DNA of 64,000 bases from Crambe crambe (taxonomy: Eukaryota > Porifera > Demospongiae > Poecilosclerida > Crambeidae), in assembly GCA_963924555.1 (NCBI GenBank), contig OZ004583.1, positions 4,559,501-4,623,500 of the forward strand. Reading direction: 5' to 3'. Below are positions 1-64,000 of this stretch, piece by piece. The stretch's first letter is position 1. Each line of letters begins with the position of its first letter. The position numbers were made by a program, and so were the translations under genes. The notes under the pieces were generated by a model. The model was not told where the DNA came from. It made no database searches and saw nothing but the letters and a program-made list of their open reading frames with translations.

Positions 1-640
1 GCTTTAGTTTATAGCTAGTACAGAATGTGCAGGACACTAGATCCTATATGGATAAATTGAAAAGTAGAATGTGAATTGAGAAAAACTAAATGTAATTTTT
101 ATGGCAATAAGTATAGGAAGCTGTATATCAAAAATCAGCCATTTATTCCAAGTGGTCATTGAGATGCAACGCAGTTTACCTTGAGAATGGAATCAGTCAT
201 AACATCAGTCATTTTGATTGGTCCTCCTTCATTTTTTGTGTATGTAGTACTATTCTGATACTTAATAACGTGGTGCAAGTTAGAAATTACTATCATGAAT
301 AGTTTTTAAGTTAATCTTCCCTAGCAACCATGTGTGGGCGGAGTGTGCCTGCACCCTTAAAGAGACATAGAATGGGTGTATAAGGCTCACATTTAGGAAG
401 AAGGGATAGCCTAACCTGACTATACTAGCACATGGATGAAACACCTTAGAATATAGAGTGAGGTATTTAGCTATTCATAATGTTACCTTTTAAGGAATCA
501 CCTTTTCCACACAATTTTTCATCCACTGAGATAAATAAACAAAAAAATGTATAAACTTATAAATATATACTGTGCTATAGGAAAAGAAAGGTGAATTTTT
601 AACTGAGCCCAAATAATGGCTTCCAGTTTTGTACTCCTAT
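1..640. other. A/T-rich stretch without recognised gene
   Basis: No open frame of coding character and no repeat structure was recognised here. The stretch lies 3' of the Roc-COR exon on the minus strand. If that exon is spliced at its donor (exon end at 672) this would be intron. If the stop just after it is used, it would be 3' UTR and intergenic DNA. Confidence 0.4.
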
Positions 641-642
641 AG

Positions 643-2828
643 CTAGCTAGCTGTCAGTAATTTGTACTCACCTTTAGGTCTGAACCAGACCAGGTTATCT
701 TCTGATAAAATACAGATTTCATGCTCATTGCTGCAGTACATGAAGAAATCCTCTTCCACATAGCCTGGATCTTTCACACGATGATTCAATGAACACAAGT
801 TACACTTGCAGCAGAAGTAATGACGAGTCTTGGAACTCTCGTAGTGAAGATCCTTAATGGAAGACTTGATGCTCTTGTCGATGGCGTTGCGAATATCATT
901 GCATAGATAGCTGATGTGAGCACGTCTGGACTTGTGTCCAGATGGGTGTAGAATGACTTGCAAATGGGAGGCGAAAAATTTCAGAGTTACTCTGTCTTCT
1001 GAGTCACTGACACTAAAGGATATTTGGTCCCTGAATATGAAGTCAGGAAGAAGTTTCCATTTGAGCCAGCTTTTGAAAGAAGTAGTGAGCAAAGTGTTTA
1101 TTAAAACACCGAATATCCCCTTAGGGCAATGATTGCATTTGAACTCAATGTAGAGTGTGGGGATACTGGATACTTTGTCAGGAGTTTGCGATGCCTGGAC
1201 ATGATTAAGGACACATGGGATGAAATACCGGTCTTCTTTATCTCTTGATGTGGTGATTTGGGATATGATGCGGAGATGCACCAGTAATTGCAAGAATGAA
1301 TTTGGATCGATATTATCCTCTACTTTAATGACTGTTTTAAAAACTGAAGCTGAAATGATGCCCCTGAATTTAAAATCAGCAAATTCTCGACGGCAAAGTC
1401 GGTTAGAAGAAAAAGTCTCCACTATGAGATCTGTGACTTTATTGAATAACACTTGAGGTTCTCGCACGACAATATTATGCAAGCCTTTCACAGGAAAATA
1501 CTTGATCCTTCCAATTCGGGTGTGGAGAAATCGCAATAGGTGCTTGACTTGGTCTCTACTGATGCCATACTGAGCAGCTAGAGCCACACATTCATCAAGG
1601 GAAATGATGCTCTTCTTCATATTCTCCAAATCAAGGCTGAACTGCAAGTAACTGATCGGATAGTCTATGGTAAACTCATCTCGACCTATCACTATTTCAC
1701 TGACTCGTGATCGGATGCATTCAAAGTCTTTTTCGCCCTCATCGTAGTTATTGACAGTAAACATCAGCCTATTAGAATGTTGGTCAGCATACTGAACTAA
1801 ATCTTCATATCCATGCTTATTGATCAATTCATTCAACTGTCGATCAATCTCACAGATTTTCTCTTCAGCATTGGAACCAAGGAGATCCTTGTGTGTGCCT
1901 ACTATAAAAACAAGAGGTTGGTGGGTCTTGACGTCACTTTGTCTAGTTATATCCATGGCATCGACACTAGCAAGGCACTGCAGCAGAGCATCCTCTGTGC
2001 TGATGGAAGATATGTATGAATTAGTTATCGTGCCATCCTTTTTTCGATACTCTATTTTAAATTTGCTGCGAATATCTTGATCGATGCGAAAGAGGAAGAA
2101 GAATATGGATGGTCCAGATATCAGGAGAGGCACCATCTCTTGGAACTCCACTTGGCCACCAGTATCAGTCAAGTAAATTGAATAGGAATTTTTTAGATAC
2201 CTTTGAACTTTATCGAAACCATATTTTTGTATTACAGATGAAATATTATGTATTGGAGGTGGTGGTTGCAAGAGCTGTCTCGTTGAGATATCTGCTCCAT
2301 CACTTGTAAACATTTCTGAAATGATAGAATCACTGGTTTGACATGGATTCATAGAATGTGATGCTACTGGTTGAGGTGGAGCAGTCATAGTGGTGCTAGT
2401 CTGCACTGGTGATATACTCTCACTAGCAGTGGATGATGCAGGAGGAGGCAGTGTTTTGGGTGTCATTGCTTTTGGTATGATATTTATGCTTTCCTTGTTC
2501 ATTTGCCTCACAACAGACACCTCAAACTCGGCTTCGGACCACTCCCCAGCCTTTAGTAGAACTGTAACTGATGCATGTGTGGCAGAAGAATCTTCTATTC
2601 CAACGTCCACTATAACTACAGGCTCACAGACACCAGTGGAGGGCGAGTAGTCTTTTAGATTTTTGCGAACAAGGCGAGTGATTAACGAACTCTTTCCAGA
2701 ACCAGGAGAACCTAGAAAGACGGAATGGACTAATTTTCGTTTTATCACTCCAGATTTGTTGATGGCTTCTTGAACTACTTCAAGGAATTTTTTTTCATCT
2801 ATTTCATCCTGACCAGAATCATGGTCTT
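643..2828 (-). CDS. Exon 16: Roc-type GTPase with COR domain and Cys-rich tail
   Basis: This is one large exon (acceptor acttgtag, begins 2828). Counting from the GTG-encoded Val 27 codons in (2748-2746), the P-loop GSPGSGKS is at residues 13-20, a possible switch-I Thr is in STGV at about 37-40, the G3 motif DTGGQ is at 195-199 and the G4 motif THKD is at 285-288. A Pro/Ser/Thr-rich insert at about 93-165 separates G2 and G3. A COR-like segment follows at about 360-500 ([18 protein letters not shown] is typical), then a tail with [10 protein letters not shown]. Roc-COR proteins bind GTP and dimerise through COR; this layout is common in sponge and cnidarian death-domain genes. The frame stops at 643, but AAAG|gtgagta just before (exon end 672, phase 1) is a strong donor like those of the preceding exons. 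Further 3' exons outside the window are therefore likely. Confidence 0.85.
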
Positions 2829-5800
2829 CTACAAGTATAGTAAGAAACCATTATTAACAATTACAAAATCTGCTTATTTTTCTCAGCTAACATGATAAAT
2901 TATAAAATGTTTCTGGACTGATAACACACTGATATGAAATACTACTTAAATAATTACAGTGGACTCTCTCTAATGCGACCACCTTTGGGGCCAGCAGAAG
3001 TGTCCTGATTAGAAGGGTGGCCTCATTTCTGGGGTGTCACTGTGTAGTGTCCTCAGGGGTGACCTCATTTCAAGGATTCCGATTAGAGGGAGTTTACTGT
3101 ACATTGTACTAGGGCAATATACAACATTTGACAACAAGCTAATCAAGGAGCAAGCCATCAGTGACAGTGAAGCAATTCCAATTCTACACTCAGGTCCGAG
3201 AGCCCAGATAAACCATAGCTTCTTACATAGCAGCTCTCTGTGAGCTTGGTAAACATAGCAGTTACAGAACTACTGTGACACTTCTCTGTATGGGAGTCTT
3301 CTCCTTCCTTAGTGATGCCGATGGTATAGCATTCCAGAGGTTAGCAATGAAAGGTAAGCAGCTGGATCACAAGATGTCATGTGCAATTAATTCAGCATCA
3401 TGTGCGTGCATATAAAATCAATTTCACCTACCATGCAGGATTTTTTTCGGAGATAAAATATTCACCTACATATAATTGGTTAATGGTGGGGCTAGTACTT
3501 TACTATGTCCCATGCCTATCTTCAATTACCTCTCGAAAAGAGTCAGAGTCAAAGGAATTAGTTACAATCAATATCCATAAGGGGTTATTGATGACAAGTA
3601 TAACGGGTTACCATTTGGCACACACAATCTTTCGGCATTTGATAGACACCACCTTATTGCAAGGACTGAATGCATGGTGTCTCATATTCTTGTAACTGGT
3701 TCTACATTAGAAAACCAACTGGCAAATCTAGACACTAAGCTAGAGATGGCAGGACTACACCTCAACCAAGGGAAGTGCTCCTAATTTGGAGTAGCTAACG
3801 ATCCATTGCTTTCCCAAGTCAGGAGATTGATCCAGCTTGAATTACCCAGATCAGATTATAAGCCCTACTTCCTACTTCTCGAAAAAAGAAGAAAAAGATA
3901 TGTACACTACTGCACTATAATCTGAAGCTACCCGACGTATACGTAGGGATTATTGGCTGGATATACAGAACAAAGATTGATCCCATTTCCATCCTTGTTG
4001 TTTCCTTACTTAACGTCTCTTACTTGTGCCGGGTCCTCTTTTCCCTCTCTTTTATAGTTTTATGTATAGAGTTCATTCTTTTATGTGGACAGATGAAAGA
4101 AGAATAGTTCTCCAATAGCATAGCAGCCAAATGATTATATTATCAGTGAGTCAAAGTGAAGTGTTAGTGTTGAGGTATATTTGGAGGTCAAAGATGCAGA
4201 CGAATCTGAATTGAGTCTACTGGTAGATGGATTGTTGAATCTAAAATCCCCGAGTTGATACAGTAGTCTATGATCATTATCTAGAGCTGGCTAGCTAAAG
4301 CTTAGCCAGCTGAGTAATAATATTATGATTTCAAATAATTGGATATCAAATACATGCACATGCGTATTATAGAAAAAAATGGCTTCCAATAATTAAGTTA
4401 GTTGAGTAGCTATTGTGCTCCGTTGTGTCTCCTTTTACATCGACTCTTTCGAGGATTGACGAGTACAAAAGATTGTAGCTGGTAGAATTTGGAGTGGATT
4501 TATTCAGATCATAGCTGTAGCTTGAGTGGTTTGAAAGATATGGTAGTCTAAGAAGAAGAAGAAGAAGAAGAATAGAGAAGAAGGATCCAGCGATTTACCT
4601 GCTTGCCATATTTCTGAAACGGTAAGCTCCCTGTTCCTGAAACTTGGTCTGCACTTAGTAGTAGTCTCTAGTAGCTTTAAGTTGGGGAACTAGAATTTCG
4701 CTTCTGTATTAGTCTATATGCACGCAGCCGTCTACATCTTCCGTAAACACCCCATGGGGTTAGGAAAATGAAGAGATGAAAATAATCAGTGCGGAAGTTT
4801 TATTGCTTCAAGAAGCAGCTGCTACAACACCATGTGATGAATGTTAATATACACACTTAGCTCATGTCCTCTAACTTGCACTGATAATACATATTTGTGT
4901 ATATGAGAATTAATATCAGCTGACCAGAGGCCAATATTTCAGCTTGAAAATATATTCAGTTCAAATTTGACTGGAGCAGCAGCTAGTTTCTGAAGATGAG
5001 GACAATATTCCACTGACTCAGGCCAGCCTGCCAAATGTTATTAAATGTACAATTTTAAGCAAGATGTTGTAAGTTGTTAGAGCTTGTTAAAGTTTACAAG
5101 CTACATACAAAATGTACATGAAGCCTTTTCAAACCATGAAATCCTGAATGAAGTTGCAAGCAGTGGTAGCAGAAGGCAAGCATACGATAGCAGAGTTGAA
5201 TTCAAATTCATCACTTCCTGTGTAGTTTAACAAGGCTTGGGTCTTGTTAGGACCAAGTGCTGGGCACAGCATGGGTATTCACCACCCAACATGTCTCACC
5301 CAAGCAGGATGGGGTGGGGCATGACCTAATATAGCAACCATATCAGTTGCTAGGGGGGCATTGCAGCAAAGCACTGATTGTGGGGGCGAGCCCCGTGTCC
5401 AGCACAGGTCCCAATCCTCATAGTTAGGTACAAGGGGTATAGAAGAACGGTATACTATATCGTAGGCAAGTAACATGATATTATTTACAAAATCATACAA
5501 CCTCATCTGGATGTTTGGAAGGAGATGTAGACCATGTTCTACATCGAAACAAGTAAGGGAAAAAGCATTTCGTGAAATGAAAAAAAGATGTAGGGATGAC
5601 CACTGCTCAAAAAAGTAAGGAAACAAGAAGGATGGAAATGGGATCAATCTTTGTTCTGTATATCCAGCCAACAATCCCTACATATACGTACATTACTACA
5701 CTATAATCTGAAGTTACCCGACGTATATGTAGGGATTGTTGGCTGGATATACAGAACAAAGATTGATCCCATTTCCGTCCTTCTTGTTTCCTTACTTTTT

Positions 5801-8800
5801 TGAGCAGTGGTCATCCCTACATCTTTTTTTCATTTCACGAAATGCTTTTTCCCTTACTTGTTCCTGGTCTTTTTTCCTCTCTTTTATGGTTTTAGCTATG
5901 ATTAGAGTTCATTCTTCTATGTGTATGCAGGGACAGATGAAAGAAGTTCTCCAATAGTTCTCCAATAGCATACCAGCCCAATCATTATCGAGTCAAGGTG
6001 TTGTGTTATTGAGCCATACTTGGAGGTCGAAGATGCTGAAATAGAGTCTACCGTGGTGAATCTAAATCCCCGAATCGATACAGTAGTCTATCATCATCAT
6101 TATCCAGAGCTAGAGCTAGCTAGCTAGCTAGAGACAGCTGAGTAATATTATGATTTCGAATAATTGGATATTCAAATACATGCGCATGCGTATTATAGAA
6201 AAGATGGCTTCCTAATTGAATTAGTCGAGTGCTGTGCTCCATAGTGTCTCCTTTTTCATCGATTCTTTCGAGGATCAACGAGTAGAAAAGATCGTAGTTG
6301 GTAGAATTTGGAGTGGATTTGTCCAGAAATCATGGCTGTAGCTTGAGTGGTTCGAGAGATAATTATGGTTGTCTAAGAATAATAATAATAATAATAATAG
6401 AGAAGAAGAAGAATATAGCGATTTACCTGCTTGCCGTATTTCTGAAACGGTAAGCTCCCTGGTCCTGAAACTTGGTCTGCACATTGTAGTAGGCTCTAGT
6501 AGACTGGATAATCATTCACAGTAGCTTTCGTTAGGTCTAAGTGGGAGAACTAGAATTTCACTTTAGTATTAGTCTATAGGCGGCGCGTGCGGCTGTCCGA
6601 GTCATCCCTACATAGAGAGTGCTACCGCACTCTCTGATTAGAACAGTAAATTTGCTTCATGACAAGTTCAGATTCATACCCTTGAGCCTGGTATCCAAGC
6701 AATACAAATGCAAACATTTTCTCCCAATAAGTTGAAGTTGATTAGTGTGCTGACCTGCTTTGAAATATTAGTTAGTGTGTGTATTTGCTTGTCCTTTAAT
6801 CAACACCCTATCAACATTCTGAGGGTACCATGATGCTTGACTCGTAAATTTTGCTTTGTTCAAGAGTTACGATACTTTATGTTTACCTCAAAGACTGCTG
6901 CGATAAATTAAGGAAGGGAAATCTACTAATGAAACAAGTCAGTAGACTTCTAACTGACATGAGAGTGTGGCAAAGCTAAGAAGCAACTGTCTATACAGTG
7001 GCATAGAAGACGATTTAGAGACCCTTTGGATTTTAGGACCTTTTAGATTTTAGACAAAATGAAGAGGATGAAAATTAAGCTCTCAAATCACCAAGCTGGA
7101 CTGGCCCTTATGGGGTAGCTATATTTGCTAACTTGTTACCACATACACAATATTCACATACTTACAGATTTAAAATTCATAAACTTTCTGTACATAAATA
7201 TGCACAGTATGTGAAACGTAATGAAACCATGCATGACTGTAATAGCAGCAACATTACCCCTTTAAGTTTCAATGCTAATAGGCAGTTATTGGTGTGTGGA
7301 AGTCTCACCTTTGACATACTTGGTGGTCACATCCTCAGCAAGTGCATGGTAACCTGCATCCCTGAGTGCCCTGGCCAATTTCTTCCAATCAATAGCAGGG
7401 TTAAGACGCACCACTATCTCAGCTAAGGCTTGCTTTGGTGTAGTATTCTCACTAGACTTGATTCTTTCTACTAGATGTAGATGTTGTGCCACTTTCTCCC
7501 AATCTTCCACTTCCTCCAACACCTTGTTTATTCTCTCAATGCTGAAGTTGGAATCTGTCAATCATGAAATGAAGATGTACAGGTATAATTATTCCAACAT
7601 GATTACTCAAAAACTAAGTGACTATCCCATGCATTGTAGAATGAGAATTAGAATAGTATTGTGCACATAGCTACACATCATACATGAGTCAATAAATTTC
7701 CCCTACAGCATGTGCCACCTGTACTGATCATTCTGGCTATAGCTGTAATGGATCACTAAAAACAACTAACTCACCTCTAGTACAATAATCACAAGCTTTA
7801 ATGGCCACATCAACTTCCACAACTATAATATCTTCTCCATAGAGTGCAGATGTAGCAATTGCCTCCCAAGTAGGTTGATCTGGATGGCTATTGATGTAAC
7901 ACATGGCAGCTGCCTTCACTTGCTGCTCCTCACTGGGTATGGACTCAATACGCTCCATTAGAAAATAGAATGGTTTGTAGCCATCGTCTTCCACCCAGCA
8001 CATAATTTCCAATGGTGACTCCTTTGCACTCATCAGTACAGTCGTCAGGTTCTCAACTGTCATTGTGGGGTCTGCAGGGGAAACTTGATTACAGCTAGAA
8101 CTGAATGGAAATAATGACCTATGACACAATAGCTACTTTAATCACTTAAAGGGAATTGTCTATGGAAGGGATAGTTTGTGTCTTGAAACCATAGAGTCAT
8201 TTTGGATTCCACCGTATCCCATATGAACCATACACTGCAATTTAGTTGCTATGGCATGTACACATGCTATTGAGATCTTACAACTTTAACAAAGCATGGA
8301 AATGGTCTTTAAGAAACTTTTTTGATAGAGGATCTACAAAGTTGAATCGAAGTGATCCATGTATTATGCTGCTTGAGAATAAGTGTTCTAAAATCCATAA
8401 TCAAAAGGCAAATTGTATTGCAGCCATACAGCTAGCTGATGGGATGTAATAGTTGACAGAGTCAGTCAATAACCAAGTTCCATCAGTTACACTTAATACA
8501 GTTCAATTAGATATTAGCTAGCACTATTAGAGTCTAAAGTTAGGAGAGGGATATGTGTTTTGGAATAAGGGGATTTCCCCTAAATTACCTGTCACTTGCA
8601 CTGGCTCAGCAAAGTTTCTGATGCTGTCAGCATACTTGCATTGCCCAAATGAACGTGCATCCATTCTGCTTATGAGTTCTCTCCATGTAGTAATAACTCT
8701 AGCAGTCAGGAATTCTTCCAAAGAGTAGTAGTAGTAATCCCTTACCAAAAGTACATATTTCTGCACATTCTCAACAGAGAAATCTGATCCTAAAAGAGAA

Positions 8801-11800
8801 TAATAATATTACTTAGTCGGGATTCTAAGCATGCAATGTATGTATGCAGGACCTAACTTTTTAAAACTCCAGGAACTATAATTCTAAGTGTCAGTTCTGA
8901 TATTAGATAAGTATGAATGCTATTAATGCTACTATTATTATGCATATGAGAAATTTTATTCCTTAGGTTATATAGGCTAATGAGATTCTAGTGGCCACAT
9001 GGTCATACCAAAAAGTTATGTCCTGATATAGTCCACTTAGATTTCACTTGATAAGTCAAAAGATAACTCAGAGTTTCTAAACTATATCCAGCCATTCACA
9101 TCAAGATCATTACATTCATGGATCCTATTATGGATCATGTCAATACTACTAGAATTTCTTACACTGTTAGCTTACAAAGTATCAGCAAGAAATGTATCTC
9201 TCACCATTAGGAAGGTACTTTGATGCCTGTTCAGCTGCAATCTCCTCCCCACAGTGAGACAGTGCTGTCACCACATTCCCCCAGGTCACATAGGGGCACA
9301 CATGGACTAGGTGATGAACGAGGGCTCCTTTCTGATCGTGAGCAGACTTGATCTGTGATATAGTATGGTCAGCGATCTCCATGTACTTTGATATGGTCTT
9401 CCAGTCCTCCACCTCCTTCAATATCTCACTTAACAACTCAACAGTAAATGTTGGATCTGCTAAGAGGAAAAAGTAGTCTCAAGTGTATGCCCATATGACT
9501 ACGTATGTCGTACTCATCACTTTATTTATATGTATCATATAAAACTAAATTTTCATGGTTCTGCGATAGAAGTGTGAACCTCCAATTATTTTTCAATACC
9601 ACCAAATCTGCAAAAATTTATCCCATGAAATATGGTAGCTTACTGTCCCCTGACCTTTTGAGAAGTTAGTCATGGCACTCTCAGCAGCCTTCATCTCTCC
9701 AACTTCATAGAGCAGTAGGGATAATAACTTCCAAGAGGGACAACCATGACTGGTTATATAAAGAGAGGCAGCAGCTTGTATCTTCTCCTCTCCACTTAGG
9801 GATGAGATGCGGGAGTAAACATACTCAGGACAGCCACCAAAAGAATCCTCCTGTTTCTCCAGCACTGATGACACATCTCCCTTTATCTGCATGAGTACTG
9901 CTGCTACATTCTCCATACTCAAGGTGGATTCTACAGGAGTAAACACAGCAAGTTGCATGACATGGATCAGTAGTACAACCATGCAGGTTAGGTGCTATTC
10001 AGATGGCTGCATGTATGAATGAATCACACTCATCAAGACTTAGTGAAGTCTGCATATGCTCATGCAGTCATCCCTGTATGTCTCATGCAAACATTTCTCA
10101 TAAGATAATGCATGGAGGTAAAGTATAGAGCTCATAAAGTTCATATTGTGTAACATTTTATTGTCAAGGAGCAAAACTTTTTTGTGGATCTTAAAAATAT
10201 GAAATTAAAAGTTAAAATAAATACTCAAATCTTCCTACCAGTGCCACCTGGCTGGGTACTGATATTAATTGTCAGTACTGAATCTGCAGTAAGTTTTCTT
10301 GTGACTGTTAATTGCTTAGCCTTGCCATTACATTCTGGGTGCACATTATTTAGAGTACTGTGCAGAATTTAACTTGGATTGATATTTGATACAAATGTAG
10401 ACATGCATAGAGGCCGAGTTTTAAGTATGGTGAGCATTAATTGACTATAGTCAGAGCAGCAAGAAATCCAGAACACACAAATGAATATGCACATATGTAT
10501 GAATATAGCCTGCTGCATAAGGGGTAGGTGTCAAGATTTGTTAACTAGATGGTCAATCTGCAAAAGTTGTACAGTGGAACCTCCAATAAAGGACCCTCCA
10601 GGAAAAGGACAACCTCCCAACAAAGGATGCTCTTTGGGGTCCCTTTCCCATAGCATTAGTACATTTTTAACCTCTGAAAAAAGGATAACCTCTCTGCAAA
10701 AACAAAGTAGCTGATCCCAAAGTGTCCTTTACTCGGAGGTTCCACTGTAATGAAAATTGAGCTCCTCCATTACAAATTACTATGTAGTATCTATAGGTGG
10801 GCATTAATATAATGGGTCATGATGGTTTTCTTGGCAATGGACTCTTCCAGATGATCATCACCCTGACATGCTTCAAACAATGTTCAAATTTATGCAACTT
10901 TCTCAGGACTTCAAGCTAAAGTAAGGTCACACACATCAGGTCACACACAGAGAGACCTGAACTCTGGGCTATAATAAATCAGCTAACAATACAGTCATGC
11001 ATGATGATCATACCTTGTGGTGGCTCAGCAAACTTTCGAATGTTATCAGCAACACTCCGTGGTCCTTCATAACGACGTTCATTTTCTATTACATTGAGAG
11101 CCCAAATAAGTCTCCTCCATGAAGGAGGTGCTCCCTTTCCTGCTAGCCAGGCATTGAGAACCAATTCAACACTAGATGCAGAAGCATCCTTCACTGTTAA
11201 TCGTTTTTTCAATGATGCTGCCTCTATCTCCAGCATTTGTGGAATGTACTTGGTGATGTTAGGTAGAGTCAACTGTGGGACTGCATAGGAACACAAAATA
11301 GTAGAACACATGATTACTACATGTGTCAGTCAGAACATAATACCAGACAGTTCATCATTGCAGTGCATACCATGGTTAGTACATCACTGCTCACTAAACA
11401 TAGGGATAGTACATTACTACACACTGTACTTCACTCCACACCATATAGGAATAGTACTTCAGGATTTTATGTGGGGGGAGAATTATAGGGAGGTTTGTGA
11501 GGTTATAGGGGGGCAGGAAGTCTTGATGTCACTATTATTTTAGACCTTGGTTACATGTGATTTGTGTATGTAATATTAGCAAGTTTAACTTTGATGTGTG
11601 TACACTGAAAGTATGTGCAACACATTTACATAGTTCTCTTGATACACACCCCTAAGGAGATGCTGAAGAACCTGAACACTTTAGTTAATATCTGTCTTCT
11701 ATTGTTGTTGGAATAGAAAGACAGACCACAGATGAAGATAGAAAAAAATTGAGAGAAAAAATCTTGATTGAACTTATTAATGAAAATAGTTAGTGATAGA

Positions 11801-14800
11801 ACTAACAGATAATGTATGGGTGTGTGGAATAAAAGGAAGACTAGTTGTGTGATTTTACAAGGGGGCAACTGAGGGGAGAAACCCTCTTGAAAGAATATAG
11901 GGATAGTACATCACCGCACAACATATAGGGATAGTACATCACCGCACAACATATAGGGATAGTACATCACTGCACACCATATAGGGATAGTACATCACTG
12001 CACACCATATAGGGACAGTACATCACTGCACACCATATAAGGATAGTACATCACTGCACACCATATAGGGACAGTACATCACTGCACACCATATAGGGAC
12101 AGTACATCACTACACACCATATAGGGATAGTACATCACTGCACACCATATAGGGACAGTACATCACTGCACACCATAAGGATAGTACATCACTGCACACC
12201 ATATAGGGACAGTACATCACTGCACACCATATAGGGACAGTACATCACTACACACCATATATAGGGATTGTACATCACTGCACACTAGTACATCACTGCA
12301 CACCATATAGGGACAGTACGTCACTACACACCATATAGGGACAGTACGTCACTACACACCATATAGGGACAGTACATCACTACACACCATATAGGGACAG
12401 TACGTCACTACACACCATATAGGCACTGCACACCATATAGGGACAGTACGTCACTGCACACCACATAGGGACAGTACGTCACTGCACACCATATAGGGAC
12501 AGTACGTCACTGCACACCATATAGGGACAGTACGTCACTACACACCATATAGGGACAGTACGTCACTACACACCATATAGGGACAGTACGTCACTGCATA
12601 CCATATAGGGACAGTACGTCACTGCACACCATATAGGGACAGTACGTCACTGCACACCATAATAGGGATTTTACGTCACTGCACACCATATAGGGATAGT
12701 ACATCACTACACACCATATAGGGATAGTACATCACTGCACACCATATAGGGATAGTACATCACTGCACACCATATAGGGATAGTACATCACTGCACACCA
12801 TATAGGGATAGTACATCACTGCACACCATATAGGGATAGTACATCACTGCACACCATATAGGGATAGTACATCACTACACACCATATAGGGATAGTACAC
12901 CATATAGGGAGACTCTCAGCTCTTCCAATTATGAGCATTTCAGGTAATTCTTAAATAATAAAGCTTTATAACTTTTAGGGAAGTCATGAACATAATTAGT
13001 AAAAGGTAATGATACTTCAAAAAAAAAATTAAGTGATAATTTTTATAAACCACTTACTCTGATCAGGATGGACTGGTGTCACCACTTGGATCACAGGAGG
13101 AGAAGGACCCATTTGGAACACAGGAGGAGAAGGACCCACTTGGAACACAGGAGGAGGAGCTGATAAGACCTATAAATAATTATGGTAAAACAGTAACTTG
13201 AATCCAACATATCTTTCCTAAATTGTTTCATGAAACATCAAAACCTTACAGTTTATCAATTGAGTTATTGACTGACCTCTGATCTGAAGGGAAATGGTGG
13301 ATTGGTCCACTGAGTGATGCGAGGGTTTTGCTGGAAGAGAGATGGAGAGGAAAAGGAAGTGGGTGCAGACCTCACTAATTGGGTGGGATGAGTCGGGCCC
13401 TGTACATGTGATGGAAGGGACAGGGGTTGAGTGGAGAATGAGGAAGGTGGTGAGGTGAGTGAAGGAGGCATACATCCAGTGAAGTGAGTAGGTTGGAGGG
13501 ACACCTGTAACAAGTTTAATTGAAGTCATGTATCATACATAGACCACCAAGTTATAAAGAATATTCTATTTCTAATTTCATTCTGTGTATGCTTCAATAT
13601 TATTTCCAATATCTCAAAACTTGTACTTTTCACATTATGAAATGCACAATGTTAAAATTTAGACGTTGTATTTCCACACGATGTGCATAGTGTACAAATT
13701 ATGTCCATCCCTTGAGTCTCTCATTCATAACTTAAAGCTTTTCCATTACAACTTGATTTACTATGTATAAGGATCTCCTCCTCCCCCCTCCCACCAACCT
13801 CGTCCTGGATTGAAAATAGGGAACCAGGTGTCTTAGGTTTATGTTCTGTGTCTATTACTACTTACAGTTATCTGGTGACCCTTGGGACTTGTCCTGGTTA
13901 CAGGGGGTTACAGGGGTGGCAAGTTACCCAAGATACGGAAGTGGTTAGAACTTTATATCCCTCCCTCCCGCCTGGACTTTTGTAAGTTTGTCTAATGGGG
14001 CCTGGTCTCAGTTTAGAGATCAGGTAGGTGTGGTTGGCACCTAATGGGTGCCTGTGGGCATATAAGTACTGGACATGAAGTCTATTATTCACTTAAATTT
14101 ATGTATGTATGTATGTCCATAAAAATCACACACTGGTTAGGAGTTTCACAACTCCATTGTACTTTTAAAGAGAGCATCCAATCTCCACAAAACAAAGATG
14201 GTCATAGAGAGGTGATGATAAAACATGCATAATGTGTAGACCAGTAAGTATCATATGCTAATTTCTAATTAGAGCACACTAATACTATAAAAAGGGGGGG
14301 GGGGGCTAGGGACCCAATATGATTCTTATAAGATGTGTTCAATTTTGGAACGTATTAACCAATTCCATACTTGAGTAATTTCCTTCCTTATTGCATGGTG
14401 TGGGTCTGAAATTTGCTATGGAATGAGAATCTTTGAGCATGCATAACTCATGAATGTAAGTCTTATTAGCCCGAACTTGGATATTGTCAATATGCAAACT
14501 GTTATGCTTACCCTAGGGACCTGTCCTGATTAGAGGGGTGGTCTCATTTTGTGGGTAGATTTGTGTTGGAAATAGCTACTTAAATATTGGGACATTTACA
14601 AGTGACCTTATAGGGTACGTGGTCTAATTTCCGTGGTCCAGATTAGAGGGAGTTCACTCATGCTACAAAAACCTTTGTAACATTAGTTTATTAGGAGTAT
14701 GAAAATACATGTACTTACAAAGATAACACAATGTATGGGACTTCAGAATGTACATCTAAGCATACATAGCCTAAAATTAAGTCTTTGTAGTAGTGTATGC

Positions 14801-17800
14801 TCCAAGAACCTTTGCTACATGAATATGATTTGATTTCTGGGAGTGTGCAAAGCAAATATAAGCAGAACTCTATCAAAGTTTAGCCATAATATATGGGACT
14901 TAGGGAATTTCCCCACTTCCATATGCATGATCATACTGAGAAGCTTATCAATCTCACAAGTATGCATATTGGTCAGATTGAAGTGAATAGAACATGAAAT
15001 CAGGGCTATAGCTGCAGAGACCATATGGATGACCAGTGAAGTGGGGTGTGTGACCTACCTGAGGTGGGTGTGGTTGGTATGAAGGAGGAGGTTGTAACGT
15101 AGGATCAAGTGTTGGAGGAAAACCAGAAGGAGTAAGAAGTCTTGGAGGAGGGTCTGAAAGGATAAAGAGTAAACAAAAAGAGGTTGTCTCTATGGAATTT
15201 GTGTCCTTATTAAGTAAGAACTATTTTGATTTCTGTTCCCATCCAACTTTCAAATTTCCTCTTCTAACTGGTGGACTTTGATCTTACTAAGGCCCGGAGC
15301 CTCCTCTCATGAGTAGTAAAAACCACACCCAATAGTTACGCCCACCTGCAGATTAGTCTATCCTTAAAATGAATAATGAAGTCTATGAAGACTTATAGAA
15401 CCCTGGCCAATCATAAAGCAGCTGCATCACTATAAATGAGATATGTGGCTGGTTAACAGTGCATGAGCTATAGGTGAAACCCCTGGCATGTAATAATTAA
15501 AGGGTGTGGAGGTAATTATAACTGAAGCTCAGAAAGAGCTAGAGGAGAGACCTTGTAATCTATAACTGACCTGGTCTTTTGGGCTGCATACTAGCCTTTA
15601 TAGGCTGACAGACGGGACAATCTGAACGATGGCAGTTCCTCCAGTGAGTAATGATTTGCCGTGAAGATACACAATGAGGATCTAAAGGTGAGTTTGTCAC
15701 ACATTACACTATTCTTACAGTGATTTCACTTCATGTAGTATTAATGTAATTCCCTCACATTGACAGTTGCGTCCATCTTGACAGGAAGTCATGTGCTTCA
15801 ACACATTCCTCATGGTCTTGCAATGGGGCAGTGAACACGGTGTATAGTTCCCACTAATCTGCTGTTCCTGCTCTCTCCTCTGACACTTGTGAGCATGCAG
15901 CAAGAGTACAAGCTGCTGTTGGATCTGTTTCCTTTTCTCTGGATTACCTATTGAAGGAGTGGATGAGTTGAATTGTATGTAGTTTGGCATTGATAAATCA
16001 AGTATCAGAGAGTATGTAATGTAGGGATGACCTCGTATGCACCATGGAGGTAATACTAGGGCGATGTGCAACATTTGATGTGACAGTGAACAAGTGAGCA
16101 AGTAATGAGCATGACCTTTCCTATAACCTTTGGACCTGAGGCTCCAAGTGCTTGGTGATGCTAGTGTCAACTGTGAGAACGTCATGATGACTGCATGTGC
16201 CAGTCAGAAGGCAGTATAGTGCATACCATGGTTAGTAGTACATGACTGCACACCATAATAAGGACAGTATATCACTTTCAATCAGGTAGAATCACATTTC
16301 AGGTGAGTCTTAATTACAAAAGTCTTATATTAATCGAAAATAATAGTGAAGTCATTAACATAAGCAAGGAAATGAAATTAAGTGAGAGTACAATAGTTAT
16401 CAACCACTTACTCTGACCAGTGTCACCACTTGGAACACAGGAAGAGGAGGAGGAGGAGGAGGAGGAGGAGGCTGATAAAATCTAAACGTGGCAAAATAGC
16501 ATTATTCTTTCTTTTGGAAATATGTTTCATGCCATCATTATATGACTACTCTGCAGTGCTATATGGAGAGTAGTCATAACCTAACTAGTAGGTCATCCTC
16601 TACTTGGTGATCTTTTGTCTAAGATAGTAAGTTATAAACAGTGAAAGAACAGCAGCTGCCAGGTAGTAGCTATCAACTGTGGCAAATGTTCAATTGTGTC
16701 AACCCTTTACCAACTTCAACAGTAACAATCAAGGCTAGCATGCAATGGATCAAGGGAACTATGGTGAATGTACGCCAGGTTGATAAGTAGCAACATAGCT
16801 CGAGGCAGGTCATGCTCTTGTGTATAACTATTTGTGCATGTTACTAATAAGATGTACATTCCATAGATAGATAGCACCTCCACCCTTGGGACCTGTCAAT
16901 GTACTCACAAAGACTCAGTCATGGCCAACACAATGTATAAGCTTATGGTATGCAGTTGGTCATATTGAAGTGGGTAGAAATGAAATCAGACTTTGCACAT
17001 TAAAAGCCTATTATGTTATCCTCCAATGCTTTTCAAATCTCCCTGTTATGCTCCAGATTATGCTCCCACACTTCACATATCATACTTAATTTATAACACA
17101 ATAACAAAATCACAATAATAATAAAAAACGCATTTAGTGCCTCATTGTAATCCTCTAAAGGTCAAAGGTGCTTATTCAACCAACAAGTTGGACATTATTA
17201 TCATTCACATCACTAGCTGATTTTCATGCACAAATTTTTTCTCATGCACAAAAAAACAACAACAACAAAAAAACAACAACAAACAAAAACAAACAACAAA
17301 TACCCTATCATTGCAGCATATCCTTAATGCTTCAGCATACCTATTATGCTCAAGTTATGTCGACATATTGTGCAAAGTTTTAGCTATAGCTGCAGGATGT
17401 GGTTATAAAGGGTATCGTGCTTTTGAATTAAGAAACTTTAAGGGTCCAGATTATTCTTAGTATATGTATAGAATCCATTTATCAGGAGTGTGTGCACATG
17501 ATTGGAAAAGTTGTTCAGTTGGAGAAATTGAAATGGGAAGGGGAGCAGTCAATCTCCACAAAACAAAGGTCATGGAGAGATGATGACACAATACACTTAA
17601 ACTGCTCTAGTCAGCAAGAGTAGCTAATTGGAGCAAGTGAAGTGAGCCCCCAACTAGGGAGTTATATCATTGGAGCAAGTGAAGTGAGCCCCACACTAGG
17701 GAGTTATATCATTGGAGCAAGTGAAGTGAGCCCCCCACTAAGGAGTTATATCATTGGAGTTTCTTTGCGTGACAACCTTGATGACCTTGGGCTAATCTGA

Positions 17801-18791
17801 GCATGCATGCTTGCCCCACAATGCTTGCATTTCCCTAGTAACAATGAGATGGCTCCAGGACTTAATTCACAACTTTGTCTATTCAGTACATGGTTTGTGT
17901 GTGACTTACGTACCTGTGAGTTGCTAGGTGAGTGTGATTGGTGTGGAGGATGTGATGAAGGATGAGGTTGTAGTGGAGGAGCTGGAGGTGAAGCAGAGAC
18001 TCCTTCAGGGAGACAAGTGGGAGTGAGGGTTTCTGATGATGGGTCTGGAGGGTTGTAAGGCATATGAGAAGTCAGGGGGTGACAATATAATATTGAGAAA
18101 TAATGAGATGATAAGGTGGCAGTATAAGTGCATAGTAATAGAACACAGATTAGTTATATCCTGCTCAACCTCACCTTCAAGCCTCAGTCGTTTAGTAAAA
18201 GATTCTTTACTCACATCAGATTGATCAACCTCTAAATAAGGAAATGATAAGATAATCATAACTTGGTGAAGCCCTTCTACTCCACCATACAGGAAGAAAG
18301 TGATTATTGAAAATTGAAAATTACTAAAATGGGAATGAAGCCATGTGATCTCTCCGGCTATCCATTATTGTTTATAGAGTATTGTAGCCAGGGGTGAAAC
18401 ACTCGAGAGACAGCAAGTAACTAGATTCTCCTTGATGGCAGTAGTTGTATAATAGCTAGCTAGCTATGTAGATGTCACAAACAACGTTCCACAACCAGTT
18501 AATACCTTTATCAGCTGCTCTAGTCTTAGTCTTGGGTCCAGGGTTCACTTCCACATCCCCAGAGAGTAACAGGATACTTATAAGGAACAATACCGGCCTG
18601 CTACGTCCTCTGGAGCGGGACTCTCCCACTACCCTCCTCCATCTCAAGCAGTTGTGCAAGTGGTGTTTGATAGCTGTACGATCATAGCTTATCTTGTTAA
18701 CTTGCCACTCCCCTTCATCACACCATTGTCGCAGCAGAGACACAATCAAAGCAAACCGAAAGAATAATACGCTACCAGAACAAGATGACAT
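643..18791 (-). CDS. 2A-leader / TAZ1 / six death-fold / Roc-COR GTPase gene (16-exon model)
   Basis: This gene model was assembled by eye from splice consensus sites and codon phase. Exons in transcript order are 18791-18506, 18231-18175, 18044-17914, 16481-16412, 15947-15759, 15681-15571, 15153-15059, 13504-13277, 13169-13058, 11280-11014, 9930-9655, 9456-9205, 8789-8589, 8071-7775, 7554-7309 and 2828-643. Every donor/acceptor pair is GT-AG and every junction is phase-compatible, giving about 1,660 codons up to a last donor at 672. The product would have a 2A-type leader, Ser/Pro linkers, one TAZ1 zinc finger, more Pro-rich linker, six death-fold-like domains and a Roc-COR GTPase. Death-fold and Roc-COR modules normally act in oligomeric signalling scaffolds, and TAZ1 of CBP/p300 binds transactivation domains. 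A combined role linking cytoplasmic signalling to transcription is inference only. The largest intron, about 4.5 kb (2829-7308), is full of repeats. Transcripts have not been seen, so two adjoining genes remain possible. Confidence 0.68.
2955..3101. mobile_element. Small MITE with TACAGT termini
   Basis: The left end reads tacagtggactctctctaat and the right end, reverse-complemented, reads tacagtaaactccctctaat. These make terminal inverted repeats of about 20 bp around roughly 147 bp. A related but incomplete copy is at 14515-14658 (gtcctgattagaggggtggtc ... gattagagggagttcac). It lies in the large intron before the Roc-COR exon. Confidence 0.6.
3905..4740. repeat. Direct repeat copy 1 (pairs with 5691-6590)
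   Basis: This stretch and 5691-6590 are diverged direct copies. Shared blocks include cgacgtatacgtagggatta / cgacgtatatgtagggattg, ctgaaacggtaagctccctg, and the sequence around gcacatgcgtattatagaaa. Each copy holds a different simple repeat at the same place: (agaag)n at 4551-4572 and (aat)n at 6380-6401. No coding content was found. Confidence 0.7.
5551..5860. repeat. Large palindrome with 140-bp arms
   Basis: Arms 5551-5690 and 5721-5860 are nearly perfect reverse complements (start aagtaagggaaaaagcattt, end aaatgctttttcccttactt) around a loop of about 30 bp. Open frames read outward from both arms begin identically, which is only a consequence of the palindrome. The right arm is also the start of the direct repeat shared with 3905-4740. 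Confidence 0.85.
5691..6590. repeat. Direct repeat copy 2
   Basis: This is the second copy of the repeat at 3905-4740, with the same order of blocks to about gtattagtctata. A short hairpin (tacatagagagtgctaccgcactctct, about 6611) follows. A similar piece recurs at 26583-26613, suggesting a tiny dispersed element. Confidence 0.65.
7309..7554 (-). CDS. Exon 15: death domain 6
   Basis: This is a 246-bp exon, phase 1 in and out (acceptor gattgacag, donor GTCAAAG|gtgaga). It encodes about 81 residues with [39 protein letters not shown] and [20 protein letters not shown], a typical six-helix death-domain pattern with the conserved Trp residues. Its last base G plus the first two bases of the next exon (AA) give Glu, so it splices in frame to the Roc-COR exon across an intron of about 4.5 kb. 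The relic copy at 21969-22226 is intact and four residues longer, between the EDW helix and the RIK motif. Confidence 0.82.
7775..8071 (-). CDS. Exon 14: death-fold-like domain 5
   Basis: This is a 297-bp exon, phase 1 in and out (acceptor cccctgcag, donor ACTAGAG|gtgagt). It encodes about 98 residues: [15 protein letters not shown], then [37 protein letters not shown], and [13 protein letters not shown] at the end. It is the same module type as domain 2, as the EExQxxAAAxxYIxSH and PxW motifs show. It continues the strict phase 1-1 pattern. No enzymatic motif was seen. Confidence 0.72.
8589..8789 (-). CDS. Exon 13: short death-fold-like module 4
   Basis: This is a 201-bp exon, phase 1 in and out (acceptor cttttag, donor ACAG|gtaattta). 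It encodes about 66 residues with [15 protein letters not shown], a YYYY run, [15 protein letters not shown] and [15 protein letters not shown]. It is shorter than a complete death domain and ends like domain 1 (SIRNFAEP versus NIRKFAEP), so it seems to be a copy of that module with its middle part missing. Whether it still folds is unclear. Confidence 0.66.
9205..9456 (-). CDS. Exon 12: death domain 3
   Basis: This is a 252-bp exon, phase 1 in and out (acceptor cttagcag, donor CCTAATG|gtgaga). It encodes about 83 residues with the best death-domain pattern of the set: [18 protein letters not shown] (helices 1-3 with the typical Trp), [38 protein letters not shown] and a final KYLPN. Death-domain helix 5-6 signatures (W..v..AL...G....A) are clear. 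The corresponding exon in the upstream relic is also intact, which suggests this is the most conserved module of the array. Confidence 0.82.
9655..9930 (-). CDS. Exon 11: death-fold-like domain 2
   Basis: This is a 276-bp exon, phase 1 in and out (acceptor tcctgtag, donor TCAAAAG|gtcagg). It encodes about 91 residues with [15 protein letters not shown] at the start, then [19 protein letters not shown] and [20 protein letters not shown] at the end. The C-terminal half (PxW plus amphipathic helices) is like domain 5, which has [16 protein letters not shown] at the same place, so the two are probably internal duplicates. A divergent death-fold module is the best reading; no catalytic motif is present. 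Confidence 0.72.
10570..10749. mobile_element. Pogo/Tigger-type MITE
   Basis: Ends tacagtggaacctccaataa and (reverse complement of the right end) tacagtggaacctccgagta form TIRs of about 25 bp beginning CAGTGGAACC and flanked by TA, as usual for pogo/Tigger elements. It is 180 bp long with no coding capacity, and lies in the intron between death domains 1 and 2. The same terminal family is at 34042, next to a Tigger transposase. Confidence 0.75.
11014..11280 (-). CDS. Exon 10: death-fold-like domain 1
   Basis: This is a 267-bp exon, phase 1 in and out (acceptor ctatgcag, donor CCACAAG|gtatga). It encodes about 88 residues beginning [16 protein letters not shown], with [13 protein letters not shown] in the second half and [11 protein letters not shown] at the end. 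The helical pattern and the Trp in the PSWRRL helix resemble other death-fold modules in this gene and its relic. Assignment to the death-domain superfamily rests on pattern and on the clearer neighbours (domains 3 and 6). The motif NIRKFAEP recurs at the end of domain 4. Death-fold domains mediate homotypic oligomerisation in apoptosis and innate immune complexes. Confidence 0.72.
11880..12912. repeat. 28-bp minisatellite, about 36 copies
   Basis: The unit is ATAGGGAYAGTACRTCACTG plus CACACCAT, about 28 bp, repeated in tandem for roughly 1 kb. Copies differ mainly at tacAtcac versus tacGtcac, with the G form concentrated in the middle (about 12310-12690), and at gAtag versus gAcag. Isolated units extend left to about 11395. 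The array lies in the intron between exon 9 and death domain 1. Degenerate single units occur in the equivalent introns at 16220-16275 and 24645-24725. Confidence 0.92.
13058..13169 (-). CDS. Exon 9: short Pro-rich repeats
   Basis: This is a 112-bp exon, phase 0 in and phase 1 out (acceptor tttatag, donor CAGA|gtaagt). It encodes three imperfect copies of a [14 protein letters not shown] unit and ends in TPVHPDQ. Repeats of about 33 bp are visible at DNA level (cacaggaggagaaggaccca). The last base joins TC of the next exon to form Ile, entering death domain 1. It is a relative of exon 4. Confidence 0.62.
13277..13504 (-). CDS. Exon 8: Pro/Ser/Thr-rich linker
   Basis: This is a 228-bp exon, phase 0 at both ends (acceptor gttacag, donor TCAGAG|gtcagt). 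It encodes about 76 residues rich in Pro, Ser and Thr, including [20 protein letters not shown] and [16 protein letters not shown]. No domain was recognised. A shifted frame is also open across the exon, but only this one keeps phase with exons 7 and 9. It is probably disordered. Confidence 0.58.
13560..15058. other. Intron between exons 7 and 8 with repeat pieces
   Basis: No further exon was recognised. Pieces of this intron recur in the intron at 16500-17900: atgtactcacaaagac.. with ..ttggtcatattgaagtgg, and caatctccacaaaacaaag. This shows the pro-rich module was duplicated with its introns. A G-rich run is at 14293-14306 and a fragment of the TACAGT MITE family at 14515-14658. Confidence 0.55.
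15059..15153 (-). CDS. Exon 7: Pro-rich linker
   Basis: This is a 95-bp exon, phase 1 in and phase 0 out, between acceptor ctttcag and donor CCTCAG|gtaggt. It encodes [18 protein letters not shown] and then a [11 protein letters not shown] stretch. Its sequence, length and phases are like those of exon 3. It directly follows TAZ1 and is predicted to be a flexible linker. Confidence 0.65.
15571..15681 (-). CDS. Exon 6: TAZ1 zinc finger, last part
   Basis: This 111-bp exon is phase 1 in and out (acceptor acctttag, donor CCAG|gtcagt). It continues TAZ1 with [16 protein letters not shown] and [12 protein letters not shown]. Its PHC closes the second zinc site, and HWRNC...DCPVC is the complete third HCCC site. 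With exon 5 all twelve metal ligands are present, so the fold is probably functional. An intron interrupts the domain after CQ, so the segment was acquired as genomic DNA or kept its ancestral introns, not as a retrocopy. Confidence 0.88.
15759..15947 (-). CDS. Exon 5: TAZ1 zinc finger, first part
   Basis: This 189-bp exon is phase 1 at both ends (acceptor ttcaatag, donor CAAT|gtgagg). It encodes the first two thirds of a TAZ1 domain. Visible landmarks are [19 protein letters not shown], the zinc site of H-x3-C plus C-x4-C (HAHKC...PCSLPHC), then [13 protein letters not shown] with [11 protein letters not shown] opening the second site. In CBP/p300 this domain forms a four-helix scaffold with three HCCC zinc sites that binds acidic transactivation domains. 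The match to animal CBP/p300 TAZ1 is strong in length and in all metal ligands. No KIX, bromodomain or HAT exon was found nearby, so this is not an ordinary CBP/p300 gene. Confidence 0.88.
16140..16300 (-). pseudogene. Remnant of a death-domain-1 acceptor and intron
   Basis: Read on the minus strand, tctcacagttgacactagca matches the start of death domain 1 (cccacagttgactctaccta at 11280). The bases on its intron side match the intron before death domain 1, including one degenerate minisatellite unit (gtacatgactgcacaccata). Only the first few codons survive. It marks the place where the duplicated module now runs into TAZ1 instead of a death domain. Confidence 0.55.
16412..16481 (-). CDS. Exon 4: Ser-repeat linker before TAZ1
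   Basis: This is a 70-bp exon, phase 0 in and phase 1 out. A TCC repeat makes a run of about nine Ser, followed by CVPSGDTGQ. The other frame would be poly-Pro, but only the Ser frame joins both neighbours. It is related to exon 9 (13058-13169), with the same donor CAGA|gtaagtgg and a similar acceptor region. The repeat is prone to length change, so the exact frame is less certain than for its neighbours. Confidence 0.5.
17632..17757. repeat. Three tandem copies of a 55-bp unit
   Basis: The unit attggagcaagtgaagtgag plus ccccacactagggagttatatc is repeated about three times inside the intron between exons 3 and 4. It is followed by cacaatgcttgcatttccct, which also occurs in the repeats at 45061-45335, so this is part of a dispersed family. 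Confidence 0.75.
17914..18044 (-). CDS. Exon 3: Pro/Ser-rich linker
   Basis: This is a 131-bp exon with acceptor ctccag and donor TCACAG|gtacgt, phase 1 in and phase 0 out. It encodes a Pro/Ser/His-rich segment starting [10 protein letters not shown] and containing [16 protein letters not shown]. It resembles exon 7 (15059-15153), which starts [14 protein letters not shown], so the two look like copies of one duplicated exon. A second strong donor four bases downstream (gtac|gtaagt) could give a phase-1 variant. Confidence 0.65.
18175..18231 (-). CDS. Exon 2: short linker exon
   Basis: This 57-bp exon lies between acceptor tttag (exon begins 18231) and donor GAAG|gtgagg. It is phase 1 at both ends and encodes a short charged stretch containing FTKRLRLE. 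The joined codon from exon 1 (G|AG) is Glu. It has no recognisable domain; the KRLR cluster is basic. Exon size and flanking phases are the only support. Confidence 0.55.
18506..18791 (-). CDS. Exon 1: leader with 2A-like ribosome-skipping motif
   Basis: I chose the ATG at 18791-18789, the first in-frame one outside the neighbouring MITE. It gives 95 codons plus one base, then the donor AAAG|gtatta (phase 1). The N-terminus has a hydrophobic run ([13 protein letters not shown], residues about 8-20). A basic Arg-rich stretch follows at about 50-65, then a second hydrophobic run ([11 protein letters not shown]) running straight into GDVEVNPGP at residues 78-86. That is the core D(V/I)ExNPG|P motif of 2A peptides. 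In known cases it makes the ribosome skip the Gly-Pro bond and release the upstream peptide. Here it would release about 85 residues and start the main protein at Pro86. Similar leaders are known from sea urchin and sponge NLR-type proteins and from non-LTR retrotransposons. An in-frame ATG at 18884-18882 inside the MITE would lengthen the leader. A retrotransposon fragment is the main alternative, but the phase-1 donor joins exon 2 correctly. Confidence 0.65.
18534..18560 (-). other. 2A-like motif GDVEVNPG|P
   Basis: Nine codons read GDVEVNPGP, with the predicted skip between GGA (18539-18537) and CCC (18536-18534). The preceding residues are strongly hydrophobic (ISILLLS), as expected for the part of a 2A peptide that lies in the ribosome exit tunnel. 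All core residues (D, E, N, P, G, P) are intact. Confidence 0.8.
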
Positions 18792-18804
18792 GCCTGCCGA
18801 GATG

Positions 18805-19288
18805 TAGTCTGGCGTCGCCAGCCCAGCTTTTCTTCTTTTTGGGGGGGACGGGGAAGAAAAGTGGTCTGGTGGCTCTAGCATCAACTACTTGTGTCGCCCG
18901 CGCGCGCAGCTATACCTGCGTCCCAATCAGATTGCTCTATTCAGTCACGTGAAGTAGTATTAATGTTGGCGAGACACACCCACTATTTATTCCAGGTTGG
19001 CAGAGCTAGAGCTATGGAGAGTAACCAAGAACTGTGTTTAAAGAGCTAGGAATACCTGGCCTGAAGCCTGAACGGCTGAAAGTTGTATCAGCGATTTTCA
19101 AGGGCGATGTGTTCGCAATTCTACCTACTGGCTTCGGAAAATTATTCAACACGCATGTATATTGCAATTTAAATTATTTTTGAGAGAGCGCGCGGGCGTC
19201 ACAGGTAGTTTATGCTAGAGCTCCCAGACCACTTTTCTTCCCCGTCCCCAAAAAAAAGAAGAAAAGCTGGGCTGGCGACGCCAGACTA
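18805..19288. mobile_element. MITE A next to the gene start
   Basis: Terminal inverted repeats of about 65-70 bp are present: left tagtctggcgtcgccagccc and right, reverse-complemented, the same, extending through agcttttcttctttttgggg. The copy is flanked by GCCGAGATG at 18796-18804 and 19289-19297, which looks like a target duplication. It ends only 14 bp from the proposed ATG of exon 1. No coding capacity of its own. Confidence 0.8.
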
Positions 19289-19411
19289 GCCGAGATGCTA
19301 GTCTGGCGTAGCCAGCCCCAGGCACTTCCGGAACTCCAGCGCAAGCGTCATATTACGTAACGAAGTATTGTGTGATCCTCTATTATAATAGTTAGACAAC
19401 GAGACCTAGGG

Positions 19412-19479
19412 ATCTAAGTTATTTAGAGACCCGAGGGCCCTGGGCTGTAGCGACCCGAGGGTCTCTAAATAACTTAGAT
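19412..19479. repeat. Hairpin with 21-bp arms
   Basis: Arms atctaagttatttagagacc(c) at 19412-19432 and (g)ggtctctaaataacttagat at 19459-19479 are exact inverted repeats with a 26-bp loop. They lie inside element B. Confidence 0.85.
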
Positions 19480-20583
19480 ACCGTTGGTCAAGTTGCCTAA
19501 CTTATTTAGAACATAGCAACATAGTTTTGGAACTTAGAAAGGCTTCAAATGAATCGCTAAAGTTTAGCTAGTCAGCCATGAAAGCTTCGTGCACCGAAAA
19601 TCCAGCAGCTGAAAATCACCAGAACTAAGGTAGGCTTTCTAGCTTATACGCTTGAAAATATGAACTAACTAAGCTTTCTACGCTGCCTTCGGTACCTTGT
19701 TACTCTTTTCTAGGCTTTAGTTGGTACTCACTAGTGTCAGGAGGCGAGAAACTAGCTTTCACCATTTTTTGACAAGTCTTCTAACACACACCATAGACTA
19801 TATAGGTTCCTATTACATGGACTGGAAACGCCTATTAAATTAATATTAACAAGCACTTCCGGTCGTGTGATATCCGTGTTGCGCCTATTGCGCTGCAGCT
19901 GTATCTCCATGAACAGGAAAGATCACTTTAGTGGTTAACCGTACAAGCTTGTAAGTGGCTATGAAGAGGCTGAACTCTGCCAGGGAGACTATACTACAAT
20001 ATGCCAAGACCCTGGGATTATTGTCAGAGCAAAACTCGAGTTAAAGTGTGCTCTAGCAGTTAAAATTGCATATAAATACTTTGTGTAATTTTATCTCCTG
20101 AAGTAGTTCTATCATCCATAGTTAATGTGGTTGAGGACTTGAAGTACATGTTAGTAAATTGTTTTAAAAGATACATATCAACTTTCTACTACATTGTTAC
20201 TAACTACTACACCTTTCTTTGTCAAATAGTATACCTGCTTTGCGTAATTTTCTAGGACCAAGTTTAACCTATCCAGCTCATACTGTAATATAAGCAGTTC
20301 ATATAAAGTTTGCAGTGTTGCATGGTATTGTTTTTATCCATTTGGGGTACATATTTGGTTGTAGAAATTCACTAGACAGTTAATTAATTGATGGAAACAG
20401 CCGGCCCAGAATACAATATCCGGTAAGTATTACCATAAATATACGGAACACCGCAAGGCGGATGTAATTAATCATTTCCAGTCCATTCTGGAACCTCTAT
20501 AGTCTATGCACACACCCACCAGGCGGGGTTGGTTGGTTACTATGGATTCATAACAATATTCTAATTGCTGCCCACCACAGGGT

Positions 20584-20652
20584 ACTAAGTGCCTAACAGT
20601 AGGTTTACTAAGTGCCCAGGGCACTTAGTAAACCTACTGTTAGGCACTTAGT
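20584..20652. repeat. Perfect 34-bp-arm hairpin
   Basis: Arms of 34 bp (20584-20617 and 20619-20652) are exact reverse complements around one base. Each arm itself contains two cactaagtgcc-like blocks (actaagtgcc ... actaagtgcc). A similar sequence (cacttagtgcc) occurs at 46557-46616. Confidence 0.9.
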
Positions 20653-20809
20653 ATCCCTGTGATGCATTATGAGGTTTAGAAGATCTGATTTTGTATTGTG
20701 AATATACAGAGCTGTGTTCTAAGGTGTGATGTTACCAGACCGTAGCCCTTGCGCTGGAGTTCCGGAAGTGCCTGGGGCTGGCTACGCCAGACTAATGTCT
20801 GCCGAGATG

Positions 20810-21960
20810 CCGAGTCTCGATCTCGTGGGGTGGGGTCTTATTAGGATATACTGGATCTGAGCATGCGCAAAAATGGCGGGAATTTAAAAATAAAAAGTAT
20901 GAAGAGCAGCTCAAGAGCTAATTCTTCACTAATTTCAGGGTAGATGGTCTTCAGCTGTACAATAAAATTTTAGCATTATAGATTACTGTCAGAGCCCATT
21001 TTAAAAGAAGGCTGTGAATGCCAGTCCCTTGTAACTGTAACTTTCTCCCCCAATTTTTTATTTTATTTGGCAAGATAGCTAGCTGGTTACATTCATTTCA
21101 AAGCTGTAATATTAATTGATCGATTGTATATATATTTTCAGAGGATGAAGAATTATGTGGGTTTGTTTAAAGGTAGTATTTAACTACCGTATGCCCATAG
21201 TATAATAACTACACCTCCCATACTGTATGTAGCAGTGAGTAGTAAACGTTATAGCTACATATGTACAGCATATATAGCTCTACACTATATACACCTTTTG
21301 ATCAGAACCATGCAGACTAGATTAGATTGTCTTCTGTGTCTCATGACAGTCATGCCTTCGAACGTTAATTGCTATTTCTGTACAAAAGAGCCATTTATTT
21401 CTTCTCCCCTTCCTTCCAGGAAAGGTCTGACTAACTACCAGTAAACTTACAGAGTGATGCTGCAGCATCCTGAGATTGAGGCAGATCGTATGAAGGTGTA
21501 GTGGATGTTCAGTAGCTAGGCATGAATCCAGAGTCTGTATTCAATGTGTATAACTACTTACACCACATGAACAAACTACTCATTCAACAGGTTTCCTCGG
21601 CCCATTTCTTGTTTTGTTTATATCAACAGGAATTGACTAGCTACATTCAGCAAGACTAGATCTTTGAGGGCGTGTACTTATTATTCTTTTGTTTCTCAAC
21701 TAGCTATGGGTATGCATGCGCCAATGGCAGGAGTTTAAAATATTTCAGTGATAACTACTATTCTAATAATAAAGTCTATAGTTAATTTAAATTCTAAATT
21801 TTAGCTGCAGGTGGTTGATCAGTTCTGGGGAGGTCACACATCATGCTGTAACAAGAAAGGAATTATAATCACAGGACTATTATGACATCTGGGAAGCTTC
21901 CATAGGTAGCTATGCTCATTGAGCATGCTTTGGTGAACTAATAAAGTGTTGTATGTATAT
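20810..21960. other. Intergenic stretch, nothing recognised
   Basis: A/T-rich DNA between element B and the death-fold relic. It contains no coding pattern, no Roc-COR counterpart for the relic and no clear repeat. Confidence 0.4.
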
Positions 21961-21968
21961 AGTCTCAC

Positions 21969-22226
21969 CTTTCACATACTTGGTGGTCACATCCTCAGCA
22001 AGTGCATGGTAACCTGCATCACTGAGTGCCCTGGCAAATCCATCCCAATCAAGAGCAGGGTTAAGGTGCACCATGATCTCAGCCAGGGCCTGCTTAGGTG
22101 CAGTACTCTCACTCAACTTGATTCTGTCTATTAATGATTCAGGAAGCGAGAGAAATAGTGTAACTTGATCCCAATCTTCCACTTCCTCTAACACCTTGCT
22201 TATTCTCTCAATGCTGAAGTTAGAAT
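21969..22226 (-). pseudogene. Relic array: death domain 6 copy (intact exon)
   Basis: This is a 258-bp exon, phase 1 in and out, with the same acceptor (gacag) and donor (AAAG|gtgaga) as 7309-7554. It encodes [19 protein letters not shown]..., ALAEIMVHLNPALDWDGFAR and [17 protein letters not shown]. The frame is open and four residues longer than in the main gene. It is called pseudogene only because most exons of the same array are broken. By itself it could still be used if spliced into another transcript. Confidence 0.65.
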
Positions 22227-22414
22227 CTGTCAATGATGAATATGAAGATTACTCTCATCCTCTCATCTATTCGTACACATACAGGTTTAGTTTTAATAAA
22301 GTGAGCACTGTATTAATAGTGGGGGAATATAGTATTTTGCACATAGCTACATGTCATTGAGCTGCACTGCTATGCATGCCTATTGTAATGGATACTAACA
22401 ATTAACTGACTCAC

Positions 22415-22692
22415 CTTTAGTACAATATAAATCACAAGCTTTAATGGTTGCCTCAACCTCTTGGGCTCCGAGTGCTTCTGTAGCAATATCCTTCCAAGTA
22501 GGTTGCTCCGGATGGCTACTGATGTAACACATGGCAGCTGCTTTCGCTTGCTGCTCCTTGCTGGGTAAACAGGACTCAATATGTTCCATTAGATTGCGAA
22601 ATGGTTCTGTGTAATTGCCAATGACGACTCCTTTGCACTTATCAGTACTGTTGTCAGGTTCTCAACTGCATGTCATTGACAATTTGTGGGGT
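22415..22692 (-). pseudogene. Relic array: broken death-fold 5 copy
   Basis: Counterpart of 7775-8071. The splice sites are kept (ttgtag; CTAAAG|gtgagt), but the exon is 278 bp, not a multiple of three. A small insertion near the start puts a stop within the first seven codons. The later part still reads [19 protein letters not shown] and QPTWKDIATEALG, like the main gene. Confidence 0.8.
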
Positions 22693-22870
22693 CTACAAGG
22701 ATACAATTCTATATGAAAGGGGATGATGATTTGCTAAGACTGAACCAATCTTAATACACAAACTCTGAGGAGGATGTAGTGAGTATGTAGGTATATATTA
22801 TATATATAGCACATGCATAGCTAGGAGAGGTTGAATAATAATGGTATAATAGGGATTTCCCCTAAATTAC

Positions 22871-23051
22871 CTGTGACTGGCTCTGCAAAGTTTCTGATGC
22901 TGTCAGCATACTTGCAATGCTCACCCTCTGAATCTATTATGGATATGAGTTTTCTCCATGAAGTGACAGCTCTAGTAGTCAGGAATTCTTCCACCCCAGT
23001 CACCCCACACAAATGTATATCTTTGCGCATTCTCAAAAGAGAAATCTAATC
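22871..23051 (-). pseudogene. Relic array: broken death-fold 4 copy
   Basis: Counterpart of 8589-8789, with both splice sites kept (ctcttag; CACAG|gtaattta). It is 181 bp, not a multiple of three. The first part (LDFSFENAQRYTF) and the second part (VEEFLTTRAVTSWRKLI ... [10 protein letters not shown]) are in different frames, so it carries a frameshift near 22990-23010. Confidence 0.8.
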
Positions 23052-23343
23052 CTAAGAGAATAATAATAGTAGCTAGTTGGAATGGTAAGATCCTTTTCGA
23101 ACTATACTATAGTACACCTGCTTAAGAAGTACACCTGCTGTAATCATGCAGGAGATATTCTATAGGGGATACTAATAAAAGTCGCTAATGAGATTTTAGA
23201 TTTTATAAAACAACTTTAATCCAAGTCTTAAAGACCAACTGAGAGTTATAGCTACTAGCTATGAAGATTATGGAGATGATGTCAATAGCACCAAAATTTC
23301 TTACACTATTAACTTACACCTAATACAATAAATCATCTCTCAC

Positions 23344-23595
23344 CTTTAGGAAGGTACTTTGCTGCCTGTTCAGCTGCAATCTCCTCCCCACAGTGAGATA
23401 GTGTTGTGACCACACTCCCCCAGGTCACATAGGGGCACACATGGACTAGGTGATGAACGAGGGCTCCTTTCTGATCGTGAGCAGACTCAATCTGTGACAT
23501 AGCATGGTCAACGATCCCCATGTAGGTTGCAATGGTCTCCCAATCCTCCACCTCCTTCAATAATTCACTGAACAATTCAGCAGTAAATGTTGGAT
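23344..23595 (-). pseudogene. Relic array: death domain 3 copy (intact exon)
   Basis: This is a 252-bp exon, exactly the length of 9205-9456, phase 1 in and out. It encodes FSELLKEVEDWETIATYM and [20 protein letters not shown] with the death-domain pattern preserved. It lies only 65 bp from the next relic exon, where the main gene has an intron of about 200 bp. The frame is open, but it belongs to a mostly broken array. Confidence 0.68.
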
Positions 23596-23660
23596 CTGCT
23601 AGGAAGAAAATCAAGTGTTAACTTAGATTCAACTACTCATTACTTTATATGTACCCTGAC

Positions 23661-23935
23661 CTTTTGAAAAGTTAGTCATGGCTCTCTCAGCAGCCTTAAA
23701 CTCTTCAACACCATAGAGCAATACTGCTAATGACTTCCAAGAGGGACAACCATGACTGGTTGTGTAAAGAGAGGCAGCAGCTCATATCTTCTCCTCCCCA
23801 CTTAGGGATGAATGCGGGAGTGAACACTTTGAGGACAGCGCCCAATAGTAAACTCGTGTTCATCCAGCACTGATAAGACATCTCCCTCTATCTGCATGAG
23901 TACTGCTGCTACATTCTCTACACTCAAGGTGGATT
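23661..23935 (-). pseudogene. Relic array: broken death-fold 2 copy
   Basis: Counterpart of 9655-9930 but 275 bp, one base shorter. In place of cgcatctcatcc it has cgcattcatcc, and this single-base deletion leads at once to a TAA stop. Upstream [19 protein letters not shown] and downstream PSWKSLAVLLYG remain recognisable. Splice sites are intact. Confidence 0.85.
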
Positions 23936-24338
23936 CTACAGGAGTCATATGCCCCACCCAAGTGTCCCCTTGCACGTGAGTATTGGCTTCGAAATGAATT
24001 GCTTGTGTACATTTCAACTTGAGACATGTTCTATAAAAGACTTGTTCAGTTTGTTTGTAATGATAATAAGATCAGCATACTGATCCACTTAGCTACTGAT
24101 CACATTGCTATTGTTGCTATCTGTTAGAGAGATAATGTGGCACAAGCTGCTAAGTTAGGCCGATTCAAAAGGATTTATATATGTTAGAGAACTTTGTCAC
24201 ATAATAATATGACATGAGGTAAGGTCTAGTCTCTCTATTATGATGCATCTAAGAAAGCAATATCTCACAATAATACTGAGAGGTGGGTAGCCTATAATAA
24301 TTATCAGCTAACAATTCATGTAGCTATGATGATCATAA

Positions 24339-24586
24339 CTTGTAGTGGCTCAGCAAACTTTCTGATGCTATCAGCAACACTCTTTGGTCCATGTAGATTT
24401 CCACCTCATCAAGGGCCCAAATAAGTCTCCTCCATGAAGGAGATGCTCCCTTTCCTGCTAGCCAAGCACTGAGAACCAATTCAACACTAGATGCAGGAGC
24501 ATCTTTCATTGCTAACCACAGTTCCAATTTTGGTGCCTTAATCTCCAATATTTGTGGGATGATGTTAGTTACAGTCAACTGTGGGA
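24339..24586 (-). pseudogene. Relic array: broken death-fold 1 copy
   Basis: Counterpart of 11014-11280. It starts PQLTVTNIIPQILEI and keeps [17 protein letters not shown] and [13 protein letters not shown], then shifts frame before the final RKFAEP-like part. The donor that reads caag|gtatga in the main gene reads caagttatga here, so the splice site is lost. It is 248 bp, not a multiple of three. Confidence 0.85.
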
Positions 24587-24644
24587 CTGCATGGGAACAC
24601 GAATGGTAGAATACATGATCACTGAGCCAGTCAGAACATGTAAC

Positions 24645-24725
24645 AGTTTATCACTACACACCACTGCACACCAAAATTATAGGGATAGTACATCAGTGCA
24701 CACTATAATTATAGGGAAACTATAC
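24645..24725. repeat. Unexpanded minisatellite seed
   Basis: Two to three degenerate copies of the 28-bp unit of 11880-12912 (atagggatagtacatcagtg, cactacacaccactgcacac) lie upstream of relic death-fold 1. The following text (tcagctcttcaaattatg) matches the far edge of the expanded array at 12915 (tcagctcttccaattatg), so this is the ancestral, short state of the same intron. Confidence 0.75.
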
Positions 24726-24947
24726 CACGTACTGTCAGCTCTTCAAATTATGCTATCATGAAATCAGGAAAAATCACTATTGCATGACCTCAAAAGATAC
24801 AAACTAGAAAAATGAATACTCTTCAGTCTATATAGAGCTTTATTTTATAGATTCCTGTGAAAAACCTGAGCATGCGCAGGCTCTCTTTCTTCCCCTCCCC
24901 CTTCCGTGCGCGCGAAAGCCTGGGGACCAGGTTATTGTGCATGTGAT

Positions 24948-25058
24948 ATTGGGAGGTAGGTATGATGTTGGGGCTGGGTTATAGCTATATGGTGATAGTC
25001 TCTCGTAGCCAGACCCAATTCTGGCTACACAAGACCAACATCATACCTACCTCCCAAT
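24948..25058. repeat. Inverted repeat, 24-bp arms
   Basis: attgggaggtaggtatgatg(ttgg) at 24948-24971 is the exact reverse complement of 25035-25058. The loop holds a second small palindrome (gtagccagacccaattctgg(ctac), 25008-25031). It has the structure of a small foldback element. Confidence 0.85.
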
Positions 25059-25104
25059 AAAACTTATTTCAAATCAACATTATAGCTAATCTTCCTGAGC
25101 CACT

Positions 25105-25148
25105 CCCTTGCCCATATAGTCTCGTGACGAGACTAATATGGGCAAGGG
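25105..25148. repeat. Palindrome around tagtctcgt/acgagacta
   Basis: cccttgcccatatagtctcg and its near-exact complement cgagactaatatgggcaagg form a 44-bp palindrome. A similar core (gtctctcgtctggggacgag) is at 34843-34866, just upstream of the Tigger transposase. Confidence 0.75.
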
Positions 25149-25149
25149 G

Positions 25150-26200
25150 AGCTTCTGTTGTATTGGGAGTTTTGCAAAGAAACCTGTAGCTAGCTATGTG
25201 CATAGCTACACGTAGCTAAGTACCATCAATAATAATAGCTATAGCTAGCTACACTCTAAAAAACAATCTTGGCTTACAGGGCTCACAATATACAGTCAGT
25301 CACAAGTTCATTTGACAATGTCCAGCTTGTCACACCATTTTTTTTTCTACTATAGCTATACATTTAAAATTGCTATTAGATATTCATGTCCATAGCTAGA
25401 GTGTCGCTGTGAGCCCTGGGCTTACATGGACCTGATCCCTTCATGTCCTATACAATCTAAGCATACAGTTTTGTACCGTTAAACAATAAAACAGCTATTG
25501 TATCCACCTATTTCCCAATCTCCAACCTGCTGATCAGGACACAATTACAAGGGAATTCACATTTCATATAGGCCCATAGCCAGCTATTTAAAAGTGGTGT
25601 TAGCAGCTACAGGGGGAGGGTGCAGGAGGATGTGCCCCCTCATGCATGGAACTGCCCAAGATCAGAATGTGTTTATTAATTAATTGGCAGATTTCATACT
25701 GTAATTAGCTGACCATAATAATAAAAATTGATGTCAATAAAGGGAGTTCATTTGAACCCTCCAATCCTGAATCCTCCTCCCCCTGCCTACGCCTGATTAA
25801 TTAGTTTAATAGCTATACCTCCTCCTATATTATAGTCTTTATGCCTAAGTAAACACTTCATTTCTGTATTTAGCTACACATTATTTCCCTATAGGACACA
25901 TAATCTTTACTAAGTGATGACTTGGGGCAAATCACTGTTTGCCAGTGTTTGATAGCTACTTTCCTTGGGTGTAAGGTATGATAGCTATAGCTAGCTAGCT
26001 ACAATGCATGGATCCAGGCACACTCACAGTAGCTAGCTAATAGTCTGGTGTATATAGCCAACATGGAAAAATCAATTGTGTCAGGAAGACATTGAAAATT
26101 TGAATTCATGTTAGCTCGATTTAAGTCACAACAGCTGTAGTTAGCTAGCTAGCTACTCTTATAGAGCTTTATAGTTCCAAGACTGTGTGTGGTCAATTAG
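25150..26200. other. Repeat-poor stretch, nothing recognised
   Basis: A/T-rich sequence with many short tagctagc runs. I saw no coding pattern. Confidence 0.4.
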
Positions 26201-26445
26201 CAGGGGTGTATCCACCACTCCGGTTGGTCCGGTTTTCACCGGACCACTTTTATAAATTATCCCATGCCTGCAGAGTTAAGTGAAGCACCATGACCTTCAA
26301 GAATCATGATCACACTAGCATATATAGCTTTATCGAAACTCCTTCTGGTAAGTGGGGAAGGATAAAGTGGGCATGGATAAAGTGGGCATGGTGATCCAAC
26401 ACACAGGCATACCGGGCCACTCAAAATTCTGTGGATACACCCCTG
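26201..26445. mobile_element. MITE with 15-bp TIR caggggtgtatccac
   Basis: The left terminus caggggtgtatccac (26201-26215) and the right terminus gtggatacacccctg (26431-26445) are exact inverted repeats. The inside is about 215 bp without coding capacity. The ends (CAGGGGTG) resemble hAT-type MITEs. Confidence 0.75.
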
Positions 26446-27621
26446 ATTGGTGGTATTCTCAGAAGCAAAGGCACAAGACTAAGTCCGTGCAAGAAATTTC
26501 AATGGTACTTGACTAGTATATTATATATGCCTTAATTGATTGAGACTTTCTAATGAGAGAAGCCACGCCCATTTTGTACTAACCCTACATAGAGAGTGCT
26601 ACTGCACTCACTCTAGCTAGCTACACATAGCTAGTTTAAACTATGTACGTATGGTGCCTTCAGTAAGTAGGAATTTTCCTCATCAAGTGAAGTTATTCAT
26701 GGAATTCAGCTAGCAATTAGCTAATTATGCTAATGAAGTAGAAGTAGCTGGATACTATTCAGTTGGATATTCCATGGCAGCATCACTGATTTTCCCACCC
26801 ACCCCCCTTGTCTGTTGATCTGGTATCTTGACTCTTTTCCAACATTATTGTGCTGTCTTTTGGTGTACGTACATGATGGCAAGTTGAGACTTTTCCCAAC
26901 TTCTCCCTCCCTAGCTAATCAATGGTTCCTGGACTTGTTTGAGGAGCTAGTAAAATGCATGCGCGCATTGCGCGCCTATTCCGGGCCGGCTGTCGTCCAC
27001 GTGTGTGACTCTGGCCCTTCGATCGGGGTAAGGAGAATGTGAGAGTCTGGGCCAAGCGAGACTAAGAGGTAGGCATGAGCGGAGTAAGTATCTATCTGTT
27101 TCGGATAACTATTCAAAGAGTGAGCGATGTAGTCATAAAGCCGTGCTTGACTTATTATATCTAGCGGGCGGTAGGCGGCTGGATGCTGTGGAAAGGACAA
27201 TTCCCAATTCTTCAGGTAATGTTCTTAGTGTCGGTCTATTTGGGCCTAGGCTAGGAAATTTAATTTTTAGGCAGTGACACCTGTACATTCCTGGCTTATA
27301 AGTGTAAGCCAGCAGGAGGTACTTTGGTTTAATTAGTACAACTGTTAGCATAGGCTGATATGATGGACATCATTCAACACCTACTACTGTTATGTATGTA
27401 TTTTCACATTACTGATTTCTTTTGTGCAATTTTTACAACAGTGGGTGTGTTGTGTGAATGTTTCACAGTAGATTTAGAGGTTATGGGATTGGTATTGACT
27501 ACAATACAAAGCTAAACAATACTTTTGCTTATTGGTGAATCACTGATAGTTGTGTGCTAATTAGTGTACTCCACACTTATTTTTGGAAGCCTTTGATTAA
27601 AAAAAGCAGGCTTTGCATTGT

Positions 27622-27623
<2 letters not shown>

Positions 27624-27675
<52 letters not shown>

Positions 27676-27682
27676 GGGGGGG
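27624..27682. repeat. (GT)n followed by poly-G microsatellite
   Basis: Roughly 34 bases of gt repeats are followed by about 23 consecutive G. Confidence 0.9.
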
Positions 27683-27757
27683 TATTAAAGCTTAATACTG
27701 ACATTTGAATGCTGAAGTTGGCTAACTACGAGGTAAGCAATGTATCATTTCGCTGTA

Positions 27758-29196
27758 GCCTCATACCCAGGCCTTTGGGGGAGGGAGAAAATAGGGCCTG
27801 GTATACACTGCTTGTGCATGTGCCAGATTTTCACGGAATTCTGTGAAAATAGGATACTATCGTTATGTCATCTGTGTTGTGCCAGATTTTCACGGAATTC
27901 TGTGAAAATAGGATACTATCGTTATGTCATCTGTGTTATGGCCTGGGGTAGTATGTAATAGAATGGGTGTGGTTTGTCAATATCTACATCTAGAGGCTCC
28001 AGAGGCTACCCATACACGCTGCTGCTAGAGATGGCTATTGTTTTGCTGCTGCTGTTTTATTGAGAAGTATTTTAGTGTTCTAAGAGACCGCTAGCTGTGA
28101 CGGGCATGAAGGGTTCCGGTTATAATCTTAGTGGCTGAGCCTACCTTTCTGAAAGCCTTCCTGAAATAAAGACGGGGGGTGCCCATATAGCGTAGCCTAC
28201 CGATTATCGACCAGAAGTTATTCCTCGTACCATATCGCCTTCACCGATGGTCGTCAAAGTCTCAAACAACAACCATAGGAAAGATAATTTCATCCTTATA
28301 ACGTCATATGAATTATTCTTCTCTCAATTGGATAGAAATTTTGCTATGCTGAATCAACTATGTCAAGTGTGAAATTATTTATCGACCACCATTACCTATT
28401 TTTGACCACCCGTTGAAAATCATATCAATCATCGTCTGTTCCATTCTTTCTTTCAGTTTTGCTCCACTACATGTTAGGCCCCTTAAAAAGATACTGTTAT
28501 ATTATTTTATGCTATAAAATACATCATCATAACAAATTATATAAAAAATGAACGAAGCTTTTCAATCAAAAACTGCTTCACAATTTAACGGTAGAATGGA
28601 ACTGCTGCAGAAGCTCGCCTTTTCACTGGATTCAGGTGATACTTTTCAGACACAGTCTTCATTGATCTGTGTTACATATTCTACAGAATCGAGTCATAAT
28701 CTATCCATACAGTCCTCACTAAACAAGCACCAAATTTGACTCTAAGTGGATAGCTTTCGTAGCTTTTAGCGATCTTCCGGAGCCAATGGCGATGGGTAAC
28801 GTGAGCTAGTAACTTACTTTCATACTGCAGTCGATAAATACTTGCTGCTGAAGTCCTGTTTTCTCTCTAGAACTTTAAGTTTTCCCCATATTTTTTCCAA
28901 TGCAGCCATTTTCTTAGACTCCGTTTACGTTTGTTTACTACCGTAGACTCTCCGTATACTAAGTAGTCGATAATAGGTGCTAAAACGGCCGACAATAGGT
29001 GCCGGTCGATAATCGGTAGCCTACGCTACAGAGAAGAAAGTATCGATCGATCATCAGCTAGCTAACTTGTGATCTATTGATCGTCATTTTTTTTGTCATC
29101 ACTCTGCATGTCTAGGGTTTTATGGTCAAATAATTTCACGAATGCGCAAGCGGTGTATACCAGGCCCTATTTTTAATTGGGCCTGTGGTACGAGGC
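27758..29196. mobile_element. 1.4-kb TIR element with nested second element
   Basis: The left end (gcctcatacccaggcc ... aaaatagggcctggtataca) and the right end (reverse complement gcctcgtaccacaggccc ... aaaaatagggcctggtatac) are inverted repeats of about 60 bp. Inside lies another pair: tagcgtagcctaccgattat(cgacc) at 28188 and its complement ending at 29028. A second element therefore seems inserted in the first. The open frames inside are short and not recognised. Confidence 0.7.
27820..27937. repeat. Exact 59-bp tandem duplication
   Basis: The 59-bp unit starting gtgccagattttcacggaat occurs at 27820-27878 and is repeated without change at 27879-27937, inside the 1.4-kb TIR element. Identity of the copies implies a recent event (or an assembly artefact). 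Confidence 0.9.
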
Positions 29197-29639
29197 TTCA
29201 TTTTATTGGTGCTCATTTAGTTTATCAGTGCGCATGCGTGCGTGGTGAACATCAAAATGAGGTAAGATTTGTCCACAATAGCAATTCCCATGTGTCTGAC
29301 TTATCTTCTTGATAATGACCGTAATGACTGTCTGCTTTTTTTCTATAATGTTATTCATTGGTGGCAGTTAACAGTGCCCACCAAAATTCTTTTTAATCCA
29401 GTAATTGACAGTTCTTGACAATGTGTCAAGTTTGAACACCATTAGCTGTTTACTCCAGAGGTGTTGGAAGCAAAGATTCGATTGGTCAAGCCCAAATTTG
29501 AAATGTAAGCCCACAGACCATTGAAGAGCATCTTTGTTTTTGATCGATAGCTACTTAATAATAATCTTGTTTTTCCCAAAATACCAGTTAGGCCTGGGCT
29601 TGACTGGCCTGACGTGTTCCCCTGCCTATGTACTTAGCT

Positions 29640-29775
29640 ATGAGTAGGCATTGGCACCTTTTTTGGCCTATATTAGGCATGGGCTCGTTTTTTTGGCCTA
29701 TATTATTCTATTAGGTATGGAGTAGTTTTTTGGCCCATATTATTGTATTAGGCATGGGCTCATTTTTTGGCCTAT
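29640..29775. repeat. Imperfect tandem repeats (ttttttggcctatatta)
   Basis: About four imperfect copies of a 35-45-bp unit containing attaggcatgggctcgtttt and ttggcctatatta. No coding content. Confidence 0.7.
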
Positions 29776-29789
29776 TTTGGATGATCCAA

Positions 29790-31110
29790 TGTTTGTCTCT
29801 CCCCCAGCAGACCCATTATTCTTTCCTAACATTCTCAACAATAAGAATAAGGCCAGGCAAAGTAGATTCTTTGTTTCTCATCACCCAATTCCTAAATTTT
29901 GGTGAGGGAGGGAGGTCATTATTCATTATCCATTATTTCAAAAATAAAAAAAATAAAAACCAATAGTTATAATATGAAGAAGAAAAACAACAGGAGTACA
30001 AAACAATGTTATTTTCTCTTTCTAACACAAATTGGTTGCTGAATGTTTTCTGTGCTTGGCTCGTTCAGGGACATTGTATCCTTGAAATTCTTGAAATACT
30101 AGAACCTGATCGTGCTTCTAAGGCCATCAATGTACCACAGACAATCATGTAGGGAGGAAATACATGGGTGCTACCACCATTACACCAGGTCCAACCTTTT
30201 TTTTCTCGAATAGATTGACCAAATGATTAAAAAGTTTGTCTTTGTTGTTTCTTGGATTAGTGATACGAGCAGGTAGCTTATTCTGTGCATTAAGGCTTCT
30301 TTGATTCCTCATTAGGACTTCAAAGGCATTGACTGGCTTTGGTTATTCTTGTTTGACTTTCTCAGACTTCAATCTGACATACGAACCAAATTGTTTGCAG
30401 ACATCATCAATAGGAAGGTTGGCATCAACACCAATCAAAAAAAGCCTGTCCCAATTTGGAATGCTGTAGCTTTGCTGCACACTCCTGGAACTTCTCAGTA
30501 GATCCAGCTCTGATCTGCTCGTAAAAGCTGAGGAATGTTAGTCCAGGTTGTAAACTTGATATATTCCACGGAAATACCAGCTGTCCATCCAAAACAACTG
30601 ATAAGCAAATGAATGCCATAAACTCCAGATAGTCACAGACTAGCTAACTAGCTATCTTGGGCAACAAAAAAATTATCAGCAATTCACCTGCTCTGAAACT
30701 TCTTTCTTTAGTGCCTCCGGTGGATCACGTGAAGGGGTGTGATCAAAAAGGGCGTGGTCGACAACCTTTCCCAATAATGGATGTTGAAGCGGTGATCTGG
30801 AAATTGGAGCGGGAGGTGATGAGAAACAAGGGATCTTCTACTTTGCCTGGCCTAATGTAGTACTTTTTGAACAGTGCAGTGCGTAGCATTGATAATGCTT
30901 GCTGATCCTTAAAAATATATTAAAAAAACTTGCTCAGAATGCACACACTAGTATCAATTTGGTGCCAAATCAAGATGCCAGCGCTTGACACTCGGGCAAG
31001 GGCTAGGGAGGAGTGAGGTTATAATAGTGTCTATAATAATGACTGCAGCTTATTATTATGCTGGGATTCCAGTGAGCCCCTATTATTATGTCAACATATT
31101 AACCCCATGG
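29790..31110. repeat. Dispersed repeat, related to 47160-47500
   Basis: The right part (30875-31110) is about 230 bp colinear with 47262-47500 (cttgctgatcc, cagaatgcacacac, ggcaagggctag, gggaggagtga, aataatgactgcag, ttatgctgggattcca). The left edge (acccattattctt) matches 47183. The 47-kb copy thus looks like an internal-deletion derivative. Minus-strand frames inside were not recognised. Confidence 0.65.
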
Positions 31111-32540
31111 TATAGATGCTAAATTTAGGTTAGTGCATGCATCAAGATTAGCTACAAATCAGTACATGCCTTTCACACTATGTAATAGACGGAATGAGCA
31201 TTAATTGGATAAAGTATTCCCAGTTTCATACTGAGATTGAAATGCATCAGCAAGTATGCACATGGTGAAGTGGTACTGCTTAGTAGGCATTAGCTTTGCA
31301 GTCTCCTCTTTATGCATACAAATTTGCTTCTAAAAACAACTATGAAACGTCATTCATGATAGTGTCTCCTCCTGTCTGTCCATTCCTATATCTTTTATTC
31401 TTTTGTGAGGTTGCAATTGGAAGGCCAAGAAGTTGGTGATACTGGTGAAACCATTTTCAAGTCATGCCATTGCCATGCATTGAGCTTCCAGTAATCATCA
31501 TTCTTCATTGACAATATGTCATGAATTGCAGAAGATTTTGCTTCTCAAATAAATAGTTGTTGAATCATTAATCCAAAGTCAAGCAGAAGGACCAATATTT
31601 ATGCATATCTATGCTGCCTTAAATTTCCACAAATTGGAAAGCTCATCACTAAACGACTTGTCATACTGTCATAACTACAGTTATATCTGTAAGTAACTAA
31701 TTACACTATTAGTGAAGAGGTTCGTACATATCAGCAACTCCAGAAGGCAACAAGATGGAGATAATAGATCAGACAGGGTCCAAGGAACCAATAGAGGAGT
31801 GTCAGCAACTTGGCACCTATTTCAATTGCCACACTTGTTTCCATGACAACTACAGTTGCCCCATCAATCTAGCTACTAGATGGAGGGGGGAGCTAGTAAG
31901 ACTCATACACCATGATATACCTACCTATACTGGCCCTCTAAACTCTCATAACTTTCATTTGACTACTTATCTATAAAGATTAAACTGGCCTAGCATTTTA
32001 CATGACTTTAGGTTGGAGAAATAAGTAAACCACTAAAGAGTATTTAAAATCTGATTTCATATTAAAGTCTCGATTGTATGAATGGCAGGATCTTGCATTT
32101 ATATTGAAACCTCATTAATGCTACAATATAACAGCTGATTACTTGGTGAATAATATAATTATTGACCAGAAGTATGGATACTTTTTTAAATTTTGGCTGT
32201 TTCTCTTACGATTGTAGTCCCACTAACAGTCATTGTGGTGCATTCAGAAGAGTTTGTTGGTGACATCTTTTCTCTGAGGACGATATTCAAGTGCATATAA
32301 AGAGAGCAACAAAAAATAGCGGGTGTTTTACGTAATAGGCCATAGGATATTGACAAATTACCGTGTGAATTTAAAGAGACAGTCTTACTTTATTATTAGA
32401 GCAACTTTAACAGTTTACCAGACACACACATGAGATGACATCAATAAAAAGCAAGAGCAGAGTGCATCCACCTAGGAGAGCTGATCTTATTATGAGGATT
32501 CGCCAGCAAGACAAGACCTAATGGACCACAGCACCAATTA
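31110..32540. other. No recognised gene
   Basis: Only short open frames without family resemblance; no clear repeats. Confidence 0.35.

Positions 32541-32541
<1 letters not shown>

Positions 32542-32598
<57 letters not shown>
32542..32598. repeat. (CA)n microsatellite
   Basis: About 28 consecutive ca dinucleotides. Confidence 0.95.
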
Positions 32599-32599
<1 letters not shown>

Positions 32600-32600
<1 letters not shown>

Positions 32601-34040
32601 TTTTCCTTCCTCATCTACTTGCAGATATGCTGACACACCTCGGACTCCAAGCCTGAGAGAATTTGCTGCTCCAAAGATGGTTGAGACTGGGACAGCAACC
32701 GAAGCCACGGCTAACTCAGTTCTTCCTGGCCATACAAACATGGTGTGATACGTAAACCAGTTTCTGTTGAGTCAGCAAACATTATCGACCCTTTTTCATA
32801 CTATTGGTATGGCTCAGAGTCCTGTCTATTAATGTTGAGCAGTAAGCTCTTTAGTAGGACCTGCAAAATTATGTGCGTGTAAATATTATTGTATGTTAAT
32901 TGCATCGATTTTGTTGAGCAGCTTCTTTCGGCAGTTGAGTGGATGCATGTACTTGTAAGCATCACTCAATCGGCACCTACTTCCAGCTTCTGGCACATCC
33001 AGCATCCTTCAGGGTGGTTTTTGGTGTTCTTTAAAGTGTTAAGCCATCTTTCTGTATATAAAATATAAATTACAGTGAGAAGTGCATATCCATTCTTCCT
33101 CTAAATATCTTGTTCGCATAATACTGAGGCTTTAATTTCAAAGTACCATGTATAGTTTCTAGCTTATCACTTTCACTTACCCCAATATCTGCAGAAACAG
33201 TCACAACAGACACTTTACTGTCCAGCATGTTGATTTGTGTGGAGAGAGCTGGAATTCCTGATATTAGTATTGAATGCTTGGCTCTCTGCATGAGGGGGAA
33301 AAAGAGTGCAGTCATAAAGCAGGAGAAGCTAGCCAGCCGATTAATATAGATTGAAATACCATGCAGGTCCTGCTATATCACTTCTTATGGGGTGGGGGAA
33401 TGAGTATTTTGGGCTTCAGGTCTAGTATGTGTGTGTGGGAGGTGTCTGTCTGAACACTATCCTTTAGCTTATTCATTTGATGTGAATTGTGTTGCTGATT
33501 GTTCCCATCTTGGGGAAGGTACAGCTTATCTCCCACTGACACTATTCTGTTTCTTTGTCTTATTCTTTGAAATCAATGTGCCTCTCTTGTGCATGGATAT
33601 CTGTTTATGGCATACCTCCTGGTCTATCTCTTCGTACGTAGATTATCTGGTACCATATCAAATAGCTTGAATCTATTTGTGTCAACGAGGATACTGAGAT
33701 GGTTACTGGGCCTTTTCTTTTAAAGATATGAATCTATCCAAATGGATTAATCAATATATTTCTATTTTATTGTACAGGTATAAAATTCATATCTTGAGCT
33801 ACTAAAACTACAATTATAGCTAATAAATTTTTAACAGTTATTTTTTGTAAAATTATTGTTGATAGGTAGGAACTGTTAATTATTTCGTGTTATATCCCAA
33901 ATTTGATTTCATATGTCATGGATTTCCTCCCCAAAATAATTGGATAGATACCAGGCCTGGAGGATAAGTGTAGCATCGTTGGAATAAACTGTAGGATGCC
34001 CATGGGTTTTTAATTCATTTCTGGTATGGACAAGATAATA
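32600..34040. other. No recognised gene
   Basis: A/T-rich DNA with short frames of no recognisable family. No structure stood out. Confidence 0.35.
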
Positions 34041-34340
34041 GTACAGTGGAACCCCTAAATGCGGACTCCCTGAAATGCGGACTTCTCGTTTATCCGGACA
34101 CTTCCTGCAGGTCCCAAATACTTCCCATTGAAAATGTACAGACTGTCACCCCTGAATTGCGGACACCTCGTTAACCCAGAATACGGACACTATAGCCATG
34201 CACACTTTGTAGAACACAGTACAAATTATCTCTCGAATTCCGGACACGATGTGTTGATGATGTAATGATTGATAAAATTGTGATGAATCATAACAATAGT
34301 ACCTGTACAGCTAGTAAGCTACTATAATTTCTAGCTGTGG

Positions 34341-34775
34341 CTAATCCTGCTGTTCACCAATGACTTGCTTTAGGCGGTCCAAGTAGGGAGCAGGGCCATA
34401 TAAACAGTACTTGCACGGTATTTCAAGTCCATAGCCAGCACCACGGTTGACTTTATTTCCTACCACTTCTGCTACACCCTTGTTGCAGGTTCTGGAGAGG
34501 AAATGAGAGAAAAGGGCTGAAAAGTTCTGAGGAACATGTCCCACAACCAGTGTGCTCTTCATGACACAGACTGCCTGGCTGTCTTTGACATTAGTGGGCT
34601 CTCTCTGCAGTAGCAACACTTCACCCACCGATGGCTGCCAAACATCTTGATAGGCATGATATCCTCGAATAAAAGAGACTATTTCTACACTAGAGCTGTT
34701 AGGTGCTACTGACTGACTTGCCATGACTCTTCTGTAGCAGTTCTTTAAACTGTACTGCTGATTGATCGAGATCAT
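34341..34775 (-). CDS. HIRAN-like protein carried by the Tigger element
   Basis: This is a 144-codon frame starting near a plausible ATG, with TAG at the end. From about residue 30 it reads EIVSFIRGYHAYQDVWQPSV, then GEVLLLQREPTNVKDSQAVC, VVGHVPQNFSALFSHFL, and a Gly-x-Glu-Ile-Pro-Cys ending. The order of a beta-rich start, a REPxNxxD-AV-V core and a VGHVP motif is that of HIRAN-like domains, which bind DNA ends in repair proteins and occur as accessory ORFs in animal transposons. It is transcribed away from the transposase, with about 115 bp between the two starts, implying a shared bidirectional promoter. Function in transposition is inference; the family call is moderate. Confidence 0.55.
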   Translation of the reverse strand: MISINQQYSLKNCYRRVMASQSVAPNSSSVEIVSFIRGYHAYQDVWQPSVGEVLLLQREPTNVKDSQAVCVMKSTLVVGHVPQNFSALFSHFLSRTCNKGVAEVVGNKVNRGAGYGLEIPCKYCLYGPAPYLDRLKQVIGEQQD

Positions 34776-34889
34776 GTGATTTGTGTCACATGGTAGGTTA
34801 GGGCCTAATTATTTTTTTGTGCATGCATGTGCTATTAGCTGTTAGTCTCTCGTCTGGGGACGAGACTAGCAGCTGTATTGTAGGCTAAA

Positions 34890-35582
34890 ATGGCTCCCAA
34901 AAGAAAGAATTCAAAAAGGAATGACTTGACTTTGGATACGAAATACAAAGTAGTCAAGACAGCAGAAAAGGACAAGACACTGGGAATACGCAAACTTGGT
35001 GAAATGTTTAAGTGTGGGAAAACTCAGATCAGTATGATTCTGAAGAATAAAGACAAGATTGAAGAATTGAATACAGTCAATGCCTCAGGACAACGCTGTC
35101 ATACTGGTAAAAGGCTCAGAGAATCTAAGTTTTCTGAACTCAATCAAGTACTACACAAGTGGTATCTTCTAGCCGTGCCAAAGAATATTTTTCCGAATGG
35201 TGTTCATCTTGCTGAAAAGGCTAAAGAAATAGCCTCTACACTTGGTTTGGATGATTTTAAGGCATCTAATGGTTGGCTAGATCGTTGGAAGAAGAAGCAT
35301 AACCTAAAGAAAATGACTATCAGCGGAGAATCTGGTTATGTAAGTGGTGATACCGTAGATTCATGGAAGCAAAGATTGCCTGAAATCGTGAAAGGGTACA
35401 GTACTGAGGATGTATGGAATCTTGATGAAAGTGGTGTCTACTGGAGAACACTTCCTGATAAAGGATTTGGACAGAGGGTAAAAGAGTGCAAAGGTGGTAA
35501 AAAGAGTAAACACAGATTTACTGTGACCTTCATTGTTCGTTTCCCCAATTTTTTTTTTCAAGTGACTTACATAATTAATTGA
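34890..35582 (+). pseudogene. Tigger/pogo transposase, truncated
   Basis: The ATG at 34890 opens a 230-codon frame. Residues about 10-55 are a pipsqueak-type helix-turn-helix (LDTKYKVVKTAEKDKTLGIR ... CGKTQISMILKNKD). About 65-145 is a CENP-B/Tc5-type DNA-binding domain (KIAxxLG-like EIASTLGL, GWLDRWKKKH). At about 170-215 the DDE catalytic region begins (VWNLDESGVYWRTLPDKGFG, SKHRFTVTFIV). It then leaves the family and stops, so the later Asp residues of the catalytic triad are missing and the protein cannot be active. It lies downstream of a matching TIR at 34042. Confidence 0.85.
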
Positions 35583-35857
35583 ATCTGTTTTGTGGGGTGA
35601 TAAGTGCTTACTCCACTCCTTTCCACTCCTGATTGTTTAGTGACATGCCTAGAAGTGATAACATGCTCTATGAACTCTATTAGTATATAATCCCTCTCCA
35701 GCAGTTTAGAGCTTGCATCTTAGAGAACTTCACCAATTCAGAAAGAGTTTTACATTCATCAAGGTGACAATACTTTACAATAGCAGAACCGTGCCGGATA
35801 GGGTCTAGAACCATTTCATTTTAGCAGCTGTTTCCTTTTCTCACTTCTATCTATACA

Positions 35858-35979
35858 TACATGGCTACCCATGTGCCGGTAACTCAGTGAAGCAGTATCC
35901 CTCCTCGTACCTCCAAGACTCCCTGCAATGCCACCATTGGTTCGCACGATGGTCATTCCAATACAAGAGACTAATATTG
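35858..35979. repeat. Inverted repeat arm (pairs with 39300-39431)
   Basis: tacatggctacccatg ... ggtcattccaatacaagaga (35858-35979) is a diverged reverse complement of 39300-39431. The outside sequence (ttagcagctgtttccttttc versus ttagcagctctttatttctc) is in direct orientation at both ends. The arms enclose the hAT pseudogene. Confidence 0.75.
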
Positions 35980-36941
35980 CCGATATGTATTTATAGAACT
36001 GATGTTACTTCTCTCATACCTTTTTTTGTGGTAGTTAAGGGAGATTGAAGAGAGAGAGATCAGTTTCCTCTTTCTCTTTTCCTAGAGTTTTGTTGTTCTC
36101 GTAGTACTTTGATGGTTTTATCCGTTGTCTCTTTGGAGGTTGGAGGTGAGGCTTATTTGATGAGTTCCCTCAATCTATTTACTCATTGGTTATGTACAAA
36201 TAATTTTTTTCAAGAGGAAAAAAAAAAGATGAAGTGCAAAAAATGTCACTCTCTGATTAAAAAGTTTGTAGGGATTCCAGCTCAGCTGTAATTACATACT
36301 GCAGCCTCATATGACCAAGACTCTCTCCTTGAACACTATGAGGAAGTCCGTGATAAACTGTTGGAAGAACCCCGACACATCGAGGTGATAGTAAAGTGCT
36401 TTTAGCATACAGAAGCTTGGCATAGAGTTTGGGGATACTATTGAGTGGTCACAATTATAGTTCAGTAGTTGTGTAGTGTGTGAAGTCAGCTTTGTCAATG
36501 CTTTTGCTTAAAGGAACTCAGATTTCAGCTCTCTTAGACCTTGCCACCTTGCCAAAGTCTCTTTGACAGAGCTCATAGTAACTGGTAATCGTGTGTGGAC
36601 ATAATTTCCAGGCATGTAAATAATAGCCTGACATAACAAAAATTTGGTTGATATAACATTTTCTTACAGAACCAGTATAAAGATAAACAGTCAGAAACCA
36701 GATTAAATTTCCAGAAATAATAATACGCATATGTAGCTACATGTCAATAATATTGTTGCATGAGGTCATGACTGTCCATATCACTCAAATTGTCTGAGTC
36801 ACTGTGGTTTGACTCGCTCTCCAGCCACTCTTCTCAGTCTGAGAGGCTACATGACATTTCTTCATCCAATGATTGAGTTTCTGTCCCTTTACGCTTCCTT
36901 GGTGTGGAGTGATCACCAGAAACTCTTCTAGTTTTCTCCTC

Positions 36942-39000
36942 TTACCACAGCCTCACAGCTGCAGTGCTATCCCAATATTCAAATGAAGGGCCTTCAACTC
37001 TAATGCAAAGAAGGTGGTCCAATCTGTCTTCTCCAAGGGATGTTCTTCTGTTAGTTTTGGTAAGTTTGAGCTGTGAGAAACAACGTTCCACATGGCCATT
37101 TGACAGAGGAATGGTAAAGGTAAGTTCCAATGTTTTCCCATTTCTTAGCATCAGGAGAATTGAATAATTTCCATCACACCACCCTGTATGGATCTTGAAC
37201 TAAATTATACTCCTTGGCATAGAAAACAACATCATCCCACTCCTGTCGTAGTAGGGCACAATTCACTTTGGCCTCTTGAAGGGGAATAGTAAACCTTGAT
37301 TGTAAGTGGTGAATAGCTTCATAACCAAATGATGCATCATAACCAAATGATGCATCAGCTGTCTTTCCCAGCCATGAGTTGCTAAGAGTGGGTAAGGGTA
37401 TAATATCCAAAACAGCATGAATTTTGATGCGGTCCCATAGGCAAGTTAAGGCTGAGTCAATGTAGCTACGATAGTTCTTCCTCAGGAACTCTAAAGCTGT
37501 ATCATAACTCACTATCTCAACACCTTGGTAGGTCTTTGAAGCTACATTGCTACTCTGACCCTCCTTTATTCTCTCAAGCACCTTTTGAACAGATGGAAGC
37601 CCTTCCAATTCCATGGCTTTTAATTTCCTCATTGATGTGGTAGTACGAAGAATAGCCTCAGTGGTACTAACAATGTGCAATTCATCTGCTTGGAGGCACT
37701 TGCAAAGTATAGCTGCAGGTTTCAAGATATCGTGAAAGACAGCACAGCCTAGCAATATCTGACTATCTCCCCATTTCATAATATACCCCCTTAACTTTTG
37801 CTTGTCAATGGGTTTAGTTGATGGATCTTCACTTAGAGTGATTAAATGATTCAAATATGCTCCAAATCTGTCCAATATCTGCTCAAGGGTATGTACTTTA
37901 TGACAAATAAAACTTGTACCACAAGCCTGTTTCCACCAATTGGGAACTCAGATGAATCCAGAAACGATTTCGACTCACACACCTCTTCTAGCTCCCTACA
38001 TTTTATAGGTGCCTTTGAATACACATCGTAAATACACATGAGAAACTCATCAATAGTGGAAAACAGTGTATTTTCCTTCAAAGACAACTGTAGTCAGTGA
38101 GACAAACACCATACTTAATAAACTATGGCCTATCAGCTTGAAGCAATCTTGGTTACCCATATTCACACTAGCACCATCACACCCTTTGTGTGTGACAACC
38201 TATAAGTCAGTTGATGCAGATCGTCTATTTGAATGTTTACAAAGGGCACTTGCTTATCTTGGAGTGGATAATGAACCTAATAAGCTTATTGGGTTAGATA
38301 TCTGTTCTGAATATGCACACTCCCATGATGCTCAAAGCCTCTGTGAGCTAATGACAATGATTGAGAGTCAGAGTCGTAAAGGCAACTGGGTCTTCTCTCC
38401 TCCATGGGGATCGAAATAAACTGTCAAAAACAGCTCCTCTTCTACATTGGCAGAGTCAGTACTGCCATCCATTTGTATGCTAGCCTTACATAAAGCTTCA
38501 CTGAGTTGTTCTTTTAGATCTCTTGCTATGAAATCCACAAATGTAGCACAAGCTTGATCATTTCTCTATGTTTCACCTAGGTCTACACCATGCCTCTCTT
38601 GTAGGTAACAAAGTGGAAAAGGCTATGTCCTCCTTAGCTATGATATAAGCTACATCAAACTTTTTCCTGACCTTTCTCTTTATCTCCTCGTTCATTCTGT
38701 AAAATACTCGATCAATATAGGAGCATAGTCACAAACATCAGAAGATTGTTCCTTCTTCAGTAATTGCATGTCTCTCTTATGCATGTCACTTTTTGCATGG
38801 TCTCTAAAACTTGAAGTGTGCAGATTGGTTAAGCCTTCAATAAATACAGGACTGAAGTTTCTGGAGCTTCTGATTTTGTCAACAAATCGTTTGTAAACAG
38901 CACACTTCAAGTGTGACACGTGGTAGCAATCAGCTTTGTCATATTTCATCCAGGTAGCTGTATTCAGGACCTTGTCATGATCTAGGATCCATTTCTCCAC
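36942..39000 (-). pseudogene. hAT transposase (ZNF862-like), decayed
   Basis: Minus-strand blocks in order are as follows. 39000-38692 is a TTF-type zinc-finger start (ATWMKYDKADCYHV, HTSSFRDHAKSDMHKR). About 38570-38400 contains ASIQMDGSTDSANVEEEL. About 38190-38160 is DGASVNMG. 38087-37930 contains LFSTIDEFLMCIYDVYSKAP and KCRELEEVCES. After a frameshift, 37875-37174 follows (KPIDKQKLRGYIMKWGDSQI, LLGCAVFHDILKPAA, TYQGVEIVSYDTALEFLRKN). Last is 37151-36942, the C-terminal hAT dimerisation motif (PLSNGHVERCFSQLKLTKTN). Several frameshifts make it non-functional. A block that belongs between the second and third parts is found in the opposite orientation (see 38190-38300). Confidence 0.85.
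38190..38300 (+). pseudogene. Inverted internal piece of the hAT transposase
   Basis: On the plus strand this reads SVDADRLFECLQRALAYLGV and NKLIG, the family segment that normally directly precedes the DGASVNMG motif. The neighbouring parts read on the minus strand, so about 110 bp have been flipped in place. The breakpoints are near 38188 and 38303. Confidence 0.7.
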
Positions 39001-39299
39001 AGTAGCTATCGTTACTGCTCTCTAATTGATGAACTAGTAGAACTAAGGCTGCTGCTGCTGTCGTCACTAATCAAGTGAAACTATAGAAAACCTATGTACC
39101 TGCTGCAATTGTGGAACCCCTTGGGGTTCTGCAAAAGGTTTTGAGAACCACATTAAATAATGTGAAAGCCAGCCAGTCCCCAGAGAGTATCAGAAGTATA
39201 TATAGCTAATTTGTTCACTTTCAAGCATTTCCTTTTAGCAGCTCTTTATTTCTCACTTTTATCTAAGATGTTCCATTAGTAGCTCCTCCCATCCACCTC

Positions 39300-39431
39300 C
39301 AATGTTAGTCTCTTGTATTGGAATGACCATCATACGAACCATGGCAGTATTGGATGACGTAGAAGGGAGTCTTGGAGGTACCAGGAGTGATACTATTTCG
39401 CAGAGTAAACTGGCCCATGGGTAGCCATGTA
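39300..39431. repeat. Inverted repeat arm (pairs with 35858-35979)
   Basis: This is the right partner of the arm at 35858, with the same blocks in reverse orientation (tctcttgtattggaatgacc, gggagtcttggaggtacc, catgggtagccatgta). Confidence 0.75.
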
Positions 39432-39439
39432 TATCACCG

Positions 39440-42120
39440 AACAACCGAGAGTAGATCGAGGGACTGAACGAACTCTGGAATTGGCGCAATTCTGGGATCT
39501 GCTGTTATATTTCACCTTGCAGTTTTTTATATCATATTTTAGCGATCTTGTGGAGAGATCCTCTCTCATGACTGATTATCCTAGCACTACAGTCACATGA
39601 CTGATCATCGTACTATTTATTGCTTATCGTGTAGAAATAGAGATGAAAATATGCATGGATGTCCAGCAGATTTTAGATACATCTCATTCCAACTTCTTCA
39701 TCAAAGGAAAACCAAGTCTACTTCTTTTGAGCAACATTGAGCAACCTTGAAAATAGCACTCAAGCCTGTTCTTGTCACTTGAACTGATCTTTATTATCAA
39801 ATCTTTAATGGCCCCACCACATGTTAACAACAGGTCTCCATTCAGACAGTACCAGCAGGGAAATATTCCTCTCATGAAATTGCGATTCTCCGTAAAGTCC
39901 ATCACCCACAAATTCTCAGAACTTACTCTATCATAAAGACTGAGAAGTGTGCATATTTCATTCTGTGAATGGAGATCTTTGGAGTTTCCATGGAGCAGAA
40001 ACTCACTACATGTTCAAATAAATGTGCAAAGCCATGGCCTACTGACACCAAAAGAAAATTGCCCATCAAGACTTAAAATGTGAGAACGAACGTGTGTGTG
40101 TGTGTTTAGTGTCACACCTTTAAGGGACTACATTCTGTGTACATAAACTTTACTTCACAATACATCATGATAGATTACATTAGGTGTCACTGTTTTGCCT
40201 CCCCTCTTTCCATTGGTCTTGCATGGCTGGATATATTATTTGTATGCACAATATTCACAAACTTTAGGAAGCCTGTACCTTTTGTCATGCTCATTAATCA
40301 GAACCGCATGTAATGAGAATAATAGCACGTCATTAAGACTTAGTTCATGTGCATTAGCTACCCTGCAACTCTCAGGCTCACACATATCATCTTTAGAAAT
40401 GTAGGCCAAATACAATTACGTAGTCATTACCTTTACACAATATTTTTGCTGGTAAAATCTAAGAGAAGGTAGCTAGGTAAGCAGGTAGTATGTGTACTAG
40501 CTGGGAATTTCAATACATGATTTAACTTCTGCTATTCCCTTCAAACTGATTAGCTGTCTTTATTCTTCTATTAGCTATTATGCCTTTTCCAGCTTCTTAC
40601 CATGCAATGTATTCACCTCCTTGAGGTTGAAACAAATATTATAGTTAATTTTAAGGACGGCCAGGCAAGAGTCATTGCAAAAGTAGATTGAGACCTTGGT
40701 TCGGTTTTATAAATAGAGACTTTGGTTTGATTTTGTGGGCATCTGGAACAGTATGTAGTAGATATCCAGGTTGTGTGTACATAATTGATATTCACAAAAT
40801 TTAAACTTACTATGTGGTTGGTTGTTACTGGTGTCAGACTCTCCACCCCCTGCTGTAACCAAAATAAGGAAGGAAGAATATCACAATCTCTTTAACATGT
40901 TACTACAAAGTGTTTATTAATATTATTGTGCCAGGACTATCTCCTGCAAAGCATTTCTTGTATCTCAAACTTGTAACAAAGTTATGGCTTTATGGGTGGT
41001 GTAGACATTCACATGACTTCATTATTTTCCTGTATTGTATTGGGTGATCTTTTTTCTTCTTCTTTCTTGTTCCTTATTTTTGGTATGTTTGATTCTGTAA
41101 GGAATGGTTTTTTTCTTCTTCTTCCTCCTCATTCCTTTATGTATGGTGTGTCTGTGTAATAAGATTTGTTTCCTGAACATTTTTCTTTGTATTCTTCCTT
41201 ATAATTATGTTGTGCTATAATTATGTATATCTAAGTTATTTTCCCTCTCATTAGACTTTGAGTCATGATTATTGCTATACTTAGCTGACCTTATTCTTCA
41301 TGTATATCTTAAATCTATTTTTGTTACTATATAGTTTCGCTATTGTGGTTGCTTTCTTAATTTGTCATTTTTAATTTGTTGATTGCTAATGCTCAGAGGG
41401 AACGAATTAATGGATGAGAAAAGTAGAATTGAAAACGTCACGTAGCGATGCTTGATGAAAAAAAGTTTATTCTAGTAGAGAATTGAAAACGTCACATAGC
41501 AATGCTCTTGGAACAACACCGTCCACTTATAAGCAGCAAAAAAGAAAAAAAAAGAAGTTGATTATAATATGGCAAGAAACGCCATCGAAAAAAGGAGACT
41601 GTTTATTTCCCACTGTTTTTCTTCTCTCTTATTTTGTAGCCTTTTATATCAAAACATCTAATGAAGTACATTAAGCGAAAACACCATCACCAAGCTTTAG
41701 CCATTTTATTTTAATCCTTCTGTAATGATGTGGCTTTATGGATATAGAATTCATTGTTTGGTACTAAGAAGATACATGCATACCAAGTTTCTATCAAAAT
41801 GCTTCACTTCACTAAAATGCCTCTTTGAAATGTTATAGCCCACCCTTTCAATGCTTAGAGAATTGAACTTGATTTCGGAACGTTAACTTCATCATAAAAC
41901 TGTACCCCTTGATTCGAAAATCGACAGTCCTTAGTTAATGGAAGGGGTTTCATGAGGCTATAACATTTAATTTAAATAAAGATAATGTTTGAGTATTATG
42001 TGTCACCAGACCCTCACACCTTCGGCGCTCGGTGCAGACTTCCCAATTTTTACCTTGTTTATGATTAAACATAACCAAACCCCAAAAAGATGATCTTTAC
42101 CCATTAATTTTTGAGCTAAT
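39440..42120. other. No recognised gene
   Basis: No frame with family resemblance. A short tandem copy of gaattgaaaacgtcac lies at 41428 and 41481. T-rich and A-rich tracts occur around 41050-41130 and 41540. Confidence 0.35.
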
Positions 42121-42137
42121 TATGTGATATCAGTGTC

Positions 42138-42232
42138 TATAATAATAATTATTATCATTATTATTATTATCATTATTATTATCATCATCGTTATTATTAT
42201 CATGATTATTATTATGACTTGTTTCTCAATTT
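42138..42232. repeat. (ATT/ATC)n microsatellite
   Basis: About 80-90 bp of att and atc trinucleotides. A (CT)n tract follows at 42291-42315. Confidence 0.9.
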
Positions 42233-42319
42233 GTTTGTATGTAGTGCTCTTGTCTTTATTTAGTTACATTAAAGTTGTCCTCTTTTTGGCTCTCTCTCTC
42301 TCTCTCTCTCTCTCAGGAT

Positions 42320-45060
42320 ATATGAAGTACTTGTGAATGTTTCCATGCTATATTTGCCTTATAACTTTGTGTCACAGTAGCTCTGGTTCCTTGGCCAATT
42401 TAGTTTTAATCTGTCTTCTGTTGACTTTGAATTGCTAGTCCCAGGATTGTAATAGGATGGCATGATCCATAAGCTCAGCTTTGGCTCAGTCCCTCAAAGT
42501 AATGCCAAATATACCACTAGTATTAAATTTAAAATACGACCAATCATATGACTTGAAAATGGAGCTTGGCAATTAAAACTGCAGTCAAAGCATAAGTACA
42601 CAACTCTCTGCTGCCAGTGATCTATGATGGTAACCAAGGGAGTGTGTCAGAAGGTGAGCTGTCACCACTGGCAGAGGACATATTTTTAAAAGATACGATT
42701 TAGGACATTATAGTGTAAGCTGCCTACTATCAACCACTACATATTTCACTTATCATATCTTTGTCCCTGACTGCAACTTGTACTGTCAGAAAGGTCATGA
42801 CCTCGTCTTTACAGAGATTGCAAACTTGTCATTCATTTCAATAAGAATGAACTTCCAATATTGCATGCTATACTCAAAATTTTATCATTGACGACCAATA
42901 CCTGCTATTATCCGACATACAATAAATTATCGACCACTTTAACAGAAATCAGTCATATCTCTGGATGTGTACCACTACAGAAAACTGGACAATACTATTT
43001 CATTTTATATTGTCTAGCACACATATAGCCAAAAAAATAGGCAAAATTAAAGAATAGTTCAGTTCAAACAAAAAGGACAAAATCGCTCTGCACCATTTTA
43101 CATCCTCCATACACCTCTTGTGCACCCAACAATCACATGCACACTTCACCCATTCTTCACCATCAGCTCAGAAGCAAAACACACATTCATAAGCCTCATC
43201 TTGGTCACTGTCGGGTGTTTCAAGGCAAGGCTCAGAAGCATGTAGGTCCTTCAATTTTTAGAATGCTTCAGCGGCATCAATCTGTACTTTGTAGTGACTA
43301 CAGATATCAAGATCGGAGAGGAGTCGCTGGTTTGGTATGATGAGGAACAGTACAATACATACATGGGACTGGATTCAGGGAAATTCCCCCTCCTCCACTC
43401 TTTATGGAACAGCATGCTGCAGCACCACCGGACTCAGCAGGCAAGTCCAGTAGTCAACCTGCTATGCCGGCACCAATTCAAGATCAGAGGGGTACTGAGT
43501 ATAGGGCAACTTGTGTAGACATGAATTATCCATCCTATACTCAATGGACTTGAAGAGAAACTGAAAATATAGAAGCAAGGTAATAAACAGAAATAATGTA
43601 ATGTGAAAGGTGTGGTTACTTCGGAAATTCAAAACTTTGAGTGGCACAAGCTCAATAATTACTACTTTGGTTTGGTTGGGTAAAACTGTTATACGTACAC
43701 AGTCAATAGAACTTGCATGAACCCAAAGCTGCAGTCTTGAAGAATAATCCAGTCTTGTAGCCACCTGGAGCGGAAGCCTATTGTTTTCTTGAGGACGCTT
43801 GAATATGGAGTGCAAGTTTCATTTAAAACGTTATACCTAGCAGGGCTTTATTTAAAGTGATGTAGAAATCAACTGCCTCTTCAAATGAATAGGACAAAAG
43901 CTGCAGTTAGCCTATCAAGGCTCAGCCTCATAACTGACTAGGCCTCATTCATGCTTGAGTTAGTTCTATCAGAATTGTATCTAGTCTAATCTTATTACTT
44001 ATTATCTATTAGCACTATACAGTTCTGCCGTCAGCCAATAGTCATCTTGAGTCAATAAAATTCTGTAAGTAAAAGAGCCCTACTGAAAATCTATAAATTA
44101 CAGGTTGTAAGCTTACCAAAAATACATACACATATGCTGACATCTGTAACTCATTGTAGTTAAAATTACAGATAAAGAGTTTGTTAATTTGGCCAATAAA
44201 TCACTACCCCAATACCCCAATAGCTAAGTCAAACTATTCTGCACTGGAGCAGTCAGTAACTCATGTCCTAGCACTCTCACATCTACTCGTGGAAATTTAC
44301 TGAATAAATTAATCATTCAACTACGGTTTAGTTAAATTTAATAGTAAGGGGAATCAGTTTGAGTATTGGGCGACTGAGAACTGAATAAACTGCTATAGCA
44401 TTTGATATAACAGCCACTTCCATCAATAATCTTTTTACAAGTACATATAACTCATAGTTTTACCTGTGCCAGACTGTCACAGAGCGAACAGCAAGCAGCT
44501 GAGTATTTCACTGAGGAACAGAGTTTTGGTGCTAAAGATAATTTGAATTCAAGCAGGACTGTCTCTAGATGCTAAGCATCTGCCTTTTATAGCTAGTTTA
44601 CAAAATGAATGTGATTGGTTGATACAATGCCAATAAGATTACTATATTAAATAACCAATGAGATTAAGTGTCTGTTATTACTTAATGCAAAATGAACCAA
44701 TGAAGTAAGTCCACAGTCATGCTCCTAGTGCCAGTCTATCACACAGACTCCTTGCTGATGAGAGGGCACTCGTCTTGTAGTCCCTGTATAGCTTCAGAGC
44801 TAGAGGCTACCACTAGTGTAGTCATGTGACTGCTGAGGAATGCTAATCTTCAAGCTCATTATTGCTAAAGGTCACTCAAAGGTCAACTGTGTCCGACCTC
44901 CTCTGGGCTTGATCCCTCCCTAGTGCCAAAGGTCATTATATAAGAAAAGACTAGCTAATAGAATGCCTATTACAAGTCTAATGTAGTGTTTCAGTTTGTG
45001 AAGTGCTTCAATTATTGTACATGTAAATGAATACAATAGCTAGTGCAGCTATATTATTGG
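42320..45060. other. No recognised gene
   Basis: Only short frames without recognisable domains and no conspicuous repeats. Confidence 0.35.
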
Positions 45061-45335
45061 GGGCGGAGCCCCACACTAAGGAGCAGAATTTCTGTAACTA
45101 TCTATGTATCGTACATCCTCGAGGCTCTGCCCTGGGCCCACAATGCTTGCGTTTTTCTAGTATAGCCCTATGGTACTGAGTCCCAATTCTGTGTGGCCTT
45201 ATATTACTCAATGGTAAACCTTTATCCTAGGCTTCCCCAACTAGAGAGTCTGAAATGCAGCAGAATTTCTGTTTGTATGTGTTGTCAGTAGGCTCCACTC
45301 CCACAATGCTTGCATTCTTCTAGTAGTGTTATCAT
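45061..45335. repeat. Dispersed repeat, two partial copies
   Basis: Two related pieces both contain gcagaatttctgt and then cacaatgcttgc(g/a)tt(t/c)ttctagta (45080-45160 and 45255-45327). The same ending is in the intron at 17815-17840. They probably belong to a short dispersed element with a ggggcggagcccc start. Confidence 0.6.
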
Positions 45336-45606
45336 GCTCCCCATGGTAGGTCCTGCTGATGCTTCGCAACCCAGTCTGAACGACATCCTGTCGTTTTGGA
45401 CAGGGTTAAGGGAGGTGCCACCAATGGAGTTTCATTCTGGATTGGTGGTGAAGTATCTACCCTACTCAAAGAAATTTGAGTTGCCCAGATCTCATGCGTG
45501 TTTTGAGACCATCAAGTTGCCAGTGGTGCATGATACACAACAATCTTTCAACAGATATATGGACAGAGGTGTCCTTGAAAGTCTGGGACATTTTGGTTTG
45601 GTGTAG
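45310..45606 (+). pseudogene. HECT E3 ligase C-lobe fragment
   Basis: The frame encodes about 98 residues. From residue about 21 it reads PSLNDILSFWTGLREVPPME, then LPRSHACFETIKLPVVHD and FNRYMDRGVLESLGHFGLV, ending with a stop just after FGLV. This is the C-terminal lobe of a HECT ubiquitin ligase, including the usual catalytic Cys (in SHACFETIKLP, about residue 64). The N-lobe and everything upstream are absent here. A terminal exon of a gene with an acceptor near 45345 (catggtag) or a transposon-borne HECT piece are both possible. No upstream HECT exon was recognised on this strand. Confidence 0.65.
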
Positions 45607-46184
45607 TCACCCTTTAACTGATGTTTTTTTTTTGTTTTAACTAACTGTCCCTAATTTGATTTGTACAATTCTATCCTCCTCCTCCCTCTTGGAACTACCT
45701 CCTCATCCTAATCAACGAGGATGATATCCCTGGTAAAAATCCTGCTGCAGTGCTGGTTCTTGCATGGTGGCTGAGTTACTGGTCTGGTATGATGTTTCCT
45801 GGGGACATACGGGGTCCTTCTTCCTCGGGCTGTAAGAAATCTCCCAGAGAGCTCATTTCTTTATTAAAAGAAATTTTTTCGCAGAAAATAGGGTAGAAGA
45901 ACTTACTCGCAAGTTTCGAGTGAGAGACGGACTCAAAGCTGCAGCTCTCACTGTCCTAGACTGCAGCAACTATCGCACAATCTCCCCTGTCGTATCGTGG
46001 AGGGGCTACAAAATCATCATCATGTGCAGTGTGTCCATTAGTTTTATGCACAATAATAACAACAACAACAAGATACTGAGTTTGCTTTCGTGCTTGACTT
46101 TGACCCTTTATGGACGCCCCTTGGACTCCTATGATTGGACTTGAGATTTTATGATACTGCGTGTTGAACTTTGACCTTTTTGAA

Positions 46185-46400
46185 TTTGGACTTGAGACTG
46201 TGAATTTGGACTTGAGACTGGTGAATTTGGACTTGAAACTGGTGAATTTGGACTGACACTGGTGAATATTTGGACTTGAGACCACTTGAGACGTGAATTT
46301 AGACTTGAGACTGGTGAATTTGGACTTGATACTGGTGAATTTGAACTTGAACCTTCATTTGGACTTGATACTTTAAATTTGAAGTCAAGATTTACAGTTT
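46185..46400. repeat. Tandem repeat, about 20-bp unit
   Basis: Roughly ten imperfect copies of tgaatttggacttgagactgg. On the minus strand this gives an open SPNSPVSS-like repeat peptide, which I regard as a by-product of the repeat. Confidence 0.8.
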
Positions 46401-47159
46401 GCACTTGATACTTAATTTGCACTTAATATTGCAATATTTGATATTTTTGTCATGAATGGATTGCCATAGTTATCTAGAGCTAGCTGATCATTTTATCCCC
46501 ACAATTACATTATTAGTATGGAGCAATCTGATTGGTCAGTCACAGGGCTCTTATTTCACTTAGTGCCCCTGCTTTCACTCACAGCAGGCACTAAGTAGCT
46601 CACTTAGTGCCCTGCCTCTAAGGGGATGGTTGTTTCTATAGAGTGCTTACTGTGAACGCTCTTGTTATAGTCTAAATCAGTTAAACACTGAGACCGAAGT
46701 ATTTAAGACACCCAGAGGCCCTTAGTAGTGACCTCACTGCACTCGGTCGTGTCTAACTGTACAAAAAATAATTATGGTACTTCAAATGCACGTTTCTTAA
46801 TGTTCCAGAGTATAATTCTAAGTGAAATAAAATTCTGCTAGTTGACCAATCAGATTTAAGTATAGTCTAAACTACATAGCCAAAAATCTACAACTTGTAA
46901 ACAGTCCATAGGTATGTAACAGAACAATACCCTATAGGCACCAAAGTACTAATTTTTGATTTGAAGGCAGTCCATGAGGCAGCAGGTCTGATTTAGTGAT
47001 TCTACTGACCCATGTACCCAGACCTGTCACAAGTTGTGAATTTTTCGCTGTAATAAGGTAAAAAAAGAAAGAAAAGATAAGCAAAAGTATAATTGGTTGT
47101 CAGAAGCTGGGCTAGTATTGTCCTGCCCCATGGACTCCCCACTCTCTTCTTTTTTTTCT

Positions 47160-47500
47160 TTTTTTTTTGGCTTATTATGCAGACCCATTATTCTTTTTAT
47201 ATTATTCTCAACTATAATTATATCATAATGTTACGAAAGAGCACTTTTTGAACTTGTGTGCATAGCATTTAAGATGTAGATACTGTTTCTTGCTGATCCG
47301 TAAAAGGATATTTTTAAAAACTCGTTCAGAATGCACACACCATGGCAGTATCAATTTGGTGTCAAGTCAATTCTAGCACTTGACAATCAGGCAAGGGCTA
47401 GCACTAGGGAGGAGTGAAAAAGTAGCTATAATAATGACTGCAGCCTATTATATCTTATTATGCTGGGATTCCATTATGCCAGCATATTAGCCCCATGCGC
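47160..47500. repeat. Shorter copy of the 29.8-31.1 kb repeat
   Basis: Matches 30875-31110 in order over about 230 bp and shares the acccattattctt edge. It has lost the interior. Confidence 0.65.
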
Positions 47501-48450
47501 CTACTATAAGAATCATACAGAATCATATAAGCTGATCACATAAACTACCACACATACCAGAAAGGATATACCACAAGAATAGACATCATAGCAACAAAAA
47601 CCACATTCTCACATACACAGGTAGTGACTTGCAACTATATAAGTCATGTAAACTATAGTCCCCAAACTAGGTTGCAATGGACAGTACATGTACAAGAGCT
47701 GATAGGATTAATGAGGGTGGGAGGGGATATTGAAGGTATACACTCCATATGACAGTCACTTGAGGGAAATTTCAAACTTACTTGCACAGAGCCTCTTTAA
47801 CACACTATAATTGATGACAGATCTTGTAGTCTGCTCATACCTGACTGGTTCAAACTTCCATCACTAGATGAAAATGTAGTGGGATAAATTATAGTAGGTT
47901 TTGTTTCCATGTAGCCATAATGAAAATTTTTTATATGATGGTTGAGATCATCAAGACTGAACAGCTGCTTTTCACCTATGTAATGTTTCAGCATCAGTTT
48001 GATCTTATATGGAACATCATGTAAACTGAATTAATGTGTTGGAATATTACTTGTTTTGATAGAATTCATGGACCAAGTCCCTAAAAAATAGATTCAAAAA
48101 TATGCGAAGGGTGCCTCAATCAGTACGAACTGGGCTGGAATTTTCAACACCTGTTCGCAGAGGAAAGAATGCATTAAATCATAACTGGTCTGTTGATATG
48201 GCATCCAGAGTGAACAGTCGCATGTTGAATTTGAAATTGATTATGCTGCAGATCATTTTTAGTTAATTCACCCTAGCACATGTTACAAATTTGGTTGTTG
48301 GGAAGAGTTGCCTAATTATGGTTGGACACAGCATTGCCATCTCATTAGCTTTACCCTTCCCTTGTTGTAGTTACCTTCTTTGTTGGGGTGTGCTGCTATA
48401 TATAGGCTATCCCAGGACAAGAAAAGATGTTATAGCACTCAAAGGGAAAA
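47500..48450. other. No recognised gene
   Basis: One plus-strand open piece at about 48070-48240 (basic, KNRFKNMRRVP) precedes the Tigger pseudogene and may be its degraded N-terminus. I could not assign it. Confidence 0.35.
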
Positions 48451-48454
48451 AGTG

Positions 48455-49530
48455 GTGTTGTCACTGACGGTTGCTGGACAGGGTTCAAGAAGCGCCACTG
48501 CGAAATAACACTACGATCAGCAGTGCCACTATCACTAGCTAGAGCCAAAGCTACCGACCCAGCTGTGATTTTAAAGTATTGGAGAACATTTTGTGTGAAA
48601 ATAGTCTTCTTGACAAACCATCACAGATTTTCAACTGTGATGAGACTGGTATCCCGCTGTCGCCTAAATCCCATAGAGTTATAGATCATATTGGATCGAA
48701 AAACCCCAGCTATGTGACGAGTGACAGTAAGGAGCAAATAATGGTCTTGGCATGTGTCGGTGCTTCTGGCTATTGTATGCCACCATTTGTTCTATTTGCA
48801 CGAAGGAAGTTGAATCCCGATCTGGTCCGACATGAAGTCCCTGGGACATTATATGGTATGTCCAGCAAAGGGTGGATGGACCTGGAACTTTTTAGTGAGT
48901 GGTTCACCCAACATTTCTTGGTTCATGCCCCATTGGCAAGACCTTTGGTTCTGTTGATGGATGGGCACTCGTCCCCGATATGATTGCAAGAGCAGCAGCA
49001 GAAAAGGTAATATTGTTTACGCTCCCCCCAAACACAACTCACCTCACTTAGCCATTGGACAAGTCTGGATTTAGTCTATTAATTTTTGATATGTAAGAAG
49101 GGGCGAACGATCACTAATGAATATGAAGACTATTACCAGTGGTTTTGAAGTTACAGGCATTTATCCTTTTAATAGGAGTGCTATAACACAGTCTGAAAAG
49201 TATAAGATGTCTAATCTGTCATCTCTCGCAGTTAAGTCTGGTTTAGCATGCATTCCTTTTTACAGTCCACATCCAGTACGATTGAAGTCAAGTGTCACCA
49301 CACAAGATTCTCCTGTTTCTTCTTCTACTCCATTAAGAAGTACTTTTTGTCATGATTCTCTCATTCAGAGTTCTCATTCACTGAATCGGAGTTATTCATC
49401 TCCTGCACTTAATAGCAGTAATGAAGCTGAAGCAGATTGTTTAATTTTAAGTGCCCATCGTCTTAGCAAGTTTTTAATATTACCAAGTCCAAACAAGGTA
49501 AAGTCATGTGACCCAAGCAGGGGGAGATGA
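48455..49530 (+). pseudogene. Second Tigger-like transposase, decayed
   Basis: The pieces lie in different frames. About 48465-48590 is WTGFKKRHCEITLRSA and ARAKATDPAVILKYW (CENP-B-type domain). 48579-48983 is the DDE region (SQIFNCDETGIPLSPKS, then VLLMDGHSSP with the second catalytic Asp). About 49010-49070 is LFTLPPNTTHLT followed by a stop and PLDKSG. 49117-49530 is the C-terminal part with FEVTGIYPFNR and a Ser-rich tail. Frameshifts and a stop make it non-functional. It differs from the element at 34-35.6 kb (longer spacing, different sequence), so a separate family member. Confidence 0.82.
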
Positions 49531-49539
49531 CCATCCCAA

Positions 49540-50950
49540 TGAATATCAACTTCCCTTCTTTCTCGTGAAATTCTGGCTGCTCTCTCATCTTCTGTTTCCC
49601 TCAATAGCCTGAGTTGCTGGAGAGACGACATGTGGTCAAGTCTGAAATGTCATAAAGAAGGATAAGAAGAGGGGTAAGGGGCCATGAGAAGATCCTGAAG
49701 ACCATATTAAGCCCAAGCGCAGAAGGAGTGAAGCTGGAATTCTGAGAAGATATCCAATTAGCAGTAATACTGACTTACTTCCGGAAGATAATGAAAGTTT
49801 AGAATAACTTGAAAGCAATCAGCAATGAACTTTCTAAAGCAAAGCCACAAGACAGTGTTCTCCTGCCATTGATGAAATCTACTTATGGAGGATATTATGA
49901 ACATGTTCTGGAAAGTTTTCTGCTCTTTGGACTTATTCTTGGTTGCAGAATAAAACCTAGTTTCATGAACCGTTCATCATGAAGAAAGTCTTCAGAGGAA
50001 TAAGGTTTGTTTTTAGATCCATCTTCTCATACTACTCACCTCATTGTATATATAAATGTATGTTTAATATAATCATAACAGTGTACATCTTCCACCCTTA
50101 TGAACCCTTCATAATTTCTATTCAGACAGCTGGCTACCTTTATGACAGAAACTATTGTTTTCATTTTAGAAATTTCATTAATAATTATTACTATTCAAAC
50201 CATCTGAATTTGGTATCATTCAAATCCTTAACACCCATATGGGTAACTCTGTACAGTTAAGGTGGGAGGAAAAGGAATTAGAACTAGACAAATTACTTAT
50301 CAAAGCATCTCAAGAATTGACAGGGGTTTATTTTCGGGAGACACTTGATTCCGCAATGAAAGAGTTAAAAGCACCTACCTGCTAAGGCCGAAGTAATTAC
50401 TTCCCAGCTGTCTTATTGAGCCTGAAAACGGGTGTCGTATTTAGTGTTTACTGAAGATGCGGCTCTAACCTCTGTTGTTCTTACTCCGGTGGCCCAGTCC
50501 GTATTTCCCAATTATCACCAACCCCTTTCATCGTTGTAACCATCATCAGAAGTTATTCCAAAGAAACTTGTGGACAATCGCTCAGGGAAAATGAAAGAAC
50601 TTCTCCAAATTATCAGACCTCATCTGCATTTGAATTTAAGTCACGAATCACCTGAAACAAAATTTAATAACAGCTATGTATGTAAGATTGTGTACATTTG
50701 TAAGATATAACATTTTTATTCATGGTGATCACTTGTTTTTAATTCCTATGTATAGAACGGTTGCACGGTCACATGACTATCATTTATTAGCCAAACAGAA
50801 TATATATGTGATGGACTCATTGACAGTTTGTATGTGTGTAAGTGTGAGTTAAAATAAGTGTGGTTTAATTAGTTGTGCATGTCTAAACCTGTTCTGTATT
50901 CTGCTGTCTTGTCATCTGTGTGGTTGTAATTTGTGTCCTGTTTTTCTGTA
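49540..50950. other. No recognised gene
   Basis: Contains scattered open pieces but no domain that I recognise. Confidence 0.35.
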
Positions 50951-50954
50951 TCAA

Positions 50955-51413
50955 TGCGTGTTTTTTCATGTTAGTTGAGTTTTGTATAAAAGTAGAGTTC
51001 TAGAGGTTGTTTGGCAGAGTTGTTTCAGAGTTTTAGAGAGTTTTAGTGAGAGAGTTTTTTCTAGCTAGTTGAGTTTTGTTAGCCCTTTGATTAAAATAGT
51101 TACTAATCTCATGTGGCCGAGGAATTGGTAAAGCTATTTGCCAGGGTTGGAATCCCAGAGGAGATACTGACGGATCAGGGGACAAACTTCACCTCGCAAC
51201 TCTTGACAGAAATCTACCACCTACTGCATATCCACCCCATCCGGACCACCCCCTATCATCCGCAGACGGACGGATTAGTGGAGCGCTTTAACATCAATCC
51301 AGTTGGGGTTGGCAATGTCAAACTGGGGGAGAAGTTAACTGACAACAAGCAGAGCAATGCGTGTTTTTTCATGTTAGTAGAGTTCTAGAGGTTGTTTGGC
51401 AGAGTTGTTTCGT
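50955..51413. mobile_element. Retrotransposon remnant between LTR-like repeats
   Basis: gcgtgttttttcatgttagt ... gagttctagaggttgtttgg at 50955-51028 recurs at 51359-51413 with a short internal deletion. Between them is a Ty3/gypsy integrase fragment. This looks like a heavily deleted LTR retrotransposon. Confidence 0.6.
51108..51300 (+). pseudogene. Ty3/gypsy integrase core fragment
   Basis: An open stretch with EELVKLFARVGIPEEILTDQ, GTNFTSQL and TPYHPQTDGLVERFN, the second Asp and the Glu-containing part of the integrase DDE core. It lacks the N-terminal zinc finger, the first catalytic Asp and the C-terminus, so it is inactive. Sequence after VERFN leaves the family. Confidence 0.88.
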
Positions 51414-51519
51414 AAGATAACACAGGTCATCAATAATGAAAAGAAAACAAAGAAGCCTCCAGCCAGTAGAAAGAGACCTCCAGCTAAAGAAGAAATGTTG
51501 AATCGCCTGAAAAAGTTTA

Positions 51520-51630
51520 CAGAAAATGGAACATGCTTTGGGCAATGCAAGCAGTCATGGAAGATATAGGAGTAAACAGGGCAGCAGTTAAATTTGGCCT
51601 TCCCAAATCTACTCTAGAATGATGACATGT
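51520..51630 (+). pseudogene. Pogo-type pipsqueak HTH fragment
   Basis: The frame reads MLWAMQAVMEDIGVNRAAV and KFGLPKSTLE, then stops. This is the N-terminal pipsqueak helix-turn-helix of a pogo-like transposase. It is only about 35 residues and is adjacent to the retrotransposon remnant. Confidence 0.7.
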
Positions 51631-51639
51631 ATATCCTAA

Positions 51640-52510
51640 AAGGCGACATGGTGTGTTAAGCATTGTACGAACACTCAAGAAGAGAAAATGGTGGTCAAGT
51701 GAGTGGTGGGCAATGGTGGCCCAAGTTCGCCCTTCGAAAAAATGATACTCTAGCTCAGCCTCGTAACGGTGATTCTTGAAGGAAAACATCTTAACCCTGA
51801 ATGGACCACAAGTATGCAGATGTTTTCAATGGGAAGGCGGCTCATCAGCATCAACGAGATTCACCAATCTTCATCAATGTAAAAAATAAGGAATTTTGAT
51901 TGTGAATTTTCGACTAACAACACATTTTTCAAATAATTCCCAATAGAAGCAGCCAGCACAACATCGTTGGACTTTGCACAAGTTACTGTCGGTGTCTCCA
52001 CATTCCCAAATATATTCCCACATGAGTACTCAAAACTTTTGTAATGCTCACTTTCGAACAAGTACATTGTCCTTGCAGACAACTGTGCAACAGCAAGTTC
52101 CAAGTCCGAGGAGTCACGAGATTAAGAAGAATGAAGTCCTCTATCCCATAATCGTTTGGATTAGTCAAGTTTTAATTTTATGGTAGTACCTTACCAGTAT
52201 GCCAAACCTCAAGTCAGAGCTAGATCATGGCTGCATACATGACGGAGAATGCAGCAAAGCCACTGTGATACAAACTTATAAACCAAATATAGCATGCACA
52301 CACTCACATGTACTCCATTTGTAGTTGAAAAGGAAAGTATGATAAATTACTATGAAAGGACTTGAGTAGTGGAGAAAACAAAATGACACACAAGATGATG
52401 TAAATATTAGTCAATTGTTGAAGTAAAATAATAACAGTAAAAGTGAATTTAACAAAACATAAGATAGTAACACTGATCCTGTGGCTGATGTTAATAGTGG
52501 AGAAATGTAT
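51640..52510. other. No recognised gene
   Basis: Short frames only; nothing recognised. Confidence 0.35.

Positions 52511-52513
<3 letters not shown>

Positions 52514-52582
<69 letters not shown>
52514..52582. repeat. (GA)n microsatellite
   Basis: About 68 bp of ga dinucleotides with one interruption at 52560. Confidence 0.95.
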
Positions 52583-52583
52583 T

Positions 52584-52715
52584 TTAAGACAAGGAAATAG
52601 GAGTAAAGGTTTGCACTACATGTACATAAATTATAAAATTGGGACGATATTAAGACAAGGAAATAGGAGTAAAGGTTTGCACTACATGTACATAAATTAT
52701 AAAATTGGGACGATA
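52584..52715. repeat. Exact 66-bp tandem duplication
   Basis: The unit starting ttaagacaaggaaataggag occurs twice in a row (52584-52649 and 52650-52715) without visible differences, directly after the (GA)n tract. Confidence 0.9.
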
Positions 52716-53443
52716 AAGTCCATATTTCATGGTGACACTGCATGTGCAATTCTGGCAGGTAGCTAGTACTGCAAGACTAAAATTCATAATTTCTTCCACT
52801 CTGGAGGATTGCCATTAGCAAGACAGCATCCAACTGTAAAGAATAGCTGACATGGACATCATAAGATGCTTGTTCTAAATAGGAAGGAAGAATGACTTGA
52901 AAAAAGGTGATGAGTTCAGAGTTCATGCTGAGAAATAACACAGTGTGATTACTTGTTGAATACACCTTTCCGAGTGCAAGACTTATTTCATTTCAAAATG
53001 AATTTTTCTCTTTACCAGCTCAGGGAGCTGGTCTGTGGTCATACTTGTTTAGTGCAGCCACACAATCTAGTCTCATGAATTAGACTAACTATAATCACGG
53101 CTCAGAAAATTGGAATTAATTAAGCCATAGATATTTTAATGGGTGAAGAAGTTGAAGTGGCTATGAGTTCTTAGGTGATTAGAGTTTGATGAGAGTCTAC
53201 TACCTGTAAAACTTCAATGTCTAATGTTTAGTAGAGAAGTTCCTACTGATCCATAACGAGTGCTCCAGTTATGTTGGAAAGAGAAGATAGCAGATGGATT
53301 TTTTACAACAGTATGGACGTGGATCTCTTAGTTATTAGTAAAAAAATTATTTTGAGGAAGAAATAAATGAATGAATCTGAAGAAAACTAGTAGTACCCTT
53401 ACAAAAAAGCCACCAGGAAAGTTTTTTTGACAATAAAATTGAA

Positions 53444-53715
53444 TTGAAAAAAAAACAAAAAAAACAACAAAAAAACAAAAAAACCCTATTCATAATACAA
53501 AAAAAAAAAAAAAAAAAAAATCCGAAGTGAAATGAAAAAATAATGTACACAGCTTACAGGAATTCAACCAAAGAACAAAACACTAAAAATAAAAAAATAA
53601 ACCAAGTGAAGATAAGCATTGGATGGTGGTGGTATGATGGAAAAAAATAATGTACACAGCTTACAGAAACTCAACCAAAAGAACAAAACATTAAAAATCA
53701 AGAGAAGATAAGCAT
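53444..53715. repeat. A-rich tract and diverged tandem copies
   Basis: An A/C-rich low-complexity run (53444-53520) is followed by two copies of aataatgtacacagcttaca ... agataagcattggatggt (about 53539-53625 and 53645-53725). Confidence 0.75.
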
Positions 53716-53729
53716 TGGATGGTGTCATA

Positions 53730-56540
53730 ATGAGAGGGAGCTACGTAATGGAAGTCATGTGAATGTATGCACACCCAATAAGGTCATAACAAATATGTTA
53801 TCACTTCAGTTTCAAAGAGAGAGAGAGAGTAACACGCTACATTAACATATGTACTGTATAGCTCTTTCTGATCATTGGCTTCATTAATTTTATGGATCTT
53901 GCCCATTTTTTCTTCCTACCATGCACCAATTATGAAGTAGGGCAAAAGATGCTACAATGCACTAACTATGAAGTAGGGTAAAAATCCAAGGTAGCCAGGT
54001 TAGAGCCACTGCATATAGTGGGGAGGTATGCCAAAACCACCCAGGCCAGAAGTCTGTGATCATTCCCCCCATTTTTTGTGACCCCAAATACTTGTTCGTC
54101 ATAGTCAATTTCCTCATTAATGCCTCATAACCCACGAGTCGAGTATCTGACAAAGAAGTTTGGCATTTCTATTTTACGTGTTGAATATTGTTAAGCTGAA
54201 GGATAGCAGCTCCCTGAGAATGACATAAGTATGGATAAAGTGATGAGGAAGATGAAGTAACATTTGTTTATTAGCAAGGAGTAAACACGTTTATTTCCAG
54301 TAAAAAATACTGAGAAAGTTGTACAAGACAAGGTGTGGAGAATGCTTTTTATACTCAAATCCACAAGTCATCTCTCTTTCCTCACAGAAAGGTAAATAAT
54401 GTTGAGGCAAACACAAAGAGGAAGAAGAAAAAGGGCTGCCAACTGCTGTAATGGAACACATCTCACATGAATAGAAATAGCTCATTTTTTTTGTTGGTAC
54501 GGTGTACTAGTAGCGATCTAAAATATTTGAAGTGTTGGTCATTTATGGGAGTAACAGAGGCCTTTTATACAATAACACGGAGCCATTCTGGCCAAAGCCA
54601 TGTTGTTAGCTACAGAGTGCATAGAGTATGGGAAAATAATAATTTTATGGTGCACAATCTATAGAGCTATACATCTTATGGTCGTAATCTGCTAGCCACT
54701 TCTCTTCCTTGCCTCCATCTTCAATCTAGGTTGGGTCTGTCGAGTGGACTATGGGGAGGGTTGGTGCACTGCTCTTAGTAATGTGCTGTGTGGCAGGACC
54801 AGATCTATAGTTGTGTGAAGGGACTGGAAGGCTTCCCAACCTAAACAAGTAAATTGGAAGTCATGAGTCATGAATTAAAAGATAGCGTTCTGTGCATTTC
54901 TTATTGTTGTATTTGGTCTGCATACAGTGCAGTGTGAGATTTATCACTGCTAATTACATTTATAGTAAAGCATGAGCATAAAGCATGAGGTAAAGGCATG
55001 CAGACTCTTTTATGCTAGCAGACTCAGTGTATGCTGTTGACAATGCAACTGTGAATAGCAAACATGGACCTCTAACAGGGATAAGTGTGTTATTTATTAA
55101 GAGATTACACTGTCTTCACACACATGATCACGAACACCATTTTCTCCCACTCAGTCAGTATGGGCCAGCTAAGGACACTGAGGGAACATTGGGAGAGGAC
55201 ACTGAATAGGCTGTAGTGATTGCCCAGAGGTTCTTAATCCCATGCCTTCCTCCTCTGCTATGTCTTCAAGAGGCCATAACATGCTCACCCGATAGAGTCT
55301 TGCTATTTACCATTCCATTAAAAGTGAATGCCCTCTCTTATCGGCTCACCCGATAGAGTCTTGTTATGTTCTTATAAAATGAACATTCCGTTTAAAATTG
55401 TTATGGTAAAACAGGGAATAGGTGCTCCTACTCAAAGTATCACAATCATGAAGCAAAGTATAGACACTTGAAAAAGTTGAACATGCCCGATACATCAACT
55501 ACTGTTTATTGTTTGCATCCAAGACAGACCTTGCAAAGGCTGTGCATGCCCTCTTCTATGGGAAGTCTAACCTGTTACACCTTGTAGAGATGGGCCTTGC
55601 ATACAAAACTGGATCCACCTGTTATCTTGCCTACTGTACAAGTTGGGATATGTGTCTGTGCAACCTAGCAGTTCATCCTTTGATAGGCTGGAGGCTGTGG
55701 CAGAATATATTGTCAGCCTGCCTGCCCTAGAGAACAACAGGATTAGTAATTATGAATCCTAATTTCAGAAATTTTTTAAGTATTAGACGAGAGAATAATG
55801 CTACTTCATTCTCACACAGCAAAGTGTTAAAGCTCCAAACAGAACAAAAGTTTCGCAAACTTTCAGTTAAAAAGCAAGAATATATTTCAATTAGTGAAAA
55901 ATAAATTCAGTTTGCACAGAAAACAGGCTAGACTATGGAAGAATCAGAGGAGCAGGTTATGTCAAATTCAGCTAGTTAGGCATCATTGAATATACTGTAG
56001 TCATTGTGGTGTTTGACTTTGACAGATTAGCCTAGTAACCTTAAGCTTTAGCCATGATTGATTTCTACAGCAGTTTGTCAAAGTGCATTGGCTTTGTTTA
56101 TTTATTGTTTATAGGCCTGGTAGGCTGCTTAAGTGCTTATTGGTAAACTTAGTACTACAGCCACTAGAGCTCTAATAACAGACATAATCCCACATCTGCA
56201 TACCACATATTGCTTAACACCAGTATATAGTTGGCTTGCACTTCCTGTGGAATAACCCTTATAAAGCCAGCTCTCCTTTGCACAAACCAGAGCAAGAAAA
56301 AGTAGATACATTAATTACTTTAGGACCAGTTGTTGCAGTTATAACAGAAATCTCATTCATAATTATATGGTGGGACATATATTGGAAAGAAATTGCAAGG
56401 ACTGATTTCACTATGAGACCAAGACTGGCAACTATCCAGCACCATGTGACTGAAGATGAGCTGAAGATAAGGTTGTGGCAGTAACTACAGAACATAAAAA
56501 AAGGAGATGGATATAAACCACCCTTTCAGTGTGTGTTAGT
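53730..56540. other. No recognised gene
   Basis: Short frames only. The phrase ctcacccgatagagtcttg(c/t)tat occurs twice (55287 and 55345), and aaaatgaacattccgttt is shared by 55377 and 57968, hinting at small dispersed repeats. Confidence 0.35.
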
Positions 56541-56940
56541 ATTCTCTATGTAGGGGTGGCAGGTCAAAGTCATAAGACTGAAACTGCCAGTGGTGACATC
56601 AAGATGAATCCTGGCCAAGAAAGTAAGTTATCACGATCTGAAGCAGGTATTTAAAAAATATCTAAGTAGCTATATATAGCTATTTGGATAAGGAGAATTG
56701 AATTGCCCAAATGGATCAAGTGATGGACTCCATATCAGTTAAGCTTACAGGGAATATTGTCGGAGAAACAGCTGTGACTATATACATTATCAGAGTGTGT
56801 ATTAGGATGGCGGGTCAAAGGTCATAAGACTGAAACTGCAAGTGGTGACAAGATGAATCCTGGCCAAGAAAGTATTCTCTATGTAGGGATGTCTCGAGAC
56901 TGAAACTGCGAGTGGGAGGGCTACTACTACTACTAACCTC
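56540..56940 (+). repeat. Duplicated piece with degenerate 2A-like motifs
   Basis: Two related copies (about 56545-56625 and 56795-56885) share ggtcaaag(g)tcataagact gaaactgc and atgaatcctggccaagaaag. The first reads SGDIKMNPGQES on the plus strand and the second SGDKMNPGQES. They resemble the 2A consensus D(V/I)ExNPGP with the last Pro changed to Gln. Elements of this type often carry 2A leaders, so these are probably decayed leaders; no downstream long frame remains. Confidence 0.55.
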
Positions 56941-57372
56941 CTTGAGAGTGTCAAAAGTGACAACAATATACTTTGGCAAACACCACTCTACTATAAAGAT
57001 GTAGACTACGTCTCAGAGATTTTGATGGCCAGTCGTACTTGTTTGCTTTACAAATATCCATATAATTATAGACAGAAGATTGATAAAACTCTAATAATGG
57101 ACTTGAAGCTAACCAAAGATAGATAAAGTGATTCTTATATACATCAATCCTTATCATACCGATTTTAAACTAACTTTAAACCTGCACAAGCTGACAGAAG
57201 TGGGACAGGGAGCACAAGACGATTTGGTACATGGTTGTATGGACAGCCCACTGACTATGATGCCTTAAGCAGTCTGCTTTCATTCATGGAGGCCATATTT
57301 AAATGAATATTTACAGCTCGGCAGGTTCCATGGAAGCCGAGGGTGCATTGAATATCTGGAAAGCGATCGGTG

Positions 57373-57930
57373 GAGACACTCTAGTTGCGGTACACCACAA
57401 TGATCACTGATGGTGATTCATCCACCTATCCCACCATCTGTGATGCCAAGCCATATGGAGATAGCCACCCCATCATCGAACATGAATGCGTTGAGCACAT
57501 TCAGAAGAGAATGTACGCCCACCTCAAGACAGCCAAGGCAAAGCCACACTTTGGGGGCCCTGGATGGCAAACGAGTGAGGATGGGAGGGAAAAGTCGCCT
57601 CGCTGATGTCTTGATGAAGAAGTTTAAGCAGTTTTACGGAAAGCCATCCGTACCAATGTGAACGATGTTGAGGCCACGAAGAGAGCCATCTTCTACCATT
57701 CGTACTCAACTGATGACCGTCCTCTCCACTTCATGTACACTGCCGGTGACAAGTCCTGGTGCAAGTACCAGCGGGCAACAGCGAAGGGCGAACCTCCTCC
57801 CCCAGCGAAGCTGACGATACACAGAGATATTGGCCCAATTATGTGAAGAGAGTCTTTCTTGACCTCTCAGAAGACTCGTTGATGGAACACTGCTATGATT
57901 GGGTGCGATGCCACCATGGCTAGAGCACAA
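57373..57930 (+). pseudogene. MULE-like transposase fragment, decayed
   Basis: The pieces are in shifting frames. First is MITDGDSSTYPTICDAKPYG with HECVEHIQKRMYAHLKTAKA, then LADVLMKKFKQFYGK, then NDVEATKRAIFYHSYSTDD, DKSWCKYQRATAKGE, and after a stop KRVFLDLSEDSLMEHC. This order matches the C-terminal part of a Mutator-like transposase family common in marine invertebrates. Frameshifts near 57570 and 57655 and a TGA at about 57844 make it inactive. The start of the catalytic domain was not recognised upstream. Confidence 0.7.
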
Positions 57931-58083
57931 GGATACTTAATAGCAATACCACTGCTATAGAGATTGTAAAATGAACATTCCGTTTCAACATTTCAAATGA
58001 TCAATTTATAGAACTAAAAAATCATAATAGTAAAACTGGGAATACGATTACTAATTATGAATCCCTTTACTTATTATATTAAG

Positions 58084-58302
58084 ATCTAATTTCAGAGATT
58101 TGTGGAAAATGATCCTGCCATGGACACTCAACAGGAATGTATAATACAGAAGTATGGCGATGTTGAAGTACCACATGGCAACATAGACCTGCTTAAAATT
58201 GATAAAAATCCATTTGCCGGTGGACCCAGAGGTTGTCGACTCAAAACAGTAGCCAAGCAGATGTATACTTCTGCAAGAAGAATTCCATCTCTACATTTTT
58301 GA
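58084..58302 (+). other. Unassigned open frame
   Basis: The frame contains KYGDVEVPHGNIDLLKIDKN and then CRLKTVAKQMYTSARRIPSL. I do not recognise a family. An acceptor-like tttcag precedes it (58091-58096). It may be a further piece of the transposon-rich neighbourhood. Confidence 0.25.
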
Positions 58303-58957
58303 TCACCCTTTTATCATATACAACCAAGAACTCATGCAGATTATTCAAGAGCTGAATACTCAAGATTGGTAACTCAGGTTAATTCCTTTCGCAAAAAAAA
58401 CTTGAGTGCTGTAGAATTTTCCTTGAGACATGAAACGATAACATAATTGTGAGTACAACATCAGTAAACATCCAATAGTAGCTACTACCAAAAAAATTAC
58501 ATACCAAGTAGAAAAAAAGAAGAAGAAAATACGTAATGTAATCTAAATAAATAAATAAATAAATAAATAATCAAAGCGTGTTTCTTCCCCGAGTACCTCA
58601 GCGCTTCGTTGCCATCACGGATCTGTAAAGCAAATCCACTCATCTTCATATTATCAACTTAGAGTGCCCAACTCTACTTCATTTTGGACTGCGCATCAGG
58701 TCAGATATTGTACTACCGTCTCCATGTTGATGATCTTTACCATACAATTTAAGAGATAGCTTTATCCTGTAGTAGCGGCAAGCCTTGATTGCAGACAGAG
58801 ATGAGACTCTGCCAAGCAGCAGTGTGTACAGGCATTATGTGGTTCAGGTGAGTATCTAGTCAGCTTTACTATCATCACTAATTGTACTACTGTCTCCATG
58901 TTGCCATGCAATCTAAGAAACACATGCAAGCAGAGTTCTTTAGCTTTCTCCTGTAGC

Positions 58958-59450
58958 GGGTCACAGAGCCAGAACTAGAACTCTACAGTTTGCTGGCTAT
59001 GTTGAAGTGCTTGATGGACCTGTAAATGCAAATTCAACTGGAACAGTTGAGTGGGTGTGGTTTGTGAGCTTTAAACCGCAAGACTAGGATCTGATCCATG
59101 ATCCAGGCAACAAGTGTGTACTGTACTGATCGGCCTTATCATCCTGCAGAACTTATCTCTCTGCTGCGCCACTGCATCCAAGCTCACAGTGTGTATTCTG
59201 ATTAGCTTATCTATTGGGTCCCTGTCCTCTCTCTCTGGCTGGTCACTTACAACCACCTAAGGCTTTATATTAGCTGGTGACCATGCTAGTTGGTGTTGCC
59301 TTATGCTGTGCATTGTTAGTCAATTACATGGTAAAATAAGCTCACAAACCACACCCACTCAACTGTTTCAGTTGAATTTGTTTATAGGTCCATCAAATAC
59401 TTCAACATAGTCAACAAGCTGTAGAGTTCTAGTTCTGGCTCTGTGACCCC
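58958..59450. mobile_element. TIR element with about 110-bp arms
   Basis: 58958-59070 (gggtcacagagccagaacta ... gggtgtggtttgtgagct) is the reverse complement, with few differences, of 59340-59450. The interior is about 270 bp without recognised coding. It has the structure of a MITE or foldback element. Confidence 0.8.
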
Positions 59451-59511
59451 CTAGAACACAAGATCTCTCCTGTGGCCGTGACCTTTGACCTCAACAGATT
59501 CGCAAAATTTT

Positions 59512-59569
59512 CTAGCCTCGACCCCAGGCCTTCCTTTATTGTAAAGGAGGGCTTGGGGGTCGAGGCTAG
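59512..59569. repeat. Hairpin, 28-bp arms
   Basis: ctagcctcgaccccaggcct(tcctttat) is followed directly by its near-exact complement (gtaaaggagggcttgggggt(cgaggctag)). Confidence 0.85.
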
Positions 59570-61040
59570 GCCAGCCAACGTGCCACGTCACCCCTCTGCC
59601 CGCCCAGCCCCTGCTGGCTAAGTTTGACGTCAAATATGTTACCATGACTACTGTTGGGACCAGCTACATGGACAGCTATGCCAGACTGAAGACCAACAGC
59701 ACAGGACAAACACAGAGCTACTATAAAGGACATGTACTAATAATAGACATTCTAGAACATTCTACCTTACATCATGCTACTATATTTAACCCATCATGAT
59801 CATGCACCATGTGCTTTGGCAGATTTTGCTAATATTACAATTTGGTTCACAACTAAACTGCTAACTTCTCTTCCTGCTGGAAGACCTGGTACTACCGCTG
59901 GGTCATTCCTTGCACAACAACTACTCACATTAGCAACCAATCAGAGGTACTCACAGCGACTACTATAAATTCAGCCAGTGCGCATATGCGCGTGCAGCTA
60001 GTTCAGCCGTGTCAGTGTGTAAATAGTGACCCTGGTCTAGGTGACCCTATATAGCCGTGTAGCAGTACCTCAGCTGTACCTAGTTCAGACTCGAACTCCT
60101 TGCGTGTCAACTTCAGTCTTTGAGTTGAGGTGAGTGTCTTTCCCTGCAATACTAAACAGTTCACTTTGCCCTCTGCGTTCAGTGTCGCCCTTCCTGCTGC
60201 CAGCCTCGCCCTCGCTGCTGCTGCTGCCAACCTGTAAGCATGTGGGCTATGTAATGTTGGGGCTCTGCGGAGCGGGATTCGATACTTAACAAATTTACTA
60301 CGCTACAGCGTCTCTACAGGAGTGCAAAAAGAAACAATTTTGGCAATGCACATGGAAAGTATTTTCTGGAGGCTTTCATGCAATTCTGTTGCTTTATGAA
60401 GGAAGATCTTAGGCACTATGTGAGACATGGAACCTGTAGTTCTGGAGAAATTCAACCAGGGTGTTCAAGTTGGACTAAACGGTAAGAAGGTCGGTGTATA
60501 GTCTTGATCTTGAACTGCTCAATTGAAGGTGTTAGCTAGCTACCATAATTATAAGTGAGTGTGATTCTGGGTTGTGTTTATACTTGGTTACTCATTATGG
60601 GGACCTGTTGTAAGATTTGGCCATGGGTCTAAGACTCTAGGTGTGGACCTGTTACTCTTAGCGGTATTGATAACCCACCTTAAGATACCACCTTTCTGTG
60701 GAAAGTGACGTGTGGTGAGATGAAAGGGACAAGGTCCTTATTCAAAGAATCCATATTTATGGTGTTCTACCCAATGAGAGTTGTCCCATACCTCGATGCA
60801 CCCTTTACATTTGGAGATAGCATTTCCCCATTATAAGTTTGACCACACATCTCGGCCATGTCCAAAGATTAAGATGTTAGTTTCCATGGCTTTCTTATGT
60901 GTCTTTGGCTACGGTTTTTTATATTGCTTGTGTGACTCCTGATGTGGGCTGAAGGGTACCTTATTTATACATCTCTGCCGGTGAAGGTGGTGTGGCCTAT
61001 GTGTTCTATGGTTAAGAGGTAACTAATAATCAACCTCTGG
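59570..61040. other. No recognised gene
   Basis: G/C content is somewhat higher around 59990-60240, where a minus-strand frame begins with an Ala/Arg-rich stretch. I could not assign it and consider it likely non-coding. Confidence 0.35.
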
Positions 61041-61044
61041 TTTA

Positions 61045-61250
61045 TATTAGGTTGCTGCCAACCAGCCTTACCAACCTCACTTCTCTCACTGCTGCCAGCC
61101 ATCCTCACTTCAGCTGCCAACCTCACTTCTCTCACCACTGCTGCCAGCCATCCTCAATCCTGCTGCCAACCTCACTTCTCTTACTGCTGCCAGCCATCCT
61201 CACTTCTAGTTCTCTCATTGCTGCCAGCCAGCCTCACTCCTCTCATTGCA
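61045..61250. repeat. Tandem repeat of ctgccagccatcctcact units
   Basis: Six or so imperfect copies of a 30-40-bp unit containing tgctgccagccatcctcact and aacctcacttctctcact. The plus-strand reading is a Pro/Ser/His-rich frame that is probably incidental. Confidence 0.8.
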
Positions 61251-61699
61251 GGTATGTATTTGGCTATTAATTGTGGTACTTGACTGGTATTTCCCTCACC
61301 CTCCAACTGGTTAGGTTTTTCCTTCTAGAAAATACAACGCATTAGTGTCCTGCATATCTCTTGAATCAGAGGCCGAGATATTGGAGTCTTGCTATGTACG
61401 ATTTCCCTTGGTATAAACATTAAGTATAGGCATTTTGTAGTCTGAATATAGCTACCTAAAAAGTAATACTTCTACTGCTTGGAAGTTCCATATGTGTGGT
61501 TAATTGCTGCCTCTTGCTTACCTCTCCCACTGGTCTCCTCTCCATCTCTGGGCATCACCCTCCCAGCAGCAAATATACTTAGGTCATGAGTGGGACTCCT
61601 AGGTTGTGTGTTTTATGGGGACCTGTTGTAAGTCTCCTAGGAAAATTTGGCCAGTGTGTCAACATATCAGGTGCTTCCACCATTCTTGTGTGTCACCCT

Positions 61700-62566
61700 C
61701 TCCTACTTCACCACTGGGCAATAAGCCAGACACTTCATCAGATGCCTCATCTTTCAACAGGCCAGACACCTCACCAGATGCTTCATCTGTCACCAGGACC
61801 TCTTGTGTAGGGAGATCAGATCTTAGTGATCGTTATTTGGAGTATAGGAAGAAGTATGAAGAAGGGTATGATATCTACACTGAAGATTACCTGCAGTGGA
61901 TCCGTGATAACAACCTTTCTTCCCCAACTGGTTCAAGCCCACCATTATCTACTGTGTCCTCTCCCAATTGTGATGAAAGCACTAACAGTTCCCTTAGTAG
62001 CTTTGCCAAAGCCAGTAGCTGCAAAACAGAAGACGAGAAAACCAGCAGTGAATGCAAAAGCTAACTGCATCACTGACCTAGAAGTACTTGAAGATTTGAA
62101 ATGGCAAAAGGAGAGACGAAGGTTAGAGAAAGAGAAAAGAAGGAGAAAGAGAGAGAGCGGAAGAAACAAGAGCGGGGCGGGAGGAAAAAAAAAGGAAGAG
62201 ATACGAAAGAAGAAAGATCAATCGAAGCAAAAGCAACCAAAGAGACAGACCAGAGCTAGTGGCAAGAAAACAAGTGCCAGTGATCTTGTACCAGATCTCC
62301 AAGAGACTTTCTCGAACCTGAATATTGAGTCTGGAGACAGTGGAAAAGAGAATGAAGGTGAGTGCCCAGGGTGTGGACTGGTGTACGGCAGTGCACAAGA
62401 TCAAGAACAGTGGGTGCAGTATGATAATTGTGCATTGTGGTGGGATATGACCTGTGCTGATGTTGATGAAAAAATTGCTGACTCAACCTTTGTCTTTCTA
62501 ACTGTGTGTAGTCACATTCAGTGTCATTGGAACACAGTACGACTTGTACAGTTGCATAATGGTTAA
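61700..62566 (+). pseudogene. PHD-like, coiled-coil element protein, frameshifted
   Basis: Two overlapping plus-strand frames form one decayed protein. The first (to about 62064) holds repeated DTS(S/P)DASS units and then DLSDRYLEYRKKYEEGYDIY, typical of C-terminal regions of some pogo-like element proteins. The second (from about 62040) has a long Lys/Arg/Glu-rich helix (LEDLKWQKERRRLEKEKRRR), then SDLVPDLQETFSNL, then CPGCGLVYG...EQWVQYDNCALWWDMTCADVDE. The last part is a PHD-like zinc finger in which an expected Cys is Tyr (VQYDNC). Frameshift and lost ligand suggest a pseudogene. Confidence 0.6.
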
Positions 62567-62851
62567 GATACATTTTTGTGGTTAATGAGTGGTTAATTAG
62601 TTGGTAAGCGGGCTTATCAATATTCAGTCACATCATTACTTCCTGTTTTCATTGTGACCCATAATACCATCATACCCAAAAGTTGCCATTTTTTAGCTGG
62701 TGTGGTTTAATCTCATTTTAAGAGACCTGTGTAACGAATGTTTGTGAAAATAACTTGATTTTCAGAATCTTCATGTCTATGTTATATACTACCACGATTT
62801 CCACCTTTTTACTATGATGCTGTCCTAAGAAATTGATAGTTGAACTTAGGT

Positions 62852-63048
62852 GACTCATACCCACATCCACCTTATCGTCAGCTTTTCATGCTGTTAAAGC
62901 CACTGCTGATGGAAATTGCCTTTATAATTCAGTCAGCATCACAATGTTTGGTAATGAATTGCATGCAATCAAACTTCAGCTTGCAGCAATGTCACATGCA
63001 GTGAAACTTTACACCCATTATGTTAAAATGGTGCGTAGAACAGATTAA
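62852..63048 (+). pseudogene. OTU-like cysteine protease fragment
   Basis: The frame reads HAVKATADGNCLYNSVSITM and FGNELHAIKLQLAAMSH, then stops. The DGNC(L/F) motif with catalytic Cys followed by a helix is the signature of OTU deubiquitinases, which are frequently carried by animal transposons. The catalytic His region is absent, so it is a fragment. Confidence 0.65.
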
Positions 63049-63295
63049 TTTATCTTTTAAATGACATTATTCTCATTTTAGTATACAGAACACTGGGCAA
63101 GCCCACCAGTTTTTGAGTAGTTATATCATCAGATGAGCAGTTCGACCCACTGTGAATCCCCAAATTGAAGAGTTGGTACATTACATGCTGCAGACACAAA
63201 TAATAGGTATGGCTCATCTGGGATCTTATTCAGGCAATATCTATTACAGTTATCCTTATTATTGTTTAATAAAGTGTTATATATAACAAGGTCCA

Positions 63296-63556
63296 CTTCA
63301 GCTGCAGTTTCTCTTGGGTACAACCAGACATCAAAGGTGCTCTAAGTGTGGCATGCTTCAACGCATAGACAAATGCAAAGAACTGTCCTCAGCAAAACTA
63401 CTCTTAGAGGCACATCAAAAGACTTTCACACTCCATGTATTTGGGGCTATTCTAAATTCTCTTAATGAAGTGGAACCATGGAAAATAGTCGACCTGAAAC
63501 CGAAAAGACCAATATTGGTGATACCAAGAGCCAATCAAAAAAGCGAAGGTTGGTAA
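63296..63556 (+). other. Unassigned frame with C-x2-C motif
   Basis: The frame contains RHQRCSKCGMLQRIDKC and SSAKLLLEAHQKTFTLHVFG. The Cys spacing suggests a small zinc-binding module. It follows the OTU fragment by about 250 bp on the same strand and may be part of the same mobile element. Function not recognised. Confidence 0.4.
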
Positions 63557-64000
63557 TCTTTTGAATCTCCTTTCATACATAAATCATAGTTTTTACCAGA
63601 CTACAAAAAGTACCTCGGAAACAAAATCTGATGAAAATTAAAACTAAAAGCTACTCATTTACCTTGGACTCCTATCGATTGCTATTAATAGGACTTTATG
63701 ATCATGAAAATGTTCATAAAATAGCTTCCAGGAATTTAATAATTTAACAGGTGTGTATTATTATTTGGCCATTGAGGTTAGCCCATGCACTCTGACCCCT
63801 TCAATTTTAGTGTTATCATTGCTACCATAGATAGTAGAGTACAAAGGAGGGACCGCTCCGTGCAAGTTTAATCCGCAACATGGTCACATGATAAATTAAA
63901 AAGCGCGCGCGAAATTACTAACAAGGCAACTGCATCCAACACAAGATGGCTAGTGATCTTGTAACCTTAACCACAAATCTTAGCGAAAGTGCCAGCGCTG

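Follow-up and report, generated by a model that had tools for sequence, protein, structure and literature searches.

The genome of the sponge Crambe crambe contains a gene that joins a 2A-type leader, the TAZ1 zinc finger of a CBP-type coactivator, an array of death-fold-like domains and a Roc-COR GTPase. As far as genomic sequence can establish it, the structure of this chimeric gene is genuine. The explanation that we favor, and that we consider reasonably probable, is that a ROCO-type gene took in a TAZ1 fragment of the CBP gene from its own genome as an in-frame, skippable cassette, and that the likeliest role of the captured domain is that of a bait or adaptor.

The gene was found in a stretch of 64,000 nucleotides (the window; C5:4559501-4623500, where C5 is contig OZ004583.1) of a 143-Mb genome in 119 contigs. 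Coordinates without a contig are window positions. The gene in the window is called copy A, and five paralogues, B to F, were read in part.

Gene structure

Exon borders were taken from the sequence and checked against paralogues, and phases and stop codons were checked on the joined exons. As the preliminary description had proposed, 16 exons on the minus strand, from 18791 to 672, can be joined with GT-AG sites at all junctions and with phases that chain. When a further exon 17 (487..525, phase 1-1, minus strand), which is conserved in a paralogue, is included, the product has 1,671 codons and no stops. The exon borders recur in copies B-F, over the parts of these that were fetched. The earlier proposal of a single chimeric gene is also the best reading by far: the exons flanking TAZ1 are conserved in copies that lack it, phases fit through the inserted cassette, and the zinc ligands and a low dN/dS have been kept.

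The order along the gene is 2A leader, proline-rich exons, two TAZ1 exons, further proline-rich exons, six array domains (DD1-DD6) and Roc-COR, all on the minus strand. Exon 1 (18506..18791) encodes a leader of 95 amino acids with two hydrophobic stretches and a 2A-like end; its DNA is 99.3% identical in copy D and 97.6% identical in copy E. Exon 2 (e2; 18175..18231, phase 1-1) is present in copies C and E and falls below the threshold used in B, D and F. The proline- and serine-rich exon 3 (pro1; 17914..18044, phase 1-0) is 97% identical in E, with an identical donor. The cassette comprises the next four exons: exon 4 (ppp1; 16412..16481, phase 0-1), a diverged duplicate of ppp2 with a triplet repeat; exon 5 (TAZa; 15759..15947, phase 1-1), the first part of TAZ1, which is supported by the zf-TAZ profile, the paralogues and CBP; exon 6 (TAZb; 15571..15681, phase 1-1), the second part, whose intron position matches the CBP gene; and exon 7 (pro2; 15059..15153, phase 1-0). 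Like exon 7, the proline-rich exons 8 (pro3; 13277..13504, phase 0-0) and 9 (ppp2; 13058..13169, phase 0-1) were placed by phases and paralogues. The array is encoded by exons 10 to 15, namely DD1 (11014..11280), DD2 (9655..9930), DD3 (9205..9456), DD4 (8589..8789), DD5 (7775..8071) and DD6 (7309..7554), and is followed by the Roc-COR exon 16 (672..2828, 719 codons). All six DD exons and the Roc-COR exon are of phase 1-1.

The span in the preliminary description ran to 643. A stop at this position as the natural gene end was rejected because exon 16 has a donor at 672/671 (CTAAAG/gtgagtac), and both this donor and exon 17 are conserved in a paralogue (C5:6251532 and C5:6251689-6251727, respectively). 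The exon therefore probably ends at 672. The gene runs on past the window, where the next exon (C5:4558815-4558561, 255 nt, phase 1-1) encodes a protein segment that is 95% identical in the paralogue; it has no Pfam match and by eye resembles one more array domain. A terminal exon of the gene was not found.

TAZa most likely starts at 15947, at an acceptor common to copies A, B and C. An exon that begins at 16170 and reads into TAZa was rejected, as a frame of that length exists in copy A only (162 amino acids, versus 105 in B and C). By eye, B and C have TGA in place of the CGA of copy A in this upstream frame; copy C has moreover lost 25 nt within it, and part of the frame is a dispersed repeat.

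The TAZ1 cassette and its probable source

The joined TAZ1 exons score 72.9 bits against the zf-TAZ profile, for which the curated cut-off is 25, and match the TAZ1 structures of mammalian CBP and p300 in the PDB. All 12 of the residues that we take to be zinc ligands, in three HCCC sites, are present in an alignment with PDB 1L8C and with the CBP gene on contig C20 of the same genome. The TAZ profile marks eight places in the genome, three of which belong to the family described here: copy A in the window, copy B (C5:6186795) and copy C (C5:6260698).

The C20 CBP gene is 87% identical to copy A over TAZa and 79% over TAZb at the protein level. DNA homology between the two starts at 15942, inside what is apparently a longer CBP exon, and continues to ~15397, so that it spans TAZa, TAZb and part of the next intron. 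The intron inside TAZ1 has the same position and phase as in CBP, and its sequence is poorly conserved. Because the homology bridges one intron and runs into the next, a genomic piece, and not an mRNA, was copied. TAZ1 is thus a genomic fragment of the CBP gene of this genome, with the gene on C20 as its probable source. Other domains of CBP (KIX, bromodomain, HAT and TAZ2) have no Pfam match in the scanned leader, TAZ1 with its upstream frame, DD1-6 and Roc-COR.

The cassette ppp1-TAZa-TAZb-pro2 is 465 nt long and runs from phase 0 to phase 0, and therefore could be skipped in frame. In copies A, B and C alike, each TAZ1 exon is flanked by canonical splice sites and by matching phases. Upstream of TAZa, on the minus strand, the stretch 15948..16260 is probably intronic; it holds a remnant of the 5' end of DD1 with its intron and a dispersed-repeat piece, after which comes the CBP breakpoint at ~15942. 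Farther upstream is ppp1, the diverged twin of ppp2. Compared with the DD1 regions in A, B, C and E, the DD1 remnant of copies A and B differs by 22-26%, and compared with that in D by 47-48%; the corresponding values for the remnant in copy C are 34-36% and 52%. The dispersed repeat, of ~50 bp, has 21 matches, three of which are the TAZ1 copies.

Other captured domains were sought at the corresponding position in copies B, C, E and F, and none of the 10 open frames scanned, from 37 (at least 75 amino acids, at most eight per stretch), matched Pfam at E 0.1. Separately, the ppp2-DD1 intron contains a 28-bp tandem repeat with ~33 registers (11785-12930), which is expanded in copy B too.

Selection on TAZ1 and age of the join

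Between copy A and the C20 CBP gene, TAZa differs by 15.0 synonymous and 9.0 nonsynonymous changes (dS 0.626, dN 0.062, dN/dS 0.10), and TAZb by 6.5 and 9.5, respectively (dS 0.345, dN 0.122, dN/dS 0.35). Because CBP itself is expected to be constrained, a chimera branch that had been neutral since the split would give a ratio of ~0.5, in comparison with the 0.10-0.35 found. A neutral branch of 0.25 per site was simulated, starting from the present CBP and on the assumptions that TAZ1 descends directly from the C20 gene and has resided in the chimeric gene since the split. It produced a mean of 41 amino-acid changes, versus 16 observed (one of which is a deletion), and none of 4,000 runs kept the frame and the 12 ligands with 18 or fewer amino-acid changes. 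With shorter neutral branches, 0.1% of runs passed at 0.15 per site, 1.25% at 0.1, 13% at 0.05 and 42% at 0.02. A long neutral history of TAZ1 is therefore strongly disfavored under this model, and a short one passes in 13-42% of runs. Over much of its history, selection has very probably maintained TAZ1.

Comparisons among the three TAZ1 copies are less informative. TAZa differs by two to six changes, TAZb by one to three (none synonymous) and the neighboring introns by one to five, which is about equal, and the exon changes are too few for showing recent constraint. Substitution density among A, B and C (varying columns: 13 of 447 in exons versus 55 of 775 in non-coding sequence, and 8 of 198 before TAZa) was set aside as coding evidence, because the non-coding figure includes poorly aligned ends and the cleaner introns show no difference. 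Gaps in the cassette are multiples of three in all four rows within coding exons and in 4 of 15 outside them; this is weak coding evidence because two of the four coding gaps sit in a triplet repeat.

The join of TAZ1 to the gene seems old, although the argument is a loose one. Against the ppp1 intron of the cassette, the ppp2 introns show a difference of 30-32% in A, B, C and F and of 51-52% in D and E. The former value is close to the 28-30% difference between CBP and the cassette over the intron that follows TAZb (53-55% over the intron within TAZ1), which suggests an old join. However, divergence among the family's own ppp2 introns is 2-13% inside the group of A, B, C and F and 32-38% when this group is compared with D and E, so that the cassette flanks could come from an already diverged copy.

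The death-fold-like array

The array consists of three domain types that are repeated, such that DD1-3 (alpha, beta and gamma) recur as DD4-6. In the preliminary description all six were called death-fold domains, and this assignment has support for four of them, at the level of weak profile matches and structure prediction. Pfam Death matches DD3 (18.1 bits) and DD6 (21.9 bits, E 2e-4), both under the cut-off of 22.6, and all seven members of the gamma type match at E ≤0.1, the two in the window (DD3 and DD6) falling below the cut-off. The model of DD2 (pLDDT 87) is a predicted six-helix bundle whose best ten PDB matches are chains of PYD, DD and CARD type, rank 11 being a designed protein; TM scores among the matches listed reach 0.70, with a best E of 0.29 and 0 of 198 matches at E 0.001. 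DD5 is assigned through its homology to DD2. DD1, DD2, DD4 and DD5 have no match to a death-fold profile in Pfam. DD1 and DD4 are without such support: the AlphaFold2 model of DD1 was too poor to use (pLDDT 55.5), and comparison of DD1/DD4 profiles with those of DD2/DD5 and DD3/DD6 gave no support, so that a death fold in these two is unproven.

Exon lengths in the array vary among copies by multiples of three. Of the 37 pairs of copies compared over four of these exons, 23 have dN/dS above 1 (DD1, 3 of 10; DD2, 12 of 15; DD5, 4 of 6; DD6, 4 of 6), whereas for DD3 it is below 1 in all nine pairs in which it is defined; DD4 was outside this comparison. With few pairs, the pattern would fit diversifying surfaces for recognition or assembly.

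The Roc-COR exon

The COR-A profile matches the Roc-COR exon with 41.3 bits (cut-off 35.3), and this match is also over the cut-off in the genome search. The Roc part reaches 23.1 bits in Pfam, under the cut-off of 27, and contains THKD and another 13-residue motif stretch, both of which we take to be G-motifs. Relative to a paralogue at C5:6249 kb, dS is 0.39 and dN is 0.067, which argues from substitution patterns that Roc-COR is under constraint. Among the 120 relatives listed of 503, with the window's own excluded, identities are 41-88%. Pfam gave no kinase profile match in this exon, and a search of solved structures with it gave no matches at E 0.01. The DD6-Roc-COR intron carries two copies, ~1.8 kb apart, of a repeated element (3898-6502).

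A paralogue family on one contig

By homology searches, the gene is one of about 19 close copies on C5. A search with the Roc-COR exon gave 66 matches (61 of 487 candidates scored), including 19 loci on C5 with at least 76% identity, the window among them. A DD3 search gave 19 full-length matches with at least 83% identity, none of them outside C5, and the leader has 33 full or partial matches genome-wide. These counts are lower bounds. TAZ1 is found near 3 of the 19 DD3 loci. The preliminary description had placed the layout in an early animal; an invention at that stage is not supported by this distribution, which was established for one family in one genome.

Among the copies read, those that lack TAZ1 are D, which was read to DD6, and E and F, which were read to DD3. 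D and E run from leader and proline-rich exons to DD1. Copy D has the leader, parts of pro1 and pro2, pro3, part of ppp2 and DD1-6; copy E has the leader, e2, pro1, pro3, part of ppp2 and DD1-3; and copy F has the leader, part of ppp2 and DD1-3, its remaining linker exons not being found at the threshold used. Two of the three TAZ1 copies have damaged Roc-COR exons. Copy B has lost the family leader after 20 codons and has only the first half of Roc-COR in the stretch fetched (to C5:6210000), and in copy C, Roc-COR requires three frames.

One of the DD3 matches belongs to a second DD1-DD6 array in the window (21970-24587, minus strand), the pieces of which have 58-83% protein identity and in which DD1, DD2 and DD5 are each split over two frames. 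No leader or Roc-COR match was found beside it, and it is probably a decayed partial tandem copy. Genome-wide, COR-A matches at 150 places, 149 of them over the cut-off (150 of 339 candidates scored; a lower bound that includes some partial matches), with clusters on C1, C3, C5, C8, C9 and C11, which points to a very large ROCO expansion in this genome.

Elsewhere in the window are transposon pieces at 34887-35582, 48546-48983 and 51110-51388 (all plus strand), with matches to Tc5/CENP-B type DNA-binding, to DDE_1 endonuclease and, below the cut-off, to an integrase core. An open frame at 34344-34808 (minus strand) matches the HIRAN domain (27.4 bits, cut-off 24.7).

The leader and its 2A motif

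Hydrophobic runs span residues 3-22 and 64-82 of the leader, and its last residues, DVEVNPGP, are followed by KTKTRAADK. Copy A thus combines the 2A pattern D(V/I)ExNPGP with an upstream hydrophobic run; the motif is also found in copies C, D, E and F and has been lost from the family leader of B. Sea urchin NLRs are described as having N-terminal sequences that combine a signal sequence with 2A, by which the product is split between the cytosol and the secretory path (PMC4981915).

Three further observations concern this region or its motif. Copy B has another 2A motif, LLLILAGDVETNPGP, at ~C5:6176220 (plus strand), which is unlike that of the family leader and lies ~1.2 kb before the leader remnant. 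At C13:2953180-2954434 the 2A part of the leader has four repeated matches, each containing one TGA. By eye, an inverted repeat of ~80 bp lies immediately 5' of the start codon, at 18800-19290, and might represent a small transposon that carries the 5' region.

Relation to known systems

The gene shares with CBP/p300 coactivators a TAZ1 domain with the same internal intron position and 12 zinc ligands, and a probable source on C20. Unlike them, it has TAZ1 alone among the exons scanned, with no KIX, bromodomain, HAT or second TAZ there. Like the ROCO proteins (DAPK1, MASL1 and LRRK-type), it has putative Roc G-motifs followed by COR-A; it differs in its 2A leader, in an exon-encoded death-fold-like array that replaces LRRs, and in the captured TAZ1. 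In plant NLRs with integrated decoys, a domain that is a target in the host has been moved into a switch protein belonging to a clustered family, and in this the Crambe gene would be similar. Unlike these NLRs, it has Roc-COR instead of NB-ARC or NACHT (neither of which matches in Pfam among the scanned exons), so that its product would at most work like an integrated-decoy receptor.

Among the 120 proteins listed, of 646 TAZ1 matches of similar length, none has Death, Roc or COR, and most have KIX. With the TAZa frame as query, among the 120 matches listed of 470 and the window's own match (96%) aside, none covers more than 68% of the query. A literature search of titles and abstracts, with subscription papers mostly outside its scope, returned neither a TAZ1-death-Roc-COR protein nor a sponge ROCO expansion.

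The nearest published patterns found are those of Amphimedon and of brown algae. In Amphimedon, proteins with Death-like/TRADD-N domains are described as greatly expanded, with shuffled partner domains (PMC8195603). That family resembles the present one as a large sponge family with N-terminal death-like domains and shuffled partners; it differs in that TRADD-N has no match in the exons scanned here, and Roc-COR and TAZ1 are not among the partners named in the sections of that paper drawn on here (PMC8195603). The LRR-ROCOs of brown algae are likewise reported as an exon-shuffled, diversifying family, and the likeness lies in this exon-modular organization (PMC11378527). Sea urchin NLRs, as presented in the cited source, share a hydrophobic N-terminus that ends in a 2A motif, here with putative recoding activity, on an expanded receptor-like family; they have NACHT and LRR, as opposed to the death-fold-like array and Roc-COR here (PMC4981915).

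Proposed origin and role

We propose that a ROCO-type gene with a 2A leader, a proline-rich linker, a death-fold-like array and Roc-COR gained a CBP fragment consisting of TAZ1 and an intron. This fragment would have joined an in-frame, skippable cassette between the linker and the array, which is now at three loci. Translation presumably begins at the leader. Through the 2A motif, a large share of the product would be released into the cytosol free of the hydrophobic leader, and a read-through product may enter the ER. Roc-COR could serve as a dimeric switch under GTP control, through which the array becomes exposed for higher-order assembly, and TAZ1 as an exchangeable recognition module for activation-domain-like ligands of the kind bound by CBP TAZ1. 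The ligands recruited to the switch might be the sponge's own transactivators or foreign proteins that target CBP, and alternative splicing could yield forms with and without the cassette. On this evidence, the most likely use of TAZ1 is as a binding module that can be exchanged on a receptor-like GTPase scaffold.

A more specific version of this proposal is speculative, and we hold it to be doubtful. It would make the gene an animal counterpart of plant decoys: a receptor-like, 2A-delivered ROCO with TAZ1 as bait, to which proteins that evolved for seizing CBP would bind in place of CBP and so trigger death-fold assembly, with splicing toggling the bait.

The CBP fragment might instead be a passenger in an intron region that is normally skipped, the product being an ordinary protein of leader, proline-rich linker, array and Roc-COR and TAZ1 a decaying fossil. 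Skipping of the cassette would indeed leave a protein of the copy E type in frame, and two of the three TAZ1 copies are damaged elsewhere in the gene; the similar divergence of cassette exons and introns among A, B and C and the scarcity of TAZ1 among the DD3 loci are also in keeping with a passenger. However, nonsynonymous change relative to CBP is far under the neutral expectation, with every ligand kept and no stop, and splice sites and phases around both TAZ1 exons are intact in all three copies. We therefore regard a passenger as rather unlikely.

With the same gene structure, TAZ1 could serve another role, by bringing transcription factors to the scaffold or the scaffold to chromatin. 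The close identity of TAZa and TAZb to CBP and the PDB matches to CBP/p300 TAZ1 are consistent with such a function, whereas models of KIX, bromodomain and acetyltransferase are unmatched in the exons scanned, and the 2A leader and hydrophobic runs point to the cytosol or ER, by analogy with the sequences described in sea urchin (PMC4981915). As the main role it is unlikely in our view. The preliminary description had seen in the gene a direct route to transcription factors. This is one of several possible roles and is not favored, because the 2A leader, with which a good part of the product should end up in the cytosol, together with the receptor-like expansion of the family, makes a cytosolic bait or adaptor at least as likely.

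Finally, it is improbable that there are two genes, with TAZ1 on a short transcript of its own that lies within a DD-Roc-COR gene or upstream of it: the 162-amino-acid frame of copy A does include TAZa, and two introns of more than 1.5 kb and the 28-bp tandem repeat do separate TAZ1 from DD1, but the frame is shorter in B and C and deleted in part in C, TAZb ends in the phase that pro2 needs, pro2 (in D), pro3 (in D and E) and ppp2 (in D, E and F) occur whole or in part in copies without TAZ1, and the upstream leader is that of the family.

The capture of a TAZ1 cassette by a ROCO-type gene, as favored here, would be a transfer from a general coactivator into an expanding family of switch proteins. 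The probable source, the breakpoint and copies free of the insert are all present in one genome, which makes the event open to dating and to tests of expression and binding. If TAZ1 is used, the gene would provide either a CBP-based bait in an animal immune-type protein, for which we know of no earlier candidate, or a physical link between a death-type GTPase scaffold and CBP's partners.
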